DNA of 64,000 nucleotides, taken from the NCBI GenBank assembly GCA_014695195.1, contig JACJNW010000026.1, positions 1 through 64,000 on the forward strand, read 5' to 3'. Both the position numbers and the translations under genes were made by a program. This DNA is from Cyanobacteria bacterium FACHB-DQ100 (lineage in GTDB: Bacteria > Cyanobacteriota > Cyanobacteriia > Leptolyngbyales > Leptolyngbyaceae). Shown piece after piece: positions 1-64,000 of this stretch; position 1 is the stretch's first letter; the number at the start of each line of letters is the position of its first letter. A model generated the notes under the pieces. The model searched no databases and had not been told where the DNA came from. It saw nothing but the letters and a program-made list of their open reading frames with translations.

Positions 1-121
1 TCGCGCTGCAGATCAAGGGGCAATGCCAGCGCCGATCAACCATACAAAAAAGTGCCAAGCTTGCAGCCTGCAAAGAATCTGCTTGCCGTTTGAGGTCAGA
101 TCTCTGATGCAAGTCCCGTAA
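1..121 (+). CDS. cas4: Cas4 exonuclease, C-terminal end (cut by window edge)
   Basis: The open frame enters from the left edge and stops at TAA 119-121. The roughly 39 visible residues contain the pattern K-C-Q-A-C-S-L-Q-R-I-C-L-P, which matches the C-terminal cysteine cluster of Cas4 (three of the four Fe-S ligands, spaced C-x2-C-x5-C). Cas4 is a RecB-like nuclease that trims prespacers and helps choose the PAM together with Cas1-Cas2. The stop lies 32 bp before the cas1 ATG, giving the order cas4-cas1-cas2. The nuclease core is outside the window, so its integrity cannot be judged. The assignment rests on the cysteine pattern and the position. Confidence 0.72.
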   Translation, partial: RAADQGAMPAPINHTKKCQACSLQRICLPFEVRSLMQVP

Positions 122-153
122 TCACGCTCAACGATCAGTATTTGCGAGAAGCT

Positions 154-1131
154 ATGACTATTCTGTATATCACTCAACCGGATGCCGTGTTGAGTAAATC
201 GCACGAGGCGTTTACAGTTTCGCTCCGACAAGACGACGGGAGTTGGCAGAAAAAAGCGGTGCCAGCTCAAACGGTCGAACAAGTTGTTCTGATGGGCAAT
301 CCCCAGGTTACAGGAGATGCATTCGTGTATGCTTTGGAACTGGGAATGCCGATTCATTATCTGTCGAGTTTTGGTCGATATTTGGGCAGTGCGCTTCCAA
401 GCTACTCCCGCAATGGACAATTGCGCTTAGCACAGTACGGGCTTTATCTCGATTCAGCACGGCGGTTGGCTTTGGTGCAAGCGATCGTGACGGCTAAAAT
501 TCATAACCAGTACGCTGTGTTGTACCGACATGGACAGGCTGACAATCCTTTGAAGTCGCGGAAGAAGCAGGTCGATGCTCAAACAACGATCGACAAAGTG
601 CGAGGGATCGAGGGGATGGCAGCGCGGGAATATTTCGCGCTTTGGCAATCGATGTTGGGCAAAGGGTGGTCTTTTAAGGGTCGAACTCGTCGTCCGCCGA
701 CTGATCCAGTGAATTCGTTGTTGAGCTTTGCTTATGGATTGTTGCGGGGGCAGGTGACAGCGGCGGCGCACCTGGCGGGGTTAGATCCGCACATCGGCTA
801 TTTGCATGAAGTCCATCATGGTCAGCCTGCGTTGGTGTTGGATTTGATGGAGGAGTTTCGACCGTTAGTGGCAGATAACGTGGTGTTGGCGGTGTTGAAC
901 AATCGGGAGATCCAACCCAAAGATTTTACTGAAAGTTTGGGAGCGTATCGCTTATCGGATGAAGGGCGAAAGCGGTTTTTGCAGGCGTTTGAGCGCAAGA
1001 TGAGTGATGAGTTTAAGCATCCGGTGTTTGAGTACCGCTGCACCTATCGACGTGCGATCGAGCTACAAGCTCGGTTACTGGCTCGTCATCTGCAAGAGAG
1101 TGTTCCTTACAAGCCATTGATGCTGCGATGA
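154..1131 (+). CDS. cas1: CRISPR integrase Cas1
   Basis: Cas1 is the metal-dependent integrase that inserts new spacers next to the leader, working as a complex with Cas2. The protein has about 325 residues, normal for Cas1. It has an N-terminal beta domain and an all-alpha C-terminal domain carrying the expected metal-ligand regions: a Glu in the DKVRGIEGMAAREYF helix, a His in GYLHEVHHGQPALVLDLMEEFRP, and the acidic residues after it. I chose ATG 154; the upstream in-frame TTG at 142 lacks support. Its TGA overlaps the cas2 ATG (ATGA at 1128-1131), so the two are translationally coupled. With Cas4 and the repeat sequence it resembles the adaptation module of cyanobacterial type I-D systems; the subtype is an inference because no effector gene is visible. 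Confidence 0.95.
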   Translation: MTILYITQPDAVLSKSHEAFTVSLRQDDGSWQKKAVPAQTVEQVVLMGNPQVTGDAFVYALELGMPIHYLSSFGRYLGSALPSYSRNGQLRLAQYGLYLDSARRLALVQAIVTAKIHNQYAVLYRHGQADNPLKSRKKQVDAQTTIDKVRGIEGMAAREYFALWQSMLGKGWSFKGRTRRPPTDPVNSLLSFAYGLLRGQVTAAAHLAGLDPHIGYLHEVHHGQPALVLDLMEEFRPLVADNVVLAVLNNREIQPKDFTESLGAYRLSDEGRKRFLQAFERKMSDEFKHPVFEYRCTYRRAIELQARLLARHLQESVPYKPLMLR

Positions 1132-1421
1132 GCACCCTTTTCTACCTGATTATCTACGACCTGCCGGATAGCAAGGCTGCGAATAAACGGAGAACTCGTT
1201 TGCATAAGATGCTTTGTGGTTATGGGGAGTGGACGCAGTACAGCGTTTTTGAATGTTTTCTAACGGCAGTTCAGTTTGCGAAGCTGCAAACTCAAGTTGA
1301 AAAGTTGATTAAGCCAGATGAGGATTCCGTCCGGATTTATGTTCTAGATGCGGGAGCGGTGAAGCGGACGATGACCTATGGGTCAGAGAAACCTCGTCAG
1401 AATACGGCGATTATCCTGTAA
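1128..1421 (+). CDS. cas2: CRISPR adaptation protein Cas2
   Basis: Cas2 is the small ferredoxin-fold protein that bridges two Cas1 dimers during spacer integration. It has 97 residues, typical of the family. The N-terminal strand FYLIIYDLPDSKAANKRRTRL carries the conserved Asp (YDLPD), and the segment GYGEWTQYSVFECFL is the usual second strand and helix region. Its start overlaps the cas1 stop by four bases. No other gene separates it from the CRISPR leader and array, which begins 304 bp downstream on the same strand. Confidence 0.95.
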   Translation: MSTLFYLIIYDLPDSKAANKRRTRLHKMLCGYGEWTQYSVFECFLTAVQFAKLQTQVEKLIKPDEDSVRIYVLDAGAVKRTMTYGSEKPRQNTAIIL

Positions 1422-1724
1422 GACTGCTTGATTGTGAGATGAGGCTGTGGAATGGGGCTTGTGTTCTGATTCATTTTGCTGCTCAGCTTCAGGACTGCTG
1501 TATGATGATGAGGCAGACATTTTTTGGCAAACCGAAGCGGGGGCTAAAACCCTGGGGGGTTCGCCAAAATCGCCAGAACCTTGAAAAATGAATAGTTTTG
1601 GAACTTTAAAGTCATTCACGCTGCTTCAGAATCTACAATTTTGGGTGGCTAATTTGACTTCGCTCAAGACCCTTGCCAAAATCGCTTCTGAAATGGTTGC
1701 GAAATCTGGCTTACAGAGGGCGGG
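1422..1724 (+). promoter_or_regulatory. CRISPR leader region
   Basis: This non-coding stretch lies between cas2 and the first repeat, on the side where repeats are perfect, so it is the leader. It holds an imperfect inverted repeat, TTTGGCAAACC (1523-1533) against GGTTCGCCAAA (1558-1568), with one mismatch and a G/C-rich loop. This could form a cruciform or hairpin. Promoter activity and a Cas1-Cas2 docking role are inferred from position only. A short similarity to the repeat start (GTTGCGAAATCT near 1696) may be chance. Confidence 0.7.
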
Positions 1725-4700
1725 GTCGCAAAGCTCTGAATCCCGGCAACGGGACTGAAACATTCGGTAGTACAAGGGGCTGAGAATTTAGCCTTAGAGT
1801 CGCAAAGCTCTGAATCCCGGCAACGGGACTGAAACTTCTGATCGGATGTCTGTTGCGCGAGAATTTGCTGGTCGCAAAGCTCTGAATCCCGGCAACGGGA
1901 CTGAAACAATAATGGGCAGCGAGGCGCGAACTTCGGATCGTTAACTGGTCGCAAAGCTCTGAATCCCGGCAACGGGACTGAAACATCTATCTGTTAACAC
2001 GCAGGCTCAAGAGCGCGGGTCGCAAAGCTCTGAATCCCGGCAACGGGACTGAAACAACTAACGAAACTGAATGAGCATTTATCGCTCAAACGTCGCAAAG
2101 CTCTGAATCCCGGCAACGGGACTGAAACATCATTAGTTAAAGCTGAAAATAATTTAGCTGCTGCAGTCGCAAAGCTCTGAATCCCGGCAACGGGACTGAA
2201 ACAACTTTTAAGGAAAAGAAGAAAAAAGCTACATTTATTGGTCGCAAAGCTCTGAATCCCGGCAACGGGACTGAAACCTCTCAACTCACTTCGATACTTC
2301 TTCCATTCTTCCTGGTCGCAAAGCTCTGAATCCCGGCAACGGGACTGAAACTTCGTTAAGCTTTGCTGTGTAATCCACGTCCACTTGGTCGCAAAGCTCT
2401 GAATCCCGGCAACGGGACTGAAACACACACCCCCGATTGGAAAATACCCGCTGAATTGAGTGTCGCAAAGCTCTGAATCCCGGCAACGGGACTGAAACTT
2501 AATTATTTGGTAGGAACGATCGAAATCTATTTGGTCGCAAAGCTCTGAATCCCGGCAACGGGACTGAAACAATTATCCCAAGCTTTCAACTTTTGAATCA
2601 CTTTTGGTCGCAAAGCTCTGAATCCCGGCAACGGGACTGAAACGAAGAACACTGAGCGCTCATCCTGTACAACGTACCCGCGTCGCAAAGCTCTGAATCC
2701 CGGCAACGGGACTGAAACTTGGAATGCAAATTGCAAAGCTTGAGAAAAACGATGTCGCAAAGCTCTGAATCCCGGCAACGGGACTGAAACTCTGTTTGCC
2801 GGATAACAAAACGGGCATCCTCTCCCACGTCGCAAAGCTCTGAATCCCGGCAACGGGACTGAAACTCCTTAAAGTCCTTCAGGCGGTACTGGAGAAGCTC
2901 TAGTCGCAAAGCTCTGAATCCCGGCAACGGGACTGAAACGCGTTTACCGTTGTAAAACCTGCTGGGACGCCATAGGGTCGCAAAGCTCTGAATCCCGGCA
3001 ACGGGACTGAAACATCGTAATGGCTCCTAGGGTGATCGTTAGGACTTCCGTCGCAAAGCTCTGAATCCCGGCAACGGGACTGAAACTCGAGGACTAAAAG
3101 CCTTCCCGTACTTCTGAGAAGTCGCAAAGCTCTGAATCCCGGCAACGGGACTGAAACTTCTTGTCATATGTGGACATATAGATCAGCTTTCCGTCGCAAA
3201 GCTCTGAATCCCGGCAACGGGACTGAAACGCAACATAGCGAGTCTGAGGAATAAAGCGTAACAGTGGTCGCAAAGCTCTGAATCCCGGCAACGGGACTGA
3301 AACTCCTCAACTGGTGGCGATACCTCAGTTTGCGGACAGTCGCAAAGCTCTGAATCCCGGCAACGGGACTGAAACTCTAGCTCGATTGACTTTACGACTT
3401 TGCAAGGATCGAGTCGCAAAGCTCTGAATCCCGGCAACGGGACTGAAACATCTTGACTGAGCTTTTCTTCTGCTGCCTGCTGCATGTCGCAAAGCTCTGA
3501 ATCCCGGCAACGGGACTGAAACCAGAAACCTGTTGGACGATGTAGCTTACTTTCCCGCGTCGCAAAGCTCTGAATCCCGGCAACGGGACTGAAACCTCCC
3601 ACTCTGTACCAGAAACGATTACAGGAACAGTGTCGCAAAGCTCTGAATCCCGGCAACGGGACTGAAACACGATCTAGCTTATGCGGTTCTGCAACTGCAT
3701 AAAAAAGTCGCAAAGCTCTGAATCCCGGCAACGGGACTGAAACTCGTTTAATGCGTCCCTCCCACGCAATTGGTCAATTGTCGCAAAGCTCTGAATCCCG
3801 GCAACGGGACTGAAACAACAAAAGGAAAGCGATGGCAAAGAGTAAGAATGACAAGTCGCAAAGCTCTGAATCCCGGCAACGGGACTGAAACACGGTAACA
3901 GCGATCTTTGAAACTTCTTCTAGTTGGCGTCGCAAAGCTCTGAATCCCGGCAACGGGACTGAAACCTGCTGATCGATCCGGTCGATCGCTGAATCGCTCC
4001 CCCGTCGCAAAGCTCTGAATCCCGGCAACGGGACTGAAACGATCCGTTTGAGAGGCGAGCCACGGAACTACATTTCCGTCGCAAAGCTCTGAATCCCGGC
4101 AACGGGACTGAAACATACTGCGAGGGCTGCAAGAAACAAGGGGAGAAACCCGTCGCAAAGCTCTGAATCCCGGCAACGGGACTGAAACAACTGGCTAACC
4201 CTTTTGGGACTCCTAGTAGTGATCAAGGTCGCAAAGCTCTGAATCCCGGCAACGGGACTGAAACTTCTTAGGTATACGAGATCTGGTCTACGATAAGCTC
4301 GTCGCAAAGCTCTGAATCCCGGCAACGGGACTGAAACTGACAAAAGATCATGTGCCTGCTCGACTGCCTCTCGATTGTCGCAAAGCTCTGAATCCCGGCA
4401 ACGGGACTGAAACTTAGAGTTAATCACGGCAACATTCTGCGCCGCTTTTCCGTCGCAAAGCTCTGAATCCCGGCAACGGGACTGAAACACTTCTCTTTCA
4501 CTATGGGAGATCGCTCCCTCATCTGGTCGCAAAGCTCTGAATCCCGGCAACGGGACTGAAACATGTGATGCTTTGCCCGCACTGTCTTCTGCGGGTTTGG
4601 TCGCAAAGCTCTGAATCCCGGCAACGGGACTGAAACCAAAGCGATCGCTTTTAGCTGTCTATCGTGCGGAGGTCGCAAAGCTCTGAATCCCGGCAACGGG

Positions 4701-5602
4701 ACTGAAACGCACAATCCAAACCCCGTCACAGTGATCGATTCTGGTGTCGCAAAGCTCTGAATCCCGGCAACGGGACTGAAACAGGGGATGAGCTTGATCG
4801 CCTGCCTGCATTCACACGTCGCAAAGCTCTGAATCCCGGCAACGGGACTGAAACACGGTTGAATATTTGCCAATTGATGCGGGGGCGATCGCGCGTCGCA
4901 AAGCTCTGAATCCCGGCAACGGGACTGAAACACACGATCGCTTTCACAGAACTGATTGATCAGCAAAAGTCGCAAAGCTCTGAATCCCGGCAACGGGACT
5001 GAAACTCGTTAGCGCTGATATTCCTAAAACTCTCGATTATACTTGGAGTCGCAAAGCTCTGAATCCCGGCAACGGGACTGAAACAACGTTCTTGCGCCCC
5101 TCATCGATCACCCGTTGGCGAGTCGCAAAGCTCTGAATCCCGGCAACGGGACTGAAACTTTGAGTAGAGGAATTATAGGTAACACAAACAAACAGTCGCA
5201 AAGCTCTGAATCCCGGCAACGGGACTGAAACACGAGACATCTTCAGTACCAGGAAGATAAATTTCTCGGTCGCAAAGCTCTGAATCCCGGCAACGGGACT
5301 GAAACCAATCTTCCTTAATCATTAACAAATAACTAAATGGCGCTTGGTCGCAAAGCTCTGAATCCCGGCAACGGGACTGAAACTTTTTTATAAGTCTTGA
5401 ATTCGTGCGCGGCTTTCAAGTCGCAAAGCTCTGAATTCCGGCAACGGGACTGAAACACGCATTTCAATCACGGCACGATAGCGATCGGGAGTCGCAAAGC
5501 TCTGAATCCCGGCAACGGGACTGAAACATTGCAACGGTTTGATCGACCGAGAAATCGATCGAATAGTCGCAAAGCTCTCAATCCCGGCAACAGGACTGAA
5601 GC
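1725..5602 (+). CRISPR. CRISPR array, 53 repeats / 52 spacers, type I-D-like repeat
   Basis: A 37-base repeat beginning GTCGCAAAGCTC and ending GGGACTGAAAC recurs every 71-79 bp. I counted 53 copies, from 1725-1761 to 5566-5602, and 52 unique-looking spacers of 34-42 nt. The inner palindrome CCCGGCAACGGG can form a stem. The repeat end (AATCCCGG...CGGGACTGAAAC) resembles repeats of cyanobacterial type I-D arrays, known as a family resemblance only. All repeats are identical except near the right end: one change at 5420-5456 (C18T) and three in the last unit. Decay at the right and the cas2-side leader at the left agree that transcription and acquisition run left to right. No interference genes are in the window; they may lie left of position 1 or act in trans. 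Confidence 0.98.
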
Positions 5603-5703
5603 AGACATTTGCAGTATGATCCCAATCGCTAAGCAGCACAATGTCTCGCCCATTCAAGGTTTCGTCACTTTTGGCATTTCTCGCTGTTGCTTAGAGGTGA
5701 GAA

Positions 5704-6254
5704 TCAGCGATAGCCGCGATCGCGCTCTAAGTCGGCAATTACTTTCTCCCAGATCCACTGCTCTGGCTTGTCGGGATAGCGCTCCCGTCCATGTTTAATC
5801 AATCGCTCCACGGTTCGACGATCGCCCTGCACTAATCGATAAAGTTCATTCTGGGTTCTCACGGAGACTTTACGAAGATTCTCTCTTCGCCTTGCCGCCT
5901 CTTTCTGGATGGCATCGAAATTAATTTCAGACTGAGGAGTTGGAGCAGGCTCTACGGATTGAGCGGGTCGCTTCTGTCGGTTAATCTCCGGATTTGGTTT
6001 TGAGTTGATGAACTTAGGCTTGGATGGGGCTTTTAGCGTAGTGGACTGAATTGTGCTAAAAAATCGCTGTGCTTGAGCGCTACGCTCTGACTTTCCGGTG
6101 TGGCAGAGGTTGAGAACGGTTTTGGCTTGATGGTTGGTTTAGGTTGTGAGCCTAGCTGTTGAAGTAACCACCACAAAAACCACAGCATCAGAAGAGACAA
6201 AATAATTTCAGGCATTGGGAAGTCTGAACTAACACCATAAGCCTTCTCTAACAT
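5704..6254 (-). CDS. Membrane-anchored cyanobacterial hypothetical protein, frameshifted (candidate -1 slippery site)
   Basis: The start frame at 6254 encodes a transmembrane segment (MPEIILSLLMLWFLWWLLQQL) and a Pro/Ser-rich stretch, then stops at 6033. The -1 frame continues without a stop to TGA 5704-5706. It encodes a basic, well-folded-looking C-terminus with RRTVERLIKHGRERYPDKPE and QWIWEKVIADLERDRGYR, the kind of domain seen in conserved cyanobacterial hypotheticals. The two frames meet at six T residues on the coding strand (6058-6063), read in frame as GA-T TTT TTA. This is a canonical X-XXY-YYZ heptamer, and a -1 slip gives exactly the continuing frame. A homopolymer indel (mutation or sequencing error) is the simpler alternative. 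The function is unknown. Confidence 0.6.
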
Positions 6255-6311
6255 CAGGGAGGACTTTCCTGCTGTGATTTAAATTCAGTAGCCAGGGATT
6301 ACTAGAAGCAC

Positions 6312-6348
6312 GCCGCAAAGCTCTAAATCCCGAAAACGGAACTGAAAT
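6312..6348 (+). repeat. Detached, decayed CRISPR repeat
   Basis: This 37-base segment matches the array repeat at 31 of 37 positions with no gaps. The differences are at repeat positions 2, 14, 22, 23, 29 and 37. It lies 709 bp beyond the last array repeat, in the same orientation, with a frameshifted gene in between. A further short match (GTCGCAAA at 6383) follows it. It is best read as a relic of an older, longer array or of a second array. Confidence 0.85.
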
Positions 6349-6397
6349 CAAGGATTCGCGCTTTATATCGCTGGACGGCTGATGTCGCAAATCTTTA

Positions 6398-7414
6398 CTA
6401 CTCAACTGCTGGGTACTGCTGCATCAAAAGTTCAGTAGGGAACCAGCCATGCTCAGCATGAAGAGTATGATGAACCCCTCTAATATCCGTTGCAGCTATC
6501 ACCAAATTGGTTGCTTTTGCCCAATCAAACCAAGCGTGAAAGCCAGTAGGAAGGCTTGAGGGCAGAGCGTGAGGAGCAGGTAAAGTCCATCCCTCCGAAA
6601 TTGCCTGATACAAATATCCCGCCGGATTCTGGATCGCTCGTCGCTTTTGCTGATGGTGCAGGTAGGAGATTGCTGGTTTTACTTGATCGGGAAACTGAGA
6701 AATTGCCCTTACTAAACTGGAAGGTAAGCGATAGCCAGGAGAAAGAGAGATTGCTTGAGCCACTGCATCTATGAGTTCTGGGAACAGTGCAGGTTGAATT
6801 TCTCGATGTTTCCCAGAACTGGGAGGAGGGGGGGTCTCTGCTTGAGAGCTTGCACCCTCCCTATCAGGCTCTGAAGCGCACTCTGTTTCTTCCACATCAT
6901 CAGTATCTTTCAGGCTTTGATCGGTTTGTGCAACAACGGTTTGTTGTTCTGAAAAAGTCTTTGAAGAAGTTTCTGTATCTGTTGTGCGATCAATTGATGC
7001 TTCGACCTGATCACGGTTCACACATCGAGGTGTGATCAGATCGCACAAGTCTTCAGCAAAGCTTACCAACTGCTCATAATCAATGCGGTAGAACATGACT
7101 CGTCGGTATGATGTGACCCAGTGCTGAGCTGTTTGAATTAATCCCAACTTCTTGAGATTGGAGATCGCTTTTCTCAACCCGTACTCGCTCATCCAAGGAA
7201 ACTGCTGCTGCCAAGCTTTGAGAGAGTTGTAGATCCACTTGATACCGTCAATGATCCACCCGGTTGTTTCCGAGTTGAGCGCCCAGTAGTGGATCTGTTG
7301 GAGAAGAGCTGCCTCATCAAACCCGGTCCCGGATCGTCCGAGCATTTGCTTCAGCAATCCGGCTAAGCGCGGTGGAATCGGGATGGAGTAAGCTTCGAGA
7401 GTTTTATGGCTCAT
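6398..7414 (-). CDS. Winged-helix DNA-binding protein, possible plasmid replication protein
   Basis: This is a 338-residue protein. Its first 110 residues look like a winged helix of the kind found in phage/plasmid replication initiators: PPRLAGLLKQMLGRSG, then LLQQIHYWALN, then WMSEYGLRKAISNLKKLGLIQT, the likely recognition helix and wing. A low-complexity acidic/Ser linker (residues ~150-210) leads to a C-terminal helical domain (SRAI-like helices with SLVRAISQFPDQVKPAISYLHHQQKR, then AGYLYQAISEGW). It overlaps the upstream gene by 11 bp, so the two are coupled. A role in replication initiation is inferred from architecture and plasmid context. No origin repeats were recognised next to it. 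Confidence 0.55.
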   Translation of the reverse strand: MSHKTLEAYSIPIPPRLAGLLKQMLGRSGTGFDEAALLQQIHYWALNSETTGWIIDGIKWIYNSLKAWQQQFPWMSEYGLRKAISNLKKLGLIQTAQHWVTSYRRVMFYRIDYEQLVSFAEDLCDLITPRCVNRDQVEASIDRTTDTETSSKTFSEQQTVVAQTDQSLKDTDDVEETECASEPDREGASSQAETPPPPSSGKHREIQPALFPELIDAVAQAISLSPGYRLPSSLVRAISQFPDQVKPAISYLHHQQKRRAIQNPAGYLYQAISEGWTLPAPHALPSSLPTGFHAWFDWAKATNLVIAATDIRGVHHTLHAEHGWFPTELLMQQYPAVE

Positions 7415-8006
7415 AACCCGCTCCTTGCATGGGTCGATGATGCGTTAGCGAGTTCTGGGAAACTACTCGATCGAGCCGTCGGCTTGTTCCCCGAACCAGT
7501 TGCTTGAGCCTGAAAATCTGATTCTCTACCTGCTGACGCTCTTGTTCTAGCGCTTTTATCTGCTGCCCCCGAACAATTGCAGCTCGAACCTCGCCCACCG
7601 CTCCACGGCAAAGGTGCTTCGTCTTCACTTTGGGCTGTCCCGATTTTTTGCGATCGCCTGTCAGCCAGCGCAGTTGATAATAGGTGTACTGCTTACCGTT
7701 CTTCGATTTCGTGTACGTCTCGATCCAGCCATCTCGATTGATGTCACCTGCGATCATTACAGCTTGAATCGCTCCTGTTAGACGATCTCGTTCTTGCTGC
7801 AAACTCGTGAGTGCAATTAGATAATCAGGAAGCCAATCCAGTTCTGGGAATTCTTCGAGATTTAGCACCAGTGGAGTTCCCAGAACTGAGGGAAGAGCGG
7901 TCTGAAAACTCGGGCAACGATCGATGGCTTCAGAGGTAAAAATCTGCATTAAAAACTGACCTACGACAGCGGCAGGTTCCAGAATGAAGCGAGGGCGCGA
8001 TTCCAC
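7404..8006 (-). CDS. Hypothetical protein with central beta domain and C-terminal coiled coil
   Basis: Translated from a GTG start this gives 200 residues. The central segment GWIETYTKSKNGKQYTYYQLRW followed by a Lys/Gly-rich stretch resembles the small beta-rich domain common in cyanobacterial hypotheticals that often precede coiled coils. Residues ~145-175 (IKALEQERQQVENQIFRLKQLV) form a clear coiled coil. No catalytic motif is visible. It is the first gene of a two-gene unit with the winged-helix protein (11-bp overlap), which suggests a joint role in DNA metabolism of the replicon. The function is unknown. Confidence 0.55.
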   Translation of the reverse strand: MESRPRFILEPAAVVGQFLMQIFTSEAIDRCPSFQTALPSVLGTPLVLNLEEFPELDWLPDYLIALTSLQQERDRLTGAIQAVMIAGDINRDGWIETYTKSKNGKQYTYYQLRWLTGDRKKSGQPKVKTKHLCRGAVGEVRAAIVRGQQIKALEQERQQVENQIFRLKQLVRGTSRRLDRVVSQNSLTHHRPMQGAGYEP

Positions 8007-8055
8007 AGCCTTACGCTGGAGCGATCGCGCTTTCTAAGACAATTTCAAAACAGCG

Positions 8056-8397
8056 CTAAAACGGTAATGCAGCATCATGCAAGTCTTTGGAGACCAGCAC
8101 AATCCACAAGCCGTCGCCATAGCTCAGAGCAACGCTGCCAAAGCCGAAGCGTTCTTGGTCTCTTTCCCAAGATACGATCGACAAGAATGCAGAATCGAGA
8201 CTGGGACTTCGAGTAAAGGCAATCAACGAGGGGCAAGGTGGTGTAGAACGGCAACCCTCGACGTAGCCTTTGAGATAGTGCGGATTGGTTTGAAACTGTG
8301 GATGGGGAACGCGGCGATTTAGCCCATCTCGATAACCAGCACTGAAAAGTTGATCTGGGGCAGGGGATGTCACTTGCCGGAGATGTCTTGGTATCAT
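8056..8397 (-). CDS. Small hypothetical protein
   Basis: This 113-residue frame starts at ATG 8397. Residues 18-50 (FSAGYRDGLNRRVPHPQFQTNPHYLKGYVEGCRS) have the look of a repeated A/G-Y-x-x-G motif often seen in cyanobacterial small proteins. The C-terminus (GDGLWIVLVSKDLHDAALPF) is hydrophobic. A longer frame on the same strand (8075-8485) overlaps it but has a less protein-like, Ser/Arg-rich composition, so I prefer this one. No function is recognised. Confidence 0.4.
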   Translation of the reverse strand: MIPRHLRQVTSPAPDQLFSAGYRDGLNRRVPHPQFQTNPHYLKGYVEGCRSTPPCPSLIAFTRSPSLDSAFLSIVSWERDQERFGFGSVALSYGDGLWIVLVSKDLHDAALPF

Positions 8398-8672
8398 AGA
8401 TCATGTGTCTGTAAACGACATTTAGAGGGCGATCGCTTAGTTTTCGAGGACGGGGCGATCGCTTTCTCATTGGCTCCCTCTGCATTTTTCAACCAGGCTT
8501 GGGACTGGCTAAGGCTGCATTATTTGCAACTGAATTCTCTGGATAAAGTCAGGTTCTATTAGACTGATAAGGCTGAGTCTTGAGAGAACAAATGCAAGCT
8601 CTATTAAAAACAGCGCAGTCTCGGCATTGATAAGCCGCTAATTTTCTCGCTGCTTGTGCCATACCTTTCCCC
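8398..8672. other. Intergenic stretch with HIP1 sites
   Basis: No convincing gene is present. Two GCGATCGC (HIP1) octamers, typical of cyanobacterial genomes, occur near 8431 and 8456. A TA-rich segment near 8560 could hold a promoter, but nothing is specific enough to call. Confidence 0.5.
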
Positions 8673-9134
8673 CTATGCTTCACTGTAGGTTTGTCGGATG
8701 GCTTCTTCCCAAAGCTCTTTCGGAGCGCGGCGCACAACTTGCAATAATCCGAATGTTTCCAAAGAGAGATCTAACAAAGCGAAGGCTTCTGCCATGCTGC
8801 CGCCTAAATACCCACTTGATAGCTCCAGGTGTCCAGGAGATCGCTCCATAAACTCGTCGAACGTGAGCGGGTTTGATTCCAGTTGAATTCGAGGATTTAC
8901 AGCGTCAGGAATTGCGATGACTGATTGATATCGGTAGCCTGAAGGACTCGATTCACGATGATTCCACGTTAAAGAAACGCGATCATCTTCAATTTCTAGC
9001 TCATCACAGCTCTCGGCAAGTTGTCTGACTTCTTGGGCTGTCGTAAAGCCACCTCTGCCAAAGCTCAATTGGGCGGTTGTCGCGTGCTGATTCAGCCAAT
9101 TCTCTAACGTTTCTAAATCTGAGGGGGAAGGCAT
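8673..9134 (-). CDS. Hypothetical protein, acidic
   Basis: The frame is open further upstream, but the start is set at ATG 9134, which is preceded by an excellent ribosome binding site (AGGAGG, 7 bases upstream on the coding strand). The product has about 153 residues and is acidic, beginning MPSPSDLETLENWLNQHA. It contains WNHRESSPSGYRYQSVIAIP and a C-terminal helix (KELWEEAIRQTYSEA). I recognise no domain. The gene lies 46 bp downstream of the uma2 gene on the same strand, with one frame of overlap avoided by the chosen start. Confidence 0.6.
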   Translation of the reverse strand: MPSPSDLETLENWLNQHATTAQLSFGRGGFTTAQEVRQLAESCDELEIEDDRVSLTWNHRESSPSGYRYQSVIAIPDAVNPRIQLESNPLTFDEFMERSPGHLELSSGYLGGSMAEAFALLDLSLETFGLLQVVRRAPKELWEEAIRQTYSEA

Positions 9135-9180
9135 CTCGTAACCTCCTATAAAACTCTGCTCGCTGCTGACAGTAATGCGC

Positions 9181-9765
9181 TTATTGCGCGATCGCGTTGC
9201 GAAATTCTCGAAACGCATCGACTCTTGAGGTTTGAGCCATCAAAACACATCGAGCCAACAGGTCAATGTCAAGATCAATGAGTGTCGGGAGTTCGCTCCG
9301 ATCAATTCTTTCGTAGCCGCTGTCTCGCAGATGGTAGAGCGTAAAAACGCCATCTTGCCAGAACCAAACTTCAGGCACACTCAAAGCTTGATACCGTTCT
9401 AACTTGCTGGTTCCGCCACTGGTAAATACGACCTCAATTGATAAATCAGGCACAGGCTTCTTTTGCCCTAGCCAATAGGATTCATCTGCTTGAGCCGATG
9501 CAATTCCCTGCCGCTCCTGTGTCATTGAACCAGCAGGAATAAATTCAATTCCCCGCTCTGTAAGGAAAAGTTCGATAAGGAACCCAATGATTGTCTTGAA
9601 AAATTCGTGGTCTTCTCCAGGCATCAGAATCTCAATCGTGCCGTTGTAGTAGAACAGTCGCACACCCGGAGAGTTTTCAAAGCCTTGTTGAATCAGCTTG
9701 AACTGCTCCCAAGTGCGATCGTGATGAATAAGGTATTGGTCAGTGGTTCTGCTGAGTAGCTGCAT
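9181..9765 (-). CDS. Uma2 family (DUF820) PD-(D/E)XK endonuclease-like protein
   Basis: This protein of about 194 residues has the Uma2/DUF820 hallmarks: an N-terminal WEQFKLIQQGFENSPGVRLFYYNGTIEILMPG, then HEFFKTIIGFLIE, then the nuclease-fold core (KPVPDLSIEVVFTSGGTSKLERYQALSVPEVWFW) with the P-D-L-x-I-E-V and K motif of the PD-(D/E)XK fold. These proteins are abundant in cyanobacteria and their cellular role is unknown. The start is ATG 9765, with GGAGGAAA just upstream, rather than the ATG 18 bases earlier. A small ribbon-helix-helix gene precedes it on the same strand. Confidence 0.85.
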   Translation of the reverse strand: MQLLSRTTDQYLIHHDRTWEQFKLIQQGFENSPGVRLFYYNGTIEILMPGEDHEFFKTIIGFLIELFLTERGIEFIPAGSMTQERQGIASAQADESYWLGQKKPVPDLSIEVVFTSGGTSKLERYQALSVPEVWFWQDGVFTLYHLRDSGYERIDRSELPTLIDLDIDLLARCVLMAQTSRVDAFREFRNAIAQ

Positions 9766-9810
9766 TGCGAAAGTTTCCTCCATTGCTCAAAGCGATTTCG
9801 TTTGGCTTGG

Positions 9811-9984
9811 TCAAATCTTTCCCTCCTTCTCAGCCTGTTCGATGACTTGTTTAATTAGTCGTTCTAAGAAATTACTAACACTGCGATCTTCCAGAGCAGC
9901 TAAGCGCTCTAGCTTTTGCTTCAACTCCTCATCGAGATAGGTGGCGACTCTGGCTTTATCGGTGGGCACGTCAAATAAACACAT
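9811..9984 (-). CDS. Ribbon-helix-helix (CopG-like) small DNA-binding protein
   Basis: This 57-residue frame starts at ATG 9984 behind a GGAGAA ribosome binding site and ends at TGA 9811. The sequence RVATYLDEELKQKLERLA, then SVSNFLERLIKQVIEQA, is the beta strand plus two helices of ribbon-helix-helix repressors/antitoxins. It lies 45 bp upstream of the uma2 gene on the same strand and is divergent from the 10147 gene. The operator-like inverted repeats at 10058-10096 are in the shared upstream region, so autoregulation is plausible. Whether it acts as an antitoxin or partner of Uma2 is inference. Confidence 0.72.
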   Translation of the reverse strand: MCLFDVPTDKARVATYLDEELKQKLERLAALEDRSVSNFLERLIKQVIEQAEKEGKI

Positions 9985-10057
9985 CTCTGCTTCTCCATTG
10001 TCTACTTCAAACCAACTTTTAATCTAGGTAGATTACTTTTATTTACTTTATGCTACC

Positions 10058-10096
10058 ATATTCGCAAGCGAACGGGAAACGAATCGCAGCGAATAT
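10058..10096. promoter_or_regulatory. Inverted repeats in divergent promoter region
   Basis: ATATTCGC (10058-10065) is repeated inverted as GCGAATAT (10089-10096). The left arm is also part of the local palindrome TTCGCAAGCGAA (10061-10072). The site lies between the divergent ribbon-helix-helix gene and the HTH gene at 10147. A TTGACA (10099-10104) follows the right arm. This is a likely operator for one of the two DNA-binding proteins. Confidence 0.5.
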
Positions 10097-10146
10097 CTTG
10101 ACATCCCGTGACCTTGCCTGAATTTTGACGAAGGAGACTACGAACA

Positions 10147-11088
10147 ATGACACAAACGTCTGCTCCGCTTGACCCCACAACTGCTGGAGTCTTCGATCGA
10201 ATCGACCCTACGATCGCTCAAAATCGTTCTGACCTCCACTCAAAACCATCGGATACGAACGTCGCACCGCTCAAAAAACAAGACGGGTGCGACTCAGATA
10301 GCTCATGCGAATTGCCTGAATCGCCGCCCTCCGACGCTGATGACTCATCGAAGATTGAGCATTGGAAACCCGCAGACCCTCAATTCTGTAAAGAAATTGC
10401 CACGTACTACGGGCAGTCGAAACGCACAATTCAAAAGTGGTTTGTCGATTTACGAGAAATTGCGCCCTGGTTCAGTGAATCCGAGTTACGACTGGAGGAC
10501 GATCGCTACACTCCGCTTGCCGTTGAACTGCTTGGAGAGCGCTACTTTGCGGGTTCAAAAAAGAAGTGGGCGCAAACATTACTGGATCGATCTGCCGATC
10601 AAATTGAAACATGGACTGCGGCTCAATCCGATCCAGCGCTTCATCCTGATGTGTTGCCTCCCCAAGATGCCCCTACCCCAATGAACGGATCTAATGAAGC
10701 GCTCTGGTGCAATCGTGGAATGGTTTTACATTTCGGCTCAGATCTCGATCTCCCGTCAATTCCTGGGTTAATCCCGATCACCGGAGACGCTGCTTATTTA
10801 GCTCAGATGCAGCAACGACTCCAAACCTTTGAGCAATTGCAGCAGCAAGCGATCGCACAAATGCACACTCAATATGAGCAGGCCCAAGCGCTCAATGCCC
10901 AGTATCACGAAGCGATGAGCCTCAGCGATCAGCTACTCCTGCAAGAGTTTCAACTCAGAGGAGTACAACTCGGCTACGCTGCTCTGCAAGTCAAACAAGA
11001 AGCCTTCAAAGCAACGATTCAGGCGGCGGAAGCTGGAACCCTATCCACGCCGGGAAAGCCTCAACCCGAAACGACTCGATCTTTATAA
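10147..11088 (+). CDS. DNA-binding protein with helix-turn-helix and long coiled coil
   Basis: This 313-residue protein begins at ATG 10147 with GAAGGAGA upstream. Residues 1-70 are Ser/Asp/Pro-rich and disordered. Residues ~78-105 (FCKEIATYYGQSKRTIQKWFVDL) form a helix-turn-helix with a clear recognition helix. The C-terminal third (QMQQRLQTFEQLQQQAIAQMHTQYEQAQALNAQYHEA) is a long Gln-rich coiled coil, probably for oligomerisation. It is the first gene of the rightward 10-20 kb island and may be its regulator. I do not recognise the family by name. Confidence 0.65.
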   Translation: MTQTSAPLDPTTAGVFDRIDPTIAQNRSDLHSKPSDTNVAPLKKQDGCDSDSSCELPESPPSDADDSSKIEHWKPADPQFCKEIATYYGQSKRTIQKWFVDLREIAPWFSESELRLEDDRYTPLAVELLGERYFAGSKKKWAQTLLDRSADQIETWTAAQSDPALHPDVLPPQDAPTPMNGSNEALWCNRGMVLHFGSDLDLPSIPGLIPITGDAAYLAQMQQRLQTFEQLQQQAIAQMHTQYEQAQALNAQYHEAMSLSDQLLLQEFQLRGVQLGYAALQVKQEAFKATIQAAEAGTLSTPGKPQPETTRSL

Positions 11089-11294
11089 GCCTAATTCCGG
11101 ATAAGGGATACTCGCTTCAGCATCGCAGATTTCACGAAAACGACAAGCTTTTGCTGGAAAAGATACATCGATGTTCCGCGCTAGTGCAAGGCTCCGTTAT
11201 TTTGCGCTATCAACATCATTGCTGATGCCGCCTTTGGTTTTTTTGACTCGCATCGCCCGCCCAACAGAAGAGACTATACCTCGCTTTATTTGCA

Positions 11295-11332
11295 CTACTT
11301 GTAAAGCAATGGTGCTCTACTTGCAAAGCAAT
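11295..11332 (+). promoter_or_regulatory. Tandem operator-like direct repeats
   Basis: CTACTTGTAAAGCAAT (11295-11310) and CTACTTGCAAAGCAAT (11317-11332) differ at one base and are spaced 22 bp apart, about two helical turns. They sit 43 bp upstream of the 11375 gene, so a regulator would bind both on the same face of the helix. The rest of 11089-11374 shows no gene. Confidence 0.55.
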
Positions 11333-11374
11333 TCAGTCCTATAAAAACACGCCCTTTCGTCTCATTGCTTCACC

Positions 11375-11695
11375 ATGAATGCAGACACCCGCGCCTTGAT
11401 TTCACAGCAATACCAGACGATCGAAACCGTGCGGACGCAGCCGATGGACGGAATGGCCTATTGCCAAAAATGGGTGCCTGTCTTCTACGGACTGTACCCC
11501 GGCGAATCGGGTTTCAAGTCCAAGTGCCTTGCAGAACTATCGCGGGTGACAGGCACGCAAGCAGACACGATTCGAGCCACCTGGGGCACCAACTTCCAGA
11601 AGACACCGGGGTATGCAGCATTACTGCTACGCACGACCGATTTGCTGAACCAAGTAATCGTCGGAATCCGGCTTCCACCCAATTTTCCAAATTAA
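11375..11695 (+). CDS. Small hypothetical island protein
   Basis: This 106-residue protein starts at ATG 11375. It has a compact helical look, with YCQKWVPVFYGLYPGESGFKSKCLAELSRVTGTQADTIRATWG followed by PGYAALLLRTTDLLNQVIVG. The middle part could be a small helix-turn-helix (ELSRVTGTQADTIRATW). An overlapping frame (11365-11703) is rich in His/Arg/Pro and is a shadow. It is preceded by tandem operator-like repeats. The function is unknown. Confidence 0.55.
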   Translation: MNADTRALISQQYQTIETVRTQPMDGMAYCQKWVPVFYGLYPGESGFKSKCLAELSRVTGTQADTIRATWGTNFQKTPGYAALLLRTTDLLNQVIVGIRLPPNFPN

Positions 11696-11768
11696 ACGCA
11701 TGATTCCATAGCAAAACGCTTGCTCAGTCAAAATTGGTCATTTTTAATAGCTGCATGAGCGCTGCAGC

Positions 11769-11836
11769 CTGCAATATTGCAGACCTAGCGATGCAATCTC
11801 GCTGAAACTCAACGGTACTGTCTCTGATGCAGAGAC
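11769..11836. promoter_or_regulatory. Two palindromes upstream of the 11906 gene
   Basis: CTGCAATATTGCAG (11769-11782) is a perfect 14-bp palindrome. GTCTCTGATGCAGAGAC (11820-11836) is a 7+7 inverted repeat with a three-base spacer. CTGCA/TGCAG motifs are repeated through the whole interval 11750-11885. This pattern suggests a multi-site operator or a centromere/origin-like binding region. Confidence 0.45.
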
Positions 11837-11905
11837 GCAGATAGCCTGAACCCTCTCTGCAACGCGAACGCACTATCCCTGCAACCATTCCGAACCGACC
11901 ATGAA

Positions 11906-12199
11906 ATGGAAGCCCAGATCATACAATCCTGCCCCGATGATTTCATGCTTACGCCTGAATTTGAGCCCACGCGCAAGCAGTTGGCAATTCTCGCCGACTG
12001 CTCGGTGCGGACGATCGACTACGACGTGGCGTTGTTAAAGCACCTCGTGCCCAAAGAGTTCAAATACATCGCTGGGCAAGAGATATTCACCCACGAGCAA
12101 AAACGAGCCATCTTGGGCGTGCGCAAGCTGTTCAAGAAGTTCAACAACGCCGCCCAGGTCAGAGATCACATCCTTAGAAATGGAGTCCCTCTCGTATGA
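11906..12199 (+). CDS. Small HTH-like regulator of the island
   Basis: This 97-residue protein contains PTRKQLAILADCSVRTIDYDVALLKHLVP, a good helix-turn-helix with a MerR/excisionase-like feel, followed by FTHEQKRAILGVRKLFKKFN. It overlaps the next gene by four bases (ATGA at 12196-12199). The palindromes just upstream suggest it may regulate itself. The precise family is not recognised. Confidence 0.6.
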   Translation: MEAQIIQSCPDDFMLTPEFEPTRKQLAILADCSVRTIDYDVALLKHLVPKEFKYIAGQEIFTHEQKRAILGVRKLFKKFNNAAQVRDHILRNGVPLV

Positions 12200-12950
12200 G
12201 ACGTGAAGAATCCGCCGAATCTCTCGGGATTCAAATCCTGCGCTTAAACGCGATCGCCGAAGCGCTCGGCGTTCCTTATGACGCCATCGAGCTAGATGAA
12301 CCGCTAATCGAAGAAATTGGGGTCATTGCCGCCTATATGAACGAACACGCTGTCAGTGACCCGGCGATGGCTATCCAAGCTGTGCAGCTGAACCGCAATG
12401 CCGCCAATATGCCGCAAACTTTCGGACAAGAGAGCCATCATCAAGCCGACATGGAGACCGTACATCAAGATGTCGCCAACCGCTGGGTAACCATCCAGGT
12501 CGCCAGCAACATCGGCTTAGGATTGGCGATTAACAACGGGGGCGTTGACCCCAAGTACCTAACCCCGGATCACCAGCAAGCCCTGAGCGATTCAGAAAAT
12601 TTTGCCCGATCGATGGTCAACCAGCGATTCAAAGGCACAGCCACTTTTTTGAAGCAGGTGGCGACCGGCAGGCGGCAATTGGAAATGCCCGTGGTGCAGA
12701 ATTCACCGAGGGTTATCTCGCAGGCCTCCGAAGCGGTGCCCTCATCAGCGCGATCCACCGCGCCGGACAAGCTCAAACCCAGCTTGCCTACTTGAAGACC
12801 GGACAGCACTTGTTCTATGGGGTCGTGCTGACGACGCTCGGCGCTGTCCTCTTCGTTCCCTCGATCGCGTTTTCGCTACCGGTTTATCTCAGCGGGGCTG
12901 CGATCGGTCTATTAACGCGATTTTGTTTCACCTCAACCGGAGAACAGTAA
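12196..12950 (+). CDS. Island protein with membrane C-terminus reached by a -1 frameshift (candidate slippery site)
   Basis: The start frame (ATG 12196, coupled to the preceding TGA) encodes 199 residues and stops at 12795, its last 45 residues being Ser/Pro-rich and unnatural-looking. The -1 frame is open from 12549 to TAA 12948-12950. It lacks any ATG or GTG, yet encodes a convincing C-terminus: GAEFTEGYLAGLRSGALIS, then two hydrophobic segments (LFYGVVLTTLGAVLFVP and SIAFSLPVYLSGAAIGLL). At 12645-12651 the in-phase sequence is AC-T TTT TTG, a canonical -1 slippery heptamer, and slipping there joins the frames into a protein of about 251 residues. Either programmed frameshifting makes short and membrane-anchored forms, or a T was lost or gained in the homopolymer. 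The function is unknown. Confidence 0.55.
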
Positions 12951-13090
12951 TGGCACCGTACACACTGCACGCGCCCCTACAGCACCCTGAAATTCTCGAT
13001 GCGCTGGAACTTCATGCCCTGAGCGACACCGGAAAATGCGACTTGATCAGCGTGCAGCCACAAGCGATCGAGTTGGGGAGGATTTGGTAA
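12950..13090 (+). pseudogene. 5' fragment of a gene interrupted by the IscB element
   Basis: ATG 12950 overlaps the TAA of the preceding frame (TAATG), so it was translationally coupled. It encodes 46 residues beginning MAPYTLHAPLQHPEILDAL. The last residues and the stop (13088-13090) already lie within the putative omega RNA. On the other side of the element a frame ends in N-P-R-R-F with TGA overlapping the next ATG (TGATG, 14715-14719), a good candidate for the missing C-terminus. This is best read as a gene split by insertion. Confidence 0.5.
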
Positions 13091-13335
13091 GGAACCCTAG
13101 GCATAAATGCCGGGGCTTTCAAGACTCCCCGACCCTTCGGGCGGGTTAAGAAAGCCGAACCTTACCAGCCTAAGCCTTTCGAGGACTACGTTTTCAAGGT
13201 CACGATACCTACAAATGCGTCGCTAGTTTGTAGCTCTATCGCTGGTTGTTAAACATCTGTAACGGGTTAAGGAAGTGCAGCCAGCACGACAAGCTTTGAA
13301 AACATTGGCGAAGCGAACATTACCCAGAAATGGAG
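13084..13335 (+). ncRNA. HEARO-type omega RNA of the IscB element
   Basis: This non-coding, structured stretch lies directly upstream of iscB, where HEARO/omega RNAs are found. Visible helices are GGTAAGG (13086-13092) with CCTTACC (13160-13166) enclosing CGGGG (13111-13115) with CCCCG (13127-13131), and a CCC-TTCG-GGG hairpin (13133-13142). In IscB systems the RNA carries its guide at the 5' end, taken from sequence flanking the element. Here the guide would lie just left of about 13086, overlapping the interrupted gene. The exact ends are estimates. Confidence 0.75.
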
Positions 13336-13342
13336 ACTTTCA

Positions 13343-14620
13343 ATGTCCAACTTTGTATTTGTTCTCGATACTCACAAACGACCGCTAGACCCGATTCATC
13401 CGGGTACAGCGCGTCACCTTCTCAATACTGGGAAAGCTGCGGTGTTTCGTCGCTATCCATTCACCATCATCCTGAAAGAAGCTTGTCTCGATGTGCCCGT
13501 ACAAGGCTTGGAACTCAAATTAGATCCGGGTTCCAAAGTTACAGGAATTGCAGTCAAGCGCGGCAACAAAATCATTTTTGGAGCCGAATTGCAACACCGG
13601 GGGCAACAGATTAAGGATGCGTTGTTATCTCGTCGTCAATTGCGACGTTCTAGACGGAATCGCAAAACCCGCTATCGGCAAGCACGATTTCTCAATCGGA
13701 CTCGCCCCGATGGATGGTTGGCTCCATCGTTGCAGCATCGTGCCGATACAGTACTCACCTGGGTTAATCAATTCCGTAGACTTGCACCCATTACGAGCAT
13801 TGCTCAAGAGTTAGTCAGATTTGACCTGCAACTGATGCAAAATCCTGAAATCTCAGGCGTGGAGTATCAACAGGGAGAATTGCAAGGCTACGAGGTGCGC
13901 GAGTACCTGTTGACCAAGTGGAATCGGAAATGTGCTTACTGTGGAGCGGAAAATGTACCGCTCGAAGTTGAGCATATTCAGCCTCGTTCTAAGGGTGGTT
14001 CCGACCGAGTTTCTAATCTGGCGCTTGCCTGTCATCCTTGCAATCAGAGCAAGGGAAATCAGGACATTCGAGACTTTCTATCGGGAAAGCCTGATCTATT
14101 GAATCGCATTCTCAAACAGGCTAAATTACCGCTGAAAGATGCGGCTGTGGTCAACTCAACCCGATGGGCATTGTTCAACGCCCTGAAAGCAACAGGCTTG
14201 CCAGTGGCAACCGGAACGGGCGGACAAACTAAGTTCAACCGCACCCGATTAGACCTGCCTAAATCTCACTGGCTTGATGCGGCGTGTGTGGGACAGGTTG
14301 AATCACTGGAAGTATTGACCTCGAAACCGTTGCTGATTGCAGCAAAGGGACATGGAACCCGGCAGATGTGCCGAACTGATAAGTTTGGTTTCCCGTCGCG
14401 CCATGTTCCCAGAAACAAGTTTGTTAAAGGCTTTCAGACTGGCGACATCGTAAAGGCGATAGTCACCACTGGAAAGAAGGTCGGTACTTATGTGGGGCGT
14501 GTGGCAGTACGCTCCACGGGCAGTTTCAATATCTCAACTGCTCAAGGATTGGTGCAAGGCATCAATCACAAATACTGCAATCCAATTCACAGAAAGGATG
14601 GTTATAGCTATGCGTTTTGA
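13343..14620 (+). CDS. iscB: IscB RNA-guided nuclease (RuvC-HNH)
   Basis: IscB is the transposon-associated ancestor of Cas9: an RNA-guided DNA nuclease using an omega RNA. The protein has 425 residues, normal for IscB. Domains in order are the N-terminal PLMP domain (here KRPLDPIHPGTARHLL), RuvC-I with D61 (LKLDPGSKVTGIAV), the arginine-rich bridge helix (~97-120), and RuvC-II with E156. The HNH domain runs from C197/C200 through H211 to N225 and C230/C233 (VEHIQPRSKGGSDRVSNLA). RuvC-III has H309/D312 (KSHWLDAA), and a C-terminal TAM-interacting region follows. All catalytic residues are present, so it looks active. No TnpA transposase is adjacent, so mobility would need one in trans. Confidence 0.95.
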   Translation: MSNFVFVLDTHKRPLDPIHPGTARHLLNTGKAAVFRRYPFTIILKEACLDVPVQGLELKLDPGSKVTGIAVKRGNKIIFGAELQHRGQQIKDALLSRRQLRRSRRNRKTRYRQARFLNRTRPDGWLAPSLQHRADTVLTWVNQFRRLAPITSIAQELVRFDLQLMQNPEISGVEYQQGELQGYEVREYLLTKWNRKCAYCGAENVPLEVEHIQPRSKGGSDRVSNLALACHPCNQSKGNQDIRDFLSGKPDLLNRILKQAKLPLKDAAVVNSTRWALFNALKATGLPVATGTGGQTKFNRTRLDLPKSHWLDAACVGQVESLEVLTSKPLLIAAKGHGTRQMCRTDKFGFPSRHVPRNKFVKGFQTGDIVKAIVTTGKKVGTYVGRVAVRSTGSFNISTAQGLVQGINHKYCNPIHRKDGYSYAF

Positions 14621-14649
14621 GACTCTGCCTGCTACCGCAGGCGCGGGAG

Positions 14650-14700
14650 GGGCATTCTCCTCCCCATGTGTGAACCCAGGGGTTTCCGCGCCCCTCCCGA
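14650..14700 (+). terminator. Strong hairpin at the right end of the IscB element
   Basis: CGGGAGGGGC is repeated inverted as GCCCCTCCCG with about 37 bases between, and an inner CCCC/GGGG pair can extend the fold. It follows the iscB stop by about 25 bp. It could be the subterminal hairpin of an IS200/IS605-type right end or a terminator, although no T-run follows. Confidence 0.5.
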
Positions 14701-14716
14701 ACCCTCGGAGGTTCTG

Positions 14717-15532
14717 ATGAACCCACCGATTATCCAAGATACGCCCCAAGACACCCATCCGAGAGCAGCACCCGCTGCGCCACATCCGCAATCTGAGCCG
14801 CCCGCGCCGAGCTGGTTTCGCTGGGGTCTGCTCAACCTGATTCGTCTACGATCGCTGCACTTTCATCAGGTGTTCTGGATACTAGCAGCAGCCACGCTGG
14901 TGTTTTTATTGGTGCAGCTCGCCAACAGTCGCGGCAGTACGAACAGCACCCGGATTTCCACCCCCGCTGCCCAAACGTTCAAAGACCTGCAACTGGCGCA
15001 GTCGATCCAGATTGTGCTGGGAAAACCCGTCAAAAACGAGGCAGGCGAACTCGTGAGCGTTTCTGAGCCCAAGCTGCGGCTGCAGGCGGGACTGCGGGTG
15101 AAGCAGTGGCAGGACGGCGAGCTGGTGGCGAAGCAGGCAAACATCACGATTTTGGCAATGCTCAAGGGCATGACTGATCCAACGCATCCCTGCTACCAAA
15201 AGTCCCGCCCAGACTGTCTGCAAATCGTCCGTCGCTTTAACGATCGCGATCGCGTTAAAGCCTCGAACAGGGAAGACCTTAAAGGATTAATGCGCGCCAG
15301 CCAGGTTGAGGAAAGCCTTGACCTGATTGCCCAGAGCGACCCGCCGCCCGCCAAGTTTGACGATGACCTCTATACCCTCGCCGTTGCCACGATTCGCTCA
15401 GCGCGCAGTGAGCTTCAGCAGCGATCGTCGGGGGGACAAGCCAAAGCCTTGATTGACGCTGTTGTAAATGGAGCAGAAACCGATGACTCCCGCTCTGAGC
15501 TTGGCGCATCCCGCCGTGAACGTCGCCCGTAA
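14717..15532 (+). CDS. Single-pass membrane protein of the island
   Basis: Start ATG 14717 has GGAGG five bases upstream and overlaps a TGA. The protein has 271 residues: a Pro/Ala-rich cytosolic N-terminus (~1-45), one transmembrane segment (FHQVFWILAAATLVFLLVQLA, ~52-72), and a soluble C-terminal domain of about 195 residues with FKDLQLAQSIQIVLGKPV and a two-cysteine segment (THPCYQKSRPDCLQIVRRF). This layout resembles inner-membrane channel components of secretion systems such as VirB8-like proteins, but no sequence motif proves it. It overlaps the next gene by about 50 bp. Confidence 0.6.
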   Translation: MNPPIIQDTPQDTHPRAAPAAPHPQSEPPAPSWFRWGLLNLIRLRSLHFHQVFWILAAATLVFLLVQLANSRGSTNSTRISTPAAQTFKDLQLAQSIQIVLGKPVKNEAGELVSVSEPKLRLQAGLRVKQWQDGELVAKQANITILAMLKGMTDPTHPCYQKSRPDCLQIVRRFNDRDRVKASNREDLKGLMRASQVEESLDLIAQSDPPPAKFDDDLYTLAVATIRSARSELQQRSSGGQAKALIDAVVNGAETDDSRSELGASRRERRP

Positions 15533-15827
15533 CTTGATCGAAGCGTTTCTCCTGGAATTCGGAAAAAACTTTGAATCCTTTCTCACGCTTGCTGATTTAC
15601 TCGATTTTCGCAGTGTGTTGTCGTGCTACTCGTCGATGCGGCTTGGCGCAGGGGAAGAACACTATACGGTTTTGCAGGCATTGCAAGATGCACCACCGCC
15701 AGAGAGCGATATTGAGTCTCCCATCATTGACGCAGCCGTGCAGTTTCTGTTCGACAACGATGCTGCACCAGCCGTAGCCGAATACTTGATTGGTCGCATT
15801 ACCCAAACCATTGCCCAGCGCTTTTGA
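15483..15827 (+). CDS. Small hypothetical island protein
   Basis: Start ATG 15483 is chosen because GGAG lies about 10 bases upstream. The product has 114 residues, mostly helical, with VNVARNLIEAFLLEFGKNFESFLTLADLLDF and DAAVQFLFDNDAAPAVAEYLIGRITQTIAQRF. It overlaps the end of the preceding membrane protein gene in another frame. No known domain is recognised. Confidence 0.5.
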   Translation: MTPALSLAHPAVNVARNLIEAFLLEFGKNFESFLTLADLLDFRSVLSCYSSMRLGAGEEHYTVLQALQDAPPPESDIESPIIDAAVQFLFDNDAAPAVAEYLIGRITQTIAQRF

Positions 15828-16002
15828 TCTATGTTTCCCGCACCCTGCGGGAAGTGTTTGCCATGACGATTCCGTTTACGTCACTGAAGAGGTTGAGCAT
15901 TTGATCATCATCTTCACAGCGCACAACGCCGGAGAGAACGATGCTCACATTCGGATCAACGCACTCATCAACCAGATTCAGCGCGGCATCTTCGCCGATT
16001 AA
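15790..16002 (+). CDS. Possible small protein lacking a good start codon
   Basis: The C-terminal 45 residues of this frame (VYVTEEVEHLIIIFTAHNAGENDAHIRINALINQIQRGIFAD) look like real protein. No ATG or GTG exists in frame; the only candidate is TTG 15790, inside the previous gene. The region includes the strong hairpin. It may be a decayed gene, a gene using an unusual start, or part of another frame. It ends 25 bp before the ATPase gene. Confidence 0.35.
   Translation: MVALPKPLPSAFDLCFPHPAGSVCHDDSVYVTEEVEHLIIIFTAHNAGENDAHIRINALINQIQRGIFAD
15835..15853 (+). other. Perfect 8-bp stem with three-base loop
   Basis: TTCCCGCA, CCC, TGCGGGAA forms a very stable hairpin six bases after the preceding stop codon. 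There is no T-run, so it may be an mRNA-stability or translation-control element within the operon rather than a terminator. Confidence 0.45.
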
Positions 16003-16027
16003 TCGTTATTCATCAGGGTGCCTTGTC

Positions 16028-17338
16028 ATGTCTCCTCTGCTTAAAAATCTACTCTCGGTGCTGTGTCTGCTCGGTGCCTGCGGGTCCGGTCTCAATGCCG
16101 CGCAGGTACAATCCGTGCTGCCAGCCGATGCGCCGATCGAGATTATGCAGGACGGCACGGTGCCGATTGAGCAGCAGTCCAACACGCTGGGCTTTGGACT
16201 ATCGGGCTTGCTGTTTGTGCTGGCGATCGCCATGCAGCTAGAGACCTTGTTTCCGCGTGAAGGCAAGACTGTGGAGACCCCGTTGCCGCAAAGCCAACCG
16301 CCACAACCCGCAGAACCGTTGACGGCTGAGATCGCCGTGCAGCAAACGCCCGCAGCCAGCACCGCTCCTAATGCAGCAGCCACCACGCCGCTGATCCAAC
16401 CCCCGATCGCGGTGACCCCGATAATTCACCCGATAATTCAGGACACGGATAGCTACGCGGTCGCAACCCCGCCTCCCCCAAGCGTTGTGCAGGCACCGGA
16501 AGACATTCTGACGAAATTCGCCGCCTCGCCGCTGGGACTTGTGTTTACCGCGCCGCCTGGCACCGGCAAAACCTGTACCGAACTAGGGTATCTAGCGAAA
16601 TTGTTTGAGTTATATCCTGACGCGATCGTGCGGGTGGTGAGCCGCAAACAGGATTCGTTTCTGGGTCTTGCATCAGTGCCGCGCTGTGTCGAGCTGATTG
16701 ACCCGGAGTTTGAGACCTTTTTCGCCGCGATTACCTGGGTTCACAGCATCTTGCATCAGCGGCTGGCCATGCCGATCAATCAGCGCGGCGGATTTCAGAC
16801 GCAGCCGGTTCGCCAAGTGATCAGCGACTATTACAGCACCGCTAACAGCCTTACCCAGCAGCGCAAGTACCGCGATCGCTGGGAGGAAGCCAAAGCGAAG
16901 CTGGGGGACATCAACACGCTCGGTCGGGAGGTGAATGTGAGCGCGGTGATTGATACGCACTCTTTCAACACGGCCGCATTGGGTGTAAGCGATGGCAATA
17001 TTCGGGACTGCTTGAACATCGCTGCACTGGGCAAGATTACCCGCGACGGAGCGGGACGGGAAGATGGCGGTTACGGATCGATTTACAAAGCCATCAATAA
17101 CAAGCTGGTAGTCGATGACGACACGCTCCGGCAGCAGTTGTTGAAACGCGATTTACCTCCACTGCAGCAACAGAGCGATCGCACCGGGCAACCTGTGCTG
17201 TTTACAACAATGGGAACGCCACGTCTGCTGCTGCTGCCGGATTTGCGCTGGGCAGAAACCTACCAGCTGCCGCGCGAGGTGCTGAAGCGTTTGGCCAACA
17301 AACTCGGCACAACATTACCGGAGGAGAATGCTGCATAA
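16028..17338 (+). CDS. Membrane-anchored P-loop ATPase
   Basis: The protein has about 436 residues from ATG 16028. Residues 5-20 form an N-terminal hydrophobic segment with a lipobox-like LLGAC, residues ~54-75 a second membrane segment (LGFGLSGLLFVLAIAMQLETLF), then a Pro/Ala/Thr-rich linker to ~150. The ATPase domain begins with a Walker A at ~175-182 (APPGTGKT), with a likely Walker B/sensor region in VSAVIDTHSFNTAALGVSDGN. A membrane-tethered ATPase next to envelope proteins and a cell-wall hydrolase suggests a substrate-pumping or coupling motor (FtsK/HerA/TraD-like or Zot-like). Its exact family is not recognised. It is encoded in the GC-rich island. Confidence 0.65.
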   Translation: MSPLLKNLLSVLCLLGACGSGLNAAQVQSVLPADAPIEIMQDGTVPIEQQSNTLGFGLSGLLFVLAIAMQLETLFPREGKTVETPLPQSQPPQPAEPLTAEIAVQQTPAASTAPNAAATTPLIQPPIAVTPIIHPIIQDTDSYAVATPPPPSVVQAPEDILTKFAASPLGLVFTAPPGTGKTCTELGYLAKLFELYPDAIVRVVSRKQDSFLGLASVPRCVELIDPEFETFFAAITWVHSILHQRLAMPINQRGGFQTQPVRQVISDYYSTANSLTQQRKYRDRWEEAKAKLGDINTLGREVNVSAVIDTHSFNTAALGVSDGNIRDCLNIAALGKITRDGAGREDGGYGSIYKAINNKLVVDDDTLRQQLLKRDLPPLQQQSDRTGQPVLFTTMGTPRLLLLPDLRWAETYQLPREVLKRLANKLGTTLPEENAA

Positions 17339-17430
17339 CCGATTATGTGGGGAACGCGCCCCGCCGCCTGAAAACGGCTGTGATACGAACCGTGAGTTTC
17401 AAAACACTGTAATTTTTTGAGGATACTGTG

Positions 17431-17994
17431 ATGCCGACAAGACGAACAACGACGGTGCAGCCGCCCGTCATGAGCGCGCCGCAGCCGACCTCCTACGGAG
17501 GCGGTGAACAGATCTTGATGTATGCACCCGATGGGCACGGCGTTCTAGTAGGTGAAGACGCGATCGTGTATCGAACCTACCGCGATCTCAACCCCCACAC
17601 CAATCCAAATGCCGTCATTGATTGGGCCTGGCAGGGCAGCTCAATTCTGTTCCGCCGTCCGATTCGCTCGATTACCGGCGGCGCATTGATTCTGATCGTG
17701 CTGATGGGGGGATGGAACCTGTTCACGGGCACCTTCCTGGTCGCGATCGGAGCCGCAAAACCCGTTTCACTTTCCCAGGTCAAAGATAAAACCTCGATCT
17801 CGCACGTGTCTTATGCGCTGGGGTCCTCGTTTGGGGCACCCATAGCCCGCGGCACCACCGCGACGCTCGTGAACTTCGCCAAGGAAACCACACCTCAAGT
17901 GGTGTGGGTCGAAGATCGTAAAACCGCACCGAAAGGTGACGACCTGGAGCAGGCGTTGACCGAAGTGCGCTACGTTCGTCACTCGGAGCGCTAG
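17431..17994 (+). CDS. Membrane protein of the island
   Basis: Start ATG 17431 has TTGAGGA upstream. The product has 187 residues: a soluble N-terminal part with GGGEQILMYAPDGHGVLVGEDAIVYRTYRDLNPHTNPN, one strong transmembrane segment (ITGGALILIVLMGGWNLFTGTFLVAI, ~95-120), and a C-terminal extra-cytoplasmic domain (~65 residues). It is followed after 8 bp by another membrane protein. Family unknown; its position suggests it is part of the same envelope assembly as the ATPase. Confidence 0.55.
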   Translation: MPTRRTTTVQPPVMSAPQPTSYGGGEQILMYAPDGHGVLVGEDAIVYRTYRDLNPHTNPNAVIDWAWQGSSILFRRPIRSITGGALILIVLMGGWNLFTGTFLVAIGAAKPVSLSQVKDKTSISHVSYALGSSFGAPIARGTTATLVNFAKETTPQVVWVEDRKTAPKGDDLEQALTEVRYVRHSER

Positions 17995-18002
17995 GAGGGG
18001 CG

Positions 18003-18314
18003 ATGAGAAAAGGGAATTTGTTGATTTGCCTGATCTGCGGGGTAACGCTGCTGGCTGAATGGTCAGTTCCCGGACAACTGCTGTTTGGGTTCCCTTTTCT
18101 CACTGAACCCTGGCAAAATCTGGCGAAAGTGCCGGCATCCGCATCCAAGGTACGCGATCAGACGTTTGCGGAACTCGACAAGCGCCGACCGGCAATGCCG
18201 AGCGACCCGATGCTAACGCCGGCAGCACCAAAACCTGCCCTTGATAAAACAACGCTCGACCAGCTGCGAGGCACTGATGCACATCCCCGGCTACCTGCAA
18301 AAAGCACTCAATGA
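18003..18314 (+). CDS. Small secreted or membrane-anchored protein
   Basis: Start ATG 18003 follows AGGAGGGG, a strong ribosome binding site. The 103-residue product has an N-terminal hydrophobic signal/anchor (NLLICLICGVTLLAEW) and a Pro/Ala/Lys-rich C-terminus. It overlaps the peptidase gene by about 38 bp. No domain is recognised. Confidence 0.5.
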   Translation: MRKGNLLICLICGVTLLAEWSVPGQLLFGFPFLTEPWQNLAKVPASASKVRDQTFAELDKRRPAMPSDPMLTPAAPKPALDKTTLDQLRGTDAHPRLPAKSTQ

Positions 18315-19098
18315 GGCAAATCCCGATGTGCGGGCGCAGTTGACGCTGGAGATTGCTCGATCGCGCCATCGCACCCTGTTCTGGCTAAACGTCTGGATGC
18401 ACACCGAGTCCGGGGTCACTCTGCTGTTTACGCTGTTTACGCTGGCGGTATTGTCGATCGGCTCACTCAACCAGCGCACCACCGATTGGTTTCTCACCCT
18501 GAAGCTATTTGGCGGCGCAGCGGCAACCTTCTCCAAACCGTCACCCGTCAATACTGCCAAGTCTGCGTCGTTCGATCCAGAGCGGGGCAAGCGCTTACGA
18601 GTTGGCGATACGGTCGCAGGCTTTGAAATCACTAGCGGTTTCGGGCAAAGAGTTCATCCTGTGAACGGCAGCAAGTCCTTTCACAACGGCGTAGATGCCG
18701 CCCTGCCGGTTGGCACCGCGGTCGTCGCGCCATTTGAGGGTGAGATTGAACGGGTGACGAACGATCTGTGCGGCTGGGGACTGCGGTATTACAGTCCCTC
18801 GATGCCAGGGCATCGGGTAGGGCTGTGTCATCTATCTCGTCAACCGCAAGCGGGCCAAGTCAAAGCGGGAGCGACGATCGGGCGGAGCGGGGGGATGCCC
18901 GGTAGCAAAGGGGCAGGGAGTTCCACAGGTCCACACCTGCATTTTGCGCTGTTCGATCGCGATGGCAATCCGGTTCATCCCACGCAGGAACTCCTCACAA
19001 AATTCTTGAGGGCAAGCAATCTCAGCAGCACGCCTGTGTCAGGTTCACGCAAGGAGGAACGACGATCACGACTTACGAGCCAATCGACAAGGACGTGA
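18277..19098 (+). CDS. M23 family metallopeptidase with membrane anchor
   Basis: M23 (LytM/lysostaphin-like) enzymes are zinc endopeptidases that cut peptidoglycan cross-bridges. ATG 18277 follows GAGG. The protein has 273 residues: an N-terminal helical region, a transmembrane segment (GVTLLFTLFTLAVLSIGSL, ~48-66), and the M23 domain with the zinc ligands in FHNGVDAALPVGT (H-x3-D) and the HLHF (H-x-H) motif near residue 222. The fold signature FGQRVHPVNG is also present. It lies next to a membrane ATPase and a secreted protein, so local cell-wall opening for a transfer or export machine is a reasonable inference. Confidence 0.85.
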   Translation: MHIPGYLQKALNEANPDVRAQLTLEIARSRHRTLFWLNVWMHTESGVTLLFTLFTLAVLSIGSLNQRTTDWFLTLKLFGGAAATFSKPSPVNTAKSASFDPERGKRLRVGDTVAGFEITSGFGQRVHPVNGSKSFHNGVDAALPVGTAVVAPFEGEIERVTNDLCGWGLRYYSPSMPGHRVGLCHLSRQPQAGQVKAGATIGRSGGMPGSKGAGSSTGPHLHFALFDRDGNPVHPTQELLTKFLRASNLSSTPVSGSRKEERRSRLTSQSTRT

Positions 19099-19187
19099 TT
19101 CGACTGCTGTACAGCCCTAACATCAAGCCGGGAATGACCTTCAAGCAGGTTCAGAAAGCACCGATGAAAGCGTCTGCTGAGTCTTGA
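19065..19187 (+). CDS. Very small open frame with missing start codon
   Basis: AAGGAGG (19051-19057) is a perfect ribosome binding site, but the codon at the right distance is ATC 19065 (or ACG 19068), not ATG. The frame reads T-Y-E-P-I-D-K-D-V-I-R-L-L-Y-S-P-N-I-K-P and ends at TGA 19185-19187. The first usable start is GTG 19095, giving 30 residues. This is either a gene that lost its start codon or a rare non-ATG start. Confidence 0.35.
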   Translation: MTTYEPIDKDVIRLLYSPNIKPGMTFKQVQKAPMKASAES

Positions 19188-19271
19188 TTGCTGCACCAGG
19201 CATCAAAACCGAAGGATCACCCCGCAACCAGCACCCTCCCTAAACACAGCATTATTTGGCTCCCCAACTTT

Positions 19272-19943
19272 ATGCGTTACACGCCTTATGACTTCAACAA
19301 CATCAAACTGCTCAGCTTCGCCGCTGTATGCAGTTTGGCACTGGTTGGGCTAGCAAACACGAACACGGGGGTTGCTGTACTTCACAAAGTTCAGCAGGTG
19401 CCGGCGACGCTGACTCGGCTACTGGCAACTCCTACCGCTAAGGGCGCGGTGGCCATCTGTGCAGCTGAAGGAAACTGTACCGCTACTGGACAGTTGACTC
19501 GGTATGCTGCGGGCCATTCCGATCCCGGCAACGGGGCGTGGAATGTTGGACGCTTCAGTTCTCAGCATGGCGATAGTCCCGGCGAGGCAGACCAAAAACA
19601 ACTGGCGCGTCTGCGATCTCAAGGGGAAAGGCTGTTGAACACGGCAAAACGCGAGAAGGTGTCCTTAAACGTAGAGGAAATCATTAATGCAGTTGATCTC
19701 GCCAATCAGTCCCCGCTCGCTGCTCTTGATCCGCAGGGCGGCTACGTTCACCGACTGAAGCAGTGTCGGCATCAAGGCAAACAAGGCAAGGCAGCCGTCT
19801 TATGCGCCCGGACCAGGAGTTATAGGAATCCGGTCACGGGTGTATTGGAAGCACCGGGCCTGGGCAACTCTCCCGCACGGGTGAACCGCGACCAGCAGCG
19901 GCGCATCGACGCGATTAGCGACGTTTTGGAAGCTGATCGATGA
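19272..19943 (+). CDS. Secreted protein, possibly cell-wall related
   Basis: Start ATG 19272 is preferred because it places a signal peptide at the N-terminus (IKLLSFAAVCSLALVGLANT). The mature part (~190 residues) has two Cys in AICAAEGNCTATG and the segment YAAGHSDPGNGAWNVGRFSSQHGDSPGEADQKQLARL. This calls to mind small-molecule- or glycan-binding secreted domains in cyanobacterial mobile elements. Two more Cys follow (QCRHQGKQGKAAVLCAR), so disulfides are likely. The function is unknown. It is the last gene of the island. Confidence 0.55.
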   Translation: MRYTPYDFNNIKLLSFAAVCSLALVGLANTNTGVAVLHKVQQVPATLTRLLATPTAKGAVAICAAEGNCTATGQLTRYAAGHSDPGNGAWNVGRFSSQHGDSPGEADQKQLARLRSQGERLLNTAKREKVSLNVEEIINAVDLANQSPLAALDPQGGYVHRLKQCRHQGKQGKAAVLCARTRSYRNPVTGVLEAPGLGNSPARVNRDQQRRIDAISDVLEADR

Positions 19944-20485
19944 ACGGTAGTCCCCCGTCAGTTAGATTGAAATGTCGCTCTTTAGGTTGAAACGTTTGTT
20001 GGCTAAGTTGAAAGTTTGAATTTATCTTGGCGTAGCAAATTTATCTCGCTCGTGCAATTATCAGTCATCGGAGGTGCATCAGCTACACTGAGAAAATGGT
20101 GTACGCAGCGTTAGATTCTGCTAAATCGATTGACAAACAGGCTGTAAATCCTGATACACAACTTCACTTCATAATTAAGAAAAGATTATTAGAACCTTAA
20201 GAGTAGTTGCTGTGCTCCAGAATTAATCCGAAAAAATAACACATCTCTAACCTTTGGACGAGTCGATGATTTGGGGGATCACCAACAATGAACAGTCGTG
20301 AGGAATGAGCAACGTCTAGCTAAAGGCATATTTCACTGTAACGATTGTTTATTTTTACATTTTACAAGCGACTAGGAAACGATGAGGCTCAATTTTGCGC
20401 TGTCATCATGAGCAAATAATTGCTGTCATTCTGCCCTACTTCGTCAGACTGATGGTACAAGTCATTTCTGGAAGTAGCAGACGAG
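19944..20485. other. Island boundary, non-coding
   Basis: No confident gene is present. It starts with three spaced direct repeats (19962-20015, listed separately). A possible 34-residue frame runs from ATG 20096 to TAA 20198-20200 but has no ribosome binding site. The remainder is AT-rich. Gene content and base composition change across this interval, from GC-richer island genes to ordinary metabolic genes. Confidence 0.5.
19962..20015 (+). repeat. Three spaced direct repeats, possible transposon end
   Basis: TTAGATTGAAATG (19962-19974), TTAGGTTGAAACG (19982-19994) and CTAAGTTGAAAGT (20003-20015) share the core TA-R-TTGAAA with 20-21 bp periodicity. Series of short spaced repeats like this are typical of Tn7/Tn5053-type transposon ends, where several transposase molecules bind. 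No matching second end was found. Confidence 0.4.
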
Positions 20486-21670
20486 ATGAATCAGAATCGC
20501 CAATATCCCTTGCAATTGTATGCTGAGAAAAATGAGGGTGGTGAACGTCACGCCACTTGGCTAGAGCTATTTTTCGATCTAGTCTTCGTGATCGCGATCG
20601 CGGAACTAGCCCATGCGCTGCACGACCATTTGACGTGGGCTGGCATCGCCAGTTTTGCTGCACTCTTTGTGCCCGTCTGGTGGCTGTGGATCGACTTCAG
20701 TTACTACGCCGATCAGTTTGATGTCGATCGCGGCTTCTACCGACTAATTATGCTGGGTGTGATGTTTGGCGTAATTGTGCTGGCACTGGCGATCCCCGAA
20801 GTACTGGAGGGCAGTTCTGCCGTTTTTGCGACCATCTATACAGCACTGCGAGCGGTCATTATCTTCTTGTATTTCCAAGCCTGGCGCTTTGTCCCCGAAT
20901 CACGAGAACTCACTGCCCGTTACACAACCAGTTTCTCCATTGCTTTTGGCTTCTGGTTAGTCTCGATTTTTGTGCCTGAACCGCTGCGCTTTGTTCTATG
21001 GGGCGTTGCCCTATTCATTGAAATTAGCAATGGACCCATTACCTACGCCACGATTCGCACGGTTCCTGCTCAGACATCCCACATGGATGAGCGCTTTGGC
21101 TTATTCGTCATCATCGTCCTGGGGGAGGCTATTCTGGCAGTCTCGACTGGGGTTGATGAGACAAACTGGCAGGGCACAACCGTTCTGGCTGCGCTGAGTG
21201 GATTCATCACGGCTGTGAGTTTCTGGTGGCTTTACTTTGAGCACGCCGATGCTTCTGTCATCAACTGGGCACTGCGAGGGGGTAGACGCGCCTTACTCCT
21301 TTCCTACATTTATGGCTACAGTCATCTGCTCGTCTTTATGGGCATTGTAGCTGCAGGAGTGGGTACGCAAGTGGCGATCGAAGCTACAGCAGCGGCGGAA
21401 GCTTTGTCGCTCCCGGTACGAGTTGAGCTGTGTGGGGGTATTTCCCTATTTATTCTTGGGCTCACTATCGTGCAGTGGGCTGCCCCGCAATCGCTCCCTG
21501 CTCAGGTCATCAGAGTACGGTTGTTAGTGGCATTGGGTTGTGCTGTCTTGATCGGCTTGGGCTATCTGGTTACTCCAGTTGTACTGACCATCATCTTTGC
21601 CGTTATTTTGGTCGGTCTAGCTAGCTTTGAATCCCAACGAACTCTACCTGTCTTTAAACAGGAAGATTGA
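20486..21670 (+). CDS. LtrA family (low temperature requirement) membrane protein
   Basis: This 394-residue protein is largely hydrophobic with about ten predicted transmembrane segments. It begins with the LtrA hallmark (ATWLELFFDLVFVIAIAELAH) and carries the second conserved motif HMDERFGLFVIIVLGEAILA near residue 205, then SFWWLYFEHAD. LtrA was named from Listeria cold growth and its biochemical role is unknown. It leads a rightward run with an SDR and an MFS transporter downstream (53 bp and 8 bp gaps). Confidence 0.88.
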   Translation: MNQNRQYPLQLYAEKNEGGERHATWLELFFDLVFVIAIAELAHALHDHLTWAGIASFAALFVPVWWLWIDFSYYADQFDVDRGFYRLIMLGVMFGVIVLALAIPEVLEGSSAVFATIYTALRAVIIFLYFQAWRFVPESRELTARYTTSFSIAFGFWLVSIFVPEPLRFVLWGVALFIEISNGPITYATIRTVPAQTSHMDERFGLFVIIVLGEAILAVSTGVDETNWQGTTVLAALSGFITAVSFWWLYFEHADASVINWALRGGRRALLLSYIYGYSHLLVFMGIVAAGVGTQVAIEATAAAEALSLPVRVELCGGISLFILGLTIVQWAAPQSLPAQVIRVRLLVALGCAVLIGLGYLVTPVVLTIIFAVILVGLASFESQRTLPVFKQED

Positions 21671-21722
21671 TCATCGTCCGGCTTTTAATACCCTTCCATC
21701 TCTTAACTAAGGAATCTCCCCC

Positions 21723-22592
21723 ATGCCTAATCACTCTCAAAAAGTTTGGTTTATTACAGGTAGCTCTACGGGCTTTGGTCGATCGCTTACTGAAGCAGTT
21801 CTTCAACATGGAGATCGCGTCATTGCCACTGCGCGTAAACCTGAACAGTTAGATGAGCTCGTACAGGCATATCCTCATACGGCAAAAGCAGTTCGCTTAG
21901 ATGTTACGAATCCTCAAGAAATTGATGATGCGATTCAAGCAGCAATTAATGCTTTTGGTCGAATTGATGTCGTTGTCAACAATGCTGGATACGGGTCAAT
22001 TGGAGCAATTGAAGAAATCAGCAACGAAGCCATCCAGCGGCAGTTTGAAACGAATGTCTTTGGCGTTTTGAATGTGACTCGTGCCGTTCTGCCCATTCTG
22101 CGGCAACAGCAAAGTGGTCATATTCTCAATCTATCCTCTGTGGGTGGTTTTGTTGCCTTTGGTGCAACCGGGATTTACTGCGCAACGAAGTTTGCTGTAG
22201 AAGCGCTATCCGAGGCACTGTCTAAAGAAGTTGCTGAGATGGGGATCAAAGTCACCATCATCGAACCGGGGGCGTTTCGGACCGACTTTAACGGGAGATC
22301 GCTGGCAAAACCGGATCAATTGATGGATGAATACAAATCGGTGAGTGGTGGGTTTCTGCAATGGCTGGAAGAGATGGATGGCAAGCAGCCTGGTGATCCC
22401 GATAAAGCCGCAGCAGCGATGATTCAAGTCGTTGAAAGTGATAATCCTCCTTTACGGTTGGCTTTGGGAGCGGATGCCGTTAGCGTAATCGAGGAAAAAC
22501 TGAAATCGATGCAAGCTGAATTAGATGCTTGGAGAGAGGTTTCGATCAATACAGCGTTTGAAGGGGCACAAATGGCAACAATCGGAGGGTAA
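21723..22592 (+). CDS. Short-chain dehydrogenase/reductase (classical SDR)
   Basis: This 289-residue NAD(P)-dependent oxidoreductase has the Rossmann motif GSSTGFG near residue 13, the structural NNAGYG motif (~88), and the catalytic Ser (LNLSSVGG) and YxxxK (YCATK, ~157-161). AAGGAA lies just upstream of the ATG. The C-terminal third differs from small SDRs and resembles the roughly 280-residue SDRs often found with MFS and quinone-reductase genes. The substrate is unknown. It is followed 8 bp later by the MFS gene, so they are probably co-transcribed. Confidence 0.9.
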   Translation: MPNHSQKVWFITGSSTGFGRSLTEAVLQHGDRVIATARKPEQLDELVQAYPHTAKAVRLDVTNPQEIDDAIQAAINAFGRIDVVVNNAGYGSIGAIEEISNEAIQRQFETNVFGVLNVTRAVLPILRQQQSGHILNLSSVGGFVAFGATGIYCATKFAVEALSEALSKEVAEMGIKVTIIEPGAFRTDFNGRSLAKPDQLMDEYKSVSGGFLQWLEEMDGKQPGDPDKAAAAMIQVVESDNPPLRLALGADAVSVIEEKLKSMQAELDAWREVSINTAFEGAQMATIGG

Positions 22593-22600
22593 GCACCGTT

Positions 22601-23842
22601 ATGGCATCTCGCGAACGAGCCAGCCACACCCTACGGAACACTGCTGTTTCAAGATCAGACACCTGGATGATCAAAGCGATACTGCTATTAGCCAGTACTC
22701 TTACAGTCATGGCTGGGGCAACCATCGCGCCATCTCTACCGACGATGCAGAGCTATTTTAGTGGAACGCCGAATGTCGAATTTTGGGTCCGGTTGGTGCT
22801 GACAATGCCAGCCTTGTTCATTGTTATTGGTTCCCCGATTGCTGGACAGTTGGTAGACACCATAGGACGCAAATCACTGCTAATTGGAGCAGCTTTCCTC
22901 TACGGTCTGGCGGGTAGTTCTGGCTTTGTGTTGAACTCTTTATTCGCCATTTTGGTGGGACGGGCACTGCTAGGCTTAGCAGTTGCTGGAGTAATGGTGA
23001 GCGCTACGACTCTGATTGCCGACTATTATCAGGGGGACGAGCGCGCCAACTTCATGGGACTCCAAGCCGCCTTTATGGGGCTAGGAGGTGTCTTGTTTTT
23101 GACGGTAGGTGGCTTCATTGCGGATGTTAACTGGCGATTGCCATTCCTGATCTATCTATTTTCATGGGTACTACTACCGGCGATCGTTCTTTTGCTGTTT
23201 GAACCAACACGCAACAAACCGTCAGAAGATACCCCTTCTCAAACTGGCTCCAGAGCAACGTTACCCATCAGGCTGCTGGCTTTCATCTACAGTGCAGCAC
23301 TCCTCATGCAGATTATCTTCTACCTGATTCCAGTGCAGTTGCCGTTTTATCTGCAACAACTCGCTCGTGCCAGTGCGACCCAAAGTGGGTTGGCGATTGC
23401 CCTTGCAACCTTGCTCAGTGCGATTGCTTCTATGAATTATGGCAAACTCAAACGTCATTTGAGCTTTATTAAGATTCTAGCGATCGCCTTTCTGCTGATG
23501 GGACTTGGTTACATCGGACTTGGACTAGTGAACTCCTACGAGTTAGTATTGCTGGTGCTCATTCCAACGGGTTTAGGGCTGGGACTGTTAATGCCTAATC
23601 TTACAGTTTGGACATCAACAGAAGCTCCAGATTCCCTGCGAGGTCGAGCATTAGGTGGACTCACAACCTTCTTCTTTCTGGGTCAGTTTCTATCGCCCGT
23701 TGTATCTCAACCCATCAGCAAGGGTATGGGGTTGGCGGTAACCTATGGATTGGCAGGGGTTATGCTGGCAGTTCTGGGAACCGTGCTGTGGATTTCCCAA
23801 AAGAGTATTTGTCGGGCGATCGAATCGCGGATTGGACGATAA
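22601..23842 (+). CDS. MFS transporter, drug/metabolite efflux type
   Basis: This 413-residue protein has about twelve transmembrane segments. The MFS loop 2-3 signature is present (GQLVDTIGRKSLLIGAAFLYG), as is a GRALLGLAVAGVMVSATTLIADYY motif like that of the proton antiporters in the multidrug (DHA1/Bcr-type) group. The second-half loop (PDSLRGRALGGLTTFFFLGQFLSPVV) is also typical. The substrate is unknown. It follows the SDR gene by 8 bp and probably shares its transcript. Confidence 0.85.
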   Translation: MASRERASHTLRNTAVSRSDTWMIKAILLLASTLTVMAGATIAPSLPTMQSYFSGTPNVEFWVRLVLTMPALFIVIGSPIAGQLVDTIGRKSLLIGAAFLYGLAGSSGFVLNSLFAILVGRALLGLAVAGVMVSATTLIADYYQGDERANFMGLQAAFMGLGGVLFLTVGGFIADVNWRLPFLIYLFSWVLLPAIVLLLFEPTRNKPSEDTPSQTGSRATLPIRLLAFIYSAALLMQIIFYLIPVQLPFYLQQLARASATQSGLAIALATLLSAIASMNYGKLKRHLSFIKILAIAFLLMGLGYIGLGLVNSYELVLLVLIPTGLGLGLLMPNLTVWTSTEAPDSLRGRALGGLTTFFFLGQFLSPVVSQPISKGMGLAVTYGLAGVMLAVLGTVLWISQKSICRAIESRIGR

Positions 23843-23983
23843 AAAGACACAAAAACGGTAATGCTTGGAGAGCAAGCACCCTAAAAAATTGAAGAAGCAA
23901 TTCAGTCAGACGTTTTAAGCTGAAAGCTAAGTCGGAGTTAAAAGAAATCTTCTAAGTCAGGAGCCATTAAGCAGAGTTCTATT

Positions 23984-25696
23984 ATGGAAACAATTTCTGA
24001 CAAACCATTTGATCCAACTGATCCCTATGTCCGTACCGCTCAGACGTTTCCCGTTTTGACGGAGGAGCAAATTGAGCGAGCCAAGTTGCTCGCTCAGGAG
24101 GAATTCTTGGCAAAAGGAACAATCCTGTTTGAGCGAGGGCAGCGGAGCGTTGATTTTTTTATTGTTTTGAAAGGCAATATTGAGATTTACGAGCATCGCC
24201 AAAATGGGGTGAATGTGTTTACGGTACACAATGAATATCAGTTCACCGGAGAAGTTGATTTATTCAATAACCGACAAATTCTGGTCGGGGGTCGTATGGG
24301 CGAGGACGGGCAGGTGTTGCGCTTTAATCGCCAGCAGTTTCGCAAGCTGATGATTGCCGAACCAGACATCGGTGAAGTCGTTGTGCGAGCGATTATCCTG
24401 CGCCGGGTGGGTTTGATTTCCCATCAACAAGGGTCTGTCGCACTCATTACAACCAAAGAGTCCGCTGACACGCTTCGGATTGAACGATTCTTACGTCGCA
24501 ACGGCTACCCGCTGGAAGTGCTCAACTATGATGCAGCCTGCCAGGAAAAAGCATTTCTAGACAATGTTGACCTTAAACCAGAACATCTTCCAGCCGTCTA
24601 TATTCATCTGGGCGAGAAGCTGTTACATAATCCCTCCAACTTTGAACTGGCTGAATGCCTTGGCTTAGTCGAGACTCTGCCACCCAACCATGTTTATGAT
24701 GTAGCTATTGTCGGTGGCGGACCTGCTGGACTTTCGGCTGCCGTCTACGCCGCCTCGGAAGCCTTAGACGTGGTGCTGATTGAAACGGAAGCCCCAGGAG
24801 GGCAAGCTGGCACTAGCTCAAAAATTGAGAACTATCTAGGGTTCCCGACTGGAATTTCTGGTCAGGCGCTCGCTGGACGGGCACAGATACAGGCGCAGAA
24901 GTTTGGAGCCACGATCGCCCTTCCCTTTTCAGTCAGTGGGATTGATTGCCAAACCCACCCCTTTACCTTGACCTTAGACAATCAGGCAAAAATTCAGACT
25001 AGAGCGGTTGTAATAGCGTCTGGTGCCCGATATCGAACCTTGGATTTTCACCATGCTTTTGACAATGCAGGTGTTTACTATGCTGCAACGGCAATGGAAG
25101 GAAGTGTTTGTCAGAGTGAGCCAGTCATTGTTGTTGGTGGTGGAAATTCCGCCGGACAAGCCGCTGTCTTTCTATCTCGTCATGCCAGTCACGTCCATAT
25201 TCTGGTTCGCAGTCAAGATCTAAAAGCGAGTATGTCTGACTACTTGGTAGGTCGCATCAAAGCTGCAGACCGCATTACGTTACATACCCAGACTGAAATC
25301 ACAGCGTTAAAGGGCGATAAACATCTAGAGGAGGTGACTTGGTATAATAGCAGCACTGGCACAACAGAAACCCATGCCATTCGCCATATTTTTCTCATGA
25401 TTGGTGCCGTTCCCAATACCCAATGGCTGCAAGACTGCTTAACGCTTGACGAGAAAGGCTTTGTCTGTACTGGACCTCAGCTTATCGAGCGTCAAGCTTG
25501 GAGGCTCCAACGACAACCGACAATCTTTGAGACGAGTGTTCCTGGTATTTTTGCTGCGGGTGATGTGCGTTCTGGCTCGGTTAAACGGGTTGCTTCGGCG
25601 GTTGGTGAGGGGGCCATTATTATCAGTCAGGTACATCAGTTTTTAAGCGAGCAGAACGGACGAGACCTCTCGAATCAGCAATTACCGATTCACTAG
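23984..25696 (+). CDS. Cyclic-nucleotide-binding domain fused to thioredoxin-reductase-like flavoprotein
   Basis: This is a 570-residue fusion. Residues ~35-150 form a cNMP-binding (CRP-like) domain (LAKGTILFERGQRSVDFFIVLKGNIEIYE, then FTGEVDLFNNRQILVGGR). Residues ~160-235 are a linker domain. From ~238 a class II pyridine-nucleotide flavoprotein follows: FAD site VAIVGGGPAGLSAA, the GGQAGTSSKIENYLGFP loop, NAD(P) site VIVVGGGNSAGQAA (~380) and the C-terminal PGIFAAGDVR. The CxxC of true thioredoxin reductases is absent (the place reads AATAMEGSVC), so it is not a thioredoxin reductase. Nucleotide- or ligand-gated electron transfer is inferred. Confidence 0.87.
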   Translation: METISDKPFDPTDPYVRTAQTFPVLTEEQIERAKLLAQEEFLAKGTILFERGQRSVDFFIVLKGNIEIYEHRQNGVNVFTVHNEYQFTGEVDLFNNRQILVGGRMGEDGQVLRFNRQQFRKLMIAEPDIGEVVVRAIILRRVGLISHQQGSVALITTKESADTLRIERFLRRNGYPLEVLNYDAACQEKAFLDNVDLKPEHLPAVYIHLGEKLLHNPSNFELAECLGLVETLPPNHVYDVAIVGGGPAGLSAAVYAASEALDVVLIETEAPGGQAGTSSKIENYLGFPTGISGQALAGRAQIQAQKFGATIALPFSVSGIDCQTHPFTLTLDNQAKIQTRAVVIASGARYRTLDFHHAFDNAGVYYAATAMEGSVCQSEPVIVVGGGNSAGQAAVFLSRHASHVHILVRSQDLKASMSDYLVGRIKAADRITLHTQTEITALKGDKHLEEVTWYNSSTGTTETHAIRHIFLMIGAVPNTQWLQDCLTLDEKGFVCTGPQLIERQAWRLQRQPTIFETSVPGIFAAGDVRSGSVKRVASAVGEGAIIISQVHQFLSEQNGRDLSNQQLPIH

Positions 25697-25793
25697 TAGC
25701 GATCGCCACTGGAATTCGCAGCATTGGACAAGCAATCGAGTCTTGGGTTGAACAGTCAGGAGCAAAGACAATTGTAATTGCAGGACAGAGACT

Positions 25794-26423
25794 ATGAAAA
25801 TCGGCATTATTGGCTCAGGTAATATTGGCGGAACACTGGGACGTCACTGGGCTAAGGTAGGATATGAAGTGATGTTTAGCTCTAGGAATCCGGCGGAGCT
25901 AAAGACAATGGCAGCGGAAGCGGGTGCCCAGATGGGTACAGTACAGGAAGCCTCGGCGTTTGGCGAGGTGATTCTGCTGGCAATTCCATTTGGTAAGGTT
26001 CCTGATTTAGCGCAGCAAATTGGACGGTTAGACAACAAGATTCTGATTGATGCCACTAATCCCTATCCGCAACGGGATGGGGATTTGGCAAGAGAAATAA
26101 TTGAGGACCAGGCTCAAACGGCAAGCGGATATGTTGCCAGTCAGTTTCCAGGGGCTCACACCATCAAAGCATTTAAGTCCATCTACTACAAAGTGCTGGA
26201 AGAAAAAGCGTTTCGCTCTGGAAATGAACGAATCGCCGTACAAATTTGTGGTGATGATCAGCAGGCTAAACAAACAGTCAAACAATTGATTGAAGCGATC
26301 GGATTTACACCGCAGGATCTTGGAAACCTCAACAGTGGCACCATTTTTGAACCTAACGCACCACTCTACAGAAATAAGAACCTGGCGATCGTCGAGGCGG
26401 AATTCTTGTTGAGCCAGCCATAA
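25794..26423 (+). CDS. NADPH-dependent F420-reductase-like oxidoreductase
   Basis: This 209-residue protein has an N-terminal GSGNIGG Rossmann motif (MKIGIIGSGNIGGTLGRHWAKVGYEV) followed by FSSRNP, the NADP-preferring loop, as in the F420 reductase/ProC-like family (NADP_bind). The later segments ILIDATNPYPQRDGD and PGAHTIKAFKSIYYKVLEEKAF are also family features. Cyanobacteria with these genes do not necessarily use F420 here, so the actual substrate is unknown. It lies between the flavoprotein and a broken quinone reductase gene. Confidence 0.82.
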   Translation: MKIGIIGSGNIGGTLGRHWAKVGYEVMFSSRNPAELKTMAAEAGAQMGTVQEASAFGEVILLAIPFGKVPDLAQQIGRLDNKILIDATNPYPQRDGDLAREIIEDQAQTASGYVASQFPGAHTIKAFKSIYYKVLEEKAFRSGNERIAVQICGDDQQAKQTVKQLIEAIGFTPQDLGNLNSGTIFEPNAPLYRNKNLAIVEAEFLLSQP

Positions 26424-26476
26424 CGCTCACAGGCTGTTTGTGAATATCTTATCCAAATCAAAAGAAGAAAGCCGCT

Positions 26477-27529
26477 GTGTCCATCTCGACAAGTATGAAT
26501 CAAAGCTCAATTGCCACTCAATCAAGAATGCAAGCAGCTTGGTATCAACAACAAGGCACAGCCAATGATGTGATTGAAATTGGTGAACTGCCAACACCTG
26601 AACCGCAAGCAGGCGAGGTGAGAGTCAGGGTTTATGCTTCTGGGGTTAATCCCTCTGACACTAAATTTCGCAGTGGTTAGGGTGGGTTGAGGATGGCTTT
26701 CCCGCGTGTGATTCCTCATCAAGACGGCGCAGGGGTGATTGAAAGCGTTGGTGAAGGAGTTTCATCGACTCGGATTGGGGAACATGTCTGGATATATGAA
26801 GCCCAACTAAGACAACCCTTTGGCACTGCCGCTGAATTTGTCGTTGTCCCAGATGCTAATGCAGTCCGTCTACCCGATAACACTAAGTTTGTAGAAGGTG
26901 CGTGTTTGGGCGTTCCAGCGGTGACGGCTCATCGGTGTTTATTTGCAGACGGAACGATCGCCAATCAAACAGTGCTCGTTACGGGTGGCGCGGGTGCCGT
27001 TGGGTACTACGCGGTGCAACTGGCAAAGTGGGCAGGTGCAACGGTAATCACAACGGTTAGTCGCCCTGAACAAGAGGAATTGGTGCGCTCGGTCAATGCC
27101 GATTACATCATCAATTACAAGACTGAAAATGTAATTGATCGCATTCAATCAATTGCTCAACAAGAACGTGGAGTTGATCGCGTTGTTGATGTTGATCTGA
27201 GCGCTAACCTTGACATTGCTGCCGCTGTTCTCAAACCCAACTGCGACGTCGCTACCTACAACACTGGCGATCCAAACAATCGTCCAGCCATTCCTGCCCA
27301 AACGTTTCTGGTACATGGCACGGTTTTACGATTTGTGCTGGTGTACATCATGCCTGATGCTGCAAAACAACAGGCAATTCAGGACATTACTGCTGCCTTA
27401 GAAGCGGGGGCGTTGCACCACAACATTGCCCAACGCTTTTCGCTGAGTGAAGTGGCAGCAGCGCATGACGCACAAGACAGCGGCAAGATGATAGGTAAGG
27501 CAATCGTCGAAATCAACACGGGACACTAA
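26477..27529 (+). pseudogene. Quinone oxidoreductase (zeta-crystallin-like MDR), interrupted by an amber codon
   Basis: One continuous frame is broken once by TAG at 26678-26680. Residues before it (AAWYQQQGTANDVIEIGELP, then VRVYASGVNPSDTKFRSG) and after it (GGLRMAFPRVIPHQDGAGVI) are the normal consecutive parts of an NADPH:quinone reductase. A Trp codon TGG mutated to TAG fits the site. Downstream, the NADPH motif TGGAGAVGYYAVQLAKWAGA is intact, to a total of about 350 codons, normal for the family. Restart at ATG 26693 could make a protein lacking the N-terminal domain, which is unlikely to be active. It is either a recent pseudogene or a suppressed amber. Confidence 0.85.
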
Positions 27530-27616
27530 GCTAACGTGAGTTCTGCTTAGCGCAAAAAAACTTGACATCTATAGGAGCGTCAGTGCCGTGGTAGCAGCGC
27601 TTATATTGTAGGGAAT

Positions 27617-29155
27617 TTATTTAGAGATATTTTGGTTTGCGTGGACGTTGTACAGTTCTGCTTGAGGCAGCAACGAATCTCCAGTATACTCTTCAGCAAA
27701 AGAGCCACTCGGTTCCTTCAAGCAAAACGCGCATAGACTTGCACAAACGAGAGCGCTAATTCCCATTGCTTGAAACAAAGTTTGCGCGTTGGAGAGGCTG
27801 AAAATCGTTAGGTAGACCACACCGCCAAAATTGCCATACGCACCCACGCTGCCCGCGATTTGTCCTGTCACTTCTCGCTTGATCAAGGGCACTAAGCCGA
27901 ACGTTGCACCACACCCAGCTTGAGCAAAGTAAGCAGCAAGGATTGTAACGGCGATTGCCCAACCGATCGACCAGCTTGCATGAATTCCAGCAGCCATGAG
28001 ATAGCTGATTCCAATTCCTGCGCTAATCGCGGTTAGCGTCCACTTACGACTGCCAAAACGGTCAGAAATTAGACCACCGCTGGGGCGAGAAAATAAATTC
28101 ATGAATGGGTAAACAGCAGCAATCATACTTGCTGTCACATGATCGAGACGAAAAGTAGACTCAAAAAATGCAGGAAGCATCGAGACGACCGCGAGTTCTG
28201 ATCCAAAGCTCACGACGTAAGCAAAATTGAGTAAGCCGACTTGTCGGTATTCATAACGTTCATTGAGTGGGTAGGTTTTGCGGTGGCTTACAACTTCGTG
28301 GTTAACCTGCCACGCTTTATAAGTTTGATAAGCAAACAGGACTGCGAGTAATGTCCAAGTAATCAGGAGTTGAGTTTGGTTGAAAAAGCGAACATTCGGT
28401 TGAGCTAAGCGCCACGCGAGTAAGCCGAGCGCGAAAATTAGACCGAAGTTAAAGGCGATCATTGCATAGAAGCTGTGGGCACTTGTGACCTCGATCGCGC
28501 CACTGCGTTTTGGCTTTTTGTAAGTTTTTCCGGTTGGGGTATCTTGGGCGGCTCGACCATAGATCCAGCCGTAGATTGCACAGACTACACCAACAAGCGA
28601 GATCGCGACTCTCCAGTTCGTTGCGCCTCCTGCTAGAAACGCGGTTCCAACTGCGACAAGCGGCAATGCAAATTCAGCGGCAAATGCACCGAAGTTTCCC
28701 CATCCGCCATAGATACCTTCAGCCATCCCAATTTCTTTGGGCGGAAACCATTCTGATACCATGCGAATGCCGACAACGAACCCTGCACCGACAATTCCCA
28801 TAAGCAATCGGCTTAACACTAAGTGATTAAAGTTCTGCGATAGTGCCGTTGCAAAACAAGGTAAAGCAGCGAAAATCAGGAGCGTTGAAAATGTAATTCG
28901 AGGTCCATAGCGATCAAGCAACATCCCAATAATGATACGCGCGGGAATTGTGAGCGCTAAGTTACAGATTGAGATCGTTCTAAGTTGTTCGGGGTGAAGA
29001 TCAAATTCACGACCGATCGTGGTTGCAAATGGAGCAAAATTGAACCATGCAACAAAAGTTAGAAAAAACGCGAACCAAGTTAAGTGAAGGACGTGATAGC
29101 GATTTGTTGAAGATTGACCGAACAGATGTCGGGAGGAAAGGAGATCTTTGAGCAT
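27617..29155 (-). CDS. nrtP: Nitrate/nitrite permease NrtP (MFS, NNP family)
   Basis: This 512-residue major-facilitator protein imports nitrate/nitrite across the plasma membrane. NNP features are visible: WFNFAPFATTIGREFDL in helix 1, NLALTIPARIIIGMLLDRYGPR, the Gly-rich nitrate signature in AEGIYGGWGNFGAFAAE, and a second one in GSVGAYGNFGGVVYL. A large cytosolic loop near the middle (HRKTYPLNERYEYRQ) matches cyanobacterial NrtP. It is the third gene of the leftward nirA-narB-nrtP cluster, 87 bp after narB, and is apparently intact. Confidence 0.93.
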   Translation of the reverse strand: MLKDLLSSRHLFGQSSTNRYHVLHLTWFAFFLTFVAWFNFAPFATTIGREFDLHPEQLRTISICNLALTIPARIIIGMLLDRYGPRITFSTLLIFAALPCFATALSQNFNHLVLSRLLMGIVGAGFVVGIRMVSEWFPPKEIGMAEGIYGGWGNFGAFAAEFALPLVAVGTAFLAGGATNWRVAISLVGVVCAIYGWIYGRAAQDTPTGKTYKKPKRSGAIEVTSAHSFYAMIAFNFGLIFALGLLAWRLAQPNVRFFNQTQLLITWTLLAVLFAYQTYKAWQVNHEVVSHRKTYPLNERYEYRQVGLLNFAYVVSFGSELAVVSMLPAFFESTFRLDHVTASMIAAVYPFMNLFSRPSGGLISDRFGSRKWTLTAISAGIGISYLMAAGIHASWSIGWAIAVTILAAYFAQAGCGATFGLVPLIKREVTGQIAGSVGAYGNFGGVVYLTIFSLSNAQTLFQAMGISALVCASLCAFCLKEPSGSFAEEYTGDSLLPQAELYNVHANQNISK

Positions 29156-29242
29156 TGTAAATTTTCCAGGTGAGGTACTAGTCTGCTCGTAATTAGAAAT
29201 CAGGAGCTAACGGCGCGAAGCTTGTTTCAATAGGCTGAAGCA

Positions 29243-31439
29243 TCAAGTTTGAGACTCTGCCATCACAAATTCAGGTATTGATATAGACGAAATCGGCTCG
29301 GCACCAACCGGAACCAGTTGAACTGCACAAGCTTTCAATTCAGGCTGTAGAGACTCAGGACAGGAAATCGGATGAGTCAGCGCATTCGATTCGGATTGAG
29401 TTGCCCAGAGCGCTCCCCAGTGCATTGGAACAAAAACCGTTCCAGGCACGATCGCACTCGTGATCAGAACTGGAAATTTCGCCTTGCCGCGATGCGATCG
29501 CACCTCAATCCAGTCATTGTTCTGCAAGCCTAAGCGAGTTGCATCATTTGGGTGGATTTCTAAAAATGGGTGAGGATGCATCTGTCGCAGCTTCTCGATG
29601 CGACCTGTCCGGGTTTGAGTATGCCAATGACCGTACAGCCTGCCAGTGGTTAGAACAAACGGATAATCGGCATCGGGAGTTTCTGCTAAACCTCGCGAAT
29701 GATAAGCACCAAATCGAGCACGACCATCAGGGGTGGGAAAGCGATGATCAGTGTACAGTCGTTTCGAGGTTCGAGCAGAATGTTGACCTGCGGGATAAGG
29801 CCATTGAACCGCACCGTGTTGGAGTAATTCGTGGCTGAGTCCGGTCATGTCACAGAGGCGATCGCGGGTAAGTTGCACAAATTCCGCAAAAACCTCTGCC
29901 GCATTGGTAAAGTGAAAGGCTTCAGCAAAGCCTAAACGCCGACCCACTTCGGCAAAAATTTCCCAATCTGCTTTTGCTTGTCCCGGTGGATCACGAAATG
30001 CTGGAAGCAAGGTTACAACTCGCTCAGAATTGGTCATTGTTCCAGTTTTTTCGCCCCATTGTGCTGCTGGAAGTAAAACGTGGGCGTAGTTCGCGGTCTC
30101 GGTTGGATAGTAGGCATCTTGGTAAACCGTGAATGGGGAAGCCCGCAGAGCGGCTTTTGTCCGGGGGAGATCGGGCATACTCACGGCAGGATTCGTGGCT
30201 GCAATCCAAAGAAAGCGAACTTCTCCCAGTTCTAAGCCGCGAATCATGTCCCAAGCGGTGCGTCCAACTTGGGTTGAGATCTGACCTGGGGGTAAGTTCC
30301 AGAACTGTTCGACTTCAGCACGATCACTTGCATTTTTCACCCAGCGATATCCGGGTAAAAGTCCTGCAAGTCCTCCAACTTCTCGCCCGCCCATCGCATT
30401 CGGTTGACCTGTGAGCGAGAAGGGACCTGCACCGGGTTTTTCGATTTGACCTGTAAGGAGATGGAGGTTGATCAGCGATCGAGCTTTCGCTGTTCCCTCG
30501 CTCGATTGGTTTATGCCCATTGTCCAAAGCGATAAAACCCGCTTGGATTTTGCCCAATATCGAGCGGCGGTTTCGAGGGCTTCGATCGATATATTGCAGC
30601 GTTCAGCCACGACTTCAGGTGGGTAATGCTGAATTACATCTGCATAAGCTGGAAAGTTCGCGACACATTCATCAATAAAGGCATAATCAACCTGCTTCCA
30701 TTGGTTTAGCAGGTAAGCAATGCCATTGAGAAGATCGATATCAGTACCGGGACGAATGGCGAGGTGGAGGTCTGCTGCTTCAGCAGTTGATGTACGACGT
30801 GGATCAACGACAATCATTTTGACATGACGATGCTGTCGATGATACTTCCGTAATCGGTTAAAGATGATTGGATGACATTCAGCAGTATTCGTACCAATGA
30901 GGAATGCACAATCGGTGAGTTCTAGATCGTCATAGCAGCAAGGAGGACCGTCAGACCCTACAGCTCTTGGTATAGGCTGTGACGGCTGAAGACATACATA
31001 AACGGGAATTTGAATCGATGTTATTCGTGCCGAGAAATCCCCGCATGAGTTTGTGAATGACATAATAGTCTTCGGTCATGAACTGACCGGAACCGTAAAG
31101 ACAAATTGCTTCAGAGCCATAATAGGTTTTTGTTTGCTGAAGTTGCTCCACGATGCGATCGAGCGCCTGATCCCAACTTACCCGCTGAAATGGTTCGTCA
31201 AGACTGTTTCGCATCATTGGGTAAAGGAGACGCTGTTTGTCGATCGCTTCGGTCACGGTTGCGCCTTTGACACAAATCATGCCTTGACTTGAGGGGTGAT
31301 CGCGATCGCCTCGAACTTTCCAAATTGGAGTCCCTTGACTATCGCGATGGATGGCTTTTCCTTTTTGAGCCGGGGGCGACACTTCTAAACCACACCCTAC
31401 ACCACAGTAAGGGCAGAGCGTTTTTGTTACGTCTGTCAT
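29243..31439 (-). pseudogene. narB: Ferredoxin-nitrate reductase NarB, disrupted by a +1 frameshift
   Basis: NarB reduces nitrate to nitrite with ferredoxin, using a molybdopterin cofactor and a [4Fe-4S] cluster. The N-terminal frame (31439 to ~30966) has the cluster motif [12 protein letters not shown] and [12 protein letters not shown]. It then runs off to a stop at 30951-30953, while the rest of the protein continues in another frame from [21 protein letters not shown] down to 29243. Dropping one base near 30965 restores [10 protein letters not shown] and a protein of about 732 residues, the expected NarB length. The rest of the gene is open and conserved-looking, so the lesion is either recent or a sequencing error. 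It follows nirA by 14 bp. Confidence 0.9.
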
Positions 31440-31453
31440 TGTTAATGTCTCAC

Positions 31454-33115
31454 TTAGCTTTGGGTGACTTCGTTGAGCAGTTCCGGTGGTACGAAATAAT
31501 CAGTTTGTCTTGGTTTTGCTCCGAAGTGTTCGATCATCAAATTTCGCAAAATTGGTAAGAGATCATCACACGGAACACCGGATTGCACTCGCGATCCTAA
31601 ATGAGCCTCGCTGCCAACTTTACCGCCCATCCAAATATCGACGGCTTCAACGACTTGCCCGTTTTTGCGGGCTTTGGTTCCCATTAATCCGATGTCTGCA
31701 ACTTGCGGCTGTCCACAGGAGTTGGGGCAACCTGTCCAATGGATTCGCACGGGCTGTGGAACGGTTAATTCTGCTTCGAGGGCTTTGATTATGGCTAAAG
31801 CACGATTTTTAGTTTCAATCAAAGCGAATCCGCAAAATTGGCTTCCGGTACAAGAGACAAGCCAGCGAGAAACCGGATCAGGCTCAACTAGAAAGCGTTC
31901 TTGAAGTAAAGGTTCTTTTAACAACGCATCTAATCGCGAATTTGGAACATTTGGAATAATTAGATTTTGCTCAACCGTCAACCGCAGTTCACCACTTCCA
32001 TAGACATCGGCCATTCGCGCAAGTTCAAACATTTCATGGGCATACAAGCGACCGATCGGAATATGTAAGCCAACATAGTTTAATCCCGGTTGCTTTTGCG
32101 GATACACGCCAATGTGATCGCGTTTGTCCAAAGTCATTTCATCAGCTTCGGCAGCAGACTCAAGCGATCGACCCAGTTGTTGTTCTAGCTCGGATCGAAA
32201 CTTTTCAATTCCCCAAGCATCGATTAAATACATCAATCGTGATTTTTGACGATTGGCTCTCAGTCCATGATTGCGATACAACAATAGAACCGCTTCGCAG
32301 ACGGCGACCACATCACCCGGAGAAACCCAAGCATTCAACGGAACAGCTTCTTGATACCGCTTGGGTGAGAACATACCGCCAACAATGACGTTAAAGCCGA
32401 TTTGATCATGCTTATAAGCGGGAATAAAAGCAAGATCATTGGTTTCTGCATGAACTGAATTGTCGCGACATCCAGCGATCGCAATGTTAAATTTTCGGGG
32501 CAGGTTAGTGAAAGCAGAGTTCCCGGCTCCCATATGGGTAATCATGTCTTGCACTGCACGACACAAGCCGCGAGTATCAATCAATTCATCAGCTTCAAGC
32601 CCTGCAACCGGAGAACCAGTCACATTGCGAACATTATCTACTCCGGTTTGAACGCTCGTCATTCCCGCTTCTTCAAATCGTCGGAAGATATCTGGTGCAT
32701 CTTCGATCCGAATGCCTCGAAGCTGAATATTTTGACGAGTGGTAATGTCGGCATTGCCCTCGTCGCCGTAGCGCTGCACAATCTCTGCTAAAACGCGCAT
32801 ATGGTTGCTTGGCATCACTCCGTTCGCGGTTCGCATTCGGAGCATGAATCTTCCAGGCGTGACTTCACGATAGAACAATCCCAGCACACGCAGTCTGAAA
32901 TCTCGATCGGCTTCTTCGATCCCTTCCCAGCCTACACTCGCAAGCAGCTCTAGCTCTCGCTTTAGCACTAATCCGTCCTTCTCTGCCTTAATTCGTTCAA
33001 ACTTATTCTGTGTTTTTGCAGGAGGAGCTTCGGTTGTTAAATTCTCAAACTGAGCGATCGTTTCCACGTCTGTCAAATTCTCTGATGCACTTGCAGTCTT
33101 AGAGATTCCAGTCAT
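31454..33115 (-). CDS. nirA: Ferredoxin-nitrite reductase NirA
   Basis: NirA catalyses the six-electron reduction of nitrite to ammonium using ferredoxin, siroheme and a [4Fe-4S] cluster. The protein has 553 residues from ATG 33115 (start MTGISK, with GGAG nine bases upstream; a longer frame exists but lacks support). Both halves of the cluster/siroheme ligand pattern are present: [11 protein letters not shown] and [14 protein letters not shown]. The nitrite/sulfite reductase ferredoxin-like half repeats are recognisable ([14 protein letters not shown], then [15 protein letters not shown]). It is the first gene of the cluster, under the NtcA-type promoter at 33215-33256. Confidence 0.95.
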
Positions 33116-33214
33116 CACGTTTATCTCCACAGCAAAGCTAGCAAATTTACTAAAAGCAAATCTGTAAAACAATACTTCTAAGCAGCAATATTCTTTTGAG
33201 CGGTCCTGCTGATT

Positions 33215-33256
33215 AGGCTATGCAATTCAGTAAAGTGCTTCGGTAAACATAGCTAC
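33215..33256 (-). promoter_or_regulatory. NtcA-activated promoter of the nitrate cluster
   Basis: GTA-N8-TAC at 33243-33256 (GTAAACATAGCTAC on the + strand) is the consensus site for the cyanobacterial nitrogen regulator NtcA. Reading the minus strand, exactly 22 bases follow and then TAGCCT (33220-33215), which fits the TAN3T -10 box. GTAN8TAC-N22-TAN3T is the classic class II NtcA promoter. Transcription would start near 33208, about 92 bp before the nirA ATG. Confidence 0.88.
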
Positions 33257-33528
33257 AAAGAGCAGGAAACTTGCCTAAATCTATCTTTAGGTAGGTTATT
33301 GTTAATTCGCAAAGTTAGAGTTCTAATTTTTGCTGGAAGGTTTGTATTGTTGAGGTGAGAAAGTTGGTTGTGTCCCAAAGAATGGTAGAGCAGGGAAGTT
33401 TAATTTTCTCTAGTCTTGCTCTAAATGACGATTGATTCCCTGTTGTTGAGTACAGTGCTACACAATGACTCAAGTAAATTGATACATTCAAGGTCTCACA
33501 GGAAGCCTTTCACTATAGCTCCGATCAC

Positions 33529-33556
33529 ATAAAAAACGTGGCGGTTAAACCACGTT
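33529..33556 (-). terminator. Rho-independent terminator (minus strand)
   Basis: AACGTGG (33535-33541) and CCACGTT (33550-33556) form a 7-bp stem with an 8-base loop. On the minus strand the stem is followed by a run of at least six T. It closes a leftward transcript whose visible end is the gene fragment at 33580-33670. Confidence 0.75.
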
Positions 33557-33579
33557 CAACAATCCGTGTATCGAATTGA

Positions 33580-33670
33580 TTAAAGCTCTCCAGCATTGAG
33601 TGGATTGCTCATCGGATAGAGTTCTACTTTCGTCATCGTACTGTGAGCCATTTTGCCGAACACTGGACAT
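33580..33670 (-). pseudogene. 3' end of a gene cut off by the insertion sequence
   Basis: On the minus strand an open frame comes out of the IS left end at 33670 and ends at TAA 33580-33582, reading ...C-P-V-F-G-K-M-A-H-S-T-M-T-K and then V-E-L-Y-P-M-S-N-P-L-N-A-G-E-L. It stops 24 bp before a good terminator. The upstream part of the gene is not on the other side of the IS. The family is not recognised. Confidence 0.5.
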
Positions 33671-34931
33671 CTAGGGTGAACGCACATCTTTACGGTTGAC
33701 GAGTTATTTTAGAGGATTGAGCTAACACCTTGAGCAGATAGTTGCTGTCCCAACCCGCCTTGAGTCGCTTTGCATGGATGCCGCCCTTTGCTGATTTTTC
33801 CTGAGTCAGCAAGTTGAGTGCTAGATGGCGAATCACCGCTAAATTTTCGCCACTGTAGCCGAGGGTAGAGCGGGCTTGGTCTTCTCGAAATCCCACATCG
33901 AGCATCCAATGCAGTTGATTTTCAATGCCCCAGTGACCGCGCACCGATTGAGCAAATCGCCGAGCATCCAGCGGCAAGCTGAGTAAGTAGTAGCGACGTT
34001 CACAAGTGGTCTTGTCCTCGATTTGACGTTCCGCTTCAACACAACCAATCGTTGTCAGCTTTGCCCAGTTCTCAGCTCCGATGAGATGTTCAGTTTGTCC
34101 CATCACCCAGTAGCGTCGAATCTCCTTGCGCCCATGTGCTTGGTCTTGCGTCTCATAGCAATCGTGTTCGATGCCTCGAAACAAGTGCTGACGGGCATGG
34201 TCAAACAGTTGCACAACATCCTCAAACAGATTGCCTTGGTTACCTTTGAGTGCTAGCACATAGTCCCCTTGTTGTTCCACAATTTGAGCCGCAATCGCAG
34301 TCTGGCAGCCCATTGCATCAATGCTCACAGTTGCCCCTGTAAGGTCTAGTACACTCAGTAATTCTGGAATTGCAGTAATCTCATTCGATTTTTCATTCAC
34401 TTGGCGTTGCCCCAACACCAATCGATGTTGCACTGCCCAAGCACTCACCATGTGAATCATGCCTTGCTTGCCGCCGCGCTCATAGCTGCCCCGCAATGTT
34501 TTGCCGTCTACAGCAAGTAACTTCCCGCCACTGATCTCAAACACTGCCTGTACCCAGTTAAGAAAACACTGCTGCAAGGCTTCAGGTCGCAGCCGAGCAA
34601 ACACACGCTCTAGCGTGTCATGCGGGGGGATACCGTTTGGAAGCTCTAGAAAGGTTGCCAACCACTCCTGTTTCGCAAGCCCATAGTTCTCGATCTCGAC
34701 CCAACTCTCCGCGCCACAAATCACCGCGCAAATCGTAAGCATCACAATGTCAATTAATAAATGCTCAATGCTGTGTTGAACACGTGGGTCAGGCAACTCG
34801 CTGAAATAGCTTTTGAGGTCGCTCAGGCAGGATTCAGACATGAGGAGCTTTCAGATGCAGGACTGCTTTGAATCCTAAGCCTTCTCGTTTCGCCTCGCCT
34901 AACTGTTAAGAAACGTGTGCGTTCGCCCTGG
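33671..34931. mobile_element. ISAs1-type insertion sequence, 1261 bp
   Basis: The terminal inverted repeats are CTAGGGTGAACGCACA (33671-33686) and TGTGCGTTCGCCCTGG (34916-34931), matching at 14 of 16 positions. They enclose one intact DDE transposase gene. No target-site duplication is seen: the ten bases left (CACTGGACAT) and right (CGCAAACTGC) differ. The flanks also belong to different broken genes on opposite strands, so this copy probably took part in a deletion or recombination after insertion. Confidence 0.88.
33690..34841 (-). CDS. ISAs1 family DDE transposase
   Basis: This 383-residue transposase is full length for ISAs1. Family features are the N-terminal YFSELPDPRVQHSIEHLLIDIVMLTICAVICGAESW, the first catalytic Asp in KLLAVDGKTLRGS (~res 111-123), the second Asp in ATVSIDAMGCQ (~174), and the region with the last Glu in GHWGIENQLHWMLDVGFREDQAR (~303-325). 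Transcription runs leftward inside the IS. The frame is intact, so it may be active. Confidence 0.95.
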   Translation of the reverse strand: MSESCLSDLKSYFSELPDPRVQHSIEHLLIDIVMLTICAVICGAESWVEIENYGLAKQEWLATFLELPNGIPPHDTLERVFARLRPEALQQCFLNWVQAVFEISGGKLLAVDGKTLRGSYERGGKQGMIHMVSAWAVQHRLVLGQRQVNEKSNEITAIPELLSVLDLTGATVSIDAMGCQTAIAAQIVEQQGDYVLALKGNQGNLFEDVVQLFDHARQHLFRGIEHDCYETQDQAHGRKEIRRYWVMGQTEHLIGAENWAKLTTIGCVEAERQIEDKTTCERRYYLLSLPLDARRFAQSVRGHWGIENQLHWMLDVGFREDQARSTLGYSGENLAVIRHLALNLLTQEKSAKGGIHAKRLKAGWDSNYLLKVLAQSSKITRQP

Positions 34932-35083
34932 CGCAAACTGCGGTCGATTCAGAAAACACTCCAATTCATGTTACTGAAATTCCGAGCGTTGGGAATTTGG
35001 TGATAGAGCAAATTGTGTGGAGGCATGAAAATCTTCAGCAAATTGTCCAAGAGGCATTAGACGACTTGCGGTTCAGTGCGTAG
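34932..35083 (+). pseudogene. 3' fragment of a gene to the right of the insertion sequence
   Basis: On the + strand an open frame emerges from the IS right end and ends at TAG 35081-35083. It reads A-Q-T-A-V-D-S-E-N-T-P-I-H-V-T-E-I-P-S and then VGNLVIEQIVWRHENLQQIV, with a clearly protein-like composition. No matching 5' half exists left of the IS on the + strand, so the rest of this gene has been lost. The family is not recognised. Confidence 0.5.
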
Positions 35084-35137
35084 TTATTAGAGCAGCCAGA
35101 AATTTTTAATACTTGTGAGTCTAATATTCGTGTAAAG

Positions 35138-35153
35138 TAGAACAATTGTTCTA
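35138..35153. promoter_or_regulatory. Perfect 16-bp palindrome, LexA-type operator
   Basis: TAGAACAATTGTTCTA is a perfect palindrome containing GAAC-N4-GTTC, the core of Gram-positive-type SOS boxes. It ends 11 bp before the ATG of the LexA-like repressor gene and overlaps the likely transcription start (TAATATT just upstream as a -10). Negative autoregulation is the natural reading. A related site lies at 37776-37791. Confidence 0.7.
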
Positions 35154-35164
35154 TATTATGTACG

Positions 35165-35827
35165 ATGATTTTACTCACTCATAAGCAGCAACGCCTTGCA
35201 GACTGGATTGCGGATTATATGCAGGAGTTCGGCTACAGTCCGCTTATTGAGGAAATGAGAATTGGATTAGGCTATACCTCTTCTGCACCCGTACAGTCGC
35301 TTCTCGACATATTAGAGCGCGAAGGGGTCGTTGTTCGAGTTAGAAAATCGGCTCGAACGATTCGCTTTACTGAACAATGGCTGAGGCAACAACAGAGCAA
35401 CCAAACTGCTCCATTATCACTACGACTTCCGATCGTGGGTACGATCGCGGCTCACAGTTTGGTTGAAGTTGTCTCTGACAATGAAATTGAGTGGCTTGAT
35501 TTTCCACTATTTCCTGGAAGCAAGCCTTCAGGCATTGAGAAGTGGTTTGTTCTGCGAGTTTGGGGCGACAGCATGATTGATGCTCTGATTGACCACAACG
35601 ATCTTGTGATCCTTAAACCAGAGCCGAATGCTGACGCAGTTAAGAACGGCGCGATCGTTGCAGCCAGAGTAGGGACACAAACCACGCTGAAATATTTTTA
35701 TCGCGACGATGAACACGTCACCCTCAAACCTGCAAACCCAAACTACTCTGATACTTCTGTTGCTGAAACAGAAGTTGAAATTCAAGGTGTTTTTGTGGGA
35801 TTGATTCGAGGATTGCTAGAAAACTAA
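35165..35827 (+). CDS. LexA-like S24 repressor with altered cleavage site
   Basis: LexA-type repressors block SOS genes and self-cleave when RecA is activated. The protein has 220 residues. The N-terminal winged helix (THKQQRLADWIADYMQEFGYSP...LLDILEREGVVVR) matches the LexA DNA-binding domain. The S24 domain has the catalytic Ser136 (WGDSMIDALI) and Lys176 (TTLKYFY). At the cleavage site, where LexA has Ala-Gly, this protein has A95-A96-H97 (VGTIAAHSLVEVV), so self-cleavage may be impaired. A perfect palindromic operator precedes the gene. It lies beside the plasmid partition genes, so it is probably a plasmid-borne regulator rather than the host LexA. Confidence 0.85.
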   Translation: MILLTHKQQRLADWIADYMQEFGYSPLIEEMRIGLGYTSSAPVQSLLDILEREGVVVRVRKSARTIRFTEQWLRQQQSNQTAPLSLRLPIVGTIAAHSLVEVVSDNEIEWLDFPLFPGSKPSGIEKWFVLRVWGDSMIDALIDHNDLVILKPEPNADAVKNGAIVAARVGTQTTLKYFYRDDEHVTLKPANPNYSDTSVAETEVEIQGVFVGLIRGLLEN

Positions 35828-35922
35828 CTCTGCTGAGTTGAATCACAAGACGAATCAGAGTCAACAAAAACCTTTAATAATCTATTAGGACTGCAAGCAG
35901 CTGACAGAGCATGGATTTGGTA

Positions 35923-36462
35923 CTAAAGCTCGGAATCAAACAGATCTTCGCTATCGTACCACTGCTCTTTCGGCGTTTGATTAGACGATTCGCTTGCAGA
36001 GGTCAGGTCTGTCTCAGAATTATTTGAGTTCGCGATCGGAGTTGTTGCGATACCCGTAGCAGTCAGTTGCTCGATGTTGTTCATCTCCATTGTTCGATTA
36101 GCGGCAAGAAGAGAAAGTAATTGTTGAGAGGGATGGGCTGCCATTGCTCCTACTGATCCTTCCGGTGGTGAGTTTTGGTCAATCCCGAAAGTCGATTGAA
36201 GATAAGTAATCTGCTGCCGCAGTTGATGAATGGCATCTTGAGCAATCCGCTTCATTTGAGCATCAGAGAGCGATAGTTCTCCTTGTTCGCGACGAAGCTG
36301 ATACGCGATCGGCATCCAATACGCCCGCAGCGCCCACAGCAGCATTTCCTTATGTGAGTACGATTGATGACGTTCGTTCTTGATGCAATCCAGCAAAATC
36401 CCATCGGGACTTTCTGCCGCAACTTGAATTCTGACTCGGTAATCAAACTTTCTCGTAGACAT
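35923..36462 (-). CDS. ParR-like partner of the plasmid actin
   Basis: This 179-residue protein begins 10 bp after the end of the ParM-like gene on the same strand, the position of ParR adaptors. The N-terminal ~60 residues (RVRIQVAAESPDGILLDCIKNERHQSYSHKEMLLWALRAYW) look like a ribbon-helix-helix-type DNA-binding unit. The remainder is a helical segment and a Ser/Thr/Asn-rich tail ending in acidic residues (YDSEDLFDSEL), which fits a ParM-binding C-terminus. Assignment is by context and fold impression, not by a defining motif. Confidence 0.6.
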   Translation of the reverse strand: MSTRKFDYRVRIQVAAESPDGILLDCIKNERHQSYSHKEMLLWALRAYWMPIAYQLRREQGELSLSDAQMKRIAQDAIHQLRQQITYLQSTFGIDQNSPPEGSVGAMAAHPSQQLLSLLAANRTMEMNNIEQLTATGIATTPIANSNNSETDLTSASESSNQTPKEQWYDSEDLFDSEL

Positions 36463-36472
36463 TCAGTCATCC

Positions 36473-37624
36473 TCAACGTGCAACCGTCATTCCTTCTGTC
36501 AGTCTACTGACTTTGCCACCCAATAGCTTGAAGACACCAAATGCATCCGAAACTCGGCAAGCGAGAACCGGATCAATTGGAGTCGTTAGCGATCGATGAA
36601 TTTGATCTTGTAGATTCATTGCCCACGACACTTCTAAGTCATATTGAGCGAAAAAATCTTCCAATTCGTCTTTGAAATACAAAGCTGTACCTCCAGAAAT
36701 AATCACTTCGTCAAACTCGTAGAGATCTTGCCCCAAGGTTGACTTCATCCAATCCAGTAAATCACGGAGGTATCGATTTCGAGACTGCGCGATCGCGTCT
36801 TGAAGCTGCTCCACTTTGCGATCGACTTCGGCTTCGGTCACGACCATTCGAGCAATGCGATCTAATCGTTTGGAATTCTGTTGCGCTTCAAAAATGTACT
36901 CAGTCAATCGTCCAGCATCTTTCGCATCAAGATTTAGAGAAGCACGCGCCACGATCTCATCAATCAATTGCTCAAATCCTAATCGAATGCCGTGACCGCT
37001 TTGCGGTGTACCTTGCTTGAAGGGTAGCAATGACGCATCTCGCTGACCGATCATCGTGACCAGAATGTTCTTGTGATTAAACGACTGAGGTGCATCGTTG
37101 CGCCGACTTTGGGCAAGTCCGGCTCCTTCTGGCTTCACTTCTAGCAGTAGCGGTGAAACAAAGTAGCGCCGCCCTCGGAAATTAAAGCCAGCGAGATTAT
37201 GCTCCAGCAAATCATGAAAAGCTTTACGGTCTTGATATTCCTTGTAGGGCAGCAGAGCTGAAAGCGCGATCGTGAATTGTTCGGGTAGGTTTGCGGTTTC
37301 TGCGATCGCGCCAATGATTGCTAAAGCTTTGTAAGCTGCAAACTCGTACTTACTCAATCCGGTCGGTACTTTCCCGCGCATCTGCTGTGCTTTCATGCCC
37401 AAAACATAAATCTTGCCGTTGAACAGCTCGATGAAGGCATCATTTTCCGGTCTGCCTCCAGAAAGTCCGGTATCGATTAGATCATCGGGGGAAATTTCCA
37501 GAAACTCCGGTCCCATCAATAAAAGTTCAGTGTTGCCCTGCGACCAACGTTTCCAGAACACTTTACTTTGAGAGGTTCCGGTGTCGATCGTCAAAATGAT
37601 GTCTGGCTGTGAATCAATCATCAT
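36473..37624 (-). CDS. ParM/StbA-like plasmid segregation actin
   Basis: This 383-residue actin-like ATPase has phosphate-1 motif LTIDTGTSQSKVFW at the N-terminus, a second phosphate/connect region (ILVTMIGQRDASLL) and the adenosine motif DEVIISGGTALYFKDEL (~310-325). Plasmid actins form filaments that push sister plasmids apart, bound to the centromere by ParR. It is followed by a ParR-like gene. AT-rich spaced repeats (37863-37910) lie upstream and could be the centromere parC. This is strong evidence that the replicon is a plasmid. Confidence 0.82.
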   Translation of the reverse strand: MMIDSQPDIILTIDTGTSQSKVFWKRWSQGNTELLLMGPEFLEISPDDLIDTGLSGGRPENDAFIELFNGKIYVLGMKAQQMRGKVPTGLSKYEFAAYKALAIIGAIAETANLPEQFTIALSALLPYKEYQDRKAFHDLLEHNLAGFNFRGRRYFVSPLLLEVKPEGAGLAQSRRNDAPQSFNHKNILVTMIGQRDASLLPFKQGTPQSGHGIRLGFEQLIDEIVARASLNLDAKDAGRLTEYIFEAQQNSKRLDRIARMVVTEAEVDRKVEQLQDAIAQSRNRYLRDLLDWMKSTLGQDLYEFDEVIISGGTALYFKDELEDFFAQYDLEVSWAMNLQDQIHRSLTTPIDPVLACRVSDAFGVFKLLGGKVSRLTEGMTVAR

Positions 37625-37775
37625 ATTTTCCTTGGATTAAATCTGCTGTGGTAGATGCCTAGATTCAGCTTTTTTGCTCTCGAATCCTTAGACCAACCAG
37701 AGGTAGTCACCGATAGCTTTGAGTTGAGTGGTGACAGTTAGAAGGTCGAATGAAGGTAACAAACGCTTAGTAGAG

Positions 37776-37791
37776 TAGAGCAATTGTTGTC
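37776..37791. promoter_or_regulatory. Second LexA-operator-like site
   Basis: TAGAGCAATTGTTGTC matches the palindrome at 35138-35153 at 13 of 16 positions, including the central CAATTGTT. It lies in the divergent region between the parM-parR unit and mobC-relaxase. The LexA-like repressor may therefore control partition or mobilisation genes. Confidence 0.5.
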
Positions 37792-37862
37792 TTTTCACTA
37801 CCCTACCGCGAATCAAACTCAGTTTCAAGAGCGAAAAGGTATTTAGTAGGTAAATTAAGGCA

Positions 37863-37910
37863 AAAAATAGATAAATGAAGTTCAAAAATAGGTAACAGAC
37901 GTAAAAATAG
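37863..37910 (+). repeat. Iteron-like AAAAATAG repeats, candidate parC
   Basis: AAAAATAG occurs at 37863-37870, 37884-37891 and 37903-37910, with spacings of 21 and 19 bp, in an AT-rich segment. The position upstream of parM-parR is where plasmid centromeres (parC) usually lie. Iterons of an origin are the alternative. Confidence 0.45.
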
Positions 37911-37947
37911 AGTTAAAAACCAAGTAGGATTGAAAGCTATAGGCGTT

Positions 37948-37985
37948 TGACTCGATGAACTCAGCGAAGCTTCGATTTTGAGTCA
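37948..37985. other. Candidate oriT: nested inverted repeats upstream of mobC
   Basis: TGACTC (37948-37953) pairs with GAGTCA (37980-37985) and encloses the perfect palindrome CGAAGCTTCG (37965-37974). Origins of transfer usually combine inverted repeats next to the mobC/relaxase genes, which start just to the right. No nick consensus is recognised with confidence. Confidence 0.4.
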
Positions 37986-38062
37986 TTCGAGGCGAAGAGC
38001 AAGCAGTGTTTTTGATATCAGAAATGAGGACTTTATCAACGAAAATAAGGGAAATGCGATCA

Positions 38063-38455
38063 ATGCCGAGACAGCGAAAATCGCCGACTGGAGAATTGAG
38101 AACGCTGGCAGTTCCGGTGTACATGAGTTCAACAGAGCGGCAAAACTTGGGAGAGCGAGCAGGCTCACTGAGCCTGAGTGAGTATCTATTGATGGCGGGA
38201 TTAGGGCAGCACGTTCCCCAGCGGCGGCAACCGCTTCCAGTTCCCGAACTCAATCGATTGACCTACTTAGAGTTAGAGAAAATTGGTCGCAATCTCAATC
38301 AAATTTCTAAAGCTTGTCATGTTGCTATTCGTGACGGGCGAGGCTGCAATGTGAACAGCGATGAAATAGAAGCGATCATTGCAATGATTCGACAGCTTCG
38401 ACTCGAAGTGATTGCTGCAACGATCGACGTAGAAACTGAAGATGATGAGTTGTGA
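38063..38455 (+). CDS. mobC: MobC-like relaxosome accessory protein
   Basis: The chosen ATG 38063 (MPRQRKSPTGELRT...) gives 130 residues; longer in-frame starts exist but the extension looks unnatural. MobC-type features are the basic N-terminus, the ribbon-helix-helix-like start (RTLAVPVYMSSTERQNLGERAGSLSLSEYLL) and the C-terminal signature LTYLELEKIGRNLNQISKACH of bacterial mobilisation proteins. MobC binds oriT and helps the relaxase nick. Its TGA overlaps the relaxase GTG (GTGA at 38452-38455), so the two are coupled. Confidence 0.82.
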   Translation: MPRQRKSPTGELRTLAVPVYMSSTERQNLGERAGSLSLSEYLLMAGLGQHVPQRRQPLPVPELNRLTYLELEKIGRNLNQISKACHVAIRDGRGCNVNSDEIEAIIAMIRQLRLEVIAATIDVETEDDEL

Positions 38456-40269
38456 TCGGTAAAATTGTTCAAGGCAAAAGTTTTCGCGGTCTTCTGAATT
38501 ACTTACACGGTAAGGAAGGAGCGCAATGCGTCGGCGGTAATATGGCAGGCGAAACGCCGCGCGAATTAGCCGCAGAATTTCGAGTGGCAAGAGCATTAAA
38601 TCGTCGTCTCAAGAAGGCAGTTTGTCATGTCTCTTTGTCTTTACCTAAGCATGAACGGTTAGACAATGAGCAATGGTTAGCGATCGCGGCAGATTACATT
38701 ACAGAAATGGGCTACGAGAACTGTCAATATGTGGTGTATCGGCATCACGATCAAGACCATGATCATGTTCACCTCGCAATCTGTCGGATTCGGATCACAG
38801 ATGGCAAGACAGTTAACGACTCCTGGGAGAAACGTCGAGCCGAAACACTGATCCGATCGTTAGAGCAGCAATATCAGCTTGAGAGTGTTCAGCCGAGTTG
38901 GGAGAAACTCGAAGCGGCTCCGACAACAGGAGAAATGCGGCGGTTCGAGCGAACGGGAGAACTGCCAGTACGAGTCCGGCTGCAAGCTCAGATTGATCAA
39001 GCGGCTGACGAAAGTTTGTCGATCGCACAATTTATTTATGAGCTAAAAGATCAAGGGATTGGGATTCGGCTTCGCATTGCTCAAAATCAACGCATTACAG
39101 GAATTAGCTATTGCTTCGATGACATTGCCTTTAGCGGCAGCAAACTCGGTCGAGCTTACACTTTTCCAGGACTTCAAAAGCACAAGGGACTCCACTATGA
39201 CCACGCCACAGAATTTGAGGCAACTTGCCAAGCAGCAGACACAACCGCACCAAGAGCAGGGATTGATGCAGCCATTGTTGCAGAGTTTGAGCGAATCGCT
39301 GAACGCCTTGGAAGCTCGATTACACAACCTAGAGACAGAGTTGATCGAAACCAAGCAGTATCTGAGTTTTCTACAACAGATTCATCAAGAACTGGTCAAC
39401 TGCCAACGGTGCTTAAGTCAGCAGAACCAGAATCAGCAACAAACGAACATCGAATTATCCCAGATCAATCAGTATCTATCCCATCAGACTCAAATCGACA
39501 GCAACCAGTTAGAGCAGCTAACTCGCATGAGTCAAGAATTGGCGTTGCTCAAGAACGAGACGATCGCAGTGGGGCAAAATCAGGCAGTGATTCACCGATC
39601 GTTCCACGACTTCAACCAATCGTTTCTAGTTTTGCAGGAGCGACTGACCAATCTCGAAGACAGGACGGGACAACGATTAGCAACACTGACGCAACAAACC
39701 GAGCGGATTCACCAAACGATTCCGAACAAAACAGCGTTTCCTCTGAAGCTATTTCTGAGCGGGGAAGTCGTGACGTATCGCGGGATTCTGGGAACGCTGA
39801 CTTTCTCCGGAGTGCTGATGGCAGCGATCGTTTGGATTCTGCTACAGCTTCTACCGTCAGCCAATCAGAATCGAGTTCATCAACTGGTGAACAGCAGCGA
39901 GATCCGACTCGAACGACTCGAACAGGGACAGCAGCAAATTCTGGACAAACTGGGGATTCAACCACAAAAGAAATAAAGCTCAACGAAGATCAGCAGCGGT
40001 GGAAACGCTACAGCTTCGGCGTTCAAGCTAGCAATACCGTGAAGCTGAATCAACTCGTGGCAAGACGGGCATTTGAAGATGGGCAATCCCCGCAGGCGAT
40101 CGCACGAATGTTAGTTTACAGCCCATTTGTGCAAGAGATGGTTGGAAAACACAGGAGTTCAGAGACAATTCAAGCCTACATCCGTCAAACCGTTCATGAA
40201 GCCTGCCAGAAAGAGCAACAGCATCAGCGGAAGCTGCAAAAGCAGCGAGCATTCAACTTGGAAACTTAA
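38452..40269 (+). CDS. mobA: Relaxase (MobA, MOBP-type)
   Basis: The relaxase nicks oriT and stays covalently bound to the transferred strand. GTG 38452 starts a 605-residue protein. Residues 1-250 are the relaxase domain: FRGLLNYLHGKEGA contains the likely catalytic Tyr17 (motif I), and the three-His motif III is H98-H99-D-Q-D-H103-D-H105-V-H107 (VYRHHDQDHDHVHLAIC). Residues ~255-515 are a Ser/Thr/Asp/Arg-rich, low-complexity linker. The C-terminal ~90 residues (WKRYSFGVQ...ARRAFEDGQSPQAIARMLVY...EACQKEQ) form a small helical domain. A second gene is read in another frame over the linker (39197-39976). Confidence 0.88.
   Translation: MIGKIVQGKSFRGLLNYLHGKEGAQCVGGNMAGETPRELAAEFRVARALNRRLKKAVCHVSLSLPKHERLDNEQWLAIAADYITEMGYENCQYVVYRHHDQDHDHVHLAICRIRITDGKTVNDSWEKRRAETLIRSLEQQYQLESVQPSWEKLEAAPTTGEMRRFERTGELPVRVRLQAQIDQAADESLSIAQFIYELKDQGIGIRLRIAQNQRITGISYCFDDIAFSGSKLGRAYTFPGLQKHKGLHYDHATEFEATCQAADTTAPRAGIDAAIVAEFERIAERLGSSITQPRDRVDRNQAVSEFSTTDSSRTGQLPTVLKSAEPESATNEHRIIPDQSVSIPSDSNRQQPVRAANSHESRIGVAQERDDRSGAKSGSDSPIVPRLQPIVSSFAGATDQSRRQDGTTISNTDATNRADSPNDSEQNSVSSEAISERGSRDVSRDSGNADFLRSADGSDRLDSATASTVSQSESSSSTGEQQRDPTRTTRTGTAANSGQTGDSTTKEIKLNEDQQRWKRYSFGVQASNTVKLNQLVARRAFEDGQSPQAIARMLVYSPFVQEMVGKHRSSETIQAYIRQTVHEACQKEQQHQRKLQKQRAFNLET
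39197..39976 (+). CDS. Coiled-coil membrane protein overprinted inside the relaxase gene (MobB-like)
   Basis: ATG 39197, preceded by AAGGGACT, opens a 259-residue frame lying wholly within the relaxase gene in a different phase. It has a long coiled coil (LSESLNALEARLHNLETELIETKQYL, QQIHQELVNCQ, SNQLEQLTRMSQELALLK, LVLQERLTNLEDRTG), one strong transmembrane helix (TLTFSGVLMAAIVWILLQLLP, ~residues 201-221) and a short coiled tail (SSEIRLERLEQGQQQILDKL). The relaxase frame over the same bases is low-complexity Ser/Thr/Asp. This mirrors plasmid RSF1010, where membrane protein MobB is encoded within mobA and aids transfer. A similar role is inferred. Confidence 0.75.
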   Translation: MTTPQNLRQLAKQQTQPHQEQGLMQPLLQSLSESLNALEARLHNLETELIETKQYLSFLQQIHQELVNCQRCLSQQNQNQQQTNIELSQINQYLSHQTQIDSNQLEQLTRMSQELALLKNETIAVGQNQAVIHRSFHDFNQSFLVLQERLTNLEDRTGQRLATLTQQTERIHQTIPNKTAFPLKLFLSGEVVTYRGILGTLTFSGVLMAAIVWILLQLLPSANQNRVHQLVNSSEIRLERLEQGQQQILDKLGIQPQKK

Positions 40270-40355
40270 TTGCTTGTGGAGGTTGGAGATAATTCTGCTG
40301 TGCGTCTGTATTGTTAGGTAGGATTAGATACCAGAAAAATGAGAAATTTAAAGTT

Positions 40356-41105
40356 GTGAAAGATAGAGGCGAAAAAAGAGTTGCGCTTGTTACTGGTTCG
40401 ACATCTGGGATAGGGATGGCGATCGCACAGCGGCTTGCTGAAGATGGCTTTGCGGTTGCTTTTCATTCCAAGTCTTCGGTGTTAGCTGGGCGGTCATTAG
40501 CGGAAGCGTATCTCGGTGCATCTTATTTTCAAGCTGATCTGTCTGACCAAAGCCAGTCTCGTGGTTTGATTACTAATGTTTTGTCGCATCACGGGCGGTT
40601 AGATGTCTTAGTCAACAATGCAGGGATTAGTGCGACGATTTCACACTCATCTCTGAAGGAAGCCTCACCGGAGATCTGGCGAAATCTCTACGAGGTCAAT
40701 GTCATTGCTCCTTGGACACTGATTGCAGAGGCTGAAAACGCGCTACGTCAGGCATCAAGTCGTGAATGTCCTAGCTGCATTCTCAATATCAGTTCTCATG
40801 CTGGTATTCGTCCGAAAGGGGCCTCAATTCCGTATTCCGTGAGTAAAGCCGCTCTAAATCACATGACAAAGTTGCTCGCATTGAGTCTTGCACCATTGAT
40901 TCGTGTGAATGCAATCGCGCCGGGTTTAGTTGAAACCCCGATGAGCAAGGATTGGACAGCAGCACGAAAGCTTTGGGAAGAACGATCACCGATGGGTCGT
41001 GGGGCACAACCAGAAGAGATCGCACAAGTAGCTTCGATGCTAGTTGGGAGTCACTATCTTACGGGCGAGATTTTGATTTCAGACGGAGGGCTAAATCTCA
41101 CTTGA
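40356..41105 (+). CDS. Short-chain dehydrogenase/reductase (FabG-like)
   Basis: This protein has about 249 residues with start GTG 40356; an upstream TTG at 40311 is less likely. The Rossmann motif GSTSGIG, NNAG (LDVLVNNAGIS), the catalytic Ser (LNISSHAG) and YxxxK (YSVSK) are intact, followed by VNAIAPGLVETPM and a C-terminal ISDGGLNLT typical of 3-oxoacyl-ACP-reductase-like SDRs. The substrate is unknown. It sits alone between the relaxase and the convergent giant gene, so it is accessory cargo. Confidence 0.88.
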   Translation: MKDRGEKRVALVTGSTSGIGMAIAQRLAEDGFAVAFHSKSSVLAGRSLAEAYLGASYFQADLSDQSQSRGLITNVLSHHGRLDVLVNNAGISATISHSSLKEASPEIWRNLYEVNVIAPWTLIAEAENALRQASSRECPSCILNISSHAGIRPKGASIPYSVSKAALNHMTKLLALSLAPLIRVNAIAPGLVETPMSKDWTAARKLWEERSPMGRGAQPEEIAQVASMLVGSHYLTGEILISDGGLNLT

Positions 41106-41199
41106 CAGCTTAAATCTATGACTATCAACCTGACTGGAGCCGATTATAAAGATTTTAGTATCGAAAGCAAATTGTGCTGTTGTAGCTGCTTGTGTGCTT

Positions 41200-41236
41200 A
41201 GGGAGTTGAAGAGCATTTATCCTATTTCAACTCCCT
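41200..41236. terminator. Hairpin between convergent genes
   Basis: AGGGAGTTGAA (41200-41210) and TTCAACTCCCT (41226-41236) form a perfect 11-bp stem that overlaps the last codons of the giant leftward gene (TAA at 41217-41219). On the + strand a run of six T follows ten bases later. It probably ends transcription from one or both sides. Confidence 0.5.
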
Positions 41237-44200
41237 GGCAGGACTTTTTTGGTGGTACTGATTGCGCTGGCTGAACTTCTGAAGCTTGCGGGTTTTGACG
41301 AGCGGTTGCATGAGTATGCGCTTGCTGCTTATGGGTCTGAAAATCTTGCTGCATAGCAGATTTTGCTTTATCGGACAAAGCCTCACCATCGACAAAGGCT
41401 CTCGCAACTTCGGTGATCCGTTTAAGGTAGTTCGGTGCTCGTCCTAATTCCCCAGCAACTCGATGCCACTTCCAGAGTGATCGCAATGTCTGTTTGTCGC
41501 CTCGATCGTATTCTCCAGCTTTTACTTTGTCGGAATGATGCTCAATTAGAAGTCGATCGTTCCAATCCTTTCCCTGCGCTGGAGTCATCCGCGTAATACC
41601 GGGAAGCATTTCTGCGAAACGCCACGCCATCTTCTCACCGGGTTTGTCTGCGTCGAATGCGGCGATTACCTGTCCACCTTGATCAAGAATTTCCTGAAGA
41701 GCAGTTGTTGGAATTGCGCCAGAGCCATCGGTTGATAAATAAATCGATACGGTTGTTGCGTCAGGTGACTTTTCTTTTTCCAACACTGCTAGAGAAATGG
41801 CATCGATCGGTGATTCAGTCAGAACAACACGATTAACTTCGCCATTTGCTGATCTCAACCAGAACCACCCGTTTTCACGAGAAGAACCAGGAGCTAATCC
41901 ATGAAAGGCGTGTTCTGAGTCGCGTGTACCGCGCAGACTTGCACCTGTAACTTCGTGGCGCGACCATGCTTGATCGTTGTGCTGGTCTCCATACCGTAGA
42001 AAAACTGCATTACGATGATCATCTGCATAAATTAGCCCTGTCTCATGGAAGCGATCGATCCAGGTTACGGGCAGTCCTCGCGTTTCAATAAGGTACTGTC
42101 GTACTGCTGTCCAATGTTCTTCATTGCATGGCGGTAATTCCAGCGAACGAGGTTCTTTTTGCGTCAAGGATGATTGAGCTTGGACAGAAGCGGGTAGCGT
42201 TTGTCCTGAAAGCCACTGAACTGCTTCTTTGAACTCAACTTTGCGGACGTGCATAACTAAATCGATCGCGCCTCCACCTCCTTGGTCAGCTAACCAATCC
42301 ATGAATTTGCCGTCATTGATGCTGATGATGTGTCCTGCATCCTTCCACTTGTTTTTGTCACGTCGATCTTTCTGAAGACCCAAACTGGCTGCTACGGCTT
42401 CTAAATCAAAATTTCTTACCTCTTTAGCGAGTGCTGAAATGTCGATCGAGCTTGTTTGATTAGTATCTAAGCGAGGTTGAAGGAAGTGAGCAGAAGAGCC
42501 AGGTTGATCCTTGGCAATGGTAGTTTGAACTTCCGAATCACGTTCTGTTGAAGTCAATGTTTCAGGGATTTGTGAGGTCGTGTAATCGCTTTCCCAAGTT
42601 GGGTCGTGTCCTTGAACATCTACCTGATAGTCCCTCTCGACTTCAGAATAATCGTTTACATCAAAGAGAGTGGTTTCTACTTCAGTGCTAGTTTCAGATG
42701 CTTGCTCTGGTTCAGAGGCTTGACTCGATTCGGTCTCTAGTGAATGTCCGCTCGTTGATAACTCAGTGTGAACGAATGCTTCTTCTGGCTGGTGTATTCC
42801 TTGATTGACAATAACGCTGTGCCCTTGTGATTCTAAATAGGTTGTGAATCGCTCGATCGCTCCTGACCAGGCTGGAATTGATATGAAGGGGATTCGTCCA
42901 ACAGTTCCGCCAGCATCTCGGCTTGTTAAGGTTAAATTTAATGCGGTCGCGATCGTATCCGCATCCTCAAAGTAAGCCGTGTAAAAATCACCAGAAGCAG
43001 AGCGCTGAAAGACTAAAGCATCGGGATGTTGGTCTTTAACGCTCAGGTAGTCGATCGCAAATGCAGCAAGATCGGTGCGATCAATCTTGTTATTGACGGA
43101 CTCCGGTGTTTGTAGAGTTGCATCTTCTGTTTTTGCCTCAGTTTCCGATGATTGTTGATACTTCTCGATCGCGGATTGGACTGCTAACCCTGTATTTCTT
43201 CGTCCAACAACGGGTTCTAAGATTTCGGCTAACCGCTCCTGTAAGAGTGAATGAGAAGTATAGGTATAAAAAGCCCTTGTGATTGCATTGACTTCTTCTG
43301 ACTCTAAACGAATGGTGTTGCCGTCTCCGAACTCAAGCAGTGAGTTATCTTGCCTTGTTTCAACTACATTCCTTGGGTCTTCTGCTACAACTTCGGTAGG
43401 CTGGACTGGTTGAACCTCTCTTGCTTGACGAGCTGCCTCTGCAAATCCTTGATCGAGAATGTTGCGGGAAAACAACTGAGCAAAGCTTTTATCGTATGAT
43501 CTCAACTCCCCACCCCTTACTGGATTCTGCACCGCTACTTCCCGTAGAGTTAGATCTCCTGTTGGGGCTAGATTAAAAACCATTTCAGTATCGATGAAAA
43601 GATCACCGTAGCTATCTTCTAGCCAATGAATGAAATGAATAACCCCATCGTGCCGCTCGATCGTCAGTGGAATGTAAGGAGCGTTTTCAATTTGCAGATA
43701 AAACTCTGAATCTGCCATCACTGCCTCACTCAGCCCAGCTTGCTCCAGAAATCTTGCAACGTTTTTCTCTGCTCGTCCAGACTGATATTTTGTAGCAGCG
43801 ACTCGAAGCGATGCGGGATTCTCCGGTTCCAGCATCGGTTGCGGTTGGCGTGAGAAATCATCGAGATGTGGCTCAACCAGAATCAGTGGAATGGTTTGTT
43901 CAGGTTGGGAGTTTGCTGTCTGCTGTTCTAATTTCTTTGGTGTGGCAAGCTGTTCTTGCTGAGTTTGATTGTGAACGGGTTGTACGATCGTTAGCTCTGG
44001 CAATTTGATATCTAATAAATCTCGCGCTTGGTCTTTATAATCGAAGGCTGCCAACGTCCATCGCTTCTGCTGAAGGATGACTGAGAGAACTTGATCAATA
44101 CGCTCTTCTGGCACAATCAATTCCATTCGCTCATGAACTGAGTAAAACTCGTTGCCTGCGGCTGCAATAATGTCTGAATCCAGGGAATACTGGTCTCCGG

Positions 44201-47200
44201 CTCCGGACTTCAGCGTTTGCAAAACAAATCTAGTTGCACTGCTATTGCCTAATCGCATGGATGCCTGAGTGCGAACTGTAAAGAGTTCATCTAATGTTTT
44301 GACTGATGCTTGATACTGGGTTGCATCGGTGAGAAATGCTTTTACGTGAGCGGGTTCTTTGAATGCAACAGGTTCCGATCGGAGTGCCTCTTGAATGTCG
44401 AATCCCGCAGGCATAATTAGTCCTTGGACGACATCGCCGCGATCGTTCGTGTAATTCAGAAACCTTCCGTTTGGATACTTCTCGTATGCTCGAATTGGAT
44501 TGCCCGTAAAAATCTGCATCTCGGTGCGCTGATTCTGCTGTTGGCGCAAGTCGAAGGCTTCGTAGATATCTTCTCCACTCCAGTTCGTTTCCTGCCGCAT
44601 TACTTGCGTCATTGCATCCTGCTTACCGCGATTAAATTTTGAAAGCGGGATCGTTAATTGTTGACAGCGATGATCGACTAGAACTTGAACTTTCCAGTTT
44701 GTGGGTGCGATCGGGCTTCCTTTTTGTCCTTTCTGACTGATGCGCGAAACAACGCCATAAAAGACATTTCCTTCCGGTGACACAACTCTTACAGGTGTGC
44801 CTGGTGGTGTTTGTCTCAAAACTTGTGTGAGATGCCGCATTTGGTCGTTAAGCTTGTCGGTGAAACGATCTTTTGCACCTGGTGTGCTTTTCGTCAGCAG
44901 CATTTCTCGACGATACGATCGCGTTTCTTCTCTCAACTTGGTTAACAATTCTTGCGATCGCTGATTAGCAATTTGAGCGACGGCTTCAAAATCATGGTCA
45001 GCCACATTCTCAACCGGAGGTAAATCAAGACTTTGCCGGACGGCATCAATCACCTGAAGTTGACTAAACGGCTTGACCGGAACCTTAGCATTAACAACTT
45101 CTAGGGAAACTGCACCTGTAAACTCACTTTTAACGCCACTATCATCGGGAATGGCCTCCATTTGCGCGATCGTTTGAGCATCTAAATCAAGTTGATCCGC
45201 TTTTAAGACGCTTTCACCCATTGCTTCTTTTTGAGCGATGAGTTCTCTTGTTTCGTTTTCAATGAGTGTGTAAAGTTCTTCTTGCTCCTGAATGGTGAGC
45301 AGAGGGATGCGCCCGGTTACGCGTTTAATCACAGCAATCTCAGAATCATCACTGCCGACCTCTAACGGGTAACTCAATTTTGCTTGTAATTCATAATCCT
45401 CTTCGAGAAGTTCCCGAACGACTTCTTCACCGTAGACGTTCATGAAATCTACGACGTTTGCAACAGACATCTGCGATTCACGCGATGCGGTGACATTAGC
45501 GTTGAGTTCTGCCATTTTCTTTGCCAGCAGTGCCCCTAACCGTTTCTCGGCAGGCAAATCGCTCATCAACAAATCAAACCGGGGTTTGACAACTTGCCCG
45601 TAGCGATCAATGCGTCCGAACAATTGCATAACGAGATTGATGTCTCGTTCCGCTTGTGCAATAATCAGCCGTCGCGGTCGCTGATCTGCAAACTTTTCGG
45701 AAGCGTGAAGGTTGATTCCTGTAGCTCCAGAGCGATTCAGAATAACAGCATCTAAATCCCCTCGGTTGAACTGGTTGATAATATCGACTCGCGCCTGTGG
45801 GCTGGTTTCGCTACTAGAGCGGAGTCCATAGCTCATTCCTCCCGCATGGCTATATTCAATAATGTGGCTGCGTCCGGTGATTTCATCGACTCGATAGCCT
45901 TCTTGAGTTAATCGCCAACGGATGTAATCGATCGAGCTAAGGGGAATGCTAGACAAGTCAGTTTCGTCGATTAACTCTTGAGCTTCTTCATAAGCAGCAA
46001 CGGCATCAGATCCAATCTCTTCATCGGTTAAGCGACGGCGAGTTTTTTTGCCCCAGCGGTCAGTTTCAATCACGTCTCTGGAGCGTTCTAAATATCGCTC
46101 TAGTACGTTCCCAAAAGTGATACTAATTGATTGCCCTGGTTCAATGCTATTTTCCTCGGTGTACCATTCGATGAAACTACCCATCGTGTTGGCAACCCCG
46201 ATTAAGGGCTTTTCGCCTCGTTCAATCGTTGCGATCGCTTCTTGTACTGCGACTTCTGCTTTCTGTGCCAGTAAGCTTTGATCGATCGCATTGTGCATTA
46301 ACGAGGTGAAATTTGTAGATCTCGCTCCAGCCGCTCCGGTCGTGCCATCCTCACTCAAAGCTTTAGCTTCAGCTTTCAGACGTTTCTTAAGTTTATTTAC
46401 GCCTGCTTGTTTGGCATCGTCGAAATCGTTGATTGCTCTCATTACAGCAGAAATGCCTTCTGCAATATCTCGATCGACTGGAACTATTTTCGCTGTAAAA
46501 GAGATACCTTCCATCGAGCGGCTGCGCCGGAGCATTTGTCCAGAGGCAACAAATTTTGTCGCAAACATCTGCTGAAGTGGAACCCCACCCGCTTTGAGAA
46601 TCATTTCTAAGCTGTAGAGATTATTGACAGCATATCGAGCGTCACTACGCCGCGCATAAAGATCGACAACACCTGCATTTTTAATCGCAGTTGCAGACAT
46701 GAAGGTTGCTCCAGCGCTCTTATCAACCAGTTCTCGGGCAAATTCGGCACGACTGGAATAAATGCCACCATCATCTTGAGATTTATCGCTTCTCCCTCCA
46801 GCTTCGTGAGCTTCATCAAAGATAAAAACAGCTTGAGGCGCGATCGCGCGAAAGAACTCCCGCCGAAATGGTTCTTTCTGTTGCACAGTTTGAAGCTGTG
46901 TGTAGGTCGTAAAGATTGCATCGTAGTTGCCGAGTCCCTGCTGCATAATCTGTCGCATTTGCTCGGTTTGAGTGGCAGCATCACCTGTTAGTAATTGCCT
47001 GCCGTCTTCTAAATCGAGAGTTAATTTGTTGTCGGTTGCGAAGACGCGCATTCTGGGCTTACCGATGTCTGCTAAATCTGTCAGCATCGACGTATAAAGA
47101 TTCGCCTTTTGCGTCACGAACACTGGAATATGACCTTGACGGGCAGCATCGACAATATTGGCTGCACCAAAGCGTCCTTTGCCGTTTCCAGTCTTGTCAC

Positions 47201-48980
47201 CATTCAGAAAGATGTTGCCGCGATCGCGTTGATGGAAAGCAAGCGCGATCGCATCGATTTGCTCTGCATAAAGATACTGCCACATCTGTTCGGTAGAGTC
47301 ATAGCCTAACCGTTGGCAGACAAACTCATCGATATCACCAACCGCTTGTTCAAGATGATCGAGAGCAATTTGAGCAGCGGTTGCCATATTCGTTGGAATC
47401 AGATTATGTGCCGATTGTCCCTTTGATCGAGAAATGTAAGAAACATCAAAAGTTTGAGTTGCTACGATCGGTTCAGTGGAATTGTTAGAAGATTGTTCTA
47501 CCATTGCTTGATTTCCATTCGTTTCAATGCTGGAAGTTGTTGCTAAAAATCTGCGTTCATGCCGTAAGTCAGGGTCGCTAACCAGTTCTCTAATGTGATT
47601 TTGTTGTGTTCGTTCAGCCACACTTTCTGCATTTGTGGCTCGGTCGTGGGTAGCGTGATCGGAAAATCTATCGATAGCTTTTGCATTAGGGTTTCGTTGC
47701 GATCGATTAATGTCTCTGCCCAGTCGTCCATCCACTCGGGCAGCGGAACGAGTTCCCCAGTATCTTGCTCGGTTAGTCTCGGTGCTTCCTGATATGACAA
47801 AAGATTGTTGAGTACGATCGTCAATCTGCGGTGTGTTTGTTCCTGTGTTTCTTGAGTTTGTTCCATCCAGCTTTGAATCAACCACACGATGCGTTCTGAT
47901 AGAAGCGCTTTGTATTGCGATCGTGTCATTTGCCTCATTTCGGCTGGAAGTCTGATGATGAACAATTCCGAGTCGTTCGACTGCGCTGGTCTCCAGATCT
48001 GGGGATGTTTGGTGTAATTGTTCATCGGGAATTAACTCCTTGAGTTGAGAGAATGACTTGTAGATGCCTGGAACATCAGCAGCAGGTAGAATTCGTTGAG
48101 ATTGCCCTCTTCCTTCAATCACAATCAAATCAATTGGAAATCCTGCGCCTTGCTTGCGATAAAGTGAACCCCAAATAGAAAAATGCTGTATAACCTTGTA
48201 TTGCTCATAAAGGGTGGCGTAGAAGCTTCGAGATTCAAGCGTGTTGTACCGCCCAGATCTTCTTTCCTCGTCGTCTCCGAGTTTGCCACCTAGAATGAGG
48301 ACAGCACGACCGTCATTTTTAAGGGATTGCAAGGCGAGTAGCGCGATCGCTTGATCAACTTGGATAGTTTTTCTGGGACTGCCTAGAATTTGAAATCGTT
48401 TCGTCTGACCTTCAACTTTGACCACACCAAACGGCGGATTACAAATCACGCGATCGTGCAGTTTTCCTGGTTGATACTCGGCTGCATCACATCTTGTGAC
48501 GGTAAAGCCTTGTGCCCGAAGATCGGCGGCTCGATCAACATTAATTTCATTCACTGTTACGTTTGCAGGATTTGCTGCAATTAACAATGCTCCATGTCCG
48601 GCTGTAGGCTCATATACCGTTGTTCCCGCATCAATTTTTGCAAGTACCGACGCAAGAAACGCGATCGGAATTGGGGTGCTATATGCCTGCTGAAGCACGC
48701 TTGTAGATGAGCGAACATTTAGAACGGGTTGACGACTGTGTAAGTTGACCAAACGATCATAAGCTTCGTAAGTTGTTGCTGATGTTTCAACGATTTGCCG
48801 AGCTGCTCGAACAATTCCGGCTTCAACCGATTCATCCACCAATTTCGCTAAGGCTGTTCCAGGTAAAACAGGCTGATGAAGAATCAGAGAGGCCTGCTGA
48901 CGAGCAGCGACGATCGTTGAAAAGTGACCTCCTTCCATGAAATGGTTTGCAAAATAACTAACGAGTTGTGGATTGCTCAC
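41217..48980 (-). CDS. Giant DNA methylase - strawberry-notch helicase - Toprim primase-like protein
   Basis: This is a 2587-residue protein. Residues ~100-260 form an N6-adenine-type methyltransferase (TVYEPTAGHGALLIAANP; catalytic NPPF near 180 in VICNPPFGVV). Residues ~330-500 are a disordered linker. From ~560 a strawberry-notch-like superfamily-2 helicase follows: Walker A-like GDKTGNGKGR (~597), FIFDEAHEAGG (~722), TFMSATAIKN and a C-terminal helicase half ending INLVMQLFGRIDRYGQ. A long poorly characterised middle follows. The last ~450 residues hold a DUF3991-like domain and a Toprim domain (VVLTESPIDAISL ~2390; IAAFDADKPGEK ~2440). Such fusions occur on conjugative elements and phages (compare P1 DarB); roles in strand entry, priming or anti-restriction are inferred. 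It is the last gene of the transfer operon. Confidence 0.82.
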   Translation of the reverse strand: MSNPQLVSYFANHFMEGGHFSTIVAARQQASLILHQPVLPGTALAKLVDESVEAGIVRAARQIVETSATTYEAYDRLVNLHSRQPVLNVRSSTSVLQQAYSTPIPIAFLASVLAKIDAGTTVYEPTAGHGALLIAANPANVTVNEINVDRAADLRAQGFTVTRCDAAEYQPGKLHDRVICNPPFGVVKVEGQTKRFQILGSPRKTIQVDQAIALLALQSLKNDGRAVLILGGKLGDDEERRSGRYNTLESRSFYATLYEQYKVIQHFSIWGSLYRKQGAGFPIDLIVIEGRGQSQRILPAADVPGIYKSFSQLKELIPDEQLHQTSPDLETSAVERLGIVHHQTSSRNEANDTIAIQSASIRTHRVVDSKLDGTNSRNTGTNTPQIDDRTQQSFVISGSTETNRARYWGTRSAARVDGRLGRDINRSQRNPNAKAIDRFSDHATHDRATNAESVAERTQQNHIRELVSDPDLRHERRFLATTSSIETNGNQAMVEQSSNNSTEPIVATQTFDVSYISRSKGQSAHNLIPTNMATAAQIALDHLEQAVGDIDEFVCQRLGYDSTEQMWQYLYAEQIDAIALAFHQRDRGNIFLNGDKTGNGKGRFGAANIVDAARQGHIPVFVTQKANLYTSMLTDLADIGKPRMRVFATDNKLTLDLEDGRQLLTGDAATQTEQMRQIMQQGLGNYDAIFTTYTQLQTVQQKEPFRREFFRAIAPQAVFIFDEAHEAGGRSDKSQDDGGIYSSRAEFARELVDKSAGATFMSATAIKNAGVVDLYARRSDARYAVNNLYSLEMILKAGGVPLQQMFATKFVASGQMLRRSRSMEGISFTAKIVPVDRDIAEGISAVMRAINDFDDAKQAGVNKLKKRLKAEAKALSEDGTTGAAGARSTNFTSLMHNAIDQSLLAQKAEVAVQEAIATIERGEKPLIGVANTMGSFIEWYTEENSIEPGQSISITFGNVLERYLERSRDVIETDRWGKKTRRRLTDEEIGSDAVAAYEEAQELIDETDLSSIPLSSIDYIRWRLTQEGYRVDEITGRSHIIEYSHAGGMSYGLRSSSETSPQARVDIINQFNRGDLDAVILNRSGATGINLHASEKFADQRPRRLIIAQAERDINLVMQLFGRIDRYGQVVKPRFDLLMSDLPAEKRLGALLAKKMAELNANVTASRESQMSVANVVDFMNVYGEEVVRELLEEDYELQAKLSYPLEVGSDDSEIAVIKRVTGRIPLLTIQEQEELYTLIENETRELIAQKEAMGESVLKADQLDLDAQTIAQMEAIPDDSGVKSEFTGAVSLEVVNAKVPVKPFSQLQVIDAVRQSLDLPPVENVADHDFEAVAQIANQRSQELLTKLREETRSYRREMLLTKSTPGAKDRFTDKLNDQMRHLTQVLRQTPPGTPVRVVSPEGNVFYGVVSRISQKGQKGSPIAPTNWKVQVLVDHRCQQLTIPLSKFNRGKQDAMTQVMRQETNWSGEDIYEAFDLRQQQNQRTEMQIFTGNPIRAYEKYPNGRFLNYTNDRGDVVQGLIMPAGFDIQEALRSEPVAFKEPAHVKAFLTDATQYQASVKTLDELFTVRTQASMRLGNSSATRFVLQTLKSGAGDQYSLDSDIIAAAGNEFYSVHERMELIVPEERIDQVLSVILQQKRWTLAAFDYKDQARDLLDIKLPELTIVQPVHNQTQQEQLATPKKLEQQTANSQPEQTIPLILVEPHLDDFSRQPQPMLEPENPASLRVAATKYQSGRAEKNVARFLEQAGLSEAVMADSEFYLQIENAPYIPLTIERHDGVIHFIHWLEDSYGDLFIDTEMVFNLAPTGDLTLREVAVQNPVRGGELRSYDKSFAQLFSRNILDQGFAEAARQAREVQPVQPTEVVAEDPRNVVETRQDNSLLEFGDGNTIRLESEEVNAITRAFYTYTSHSLLQERLAEILEPVVGRRNTGLAVQSAIEKYQQSSETEAKTEDATLQTPESVNNKIDRTDLAAFAIDYLSVKDQHPDALVFQRSASGDFYTAYFEDADTIATALNLTLTSRDAGGTVGRIPFISIPAWSGAIERFTTYLESQGHSVIVNQGIHQPEEAFVHTELSTSGHSLETESSQASEPEQASETSTEVETTLFDVNDYSEVERDYQVDVQGHDPTWESDYTTSQIPETLTSTERDSEVQTTIAKDQPGSSAHFLQPRLDTNQTSSIDISALAKEVRNFDLEAVAASLGLQKDRRDKNKWKDAGHIISINDGKFMDWLADQGGGGAIDLVMHVRKVEFKEAVQWLSGQTLPASVQAQSSLTQKEPRSLELPPCNEEHWTAVRQYLIETRGLPVTWIDRFHETGLIYADDHRNAVFLRYGDQHNDQAWSRHEVTGASLRGTRDSEHAFHGLAPGSSRENGWFWLRSANGEVNRVVLTESPIDAISLAVLEKEKSPDATTVSIYLSTDGSGAIPTTALQEILDQGGQVIAAFDADKPGEKMAWRFAEMLPGITRMTPAQGKDWNDRLLIEHHSDKVKAGEYDRGDKQTLRSLWKWHRVAGELGRAPNYLKRITEVARAFVDGEALSDKAKSAMQQDFQTHKQQAHTHATARQNPQASEVQPAQSVPPKKSCQGVEIG
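47543..48025 (-). CDS. 160-residue protein overprinted inside the giant gene
   Basis: ATG 48025 follows AAGGAG ten bases upstream on the coding strand and opens a 160-residue frame out of phase with the giant gene. The product looks like a normal soluble protein: MNNYTKHPQIWRPAQS, ELFIIRLPAEMRQMTRSQYK, ERIVWLIQSWMEQTQE, then TGELVPLPEWMDDWAETLI and NKITLENWLATLTYGMNADF, with seven Trp. In the same bases the giant gene encodes a Thr/Ser/Arg/Asn-rich linker, a sign that the nested frame is the one under protein-level selection. The function is unknown. The 160-residue length is ten times what chance would favour for this composition, though codon statistics have not been computed. Confidence 0.65.
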   Translation of the reverse strand: MNNYTKHPQIWRPAQSNDSELFIIRLPAEMRQMTRSQYKALLSERIVWLIQSWMEQTQETQEQTHRRLTIVLNNLLSYQEAPRLTEQDTGELVPLPEWMDDWAETLIDRNETLMQKLSIDFPITLPTTEPQMQKVWLNEHNKITLENWLATLTYGMNADF

Positions 48981-49026
48981 CGCTCAGAGCCTCCCAAACG
49001 AAATCTTTACTAATGGGCTGAAAATG

Positions 49027-49239
49027 CTACAGAAACACTCCGAGCAGCACCGCACAAAACCGAATGCCTGAAGGTAAACGACACAACGCAGGGATTGGAG
49101 AAAGTAGGACTGCAAGACCAAGGTAAAGCATCATCAGATGAACTTTGTGAAACACAAGCATTACTGCTGCGATCTCGACAAACGCAACACAAAAAATTAA
49201 CTCAAGTGATCGAGAAAGTTTGGTTAAATGATTTCGCAT
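49027..49239 (-). CDS. Small two-helix membrane protein
   Basis: ATG 49239 follows GAGGAAA seven bases upstream. The product has 70 residues with two hydrophobic helices (LELIFCVAFVEIAAVMLVFH and MMLYLGLAVLLSPIPAL). It lies between the TPR pseudogene and the giant gene, inside the transfer operon. No homologue is recognised; small membrane subunits of this kind are common in conjugation clusters. Confidence 0.55.
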   Translation of the reverse strand: MRNHLTKLSRSLELIFCVAFVEIAAVMLVFHKVHLMMLYLGLAVLLSPIPALCRLPSGIRFCAVLLGVFL

Positions 49240-49243
49240 TGTT

Positions 49244-49628
49244 CTATTTCCTCTGGTTCAGTTGTTGAATTAACAGGTCTATGGTTTGAACTTCGTTGCG
49301 ATCGCCCTGGACTTGTGCAATTTCTTTTGCTTTTTGATACTTCTGCAAAACATCTTGAGGACGGTTTAGCCCTTCGAGCGCGAGACCCTGATGAACGTCC
49401 ACTTTCGTCATTGGGGCAAAGCGCAACGGCTTGAGTGTAGTCTTTCAGGGCTTTTTCGTAGCTGCCGTTTTTCTCGTAAAGATTACCTCGCCGCAGAAAC
49501 TCATCCGCAGTTTTAGGTTAAGAAATAATCTTTTCTGGCGGTGCATTTCCTTGCTCAATTCCGATCCAAATGAAAAGTGGAAATGCAACCACCATGCTGA
49601 TCGCGCATAGTTTGAGAAAACTAAACAT
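49244..49628 (-). pseudogene. Small membrane-anchored TPR protein, broken twice
   Basis: ATG 49628 sits behind a perfect AGGAGG. The first frame encodes a signal/anchor (FSFLKLCAISMVVAFPLFIWIG) and then meets TAA at 49518-49520. The same frame then continues as a tetratricopeptide repeat (TADEFLRRGNLYEKNGSYEK and ALKDYTQAVAL). A single-base frameshift near 49430 moves the end of the repeat array (DVHQGLALEGLNRPQDVLQKYQKAKE and DRNEVQTIDLLIQQLNQRK) to another frame. Total length fits a protein of about 127 residues. Two independent lesions argue for a real pseudogene rather than a read error. Confidence 0.75.
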
Positions 49629-49636
49629 AACGCCTC

Positions 49637-51616
49637 CTAGCTCAACTCCATTCCAGACGCCTGCTTTTGATTGGAACGACTTTTCTCTTGGGTCGCATCC
49701 TGCTGACGTTCAGCGGTTTGCAGTTGATCGGCTAGGCGATCGAAATGAGCGAAATCATTTGGCTGTAACCTCGACATCACGCGCCCATCGTCTCGACGAT
49801 ACACCACACCTCGACCATCGCGCTTATCAGTGATTTTTAGGAAATTATCTTCACCGATCTCAAACTTAAATCGACCTTTCTCTTTATCCCAAACTCTGGC
49901 ATTTTGAGAATGGAGAAAGGCTCGAACCGTTTGCTCCACGCGCTGAGTTTTTGCACCGTATCGCGCCTCGACATCTAACTCTCCAATAGGCGTAAGTGAT
50001 TTATCCTGACGCATCTGCTGAAAGCCTGCTTGATGTGCGGAGGTTAAACGATCACTTTTCGAGAGAATTTGAATACTTCGATGTTGGATTCCAGGTATAG
50101 GAGACTTTGTTGCTTTGAATCGCATCAACTCTCCAGTTGCATCGTTGACAATATAGATATTTGCTCCCTTTAAACTAACTTTGAAATTGCCCACTTCATA
50201 CGTTTTCTCGCTGGTGCGAAGATGTCCACGATCAAAAAGTTCTAACGATGATCGTGCAATGCTTTGATCTCGCATTGTTTCTGGACGAGAGGCTAACCAA
50301 CTCATTGTTTCTCGTAAACCTTGCCCCAATCCTTGAACAACTTGCTGTTTCCAGTTTTGATGAGTTGCCTGAAGAAGCTGTTTCGTTGCTCCATCGGGAA
50401 GTTTAGTGGCTTCTCGTTGGGCAACTGTGATCGCAGGCAAAGTGTTTTCACCATGGGCTGACATGGGCGTAAGATCAGCCGTTAAATCGACTCGATCTTC
50501 TGAATGAGATTGAATTCCTTCAATTAGATTTGAGCGCTGGGGCTGAAGCCGTTGAAAAGTTTCCCAATCATGTCCAGTCGATCCATAGTCCCAAACTTGT
50601 CCCTCTCTCACCGTTAGAACTAACTCATCATTTCCGCGCATGACAGTTAAGCCGTTTGCATCTTGAGTAATTTTGTAGTCGGCGATTGCAACTGTGTCGT
50701 ACAACGGCTTTTCATCACCTAGAGGATTCATTAGGAACTGTGCCGTGTGTGCGATGTCTTGGGCTTGAAGATTCTGAGCTTGCCAATCTAGACTTAGATC
50801 TTCTGGTGGCGGCTCATTTGACTCCATGCACCATTGAAGCTCCTCAGCTTGCTTGTATGCCTCACTGATTTCATTAAGAGCCGTAGGAATATCGTTCGGA
50901 GCGATCACTAGAATTTGTCCTTCACGAGTCGTTTGAAGCACAGTTTTTTCTTGAGATGCAACGATCAGGGTGCCGTTGTCTGCAATGTCGATAATGGTAA
51001 AGTTCTTAGACTGATAATGACGGTTTTCAGTTGGCGTTGTAACTCCTTGTAGATCTAAAACAGATTGGGCAAGAATCCTAAGCTGTTGCGCTTGCTGTAG
51101 TTGCTGTTGCTGCTCAGTTAAACTAGACTGTGCTTGCAAGCTTGTCGCTTCCGTATTTCGAGTGCGTTTGTCAGTGATTGTACTTTGATTACCTAAATTG
51201 TTTTTCTCAGATCGACTTTGCTGTTGAATCTGAAATGCGATTTGATTTACGGTTACGATTCCGTCGCTTTCTTCACGAAATAGAACGGTATCACCATCCT
51301 TGATTTCGATCGCTGGAATCTTGCCTTGATACTTCTTCGGATCAACGTCGTCTGTTACGGGTCTTTGCAGTGCATCAAAAATTGTTTTGAGTCGATCAGG
51401 AGTCAACTCATTGCGAAATTCTCCTCGTGCCATCTGCCCATAAATCAAACGTCGCCCCATTTGGATTCGCATTGTTTTGGGTGGTTCTGATTGTTGAGCG
51501 CGAGAAGAGCCTAAAGCACTAATCATTCCGCGTGTAGCTTGCGCGATCGCACTCAACAATTGAGCTTGATCTTCTTGCATTGCCTGTGCTTCTGTTGGAC
51601 TAACGGTAAAGGCCAT
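49637..51616 (-). CDS. Large hypothetical protein of the transfer operon
   Basis: This 659-residue protein starts at ATG 51616 and is soluble, without signal peptide. A Gln-rich coiled segment (LTEQQQQLQQAQQLRILAQS, ~166-186) splits it. The second half has repeated beta-rich units such as NFTIIDIADNGTLIVASQ, YKITQDANGLTVMRGNDELVL and YEVGNFKVSLKGANIYIVND, each reading like the same small fold. The C-terminus is charged (RDGRGVVYRRDDGRVMSRL). This repeat pattern suggests three or more copies of one domain. The function is unknown; it follows the 51619 gene with a 2-bp gap. Confidence 0.6.
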   Translation of the reverse strand: MAFTVSPTEAQAMQEDQAQLLSAIAQATRGMISALGSSRAQQSEPPKTMRIQMGRRLIYGQMARGEFRNELTPDRLKTIFDALQRPVTDDVDPKKYQGKIPAIEIKDGDTVLFREESDGIVTVNQIAFQIQQQSRSEKNNLGNQSTITDKRTRNTEATSLQAQSSLTEQQQQLQQAQQLRILAQSVLDLQGVTTPTENRHYQSKNFTIIDIADNGTLIVASQEKTVLQTTREGQILVIAPNDIPTALNEISEAYKQAEELQWCMESNEPPPEDLSLDWQAQNLQAQDIAHTAQFLMNPLGDEKPLYDTVAIADYKITQDANGLTVMRGNDELVLTVREGQVWDYGSTGHDWETFQRLQPQRSNLIEGIQSHSEDRVDLTADLTPMSAHGENTLPAITVAQREATKLPDGATKQLLQATHQNWKQQVVQGLGQGLRETMSWLASRPETMRDQSIARSSLELFDRGHLRTSEKTYEVGNFKVSLKGANIYIVNDATGELMRFKATKSPIPGIQHRSIQILSKSDRLTSAHQAGFQQMRQDKSLTPIGELDVEARYGAKTQRVEQTVRAFLHSQNARVWDKEKGRFKFEIGEDNFLKITDKRDGRGVVYRRDDGRVMSRLQPNDFAHFDRLADQLQTAERQQDATQEKSRSNQKQASGMELS

Positions 51617-51618
51617 GA

Positions 51619-51999
51619 TTAATCCTCCTCGTGTAGCAATCCTTGGAGCGCGATCGCTTGAGCCACTCCTTCAACCCGATTCACCACATACTCTCCGCCA
51701 ACTTGAAAGACAGCCGTTTCTCCGTCGAAGCGGTATTCAACAAACGGTGGCTGATAATCTGGCTCACAGTAGCGAAGGTAAACAACTTGTCCTTTCTCAG
51801 AGCGAATGTAGGGAATGTCATCAAATAACACTTCGACAACAGTTGGAACGTAGCCTGGAGGTAGAAGTGGTAGATGTCTAGCACGAATGAGTTCAATAAC
51901 AATCTCTGGTTCTTTGGCAAGAACTGAGATTGCTGCTTCGGATAATTCCCACTCTTGTAATAGAGCTTGAATGTCCTGCGTTTTGAATGTTTGTACCAT
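51619..51999 (-). CDS. Hypothetical protein of the transfer operon
   Basis: This 126-residue protein starts at ATG 51999. It has an acidic helical N-terminus (MVQTFKTQDIQALLQEWELSEAAISVLAKEPEIVIELIRAR) and a beta-rich C-terminus (EVLFDDIPYIRSEKGQVVYLRY, then FVEYRFDGETAVFQVGGEYVV). It is tightly placed between the coupling-protein gene (26 bp) and the 659-residue gene (2 bp), so it is part of one transcript. No family is recognised. Confidence 0.6.
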   Translation of the reverse strand: MVQTFKTQDIQALLQEWELSEAAISVLAKEPEIVIELIRARHLPLLPPGYVPTVVEVLFDDIPYIRSEKGQVVYLRYCEPDYQPPFVEYRFDGETAVFQVGGEYVVNRVEGVAQAIALQGLLHEED

Positions 52000-52025
52000 G
52001 TTAGTTTCTCTCGATGCTTCAGAAA

Positions 52026-53798
52026 TTAATACTCGGTGTAATCATCTGCGTTATACGAATCATCAGCCACTGTGTCTTGAGCATCTATGTTTTGATTATC
52101 ACCATCGAATTTGTCTGTAGAAACTTCATTACTCGATTCAAGCGGAAACTGGCTTTCTGCGATCTGTTGCCGTTTTTCTGCTTCTGCATCAAGTTCGGCT
52201 TCTGTAATTTGCAGCGCTGCCATTCGCTCAGTTAGGCGATCTCTCACGCTCTCTTGCCATAGTTTTTCACTCACTTGTTGAAGCTGATCCTCACGTTTAG
52301 GAATCTTCAGCTTGAGCTTTAGAGGAACTGAAGCTTCTCCCTGTCCCTTGTATGCTGGATTAATGAAAACGCATTCACCCTGATCGAGCTTGAGAATCTC
52401 ATCGACAGTCAGCAATGAAACTTTCTGATATTGCTCGTTCCGACTTGTGCTGCGCTGCATGCCATAGCTGTGAGATCGCGTATATAGCCGAACTTCTTTT
52501 TCGCCTAAATAGCGTGAGACCAGAGCAGCCGTTTCATCGTCGCGTGGGTTAAAAAATACTTTTGTTCCACAGGCAGCAAAGATTGCTTTTGATAGTTCTC
52601 GTCCGTAAGTATGTTGCAGTTGAGCAAAATTTTGATAACCCAGAATTGGACAAAGCCCATAGGAGCGAAACTCATTAATCCATTTTGGTAAGCCATCTAA
52701 ATACAAGGTTGGCAACTCATCTAAACTCACGACTAATGGTTCTTTTCGGGGTTGAGAAAAGTTTCGAGCAACAATTAGATGAAGCATTGCAGCGAGTAGG
52801 GGCGCAACGACATCGCGTTTCTGTGTATCCACTTGGAGAAATAGAATTTGCTTTCCAGCCAGGTCGAGCGGAATGGTGGTTTCTCCGGCGAAACTGGCAA
52901 TCAGATCTTTGCCAATGAATTTATCGAAGGTGCGTTGAGCCGTTGCAACAATTCCTGCAACTTGTTTTTCGGCATCTTCTGAGGACAGTATTTGGCTAAA
53001 GCTTTCAAGCGTCCAAGTTGGAATTTTGTTTGCTTCTCCGGCTTGTCGAATGCGAGTTGGTAGATTAGGAAGATTTAGAATCTTCTTTGCCATGAGCAGA
53101 TCAGGGTACAGCGTTGTTTTCGCCAACAGCATTACCGCTTCAACCAGTTTTTGCCCAGCACTAGAGAAGAAATCATTTTCGCTGGCATTGCTACCGCGAC
53201 GAGTGTTTTTATAAATGACTTCGGCAAGCTGTCCTGCCATAAGAGAGTCTGCCGAATCGCGCACAAAGTCTAGCGGGTTACAAACCCCGGTGTAAGGGAA
53301 ACCAGGTGCAAAGACATGAACGCGATATCCTTGCGCCGCAGCGTAGGCAGCGTGTGCCTCGATTTGTGCGCCCTTGAAATCGTAAACCACGATCGCAAAT
53401 CCTTGCGCGATCGCATCTCGGATCATCGGATCAATAATGCTGTAAGTCTTGCCGCTATTAGGCGCACCGCAAACAGCAATACCCTGCTGCATTTCGGGAA
53501 CTTCTAACGTTCCTGCTCTCAGTGTGACTCGATTATGTTTTCTTTGATTCCGTTGTCGATGCGCGATTGTGCTTGCGACTCGCTTTTCTGCACGACCGCC
53601 GAGCCGCCCCGTTGAAATTTTGCCTTTCTTAGAATTCAAGAGATTCATACTAATGCTGAAAAGACATAATCCAAGTAATAACAGTCCCATTCCCGACTTC
53701 ATCAAAGCTTGGGTTGTATTGAATAGCGTTGTTGATGCAGCATGACTAATCTCAGCGATATTGCTTCGATTGTTTTGCCTAACATTGACATTACTCAT
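52026..53798 (-). CDS. virD4: VirD4/TraD-type coupling protein
   Basis: Coupling proteins are hexameric ATPases that bring the relaxosome to the type IV channel. The protein has 590 residues. One N-terminal transmembrane helix (MGLLLLGLCLFSISMNLL, ~36-53) precedes the motor domain with Walker A GAPNSGKTYS (~111-118), the VVYDFKGAQIEAHA segment, Walker B in PLVVSLDELPTL (~353) and the later conserved GLCPILGYQNFAQLQHTYG. The C-terminal tail is long and acidic (~60 residues), a likely docking segment. The gene overlaps the upstream one by 8 bp. Confidence 0.88.
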   Translation of the reverse strand: MSNVNVRQNNRSNIAEISHAASTTLFNTTQALMKSGMGLLLLGLCLFSISMNLLNSKKGKISTGRLGGRAEKRVASTIAHRQRNQRKHNRVTLRAGTLEVPEMQQGIAVCGAPNSGKTYSIIDPMIRDAIAQGFAIVVYDFKGAQIEAHAAYAAAQGYRVHVFAPGFPYTGVCNPLDFVRDSADSLMAGQLAEVIYKNTRRGSNASENDFFSSAGQKLVEAVMLLAKTTLYPDLLMAKKILNLPNLPTRIRQAGEANKIPTWTLESFSQILSSEDAEKQVAGIVATAQRTFDKFIGKDLIASFAGETTIPLDLAGKQILFLQVDTQKRDVVAPLLAAMLHLIVARNFSQPRKEPLVVSLDELPTLYLDGLPKWINEFRSYGLCPILGYQNFAQLQHTYGRELSKAIFAACGTKVFFNPRDDETAALVSRYLGEKEVRLYTRSHSYGMQRSTSRNEQYQKVSLLTVDEILKLDQGECVFINPAYKGQGEASVPLKLKLKIPKREDQLQQVSEKLWQESVRDRLTERMAALQITEAELDAEAEKRQQIAESQFPLESSNEVSTDKFDGDNQNIDAQDTVADDSYNADDYTEY

Positions 53799-54342
53799 AC
53801 CTTTTGGGTAGCACTTGAATTTCTACAATTTCATATCCTTTACCGTTGAAAGCAAACGTCAATTGCTTAATCTGTTTGTCGTTTAACTGATTAATCTTCA
53901 AGGTTGGTAGCCCGTTCCGAATTATGGAAGACGGTTCGATGAGAGAAACTTTGCGAGGAAGTTGCGGCTTAAGGTAGTGGTCAAGGACTTGTTGATATCG
54001 ATCTTTAGCCGTGGAAACATAGCCCAAGAATTTGCAACCTAATGCACCACATAAAGGATTTTCTTGTGGATGGGTCGCCTCGTTCGCGCTGCGTGTATCA
54101 ATGAGAAAAAGCGGCTTGGATTGCCCGGATTGAAAAAGCTTCCAAACCTTCATTCGTCCAGCGTCACCAGCAAAGTCAGGACTTAAGTTCTCTTTAATAA
54201 CTTGTTGCATCAGACCTGGAGGTGCAGATCGAGCCGCTTCTTGCCAACCCGTTTCAGTTGATGCACTTTTCATTGCAAGAACTGCGATCGTACCCGCAAG
54301 AATTAGACTCACAAATGCCATCAATCGAAATCTAAGCCGCAT
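53791..54342 (-). CDS. Membrane-anchored or periplasmic protein of the transfer operon
   Basis: This 183-residue protein has an N-terminal signal/anchor (LMAFVSLILAGTIAVLAMKS). Two Cys in PLCGALGCKFLGYV could form a disulfide. The middle (KPLFLIDTRSANEATHP) and C-terminus (LPTLKINQLNDKQIKQLTFAF) look like a small alpha/beta domain, possibly thioredoxin-like, though no CxxC active site is seen. It overlaps the coupling-protein gene by 8 bp. The function is unknown. Confidence 0.6.
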   Translation of the reverse strand: MRLRFRLMAFVSLILAGTIAVLAMKSASTETGWQEAARSAPPGLMQQVIKENLSPDFAGDAGRMKVWKLFQSGQSKPLFLIDTRSANEATHPQENPLCGALGCKFLGYVSTAKDRYQQVLDHYLKPQLPRKVSLIEPSSIIRNGLPTLKINQLNDKQIKQLTFAFNGKGYEIVEIQVLPKRYE

Positions 54343-54354
54343 AACTCTCTTCTC

Positions 54355-54855
54355 CTACTGATTGGCTTTCCCTGAACGAATTCCTAGCTGTTGCAATGCC
54401 CAAGCTTCCTCGTCAAACCAGCGATCGCTACTTGAACGTTTGACTTGTTGCTCAAATGCGGTTCTACCGATGCGTTTGATTTCTCTTTGATAGCGTTTTA
54501 GGGTTAGTTGACGTGCAACCGTTTGCGGAACTGCACTTGCTAGTGCTAATCGATCGCCGGTCGGATTGTAGAATTCTCTTCGACAGCTTTTGTTAGCGAT
54601 CGAGATAATCAAATCGCTGGCAATTGGATCGCCTTGCTCGTAGGCAGCGAGTAGATAATAGCTCTTATCTTGCGCTGCGGTGGAACCAATCAGTTCAGTA
54701 CGAGCCACTTGAGCTTTAGGAATACAGGAATTGACAGCCGCAGGAATATTGTTTGATTGAGCGAAGGAAGGCGCGACTTCAAGGATTATCCACCCAACAA
54801 ATAGCAGTACCCCGATTCTGAGAAACACTGATTTCTTGAAAAACTTGTGCATCAT
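54355..54855 (-). CDS. Secreted protein of the transfer operon
   Basis: This 166-residue protein has a clear N-terminal signal peptide (FLRIGVLLFVGWIILEVAPSFA). Two Cys (INSC-like AVNSCIPKAQ and IANKSCRREF) suggest a periplasmic disulfide. The remainder is helical and basic, with RQLTLKRYQREIKRIGRTAFEQQV. It sits between the M23 hydrolase gene (21 bp) and the next membrane protein gene (12 bp). No family is recognised. Confidence 0.55.
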   Translation of the reverse strand: MMHKFFKKSVFLRIGVLLFVGWIILEVAPSFAQSNNIPAAVNSCIPKAQVARTELIGSTAAQDKSYYLLAAYEQGDPIASDLIISIANKSCRREFYNPTGDRLALASAVPQTVARQLTLKRYQREIKRIGRTAFEQQVKRSSSDRWFDEEAWALQQLGIRSGKANQ

Positions 54856-54876
54856 ACCTTAACTCCTGGCTAACGA

Positions 54877-57159
54877 CTACAACTTGAGATATTTTCTTGG
54901 ATCGACTGCTGTTCCACTAAAGGGCTGTCCTGGTGTTGCACCAGTGCGAACTTCAAAATGTAAGTGTGATCCTGTGCCAACGCCCGTATGTCCACTTCGA
55001 GCAATTACTTGTCCTTGACCAACAGATGACCCTACCTGAGTCGTCATTGTGGACAGGTGAGCATAACGAGTTTGCATTCCGTTGCTATGCTCGACGATGA
55101 CCACATTCCCGTAGCCCTCTGCCCAACCTGCATAAATGACTTTACCGCCGTCTGCTGCACGAACTGAGGTTCCTCCAGGTGTGCCAAGATCGAGTCCGCG
55201 ATGAAAACTGCTGCAACCCGCGCAGGGACTCTCACGCGCTCCAAAGCCGCTAGTAATGGGATACCCTTGTGCAGGATTAATTAAGCGCCCAGATGATTTT
55301 ACGTTAGCTGATTTAACGCAATCACCATTGCGCTTGGCAGCGGATTTGTAGTTTCTAGCAAGTTCTTGACCGTAAGTTTTGAGTGTTAATCGTCCGTGTC
55401 CATCAGTTGCATTGCCGTCAATTGGAGCATACGGACCGCCAAAGTGAATTTGCCCGATTCGCTCGATTAAGCGATCGCCGGAAAAGCCTTCGCGTTGAGC
55501 CTGTTGAATATTGCGAGTTTGATCAGCCTTGAAAATGCTGTCTTGAGCCGAAGCTGGAAAGAAGCGGGTAATTTCTGCTTCGCTGATCGATGCCCCAGAA
55601 TCTGCTTTGGCGAGAAAGGCTGCTCCACTTTCTTGTCGTCCAATCAATGCCCGCACATCGGAGCGGTAGGACATATATTGATAGCGTCCTAATCCTCGTC
55701 CGCAATTCCCATCGCCATCGCAGACAAAGCTACCCGCCGATCCATAGTTCCCTTCAATGCTCGAAAATGCTCCGGCAAGTGCTTTGAAATCAACATTGCC
55801 TGCCCCAATTCCACAAATTCCTTCACCATCGTCAAATGCTGCTTCTTGATAACCTGGTAATGCTTCTGCGGGAATTCCCATTGCCCTAGCTCGATCGATG
55901 ACTCCTTCAGGAATCGATGCCCCACTGGACGCACCGCCTTGAGCGTCGAGTAAGCCTGTGAAGATGGGTTGTTTCTCGTGATAATTCAGAAATGGAACTG
56001 GACCTAAAAAGTAAGGTGTACAGCCCAAGTCAGGCAATCCATGTTTACAGATGCGGAAATGTAGTGCCGTAGAAACTGTGCCCGTTGATTCATCAACCTC
56101 CCAAACCGAAACTTTGAATGCGTCTCCGAAGGGATGTCGCCCGGTCGGTTCTTTCCCACCATTGACTGCGCCTAAAATGCCAGAGCCGCCTTTCACTTTC
56201 TGATATTTGCCAGAGATCCATTGCTTGCCGTAAAGCGGCGGTGCGCCAGCAAGTTCGATGTAAGCGCAGCTCTCTTTGCAAGCGACTTGAAAGCCTTCGC
56301 GATCGCTGCCTGAAATCGTATTGCGTCGATCGCTTTCTGCTGTTCCGTACACGACATCGACGATGCCGATCATCCCCGTCACTTGGACAGGATTCGGCAT
56401 TTGAGCCAGTGGCACATTTCCTAATCCTGGTACTTCTGAGATTAAGCTATTTTCCCAATTGGCTAAATTCTGTAGCGGAACGTTCTGTAGATTGGGAATG
56501 TCCGCGATCGAGAATTGCTCAAGTTTCTGCCCAAGCTGCCCTAGACTGAGTCGCCCAAACTCAGGATTCGCGCTCAAAATTTCTGCGATCGTGCTGTCCG
56601 AGTTAGGATTAAACCCAGGTGTTCCCGGAAACTTTTGGCTAAACAGTGCTGAAATTGCGGGAACTTGACTCAACCGATAACTATCTAAGCCAGGAATTGC
56701 AGTGACTAACTGATCAAGAGTTTGCTGTGTTGCAGCCTTGAAGTTGGATAGGGCAACTTGTTTTAGATCGAGCCGAGTGAGTTGAGCGATCGTGTAGAGG
56801 TTGAAAAACTGAGGATACAGACTCGTTTGAAAGTCTCCTAGCTTCAAATAACTATCTGCGGTTTGTCCTGCTCTCCAATGGCGAGAAAGGTCATACCCCA
56901 AGGCTTCATTCAAGTCTGAAGGCGCAGTGAACTCACCATCTTTGAGAATGGGTGGAAGCGAATGAAGCGTAATCTCTGACCAATCAGGAATTCGAGCATA
57001 TTGCCCATCCCACTCAACCGAAGCAATCGGTAGTGTTCCCTCAACATCTGGACTAGCGGCAACGCTTGCTGGAAAGAGTAGCGTAATGCAGACGATTGCA
57101 AGCCCAATGATGAGTGATTTTAGAATCGTAGTTCGTCGGATTCCACCCGTGCTAATCAT
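54877..57159 (-). CDS. M23 peptidase with lysozyme-like region, VirB1-type cell-wall hydrolase
   Basis: This 760-residue exported protein opens peptidoglycan for the channel. It starts with a signal peptide (LIIGLAIVCITLLFPASVAA). Residues ~45-260 form a repeated helical domain (LRLDLKQVALSNFKAATQQTL-like repeats with SQVPAISALF, then LSLGQLGQKLEQFSIADIPNL). Residues ~435-560 look like a lysozyme/transglycosylase domain (FSSIEGNYGSAGSF..., CGRGLGRYQYMSYRSDV). The C-terminal M23 domain has SGFGARESP, FHRGLDLGTPGGT (H-x3-D), YAHLSTM and SHLHFEV (H-x-H), all zinc ligands intact. It is central in the tra cluster. Confidence 0.85.
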   Translation of the reverse strand: MISTGGIRRTTILKSLIIGLAIVCITLLFPASVAASPDVEGTLPIASVEWDGQYARIPDWSEITLHSLPPILKDGEFTAPSDLNEALGYDLSRHWRAGQTADSYLKLGDFQTSLYPQFFNLYTIAQLTRLDLKQVALSNFKAATQQTLDQLVTAIPGLDSYRLSQVPAISALFSQKFPGTPGFNPNSDSTIAEILSANPEFGRLSLGQLGQKLEQFSIADIPNLQNVPLQNLANWENSLISEVPGLGNVPLAQMPNPVQVTGMIGIVDVVYGTAESDRRNTISGSDREGFQVACKESCAYIELAGAPPLYGKQWISGKYQKVKGGSGILGAVNGGKEPTGRHPFGDAFKVSVWEVDESTGTVSTALHFRICKHGLPDLGCTPYFLGPVPFLNYHEKQPIFTGLLDAQGGASSGASIPEGVIDRARAMGIPAEALPGYQEAAFDDGEGICGIGAGNVDFKALAGAFSSIEGNYGSAGSFVCDGDGNCGRGLGRYQYMSYRSDVRALIGRQESGAAFLAKADSGASISEAEITRFFPASAQDSIFKADQTRNIQQAQREGFSGDRLIERIGQIHFGGPYAPIDGNATDGHGRLTLKTYGQELARNYKSAAKRNGDCVKSANVKSSGRLINPAQGYPITSGFGARESPCAGCSSFHRGLDLGTPGGTSVRAADGGKVIYAGWAEGYGNVVIVEHSNGMQTRYAHLSTMTTQVGSSVGQGQVIARSGHTGVGTGSHLHFEVRTGATPGQPFSGTAVDPRKYLKL

Positions 57160-57175
57160 GGTTCGATTTCAATGA

Positions 57176-57877
57176 CTATACCGACTGTGTTTTCAATCCC
57201 ATTTCAACGAGCCGTGCGATTAGCTGTTGAGAAACACCCACTTGTCTTGCAGCATCAGCAACCTGGACTCCGTTTCTAACCAGAGTGATTAAAGACTCTA
57301 AGCGATTCCACAGCGCATCCCGCCGCGAAATCAATCGCCGCGCCGCAGCAACTTGTAAGCCTTGCTCGATTAACTCTGCTCCTGAACTTCCTCGAATGCG
57401 AGTGGCAACAGATGTTGAGGTTATTCGGTTCGGCTGAATGGCGATCGCAGAATAACGAGGACTGCCAGAATTTGGGAAGGTCAAGCGAAAGGTGTAAAGA
57501 TTGCGATCGCTCATCACCGTTAGCAAAGTTGTCGCTGTCGCAGGCAAGTTGGGAAACTTCAAACGCTGAATTCGACGTAGATGAATGACGCTTGCAGTGC
57601 ATGAGTTTTGCCGATTCGCGTTTTGGCAGATGGCATCATCAAAATCGAGTGTGACCTGTGACGGATCATCGAGCCAAGCCTTGCGAATGGTTTCGCGAGT
57701 CGGACGAAAATCTAACGATACTCCATGACCTGCATGAAGCTCGATCGTGGTTAATGAGCTTTGCCGAGTTGTTGAAATAGCAGAATTAGTGCGATCGCTG
57801 CGTGTTTGCGCGTGAGCAGGTGACATTGTTCCTATGGCAAACATTGAAATGCCAACAGCTAAAAGTAAATGCTTCAT
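57176..57877 (-). CDS. TraK/VirB9-like periplasmic secretin-type component
   Basis: This 233-residue protein has a signal peptide ending AHA (MKHLLLAVGISMFAIGTMSPAHA). The mature N-terminal part is beta-rich (LTTIELHAGHGVSLDFRP, then QVTLDFDDAICQN, ATTLLTVMSDRNLYTFRLTFP), fitting the VirB9/TraK domain that binds VirB10. The last ~60 residues hold a helix-turn-helix-like tail (LITLVRNGVQVADAARQVGVS), unusual for this family. The order TraE-TraB-TraK on the minus strand supports the call. Gap to the M23 gene is 16 bp. Confidence 0.65.
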   Translation of the reverse strand: MKHLLLAVGISMFAIGTMSPAHAQTRSDRTNSAISTTRQSSLTTIELHAGHGVSLDFRPTRETIRKAWLDDPSQVTLDFDDAICQNANRQNSCTASVIHLRRIQRLKFPNLPATATTLLTVMSDRNLYTFRLTFPNSGSPRYSAIAIQPNRITSTSVATRIRGSSGAELIEQGLQVAAARRLISRRDALWNRLESLITLVRNGVQVADAARQVGVSQQLIARLVEMGLKTQSV

Positions 57878-57907
57878 ATCGTGACGATAAATTTTGTGAG
57901 ATGGTGA

Positions 57908-59605
57908 TTAGTTCGGCAGTAGCATCGATTGATTCACAAACACTTGAACTGGGCTACCCGATGCAATAAAGAGAGAGTTGGGACGTTGCTCCATCTCTTT
58001 GATCGCTTGTTTATTGCGCTCTTCAATTGAGCCTAAAACGGCATCTGCTCCTCCTTCTAACCCCCCAGCCAGCGCATTTGGTTTAGGATTGCTTTCGGTA
58101 ATGACCGTTGTACCGTTTCCGGTTTGAATTTGGCTATTAGAACGAGTAAACAACTGTGCCGATCGCCGCACTGCTCCTAGCAGAAATTGTCCTGCGTCCA
58201 TTGCTGCAATTTCTTTACCTCGGTCTTCCAATTTTGCAATTAGTGGTTTGCCGTTCTCTCCACGTATCCGAATTGCACCAGTGGGTAAGATGAGTTCTTT
58301 TTGCAACCCGTTTTCATTCCACACAGCCGTTGTCGCTGAGAGTTGAACTTGACCAGCCCGCGAAAACTGATCGACTTGAGCTAGCAAATGCGCTCCACTG
58401 GGAATCGCTACTTGTCCTGTTGAGTCTTTAAGCGGCTGTGCGAGTACGATCGTAAACCGATCGGGGTTAGTCTTTCTAGTCGCTTCTGTGCTTCTAGAAT
58501 TACTCAAAGTTACAGGAGTCGCTAAGATCCCTGGTGTACTCTCTCCTGCAATCAACGAGTGTTGCCGAACCTGTTCTTGTAGAATTGCTGCCTCAGCATC
58601 TTCTAAAATAGGATGCTCTGAGATTGGGTGTTGAGCTGTGACCTGAGATTCTGGTTGTGTTTCTATGATCGTTCTTCTTGGTGCTGTCTGTTCTTTTACT
58701 GGTTGGTCAGTTTGTTCAGTGTTGAGTTGATCGGATGTTCCTGCAATTTGATCCGTATCTATTGCCATTTCAGCATTTGCTTGTACGGCTGATGTCGGTG
58801 CGATTCGAGCAGTTGGAATCGATTGCAAGGAATCTTCAGAGTTTTCTTGAGCCACTTGTGATCTATCTTCGCTTAGGTTGCTATGAGAACTACTAGCATT
58901 CGACCATCTGCTATCAGATGAGTCTGAACGAGAAGAGCCATAGCTGCCTAATTGAGCAAGCTGTTGCCACTGCTGCATTGAATCATCAGGTTGATGGTCA
59001 GCTTTAGCCTGAATCGCTGGTTCTTTTGCTGCCATCGATCGCGCAACAGAAGGGTAGTTGCTCGTAGGCAAACTGACCGGAGCAGAAACTAATCTGGGTG
59101 GGCTGGCTTGGCTAACGATTCGAGGTGGCGCAGAGGCTATGGTGACGGGTTTGGGGGAATCAGTTGCATTGGCTGGCGGTTTAACCGGAATGCGAGGCAA
59201 TTTCTCAGGCTTCCCGTTTTTTGCTAAACGATTCTGTAGGTTAGTTTGATCACCGATCGCTGCATTTGCCTTGAGCTTGCCATTTTCTTCCCGCAGTCTT
59301 GATAGTTCATCTGAAGGAGTTTCTGGCTGTGATACTGTTTCGCTCGTGGGTTGCGGTAAATTCTTCTGAGCTTGTTTGAATCGCCCGCCGCCTGCTAAAA
59401 ATAGAGCAGCAAAGCCAAACACAGGGATGAGAAGCAATCCAATGAGGGCGAGTTTCGGAACAGGTTTCGTCCAAACAGGGCGGCTCGATCGTGCTAATTC
59501 AACCGGGAACTCCCCCTCATGTACTAATGGTTCTTCGACTGTGGGAGCTTGGGTAATTGCTTTCAAATCTTCAGTCGTAATCTTTTCGTGTGATTGTCCA
59601 TTCAT
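57908..59605 (-). CDS. VirB10/TraB/TrbI-type channel protein
   Basis: This 565-residue protein spans inner membrane to outer channel. An N-terminal cytosolic part leads to one transmembrane helix (LALIGLLLIPVFGFAALFLAGG, ~52-73). A very long Pro/Ser/Gln-rich periplasmic linker (~75-365) with a coiled part follows. The C-terminal beta-barrel domain of TrbI/VirB10 has FTIVLAQPLKDSTGQVAIPSGAHLLAQV, then LILPTGAIRIRGENGKPL and the end PNSLFIASGSPVQVFVNQSM. It overlaps the upstream gene by four bases (ATGA). Confidence 0.85.
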   Translation of the reverse strand: MNGQSHEKITTEDLKAITQAPTVEEPLVHEGEFPVELARSSRPVWTKPVPKLALIGLLLIPVFGFAALFLAGGGRFKQAQKNLPQPTSETVSQPETPSDELSRLREENGKLKANAAIGDQTNLQNRLAKNGKPEKLPRIPVKPPANATDSPKPVTIASAPPRIVSQASPPRLVSAPVSLPTSNYPSVARSMAAKEPAIQAKADHQPDDSMQQWQQLAQLGSYGSSRSDSSDSRWSNASSSHSNLSEDRSQVAQENSEDSLQSIPTARIAPTSAVQANAEMAIDTDQIAGTSDQLNTEQTDQPVKEQTAPRRTIIETQPESQVTAQHPISEHPILEDAEAAILQEQVRQHSLIAGESTPGILATPVTLSNSRSTEATRKTNPDRFTIVLAQPLKDSTGQVAIPSGAHLLAQVDQFSRAGQVQLSATTAVWNENGLQKELILPTGAIRIRGENGKPLIAKLEDRGKEIAAMDAGQFLLGAVRRSAQLFTRSNSQIQTGNGTTVITESNPKPNALAGGLEGGADAVLGSIEERNKQAIKEMEQRPNSLFIASGSPVQVFVNQSMLLPN

Positions 59606-60372
59606 TTTGCTAAGTCCTCACGCTCTAGGGGGCGAATCTCTTGAATCTGTAAGCCGCTTTCCAACATCGAATACACCAAGCGCTGATAGTCAGTTGTGTT
59701 TTGTCCAAGCGGATTCTGTGGCGGTTCAACGGCTTTAACGTAAATCGTGCGATTAAACGGAATGGTTTGCCCTGCGGGATTTGCATCATCGAAAACAATG
59801 CGAGTTGCAATCATGTGAATCCGCCATTGTCCTTCTCCGGTTAATTCTGGGGCTGAGAAGTTCTGGGGAACGAGAACGGCGGCAACTTGTCCGCGAAACA
59901 CGCCTTCAGGCACAATATCGGCTGCAAGTTTCTGTAAAAACGCATCTCGAAAATCAGGGGCTAAAAGAAAGGAAGCTTCCCAAGCACGGGTCGGAATCCG
60001 TCTGCGATCGCTACGCCGACTGGCTGAATCTGCCCCAACTTCTTTGCCTGCATCAATTTGTGCTTTGTTTTGTCCCGGTAGCTTGCCCCAAGTGAAGGTC
60101 ATCGCTGCCCAGTTTGATACTGTACGCCGAATGACTTCGGGTTCACGGTATTGATAATCTGCGGAACGGGCTGTAAAAGCGTGTCCATCGACTTGCTGTA
60201 CGAGCGTCGGTGGTTTTTGATTCGATAGCTTCGAGAATGAAACCGCTAACCAGAACGTAACGATCGCAAGAATGAAAACACTGATCGAGAGTCCTGCAAA
60301 TGCCAGCGGCAGGATGTCTGTAGAATCCAGTTTAAATCGCTGACTTTTTCGCTTCAAATCAGAAATTTGCAT
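59602..60372 (-). CDS. TraE/VirB8-like inner-membrane channel protein
   Basis: This 256-residue protein has one N-terminal transmembrane helix (LPLAFAGLSISVFILAIVTFWLAV, ~22-45) and a periplasmic domain of about 205 residues, including VIRRTVSNWAAMTFTWGKLP, FRDAFLQKLAADIVPEGVFRGQV and IHMIATRIVFDDA. This is the TraE/VirB8 layout: short cytosolic part, one membrane pass, NTF2-like periplasmic domain. The family assignment is by topology and by its place directly before VirB10/TraB, with a four-base overlap. Confidence 0.7.
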   Translation of the reverse strand: MQISDLKRKSQRFKLDSTDILPLAFAGLSISVFILAIVTFWLAVSFSKLSNQKPPTLVQQVDGHAFTARSADYQYREPEVIRRTVSNWAAMTFTWGKLPGQNKAQIDAGKEVGADSASRRSDRRRIPTRAWEASFLLAPDFRDAFLQKLAADIVPEGVFRGQVAAVLVPQNFSAPELTGEGQWRIHMIATRIVFDDANPAGQTIPFNRTIYVKAVEPPQNPLGQNTTDYQRLVYSMLESGLQIQEIRPLEREDLAK

Positions 60373-60396
60373 AACTGTGTTGAATGAATGCGTGAA

Positions 60397-61497
60397 TTAT
60401 TTGATGGGCAGAGTTGAAGTACCGATCGCAATGATTCGAGAAACCCCACCAGAAACAGCGCGAAATACTGCCATGCCACCGCCACCCGCAAGAGCTAATG
60501 CTAAGACAGGCGATAAAACACCGATGAGTAAGAGAAATCCAATATCCGAGGAAGATTGAGCGTCAGCCGCAACAACTACGGTAGCAGCAAGTCCAACCAC
60601 GACATTGTAGGAAAACTTAGCAAGTCCTAAGCTAAAGAAGCCGATTAACCATGCCCAAAGCGGACGACCTTGGAGCGGAATGACTGAGCCAGCTACAGCA
60701 ATCGGTCCAATTAGTCCGGTTAATAGCATGGAGAGTTCAATCAAGTTCGCAAATGCCCATTGAAGTCCTTTGAGGACTTGTTGAGCAACCGCTTGACCTG
60801 CGGTAGCAATCAGTCCTTCTCGAATGAAATTGGTCAGTAAGCTTGGAGCCGTCAAAACTTTGCCTGCCGCATCTCGATTTTGATACTCTTGACTCAATCG
60901 TTCATCGATCGCGCGTAACCGTTCCCAAAGCCTTTGTACTCCGACCGTCATCCAGCCTTTTTGCTGATATTCCTGGGTCAATAGGGTTTCGGCTCGCTTA
61001 CCCGCCTCGCGAAAGCAATCAATCTGTGCTTGTCCCTCTTTGGCTTCACATTCAGTGTACTGTTGCTGAATCAAAGCTTTTGCTTGTTGAGAAACAACGA
61101 CATCATTGAGTGCTTCGAGCATTGAAACCTCACCGATTTGTACCTCTAGTACTTTTCGGGTTTGGTCATTGATGATGTTTCGGATTCCTAATGTCATTGA
61201 TCCTAGCATAGCTCCGTTGTTAAAGAGCAATGCAAAAATAACAAATACCCAAATTACATCCGGTAGTGCTGGAAAGATGCCGCGTTCGATCGCATCTTTA
61301 ACCCAACCAACAGCAAAAAATACGAAAGCACCGACAAGAATTGTGGCAGCAAAAGCATTAATGCCGTTGTACAGTCCATTCGCTCCATTGAAGATGTCTG
61401 TCCACCGAGCATCCCAGGCTCCTTGAACTTTCTCAACTTGGCTGATGCTATCTTCAATGATGGTCTTTGCTCCTGTCACTTGAGCCAAGGTGAACAT
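60397..61497 (-). CDS. VirB6/TrbL-type polytopic membrane protein
   Basis: This 366-residue protein has about six transmembrane segments: INAFAATILVGAFVFFAVGW, ALPDVIWVFVIFALLFNNGA, then after a large polar loop (~115-220) LIELSMLLTGLIGPIAVAGS, LWAWLIGFFSLGLAKFSYNV, VVGLAATVVVAADA and GFLLLIGVLSPVLALALAGG. Such topology with a big loop is typical of VirB6/TrbL, the channel core. The polar loop has two Cys (YTECEAKEGQAQIDCFREA). It lies 2 bp after the TrbJ-like gene. Confidence 0.72.
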   Translation of the reverse strand: MFTLAQVTGAKTIIEDSISQVEKVQGAWDARWTDIFNGANGLYNGINAFAATILVGAFVFFAVGWVKDAIERGIFPALPDVIWVFVIFALLFNNGAMLGSMTLGIRNIINDQTRKVLEVQIGEVSMLEALNDVVVSQQAKALIQQQYTECEAKEGQAQIDCFREAGKRAETLLTQEYQQKGWMTVGVQRLWERLRAIDERLSQEYQNRDAAGKVLTAPSLLTNFIREGLIATAGQAVAQQVLKGLQWAFANLIELSMLLTGLIGPIAVAGSVIPLQGRPLWAWLIGFFSLGLAKFSYNVVVGLAATVVVAADAQSSSDIGFLLLIGVLSPVLALALAGGGGMAVFRAVSGGVSRIIAIGTSTLPIK

Positions 61498-61499
61498 AA

Positions 61500-62309
61500 C
61501 TACCTCTTCGTCGAGTTGCTTTGAGTGCTGTACAGACCAGGAATGTAGAGTTCAGTGCGAGTTGCACCACCAATTTCTAACTGTCGTGCAACCCGCTCAC
61601 GGCGATTCGATTCGTCGATGCCCTCGCTAGTGTTAGCGGCGAGTTGTGCGATCGCGCTATCAAGCTGCTGAATTTGCAACAATGCAGTGTGATTATCGGC
61701 AGTCAGTTGAGCTTGATTGATCACAATTCCTGCCAGTGCTGCATTGATCTCAGCATTGTTCTTCATGATATCTTGAGTCACTGTGAGAGATTTTGCTTGT
61801 TGAGCAAGCTTTTGGGTTTCCTGATATCCTTTCTGACTGGTTTCAACAATCTTTGAAATTCGATCGGCTTCTTTTTGAATCGTTGTTTTTCCTGTTTCTC
61901 CCAGCATCAACGCCGACATCGATCTCGCTAATTCTTGATCGTAGAGGTTCGCTAAATCTCGTTGACGCACAACTGGATTTGTGGTCAGCACACCAGGATT
62001 AATCTCTGTTTGCGTTGTCCGAACTTTGTAGGGATCGGGTGACTTAGAGCCGGTTGCTGATTCTAGCTCGTTCCATGCACCACCCATTGCAACTTTCATC
62101 ATGGTTTCAAAGATGGGATCAAGCTCGTTGAATTGCTGCTGAATTCGAGCTAGAGGATTGAGATAGTTATTCAGTACCCACTGCTGCACTTCGTCGCCAA
62201 TGCCTCCCGGCATGAAAGAAGCGGTAGCTACACCAGCGACCAGTAACGGAATGACTGTCCCTGTTCCAATGATGAATCGTCCAATAATTCGCGATTTTTT
62301 CATTTTCAA
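61500..62309 (-). CDS. TrbJ/VirB5-like exported protein
   Basis: This 269-residue protein has an N-terminal signal (IIGRFIIGTGTVIPLLVAGVATASF). The mature part is almost wholly helical, with long amphipathic helices (QKEADRISKIVETSQKGYQETQKLAQQAKSL and AALAGIVINQAQLTADNHTALLQIQQLDSAIAQL), as in TrbJ/VirB5 pilus-tip proteins. It is placed between VirB4 and VirB6, the usual VirB5/TrbJ position. Family assignment is by structure and position. Confidence 0.7.
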   Translation of the reverse strand: MKMKKSRIIGRFIIGTGTVIPLLVAGVATASFMPGGIGDEVQQWVLNNYLNPLARIQQQFNELDPIFETMMKVAMGGAWNELESATGSKSPDPYKVRTTQTEINPGVLTTNPVVRQRDLANLYDQELARSMSALMLGETGKTTIQKEADRISKIVETSQKGYQETQKLAQQAKSLTVTQDIMKNNAEINAALAGIVINQAQLTADNHTALLQIQQLDSAIAQLAANTSEGIDESNRRERVARQLEIGGATRTELYIPGLYSTQSNSTKR

Positions 62310-62320
62310 TTTCCCTCCTA

Positions 62321-64000
62321 TTACATCAATGTCATCGCTTTGTGTCCGTTGCTGATGTAGGTCAAATCATCGGTTGTAGTAGAAGTTGATGTGTCTTCTA
62401 CCTGCCACTCCGAAGCGATTTTTTCGGAATTTGGCATGATCGTATCCATTGACCGACCTGCTCGAACCGCTTCGGCATAGAGTTTGGAGAAAGCGGAGTA
62501 CCCATGAAACTTATTGTCATATTGAGCCAATACTCGATGCCTTGCCCGTTGTTCCTTTTGGTTGTTGGCGACTGCTGCTAATAACTCAAACGAGGGATGA
62601 TGGCTACACTCGGTTAATCGAGCATCAGCATCTACAAGCCAGTGAGAGCATAGCCGTGCAGGGTCGGTTCGGAAAGATTCATCCGTGTTTCGCATTAATA
62701 CATTGGGGTCATAGCCGAAAAAGCGTTGATACGAAGCAAGGGAGTTTGGCTGAATTGCGCCAACAATGCGAGTGTTAAGGTTTTGAAGAATTTGAGATCC
62801 AGCAACCGAATTCGCGATCGTATCTGGATCTTGTCCACTGATAATTGGACGAATCCCTGATTTCGCACCGTTGGCGCAAACCTGTCCAATAATTTGAGCA
62901 ATGCCGTTGTATTTGAACAGAATTGGACTTTCATCAATTGCTAGGATACTATCTGTCACCTCCAACGCTTTTCTAAATGCCATTGATTGAGCCGATAGCG
63001 CTAACACTGCGGCTTCAATGTTGTCACCGACATTCCGCAGTGCAAACACAATGAATTTGGCATCGGTGCGAATCGTACTGGGCTGAGAGATCGCTTTCCC
63101 GACGCGACTGGTAAGCCAGCCTTTTAACTCTAGTAGAATGGTGGCGATCGCTTCAGAAACCATTTCAGACTCAATCTCTAGATCTAGATGCGTTACTAAT
63201 CTGATAAAGTCAACGAGCGTTGGCATTTCAAGCCAAGCTTCGCTGCCAAATCCTCCTTCAAAGGCGGCACCGTATCGAGCTTGAATTTGCCCATCATTGA
63301 AGAAAGCCGCGATCGCTTGCCATAGAACGGTATGGACTCGCTTACCCAGTTGCCCCTCTGTCTCTGTTCCCATCACCATGATGTTGAGTGCTTTAACCAA
63401 GAACTCCTTGTAGTCATCGAGCCGTTCAGCCTGTTGCTTTTCGGGAAGATGACGAATATCTGGAATCTGAAATAAGTTGTTTGCCTCAGACCCGATATCA
63501 AAGTAAGCACCCTGGTCTCCGAAGAATCTCACCAAATCGGTGTAAGTGGTTGTTCCATCGGCTTTAGGATAGTCAAGCGAAATGACGTGCATTCCGTTAG
63601 CAATGCCGCAGGTAAAAATGTCAGACATTAAAACCGACTTACCACTGCGGGTTTCCCCCATGATGAAGATGCCTCGATGCTTAGTGATGAAGTCGATTAG
63701 AAGTGGCGCATTCCCTTCACGAGTAATGAACTCTATTCCGCGTGAATCGACAGGTCTAGTGCAGGCAAGGGGCATTAATCCAGGGGCTTCGTTCGTGAGA
63801 TACAGTTGCTTACGATCGTCACCTAACAACCAATCATCCACAATTGGAAGGGAGCGTAACCATAACGACCAAGCAACCTCAGTTTCTCGGATGAAATCGC
63901 CCTGCGGAAAGGCATGCGTTAGCTTCTGGCAAGCTTCAGACAATGTATGTGGATCATTTCGGTAGATCAGTGCCATGACGGAAACCCAAATTGGCATTGC
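62321..64000 (-). CDS. VirB4/TraC-type ATPase, C-terminal part (runs off window)
   Basis: VirB4 is the conserved ATPase of type IV secretion. The frame is open through the right edge, so only the C-terminal ~560 residues are visible. Motifs: Walker A GETRSGKSVLMS (~112-123 of the visible part), followed by VISLDYPKADGTTTYTDL; Walker B in ILAIDESPILF (~350); and the C-terminal helicase-like motif ISGQDPDTIANSVAGSQILQNLNTRIVG typical of TraC/VirB4. The true start lies outside the window. It leads the cluster of channel genes that follows at 11 bp. Confidence 0.9.
   Translation of the reverse strand, partial: AMPIWVSVMALIYRNDPHTLSEACQKLTHAFPQGDFIRETEVAWSLWLRSLPIVDDWLLGDDRKQLYLTNEAPGLMPLACTRPVDSRGIEFITREGNAPLLIDFITKHRGIFIMGETRSGKSVLMSDIFTCGIANGMHVISLDYPKADGTTTYTDLVRFFGDQGAYFDIGSEANNLFQIPDIRHLPEKQQAERLDDYKEFLVKALNIMVMGTETEGQLGKRVHTVLWQAIAAFFNDGQIQARYGAAFEGGFGSEAWLEMPTLVDFIRLVTHLDLEIESEMVSEAIATILLELKGWLTSRVGKAISQPSTIRTDAKFIVFALRNVGDNIEAAVLALSAQSMAFRKALEVTDSILAIDESPILFKYNGIAQIIGQVCANGAKSGIRPIISGQDPDTIANSVAGSQILQNLNTRIVGAIQPNSLASYQRFFGYDPNVLMRNTDESFRTDPARLCSHWLVDADARLTECSHHPSFELLAAVANNQKEQRARHRVLAQYDNKFHGYSAFSKLYAEAVRAGRSMDTIMPNSEKIASEWQVEDTSTSTTTDDLTYISNGHKAMTLM

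Follow-up and report, generated by a model that had tools for sequence, protein, structure and literature searches.

A small gene encoded out of frame within giant methylase-helicase genes of Cyanobacteria is probably a conserved overlapping gene

We describe a small gene that lies wholly inside a giant methylase-helicase gene of Cyanobacteria bacterium FACHB-DQ100, and propose that the locus is very probably a conserved dual-coding unit, consisting of the giant frame and a complete small gene whose product would arise by internal initiation. The window analysed is a stretch of 64,000 nucleotides from contig JACJNW010000026.1, and the features discussed are listed in Table 1. A preliminary description, made from the letters of the window, was borne out in the coordinates of the nested gene, its 160-residue product, its ATG start, the upstream AAGGAG with a 10-base spacer, the low-complexity linker that the giant gene encodes across the overlap, and the tryptophan content of the product (7 of 160 residues). 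We suggest that ribosomes reading the giant frame would translate the stretch of the small gene into an unstructured linker between methylase and helicase, and that other ribosomes would start inside the giant gene at the AAGGAG and ATG. The separate product would be acidic, Trp-rich and probably mainly helical, with a length of about 138-175 residues across loci. It could not be extended in frame from farther upstream, since a TAA closes the nested frame there.

Table 1. Positions of the overlapping genes and associated features in the window.
Feature	Position	Strand	Remarks
Giant gene, 2587 codons	41217..48980	minus	Methylase (NPPF), strawberry-notch helicase (AAA_34, Helicase_C_4), DUF6908, MutS_I-like, DUF3991, Toprim
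Methylase part of giant gene, residues 61-320, query	48021..48800	minus	Ends at the beginning of the nested gene
Helicase part of giant gene, query	45201..47393	minus	Portion taken for queries
Nested gene, 160 codons plus stop	47543..48025	minus	Frame +1 relative to giant gene; homologues, selection comparison
AAGGAG, Shine-Dalgarno-like site	48036..48041	minus	10 bases 5' of nested ATG; giant codons AAG GAG (Lys-Glu)
TAA in nested frame	48032..48034	minus	Two sense codons 5' of nested ATG
Second nested ORF, companion case	39194..39976	plus	Frame +1 inside relaxase gene 38452-40269

The giant protein matches AAA_34 (2.8e-13) and Helicase_C_4 (8.8e-21); its methylase has the NPPF motif and an N6_Mtase match of only 0.0041, below the cut-off. 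It resembles the DNA methylase-helicase dyad of polyvalent proteins, for which DarB of phage P1 is the archetype (Iyer et al., 2017, PMC5512222). An adenine-methylase-like domain with an NPP(F/Y) motif lies N-terminal to a strawberry-notch SF2 ATPase, and the gene sits in a conjugation region, where the window also encodes a relaxase, a T4 coupling protein and a TrbI-like protein. The words "overlapping" and "overprint" do not occur in the examined text of that paper.

The nested protein had a match in 47 of the 388 cyanobacterial genomes searched. We classified 66 loci, 63 from this search and three from an earlier homologue search; a match in genome G038 (L011, also numbered L029) proved to be a spurious hit to a histidine kinase and was removed before all counts. 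At 58 of the 66 loci the small gene sits in the +1 frame, flanked by methylase and helicase, and no stop interrupts the giant frame through the overlap; seven loci are stand-alone and one (L101) has disrupted frames. The preliminary description had proposed looking for the nested frame in other giant genes, and it does recur in the same frame and place at these 58 loci; homologues of the product exist, and close relatives keep the frame free of stops. An AAGGAG precedes the nested start at 42 of the 58 loci and some Shine-Dalgarno-like motif at 53, although starts were chosen with a preference for such motifs, so that the ATG at 58/58 loci and part of the motif counts are not independent. Another 17 helicase loci, missed by the first profile, had a +1 ORF at the site in seven cases and the gene stand-alone just upstream in two, the remaining eight not being judgeable; the HMM E-values for these loci come from single-sequence searches with a profile that included L114, and are flattering. 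Plasmids carrying the nested gene include those of Leptolyngbya NIES-3755, Picosynechococcus PCC 7002 (pAQ6), 7117, 7003 and NIES-970, whose records do not list it, and a Chroococcidiopsis plasmid. On pAQ6 (NC_010480.1) the nested ORF occupies the complement of about 100507-101013 (L016 9965-10471), and its ATG straddles an Asp codon (GAT) of the giant gene. The nested copy is unlisted in six of the seven annotated plasmid records examined, whose gene tables are incomplete, so that the originals may list one. Across these genomes, the predicted overlap is conserved over several cyanobacterial families.

Length alone does not make the nested ORF extraordinary. When the giant gene was recoded with synonymous codons, the nested frame stayed free of stops in 1.7% of trials in the case of the window and in a mean of 3.5% for the 58 loci, and a second +1 frame of 126 codons (ORF 46607-46984) lies in the helicase part, with only 86 codons in Prado105. 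It is its conservation that raises the nested ORF above chance. We compared omega in the two frames over 284 close pairs drawn from 1653 (9331 differences classified, 9752 in multiply-changed codons excluded) and obtained 0.15/0.09 for the nested frame vs 0.87/0.52 for the giant frame. Identity was higher in the nested frame in all 284 pairs, and nested omega was below giant omega in 13 of 13 single pairs. These pairs are phylogenetically non-independent, with one clade dominant, and ten disjoint pairs were used as a remedy: the nested frame was the more constrained in 10/10 for the overlap, in 0/10 for the helicase part and in 0/8 informative pairs for the methylase part. Omega of the +1 frame alone was also low (0.29-0.55) in three comparisons of control flanks, so that only the two-frame comparison is telling. 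With the sign of selection reversed in both flanks and conservation at 58 loci, the view that this is a genuine overlapping gene is upheld.

The giant frame itself is near-neutral in the overlap, where amino-acid constraint on it is weak, and yet it contains no stop there at any of the 58 loci. When the nested protein was given random synonymous codons, the giant frame stayed open in 0.12% of trials (0.0012 expected per locus), and the seven stand-alone copies have 1-18 stops in the equivalent frame. The giant frame is broken at L061, L062, L087 and L099, in each case outside the overlap. Taken together, these patterns indicate that both frames are maintained and that purifying selection acts on the nested one. 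The proposal that small genes were laid over existing linkers fared less well, since in the overlap it is the small gene that is constrained; the odd linker could as well be read as a by-product of read-through of the small gene.

That the nested ORF is open by chance, across a linker of odd composition, and yields no product has a negligible probability: the single-locus values of 1.7-3.5% and the 126-codon frame would allow it, but the recurrence of frame and place, the two-frame selection comparisons with their reversal in the flanks, the openness of the giant frame and the stand-alone homologues speak against it. Ribosomal frameshifting by +1, which would give a methylase-small-protein fusion instead of a separate protein, is very improbable. 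In its favour, the offset between the two frames is +1 throughout, and there is a Shine-Dalgarno-like element upstream, as there is for the frameshift of prfB. Against this, a nested-frame stop lies within five codons before the chosen ATG at 38 of the 58 loci, the distance from the Shine-Dalgarno-like site to the ATG is that of initiation, and the stand-alone homologues have their own ATG or GTG codons available for starting.

A further alternative, which we consider improbable, is that methylase, small gene and helicase are three separate genes, the helicase starting internally, and that the giant frame goes unused across the overlap. The near-neutral omega of the giant frame would agree with this, as would the separate methylase and helicase ORFs in Persicobacter and the record of Gloeobacter plasmid pGMOR1, which lists the small gene and places the helicase start at its end. 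However, the giant frame in Gloeobacter is likewise open across the small gene (1979 codons), and stop-free frames at 58/58 loci stand against the expectation of about 0.1% by chance. Some extra helicase may nevertheless be made from an internal start besides the giant protein.

The preliminary description had also suggested that this replicon repeatedly nests small genes in large transfer genes. The ORF inside the relaxase gene likewise passes the selection comparison in two pairs, with nested omega of 0.17 and 0.21 vs relaxase omega of 0.75 and 1.00, so that the suggestion of repeated nesting holds for this replicon. A precedent for the relaxase case is plasmid RSF1010, where mobB lies in another frame inside mobA/repB (PMC2200642). 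The gene that is the main subject here differs in being hosted by a methylase-helicase gene and not a relaxase gene, and we claim no sequence relation to mobB.

The suggestion that the product might be a stand-alone gene elsewhere was correct. Stand-alone homologues occur in four genomes of the window's family, at L106 and L107, and in the arrangement seen at L114/L128/L129, where the small gene lies directly upstream of the helicase without overlapping it (L114/L135, L128, L129). In a midpoint-rooted FastTree tree, whose support values were not read, the stand-alone copies L019-L022 and L107 are placed within nested lineages, a position that would imply escape from the overlap. The giant-equivalent frame of L107 has one stop vs 4.6 expected (P 0.04), and the other six stand-alone copies are not depleted in stops. 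The L114/L128/L129 arrangement could fit the opposite order, with the stand-alone gene preceding the overlap.

All 58 nested products are acidic, with net charges of -8 to -22, as expected of small DNA mimics. Stand-alone products are less acidic (-12 to +2, mean -6.9, one at +2), and the acidity is thus partly a frame effect. No convincing family match was found for the nested product in Pfam, NCBIfam, PHROGs, PADLOC or PDB sequences; the best weak matches were PADLOC PDC-M02A (E 0.0068) and a de novo designed protein in PDB (0.099), and the best Pfam match of the query P0001 was PUA_2 (0.08), below the cut-off. Phage records and IMG/VR gave no cyanobacterial-type nested protein by tblastn with P0001 at E 0.01 or by scans reaching close relatives only, and no publication on the nested gene was found in the open-access literature. 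A structure model of the cyanobacterial product, with two sequences as input, had a pLDDT of 39, too low for use in a comparison with the Ocr or ArdA fold.

Bacteroides phage BS-TP4 and 14 related IMG/VR contigs have an ORF at the same place and in the same frame (15/15; the viral locus L155 stops short of the region and is excluded). Omega in this phage group was 0.42/0.21 for the nested frame vs 0.95/0.48 for the giant frame (19/105 pairs). The product was modelled with a pLDDT of 90.2 and had no PDB or BFVD fold match at E 0.001; VIA-align returned one chain, SurA, at a Z of 2.8, which is not meaningful. Its order of secondary structure is similar to that of the low-confidence cyanobacterial model. 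The hhalign probability of the cyanobacterial family was 0.5 against the phage-group ORF and 2.7 against a Thalassospira ORF (L134), with E-values that refer to one comparison, and thus did not establish homology of the cyanobacterial gene to either. The Thalassospira ORF, which had no convincing relative among plasmids except itself, is only suggestive as a parallel case. We found no plausible nested gene in nine giants or helicase loci of proteobacterial type, from Pseudomonas putida, Vogesella, Bosea, Methylorubrum, Cupriavidus, Shewanella, Acinetobacter, Alteromonas and an Acinetobacter phage, and P1 darB has only Arg/Ser-rich frames of at least 70 codons in its two other same-strand frames. 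These negatives are weak for Bosea, Methylorubrum, Shewanella and Alteromonas, where tblastn gave no position for the methylase, and for P1, where the domain boundary is unmapped. Methylase-helicase proteins therefore do not generally need a nested gene.

What the product does is a separate matter. Tentatively, it may be a partner of the methylase-helicase that protects incoming mobile DNA, as an accessory or antirestriction protein, perhaps a DNA-mimicking one, because the small gene keeps its place beside the helicase even where it is un-overlapped and the giant carries its methylase close to the opposite end. Ocr and ArdA are DNA-mimic antirestriction proteins; like them, the nested product is small, acidic and carried on mobile DNA, and it differs from them in that sequence searches of the libraries used gave no match. 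A possibility to be taken seriously is that the small protein acts on its own, as a selfish or regulatory factor such as a host-takeover protein, has no physical link to the methylase-helicase, and is retained because the overlap hinders its loss. A helicase scan at E 1e-20, with no more than two candidates scored per genome, gave matches in 53 genomes, and these do not include G016, G028, G040, G051 or G166, in which the small gene is stand-alone; two contig-edge fragments that the scan listed, G007:C64 and G021:C648, lie outside the set of fetched loci. The small protein can thus exist without the giant, which argues against an obligate partner. Its position directly upstream of the helicase where un-overlapped speaks against independence, as does the agreement of nested and helicase tree distances (Spearman 0.93, 56 loci). 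The wider form of the partner reading is conceivable, if not favoured: an old dual-coding cassette in at least two phyla, in which methylase-first giants (those of cyanobacterial plasmids and the BS-TP4 group) enclose an out-of-frame gene for an obligate partner of an undescribed family. The overlap itself would then be under selection, since enzyme and partner would travel together in a single locus and a single transfer, and neither could be lost alone.

Long same-strand overlaps in bacteria are usually doubted, and here one can be demonstrated from sequence with internal controls at dozens of loci. The overlapping genes described from E. coli O157 (PMC9927249, PMC7103648) are likewise long bacterial coding overlaps overlooked by annotation; those are antisense, unlike the nested gene, which is same-strand and kept over several cyanobacterial families. 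The model strain PCC 7002 has one of the unannotated copies, on a plasmid, and the origin and persistence of such overlaps thereby become testable in a tractable laboratory strain. The nested gene would be a hidden component of a known class of anti-restriction machines, and the same genes occur naturally in both adjacent and overlapped arrangements.

In the giant of the window, a methylase bearing an NPPF motif and a strawberry-notch type ATPase are followed further on by DUF6908, MutS_I-like, DUF3991 and Toprim domains. The gene belongs to a transfer region that also encodes a relaxase, a coupling protein and a TrbI-like protein. Residues 1977-2068 of its product match MutS domain I (2.2e-12). 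Such host genes form a known class, described in the available text of Iyer et al. (2017; PMC5512222). The preliminary description had reported a 160-codon frame inside this gene, with AAGGAG ten bases before its ATG, and both coordinates and spacing were borne out; a nested-frame TAA lies two sense codons 5' of the ATG. In the overlap the giant encodes a linker, and the nested product is Trp-rich, as had also been proposed: over the same codons in 58 loci, Trp makes up 4.6% of nested products vs. 0.1% of the giant frame, and VILMFWY residues 36.7% vs. 17.4%.

Coordinates of nested, overlapping and separate small genes
Feature	Locus	Position	Strand	Description
Nested gene	Window	48025-47543	minus	ATG start, 160 codons, inside giant, one base ahead (frame +1)
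Giant gene	Window	48980-41217	minus	2587 codons
Companion ORF	Window	39194-39976	+	Frame +1 inside relaxase gene 38452-40269
Separate small gene	L135	5351-5854		Upstream of swapped giant
Separate small gene	L128	3686-4213		Upstream of swapped giant
Separate small gene	L129	3564-4040		Upstream of swapped giant

An order-level search gave matches in 11 of 42 genomes, including a chance hit in G038 that was dropped. Class-wide, a profile built from 15 sequences (A1; threshold E 0.001) matched 47 of 388 genomes. We classified 66 loci with their flanks (63 from the class-wide search and three more from the order-level search): at 58 the small gene was nested and the giant frame ran through the overlap without a stop, seven were stand-alone and one (L101) had disrupted frames. 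The proposed check for the nested frame in other giants found it at 58 of the 66 loci, every nested case being in relative frame +1, and the small gene also occurs alone elsewhere (7/66), as anticipated. Carriers include Leptolyngbya NIES-3755, Leptolyngbya sp. Prado105, Chroococcidiopsis CCNUC1, Gloeobacter morelensis, and Picosynechococcus PCC 7002 (pAQ6), PCC 7117, PCC 7003 and NIES-970. Only one of seven annotated plasmid records, that of Gloeobacter, lists the gene there (pGMOR1, L133 5411-5860, WP_230844304.1); the giant is shortened to fit in that annotation, despite its frame being open through the small gene. Four loci (L061, L062, L087, L099) have the giant frame interrupted outside the overlap. 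In L101 (G294, about 6913-12891), disruption affects both frames close to where the overlap ends: the nested frame continues in frame with the helicase, and the giant frame stops just past the match; the same genome holds an ordinary copy, L086. In Picosynechococcus PCC 7003 (L017), the giant is truncated and followed by a recombinase gene and other genes, yet the nested gene is still open.

A helicase-query search, scoring at most two candidates per genome, matched 53/388 genomes at E 1e-20, although the available text of PMC5512222 reports polyvalent proteins to be scarce in cyanobacteria. Among 17 helicase loci missed by the profile, seven have a +1 ORF at the same place (four match the family HMM, three only by profile comparison, at probability 93), two have a stand-alone small gene directly 5' of the helicase and eight were unjudgeable. 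No methylase-first cyanobacterial giant lacking the ORF was seen among judgeable loci. In Leptolyngbya boryana NIES-2135 (L135), L128, L129 and L114 of G017, the small gene stands as its own ORF immediately upstream of a giant whose order is swapped: the helicase begins it and the methylase match comes further down. The small gene therefore keeps its place beside the helicase, overlapped or not. Nested and helicase tree distances correlate (Spearman 0.93, 56 loci; distance pairs not independent).

Four genomes of the window's family carry stand-alone copies of ~190 codons in varied surroundings (L019, L020, L021, L022), with a common RYRPILR-like N-terminal extension; further copies are L106 and L107. 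Among genomes with stand-alone copies, no helicase match at E 1e-20 was found in G016, G028, G040, G051 and G166; G041 was outside the helicase-query search.

Could the nested frame be open by chance? With the giant rewritten in random synonymous codons, it stayed open in 1.7% of trials for the window and 3.5% on average over 58 loci. The helicase part has another +1 frame, of 126 codons in the window, 127 in NIES-3755 and only 86 in Prado105. Length by itself cannot decide between chance and a real gene; judged from the sequences compared, conservation settles it. For each substitution we scored what it changes in either frame, using our own OLGenie-like script, not OLGenie itself (described in the available text of PMC7531306). 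Across 284 of 1653 pairs (3-25% divergence; 9331 differences classified, 9752 in multiply-changed codons set aside), omega in the overlap was 0.15 and 0.09 for the nested frame vs. 0.87 and 0.52 for the giant. Since one clade dominates these pairs, ten disjoint pairs from different clades were also taken, with all differences classified. In the overlap, nested omega was below giant omega in 10/10, while +1-frame omega was below it in 0/10 for the helicase part and in 0/8 informative pairs for the methylase part (one pair had no data, one lacked the region), so constraint switches frame at the nested gene. In three of these flank comparisons +1 omega alone was low (0.29-0.55), and the frame-vs-frame comparison is therefore the telling measure. 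Conversely, when the nested proteins were rewritten in random synonymous codons, the giant frame survived without a stop in an average of 0.12% of trials; it is open in 58/58 nested loci, which are related and not 58 independent events, the pattern being present in several distinct clades. Each of the seven stand-alone copies carries between 1 and 18 stops in the giant-equivalent frame. By these comparisons, both frames are maintained.

AAGGAG precedes the chosen ATG in 42/58 loci and some SD-like motif in 53/58; starts were picked with SD preference, so these counts are supporting, not independent. The giant's Lys-Glu at that site is written AAG GAG in 42/48 cases, whereas the giant's codon usage predicts 16.3. 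A nested-frame stop lies at most five codons before the ATG in 38/58 loci, making entry by frameshifting less likely. At the sequence level, we established dual coding, a conserved place and frame, and selection on the nested frame; the product would be translated separately, from an internal start.

Beyond cyanobacteria, all 15 giants of the phage group (Bacteroides phage BS-TP4 and 14 IMG/VR contigs) contain a +1 ORF of 110-140 codons immediately ahead of the helicase. In 19/105 pairs, omega was 0.42 and 0.21 for the nested frame vs. 0.95 and 0.48 for the giant, and nested identity exceeded giant identity in 19/19. AlphaFold, from 12 IMG/VR-contig sequences, gave a confident model (pLDDT 90.2, pTM 0.85), a prediction that would not be expected from a non-coding frame. 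Profile comparison did not show sequence homology between these frames and the cyanobacterial family. One candidate nested ORF (L134) lies in a giant on a Thalassospira plasmid, and a search among plasmids gave no convincing relative but itself; the remaining non-cyanobacterial giants examined had no plausible nested ORF (Bosea, Methylorubrum, Shewanella, Alteromonas and P1 darB being weak negatives).

Overlapping genes as such are a known kind; the nested family, its place in the methylase-helicase machine and its breadth were not found in the open-access literature searched. The companion ORF in the relaxase gene has a precedent in RSF1010, where the available text of PMC2200642 places mobB inside mobA/repB. 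Inspected by eye, the companion product reads as a coiled-coil protein containing a hydrophobic segment. Against two relatives (85 and 87% in the search, 84 and 87% by our own count), its omega was 0.17 and 0.21 vs. 0.75 and 1.00 for the relaxase. This ORF is thus also under selection, and the idea that the replicon nests genes repeatedly stands on two cases: it carries two nested genes.

DNA mimics are acidic. Net charge is -8 to -22 in 58/58 nested proteins and ranges from -7 to -20 across the 15 frames of the phage group, an acidity shared with DNA mimics and weaker in stand-alone copies. Because stand-alone copies occur without a detected giant, the small protein can exist alone. An independent factor is about as probable as a partner role. 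The role we favour, tentatively, is that of a partner of the methylase-helicase, which may help to protect entering DNA.
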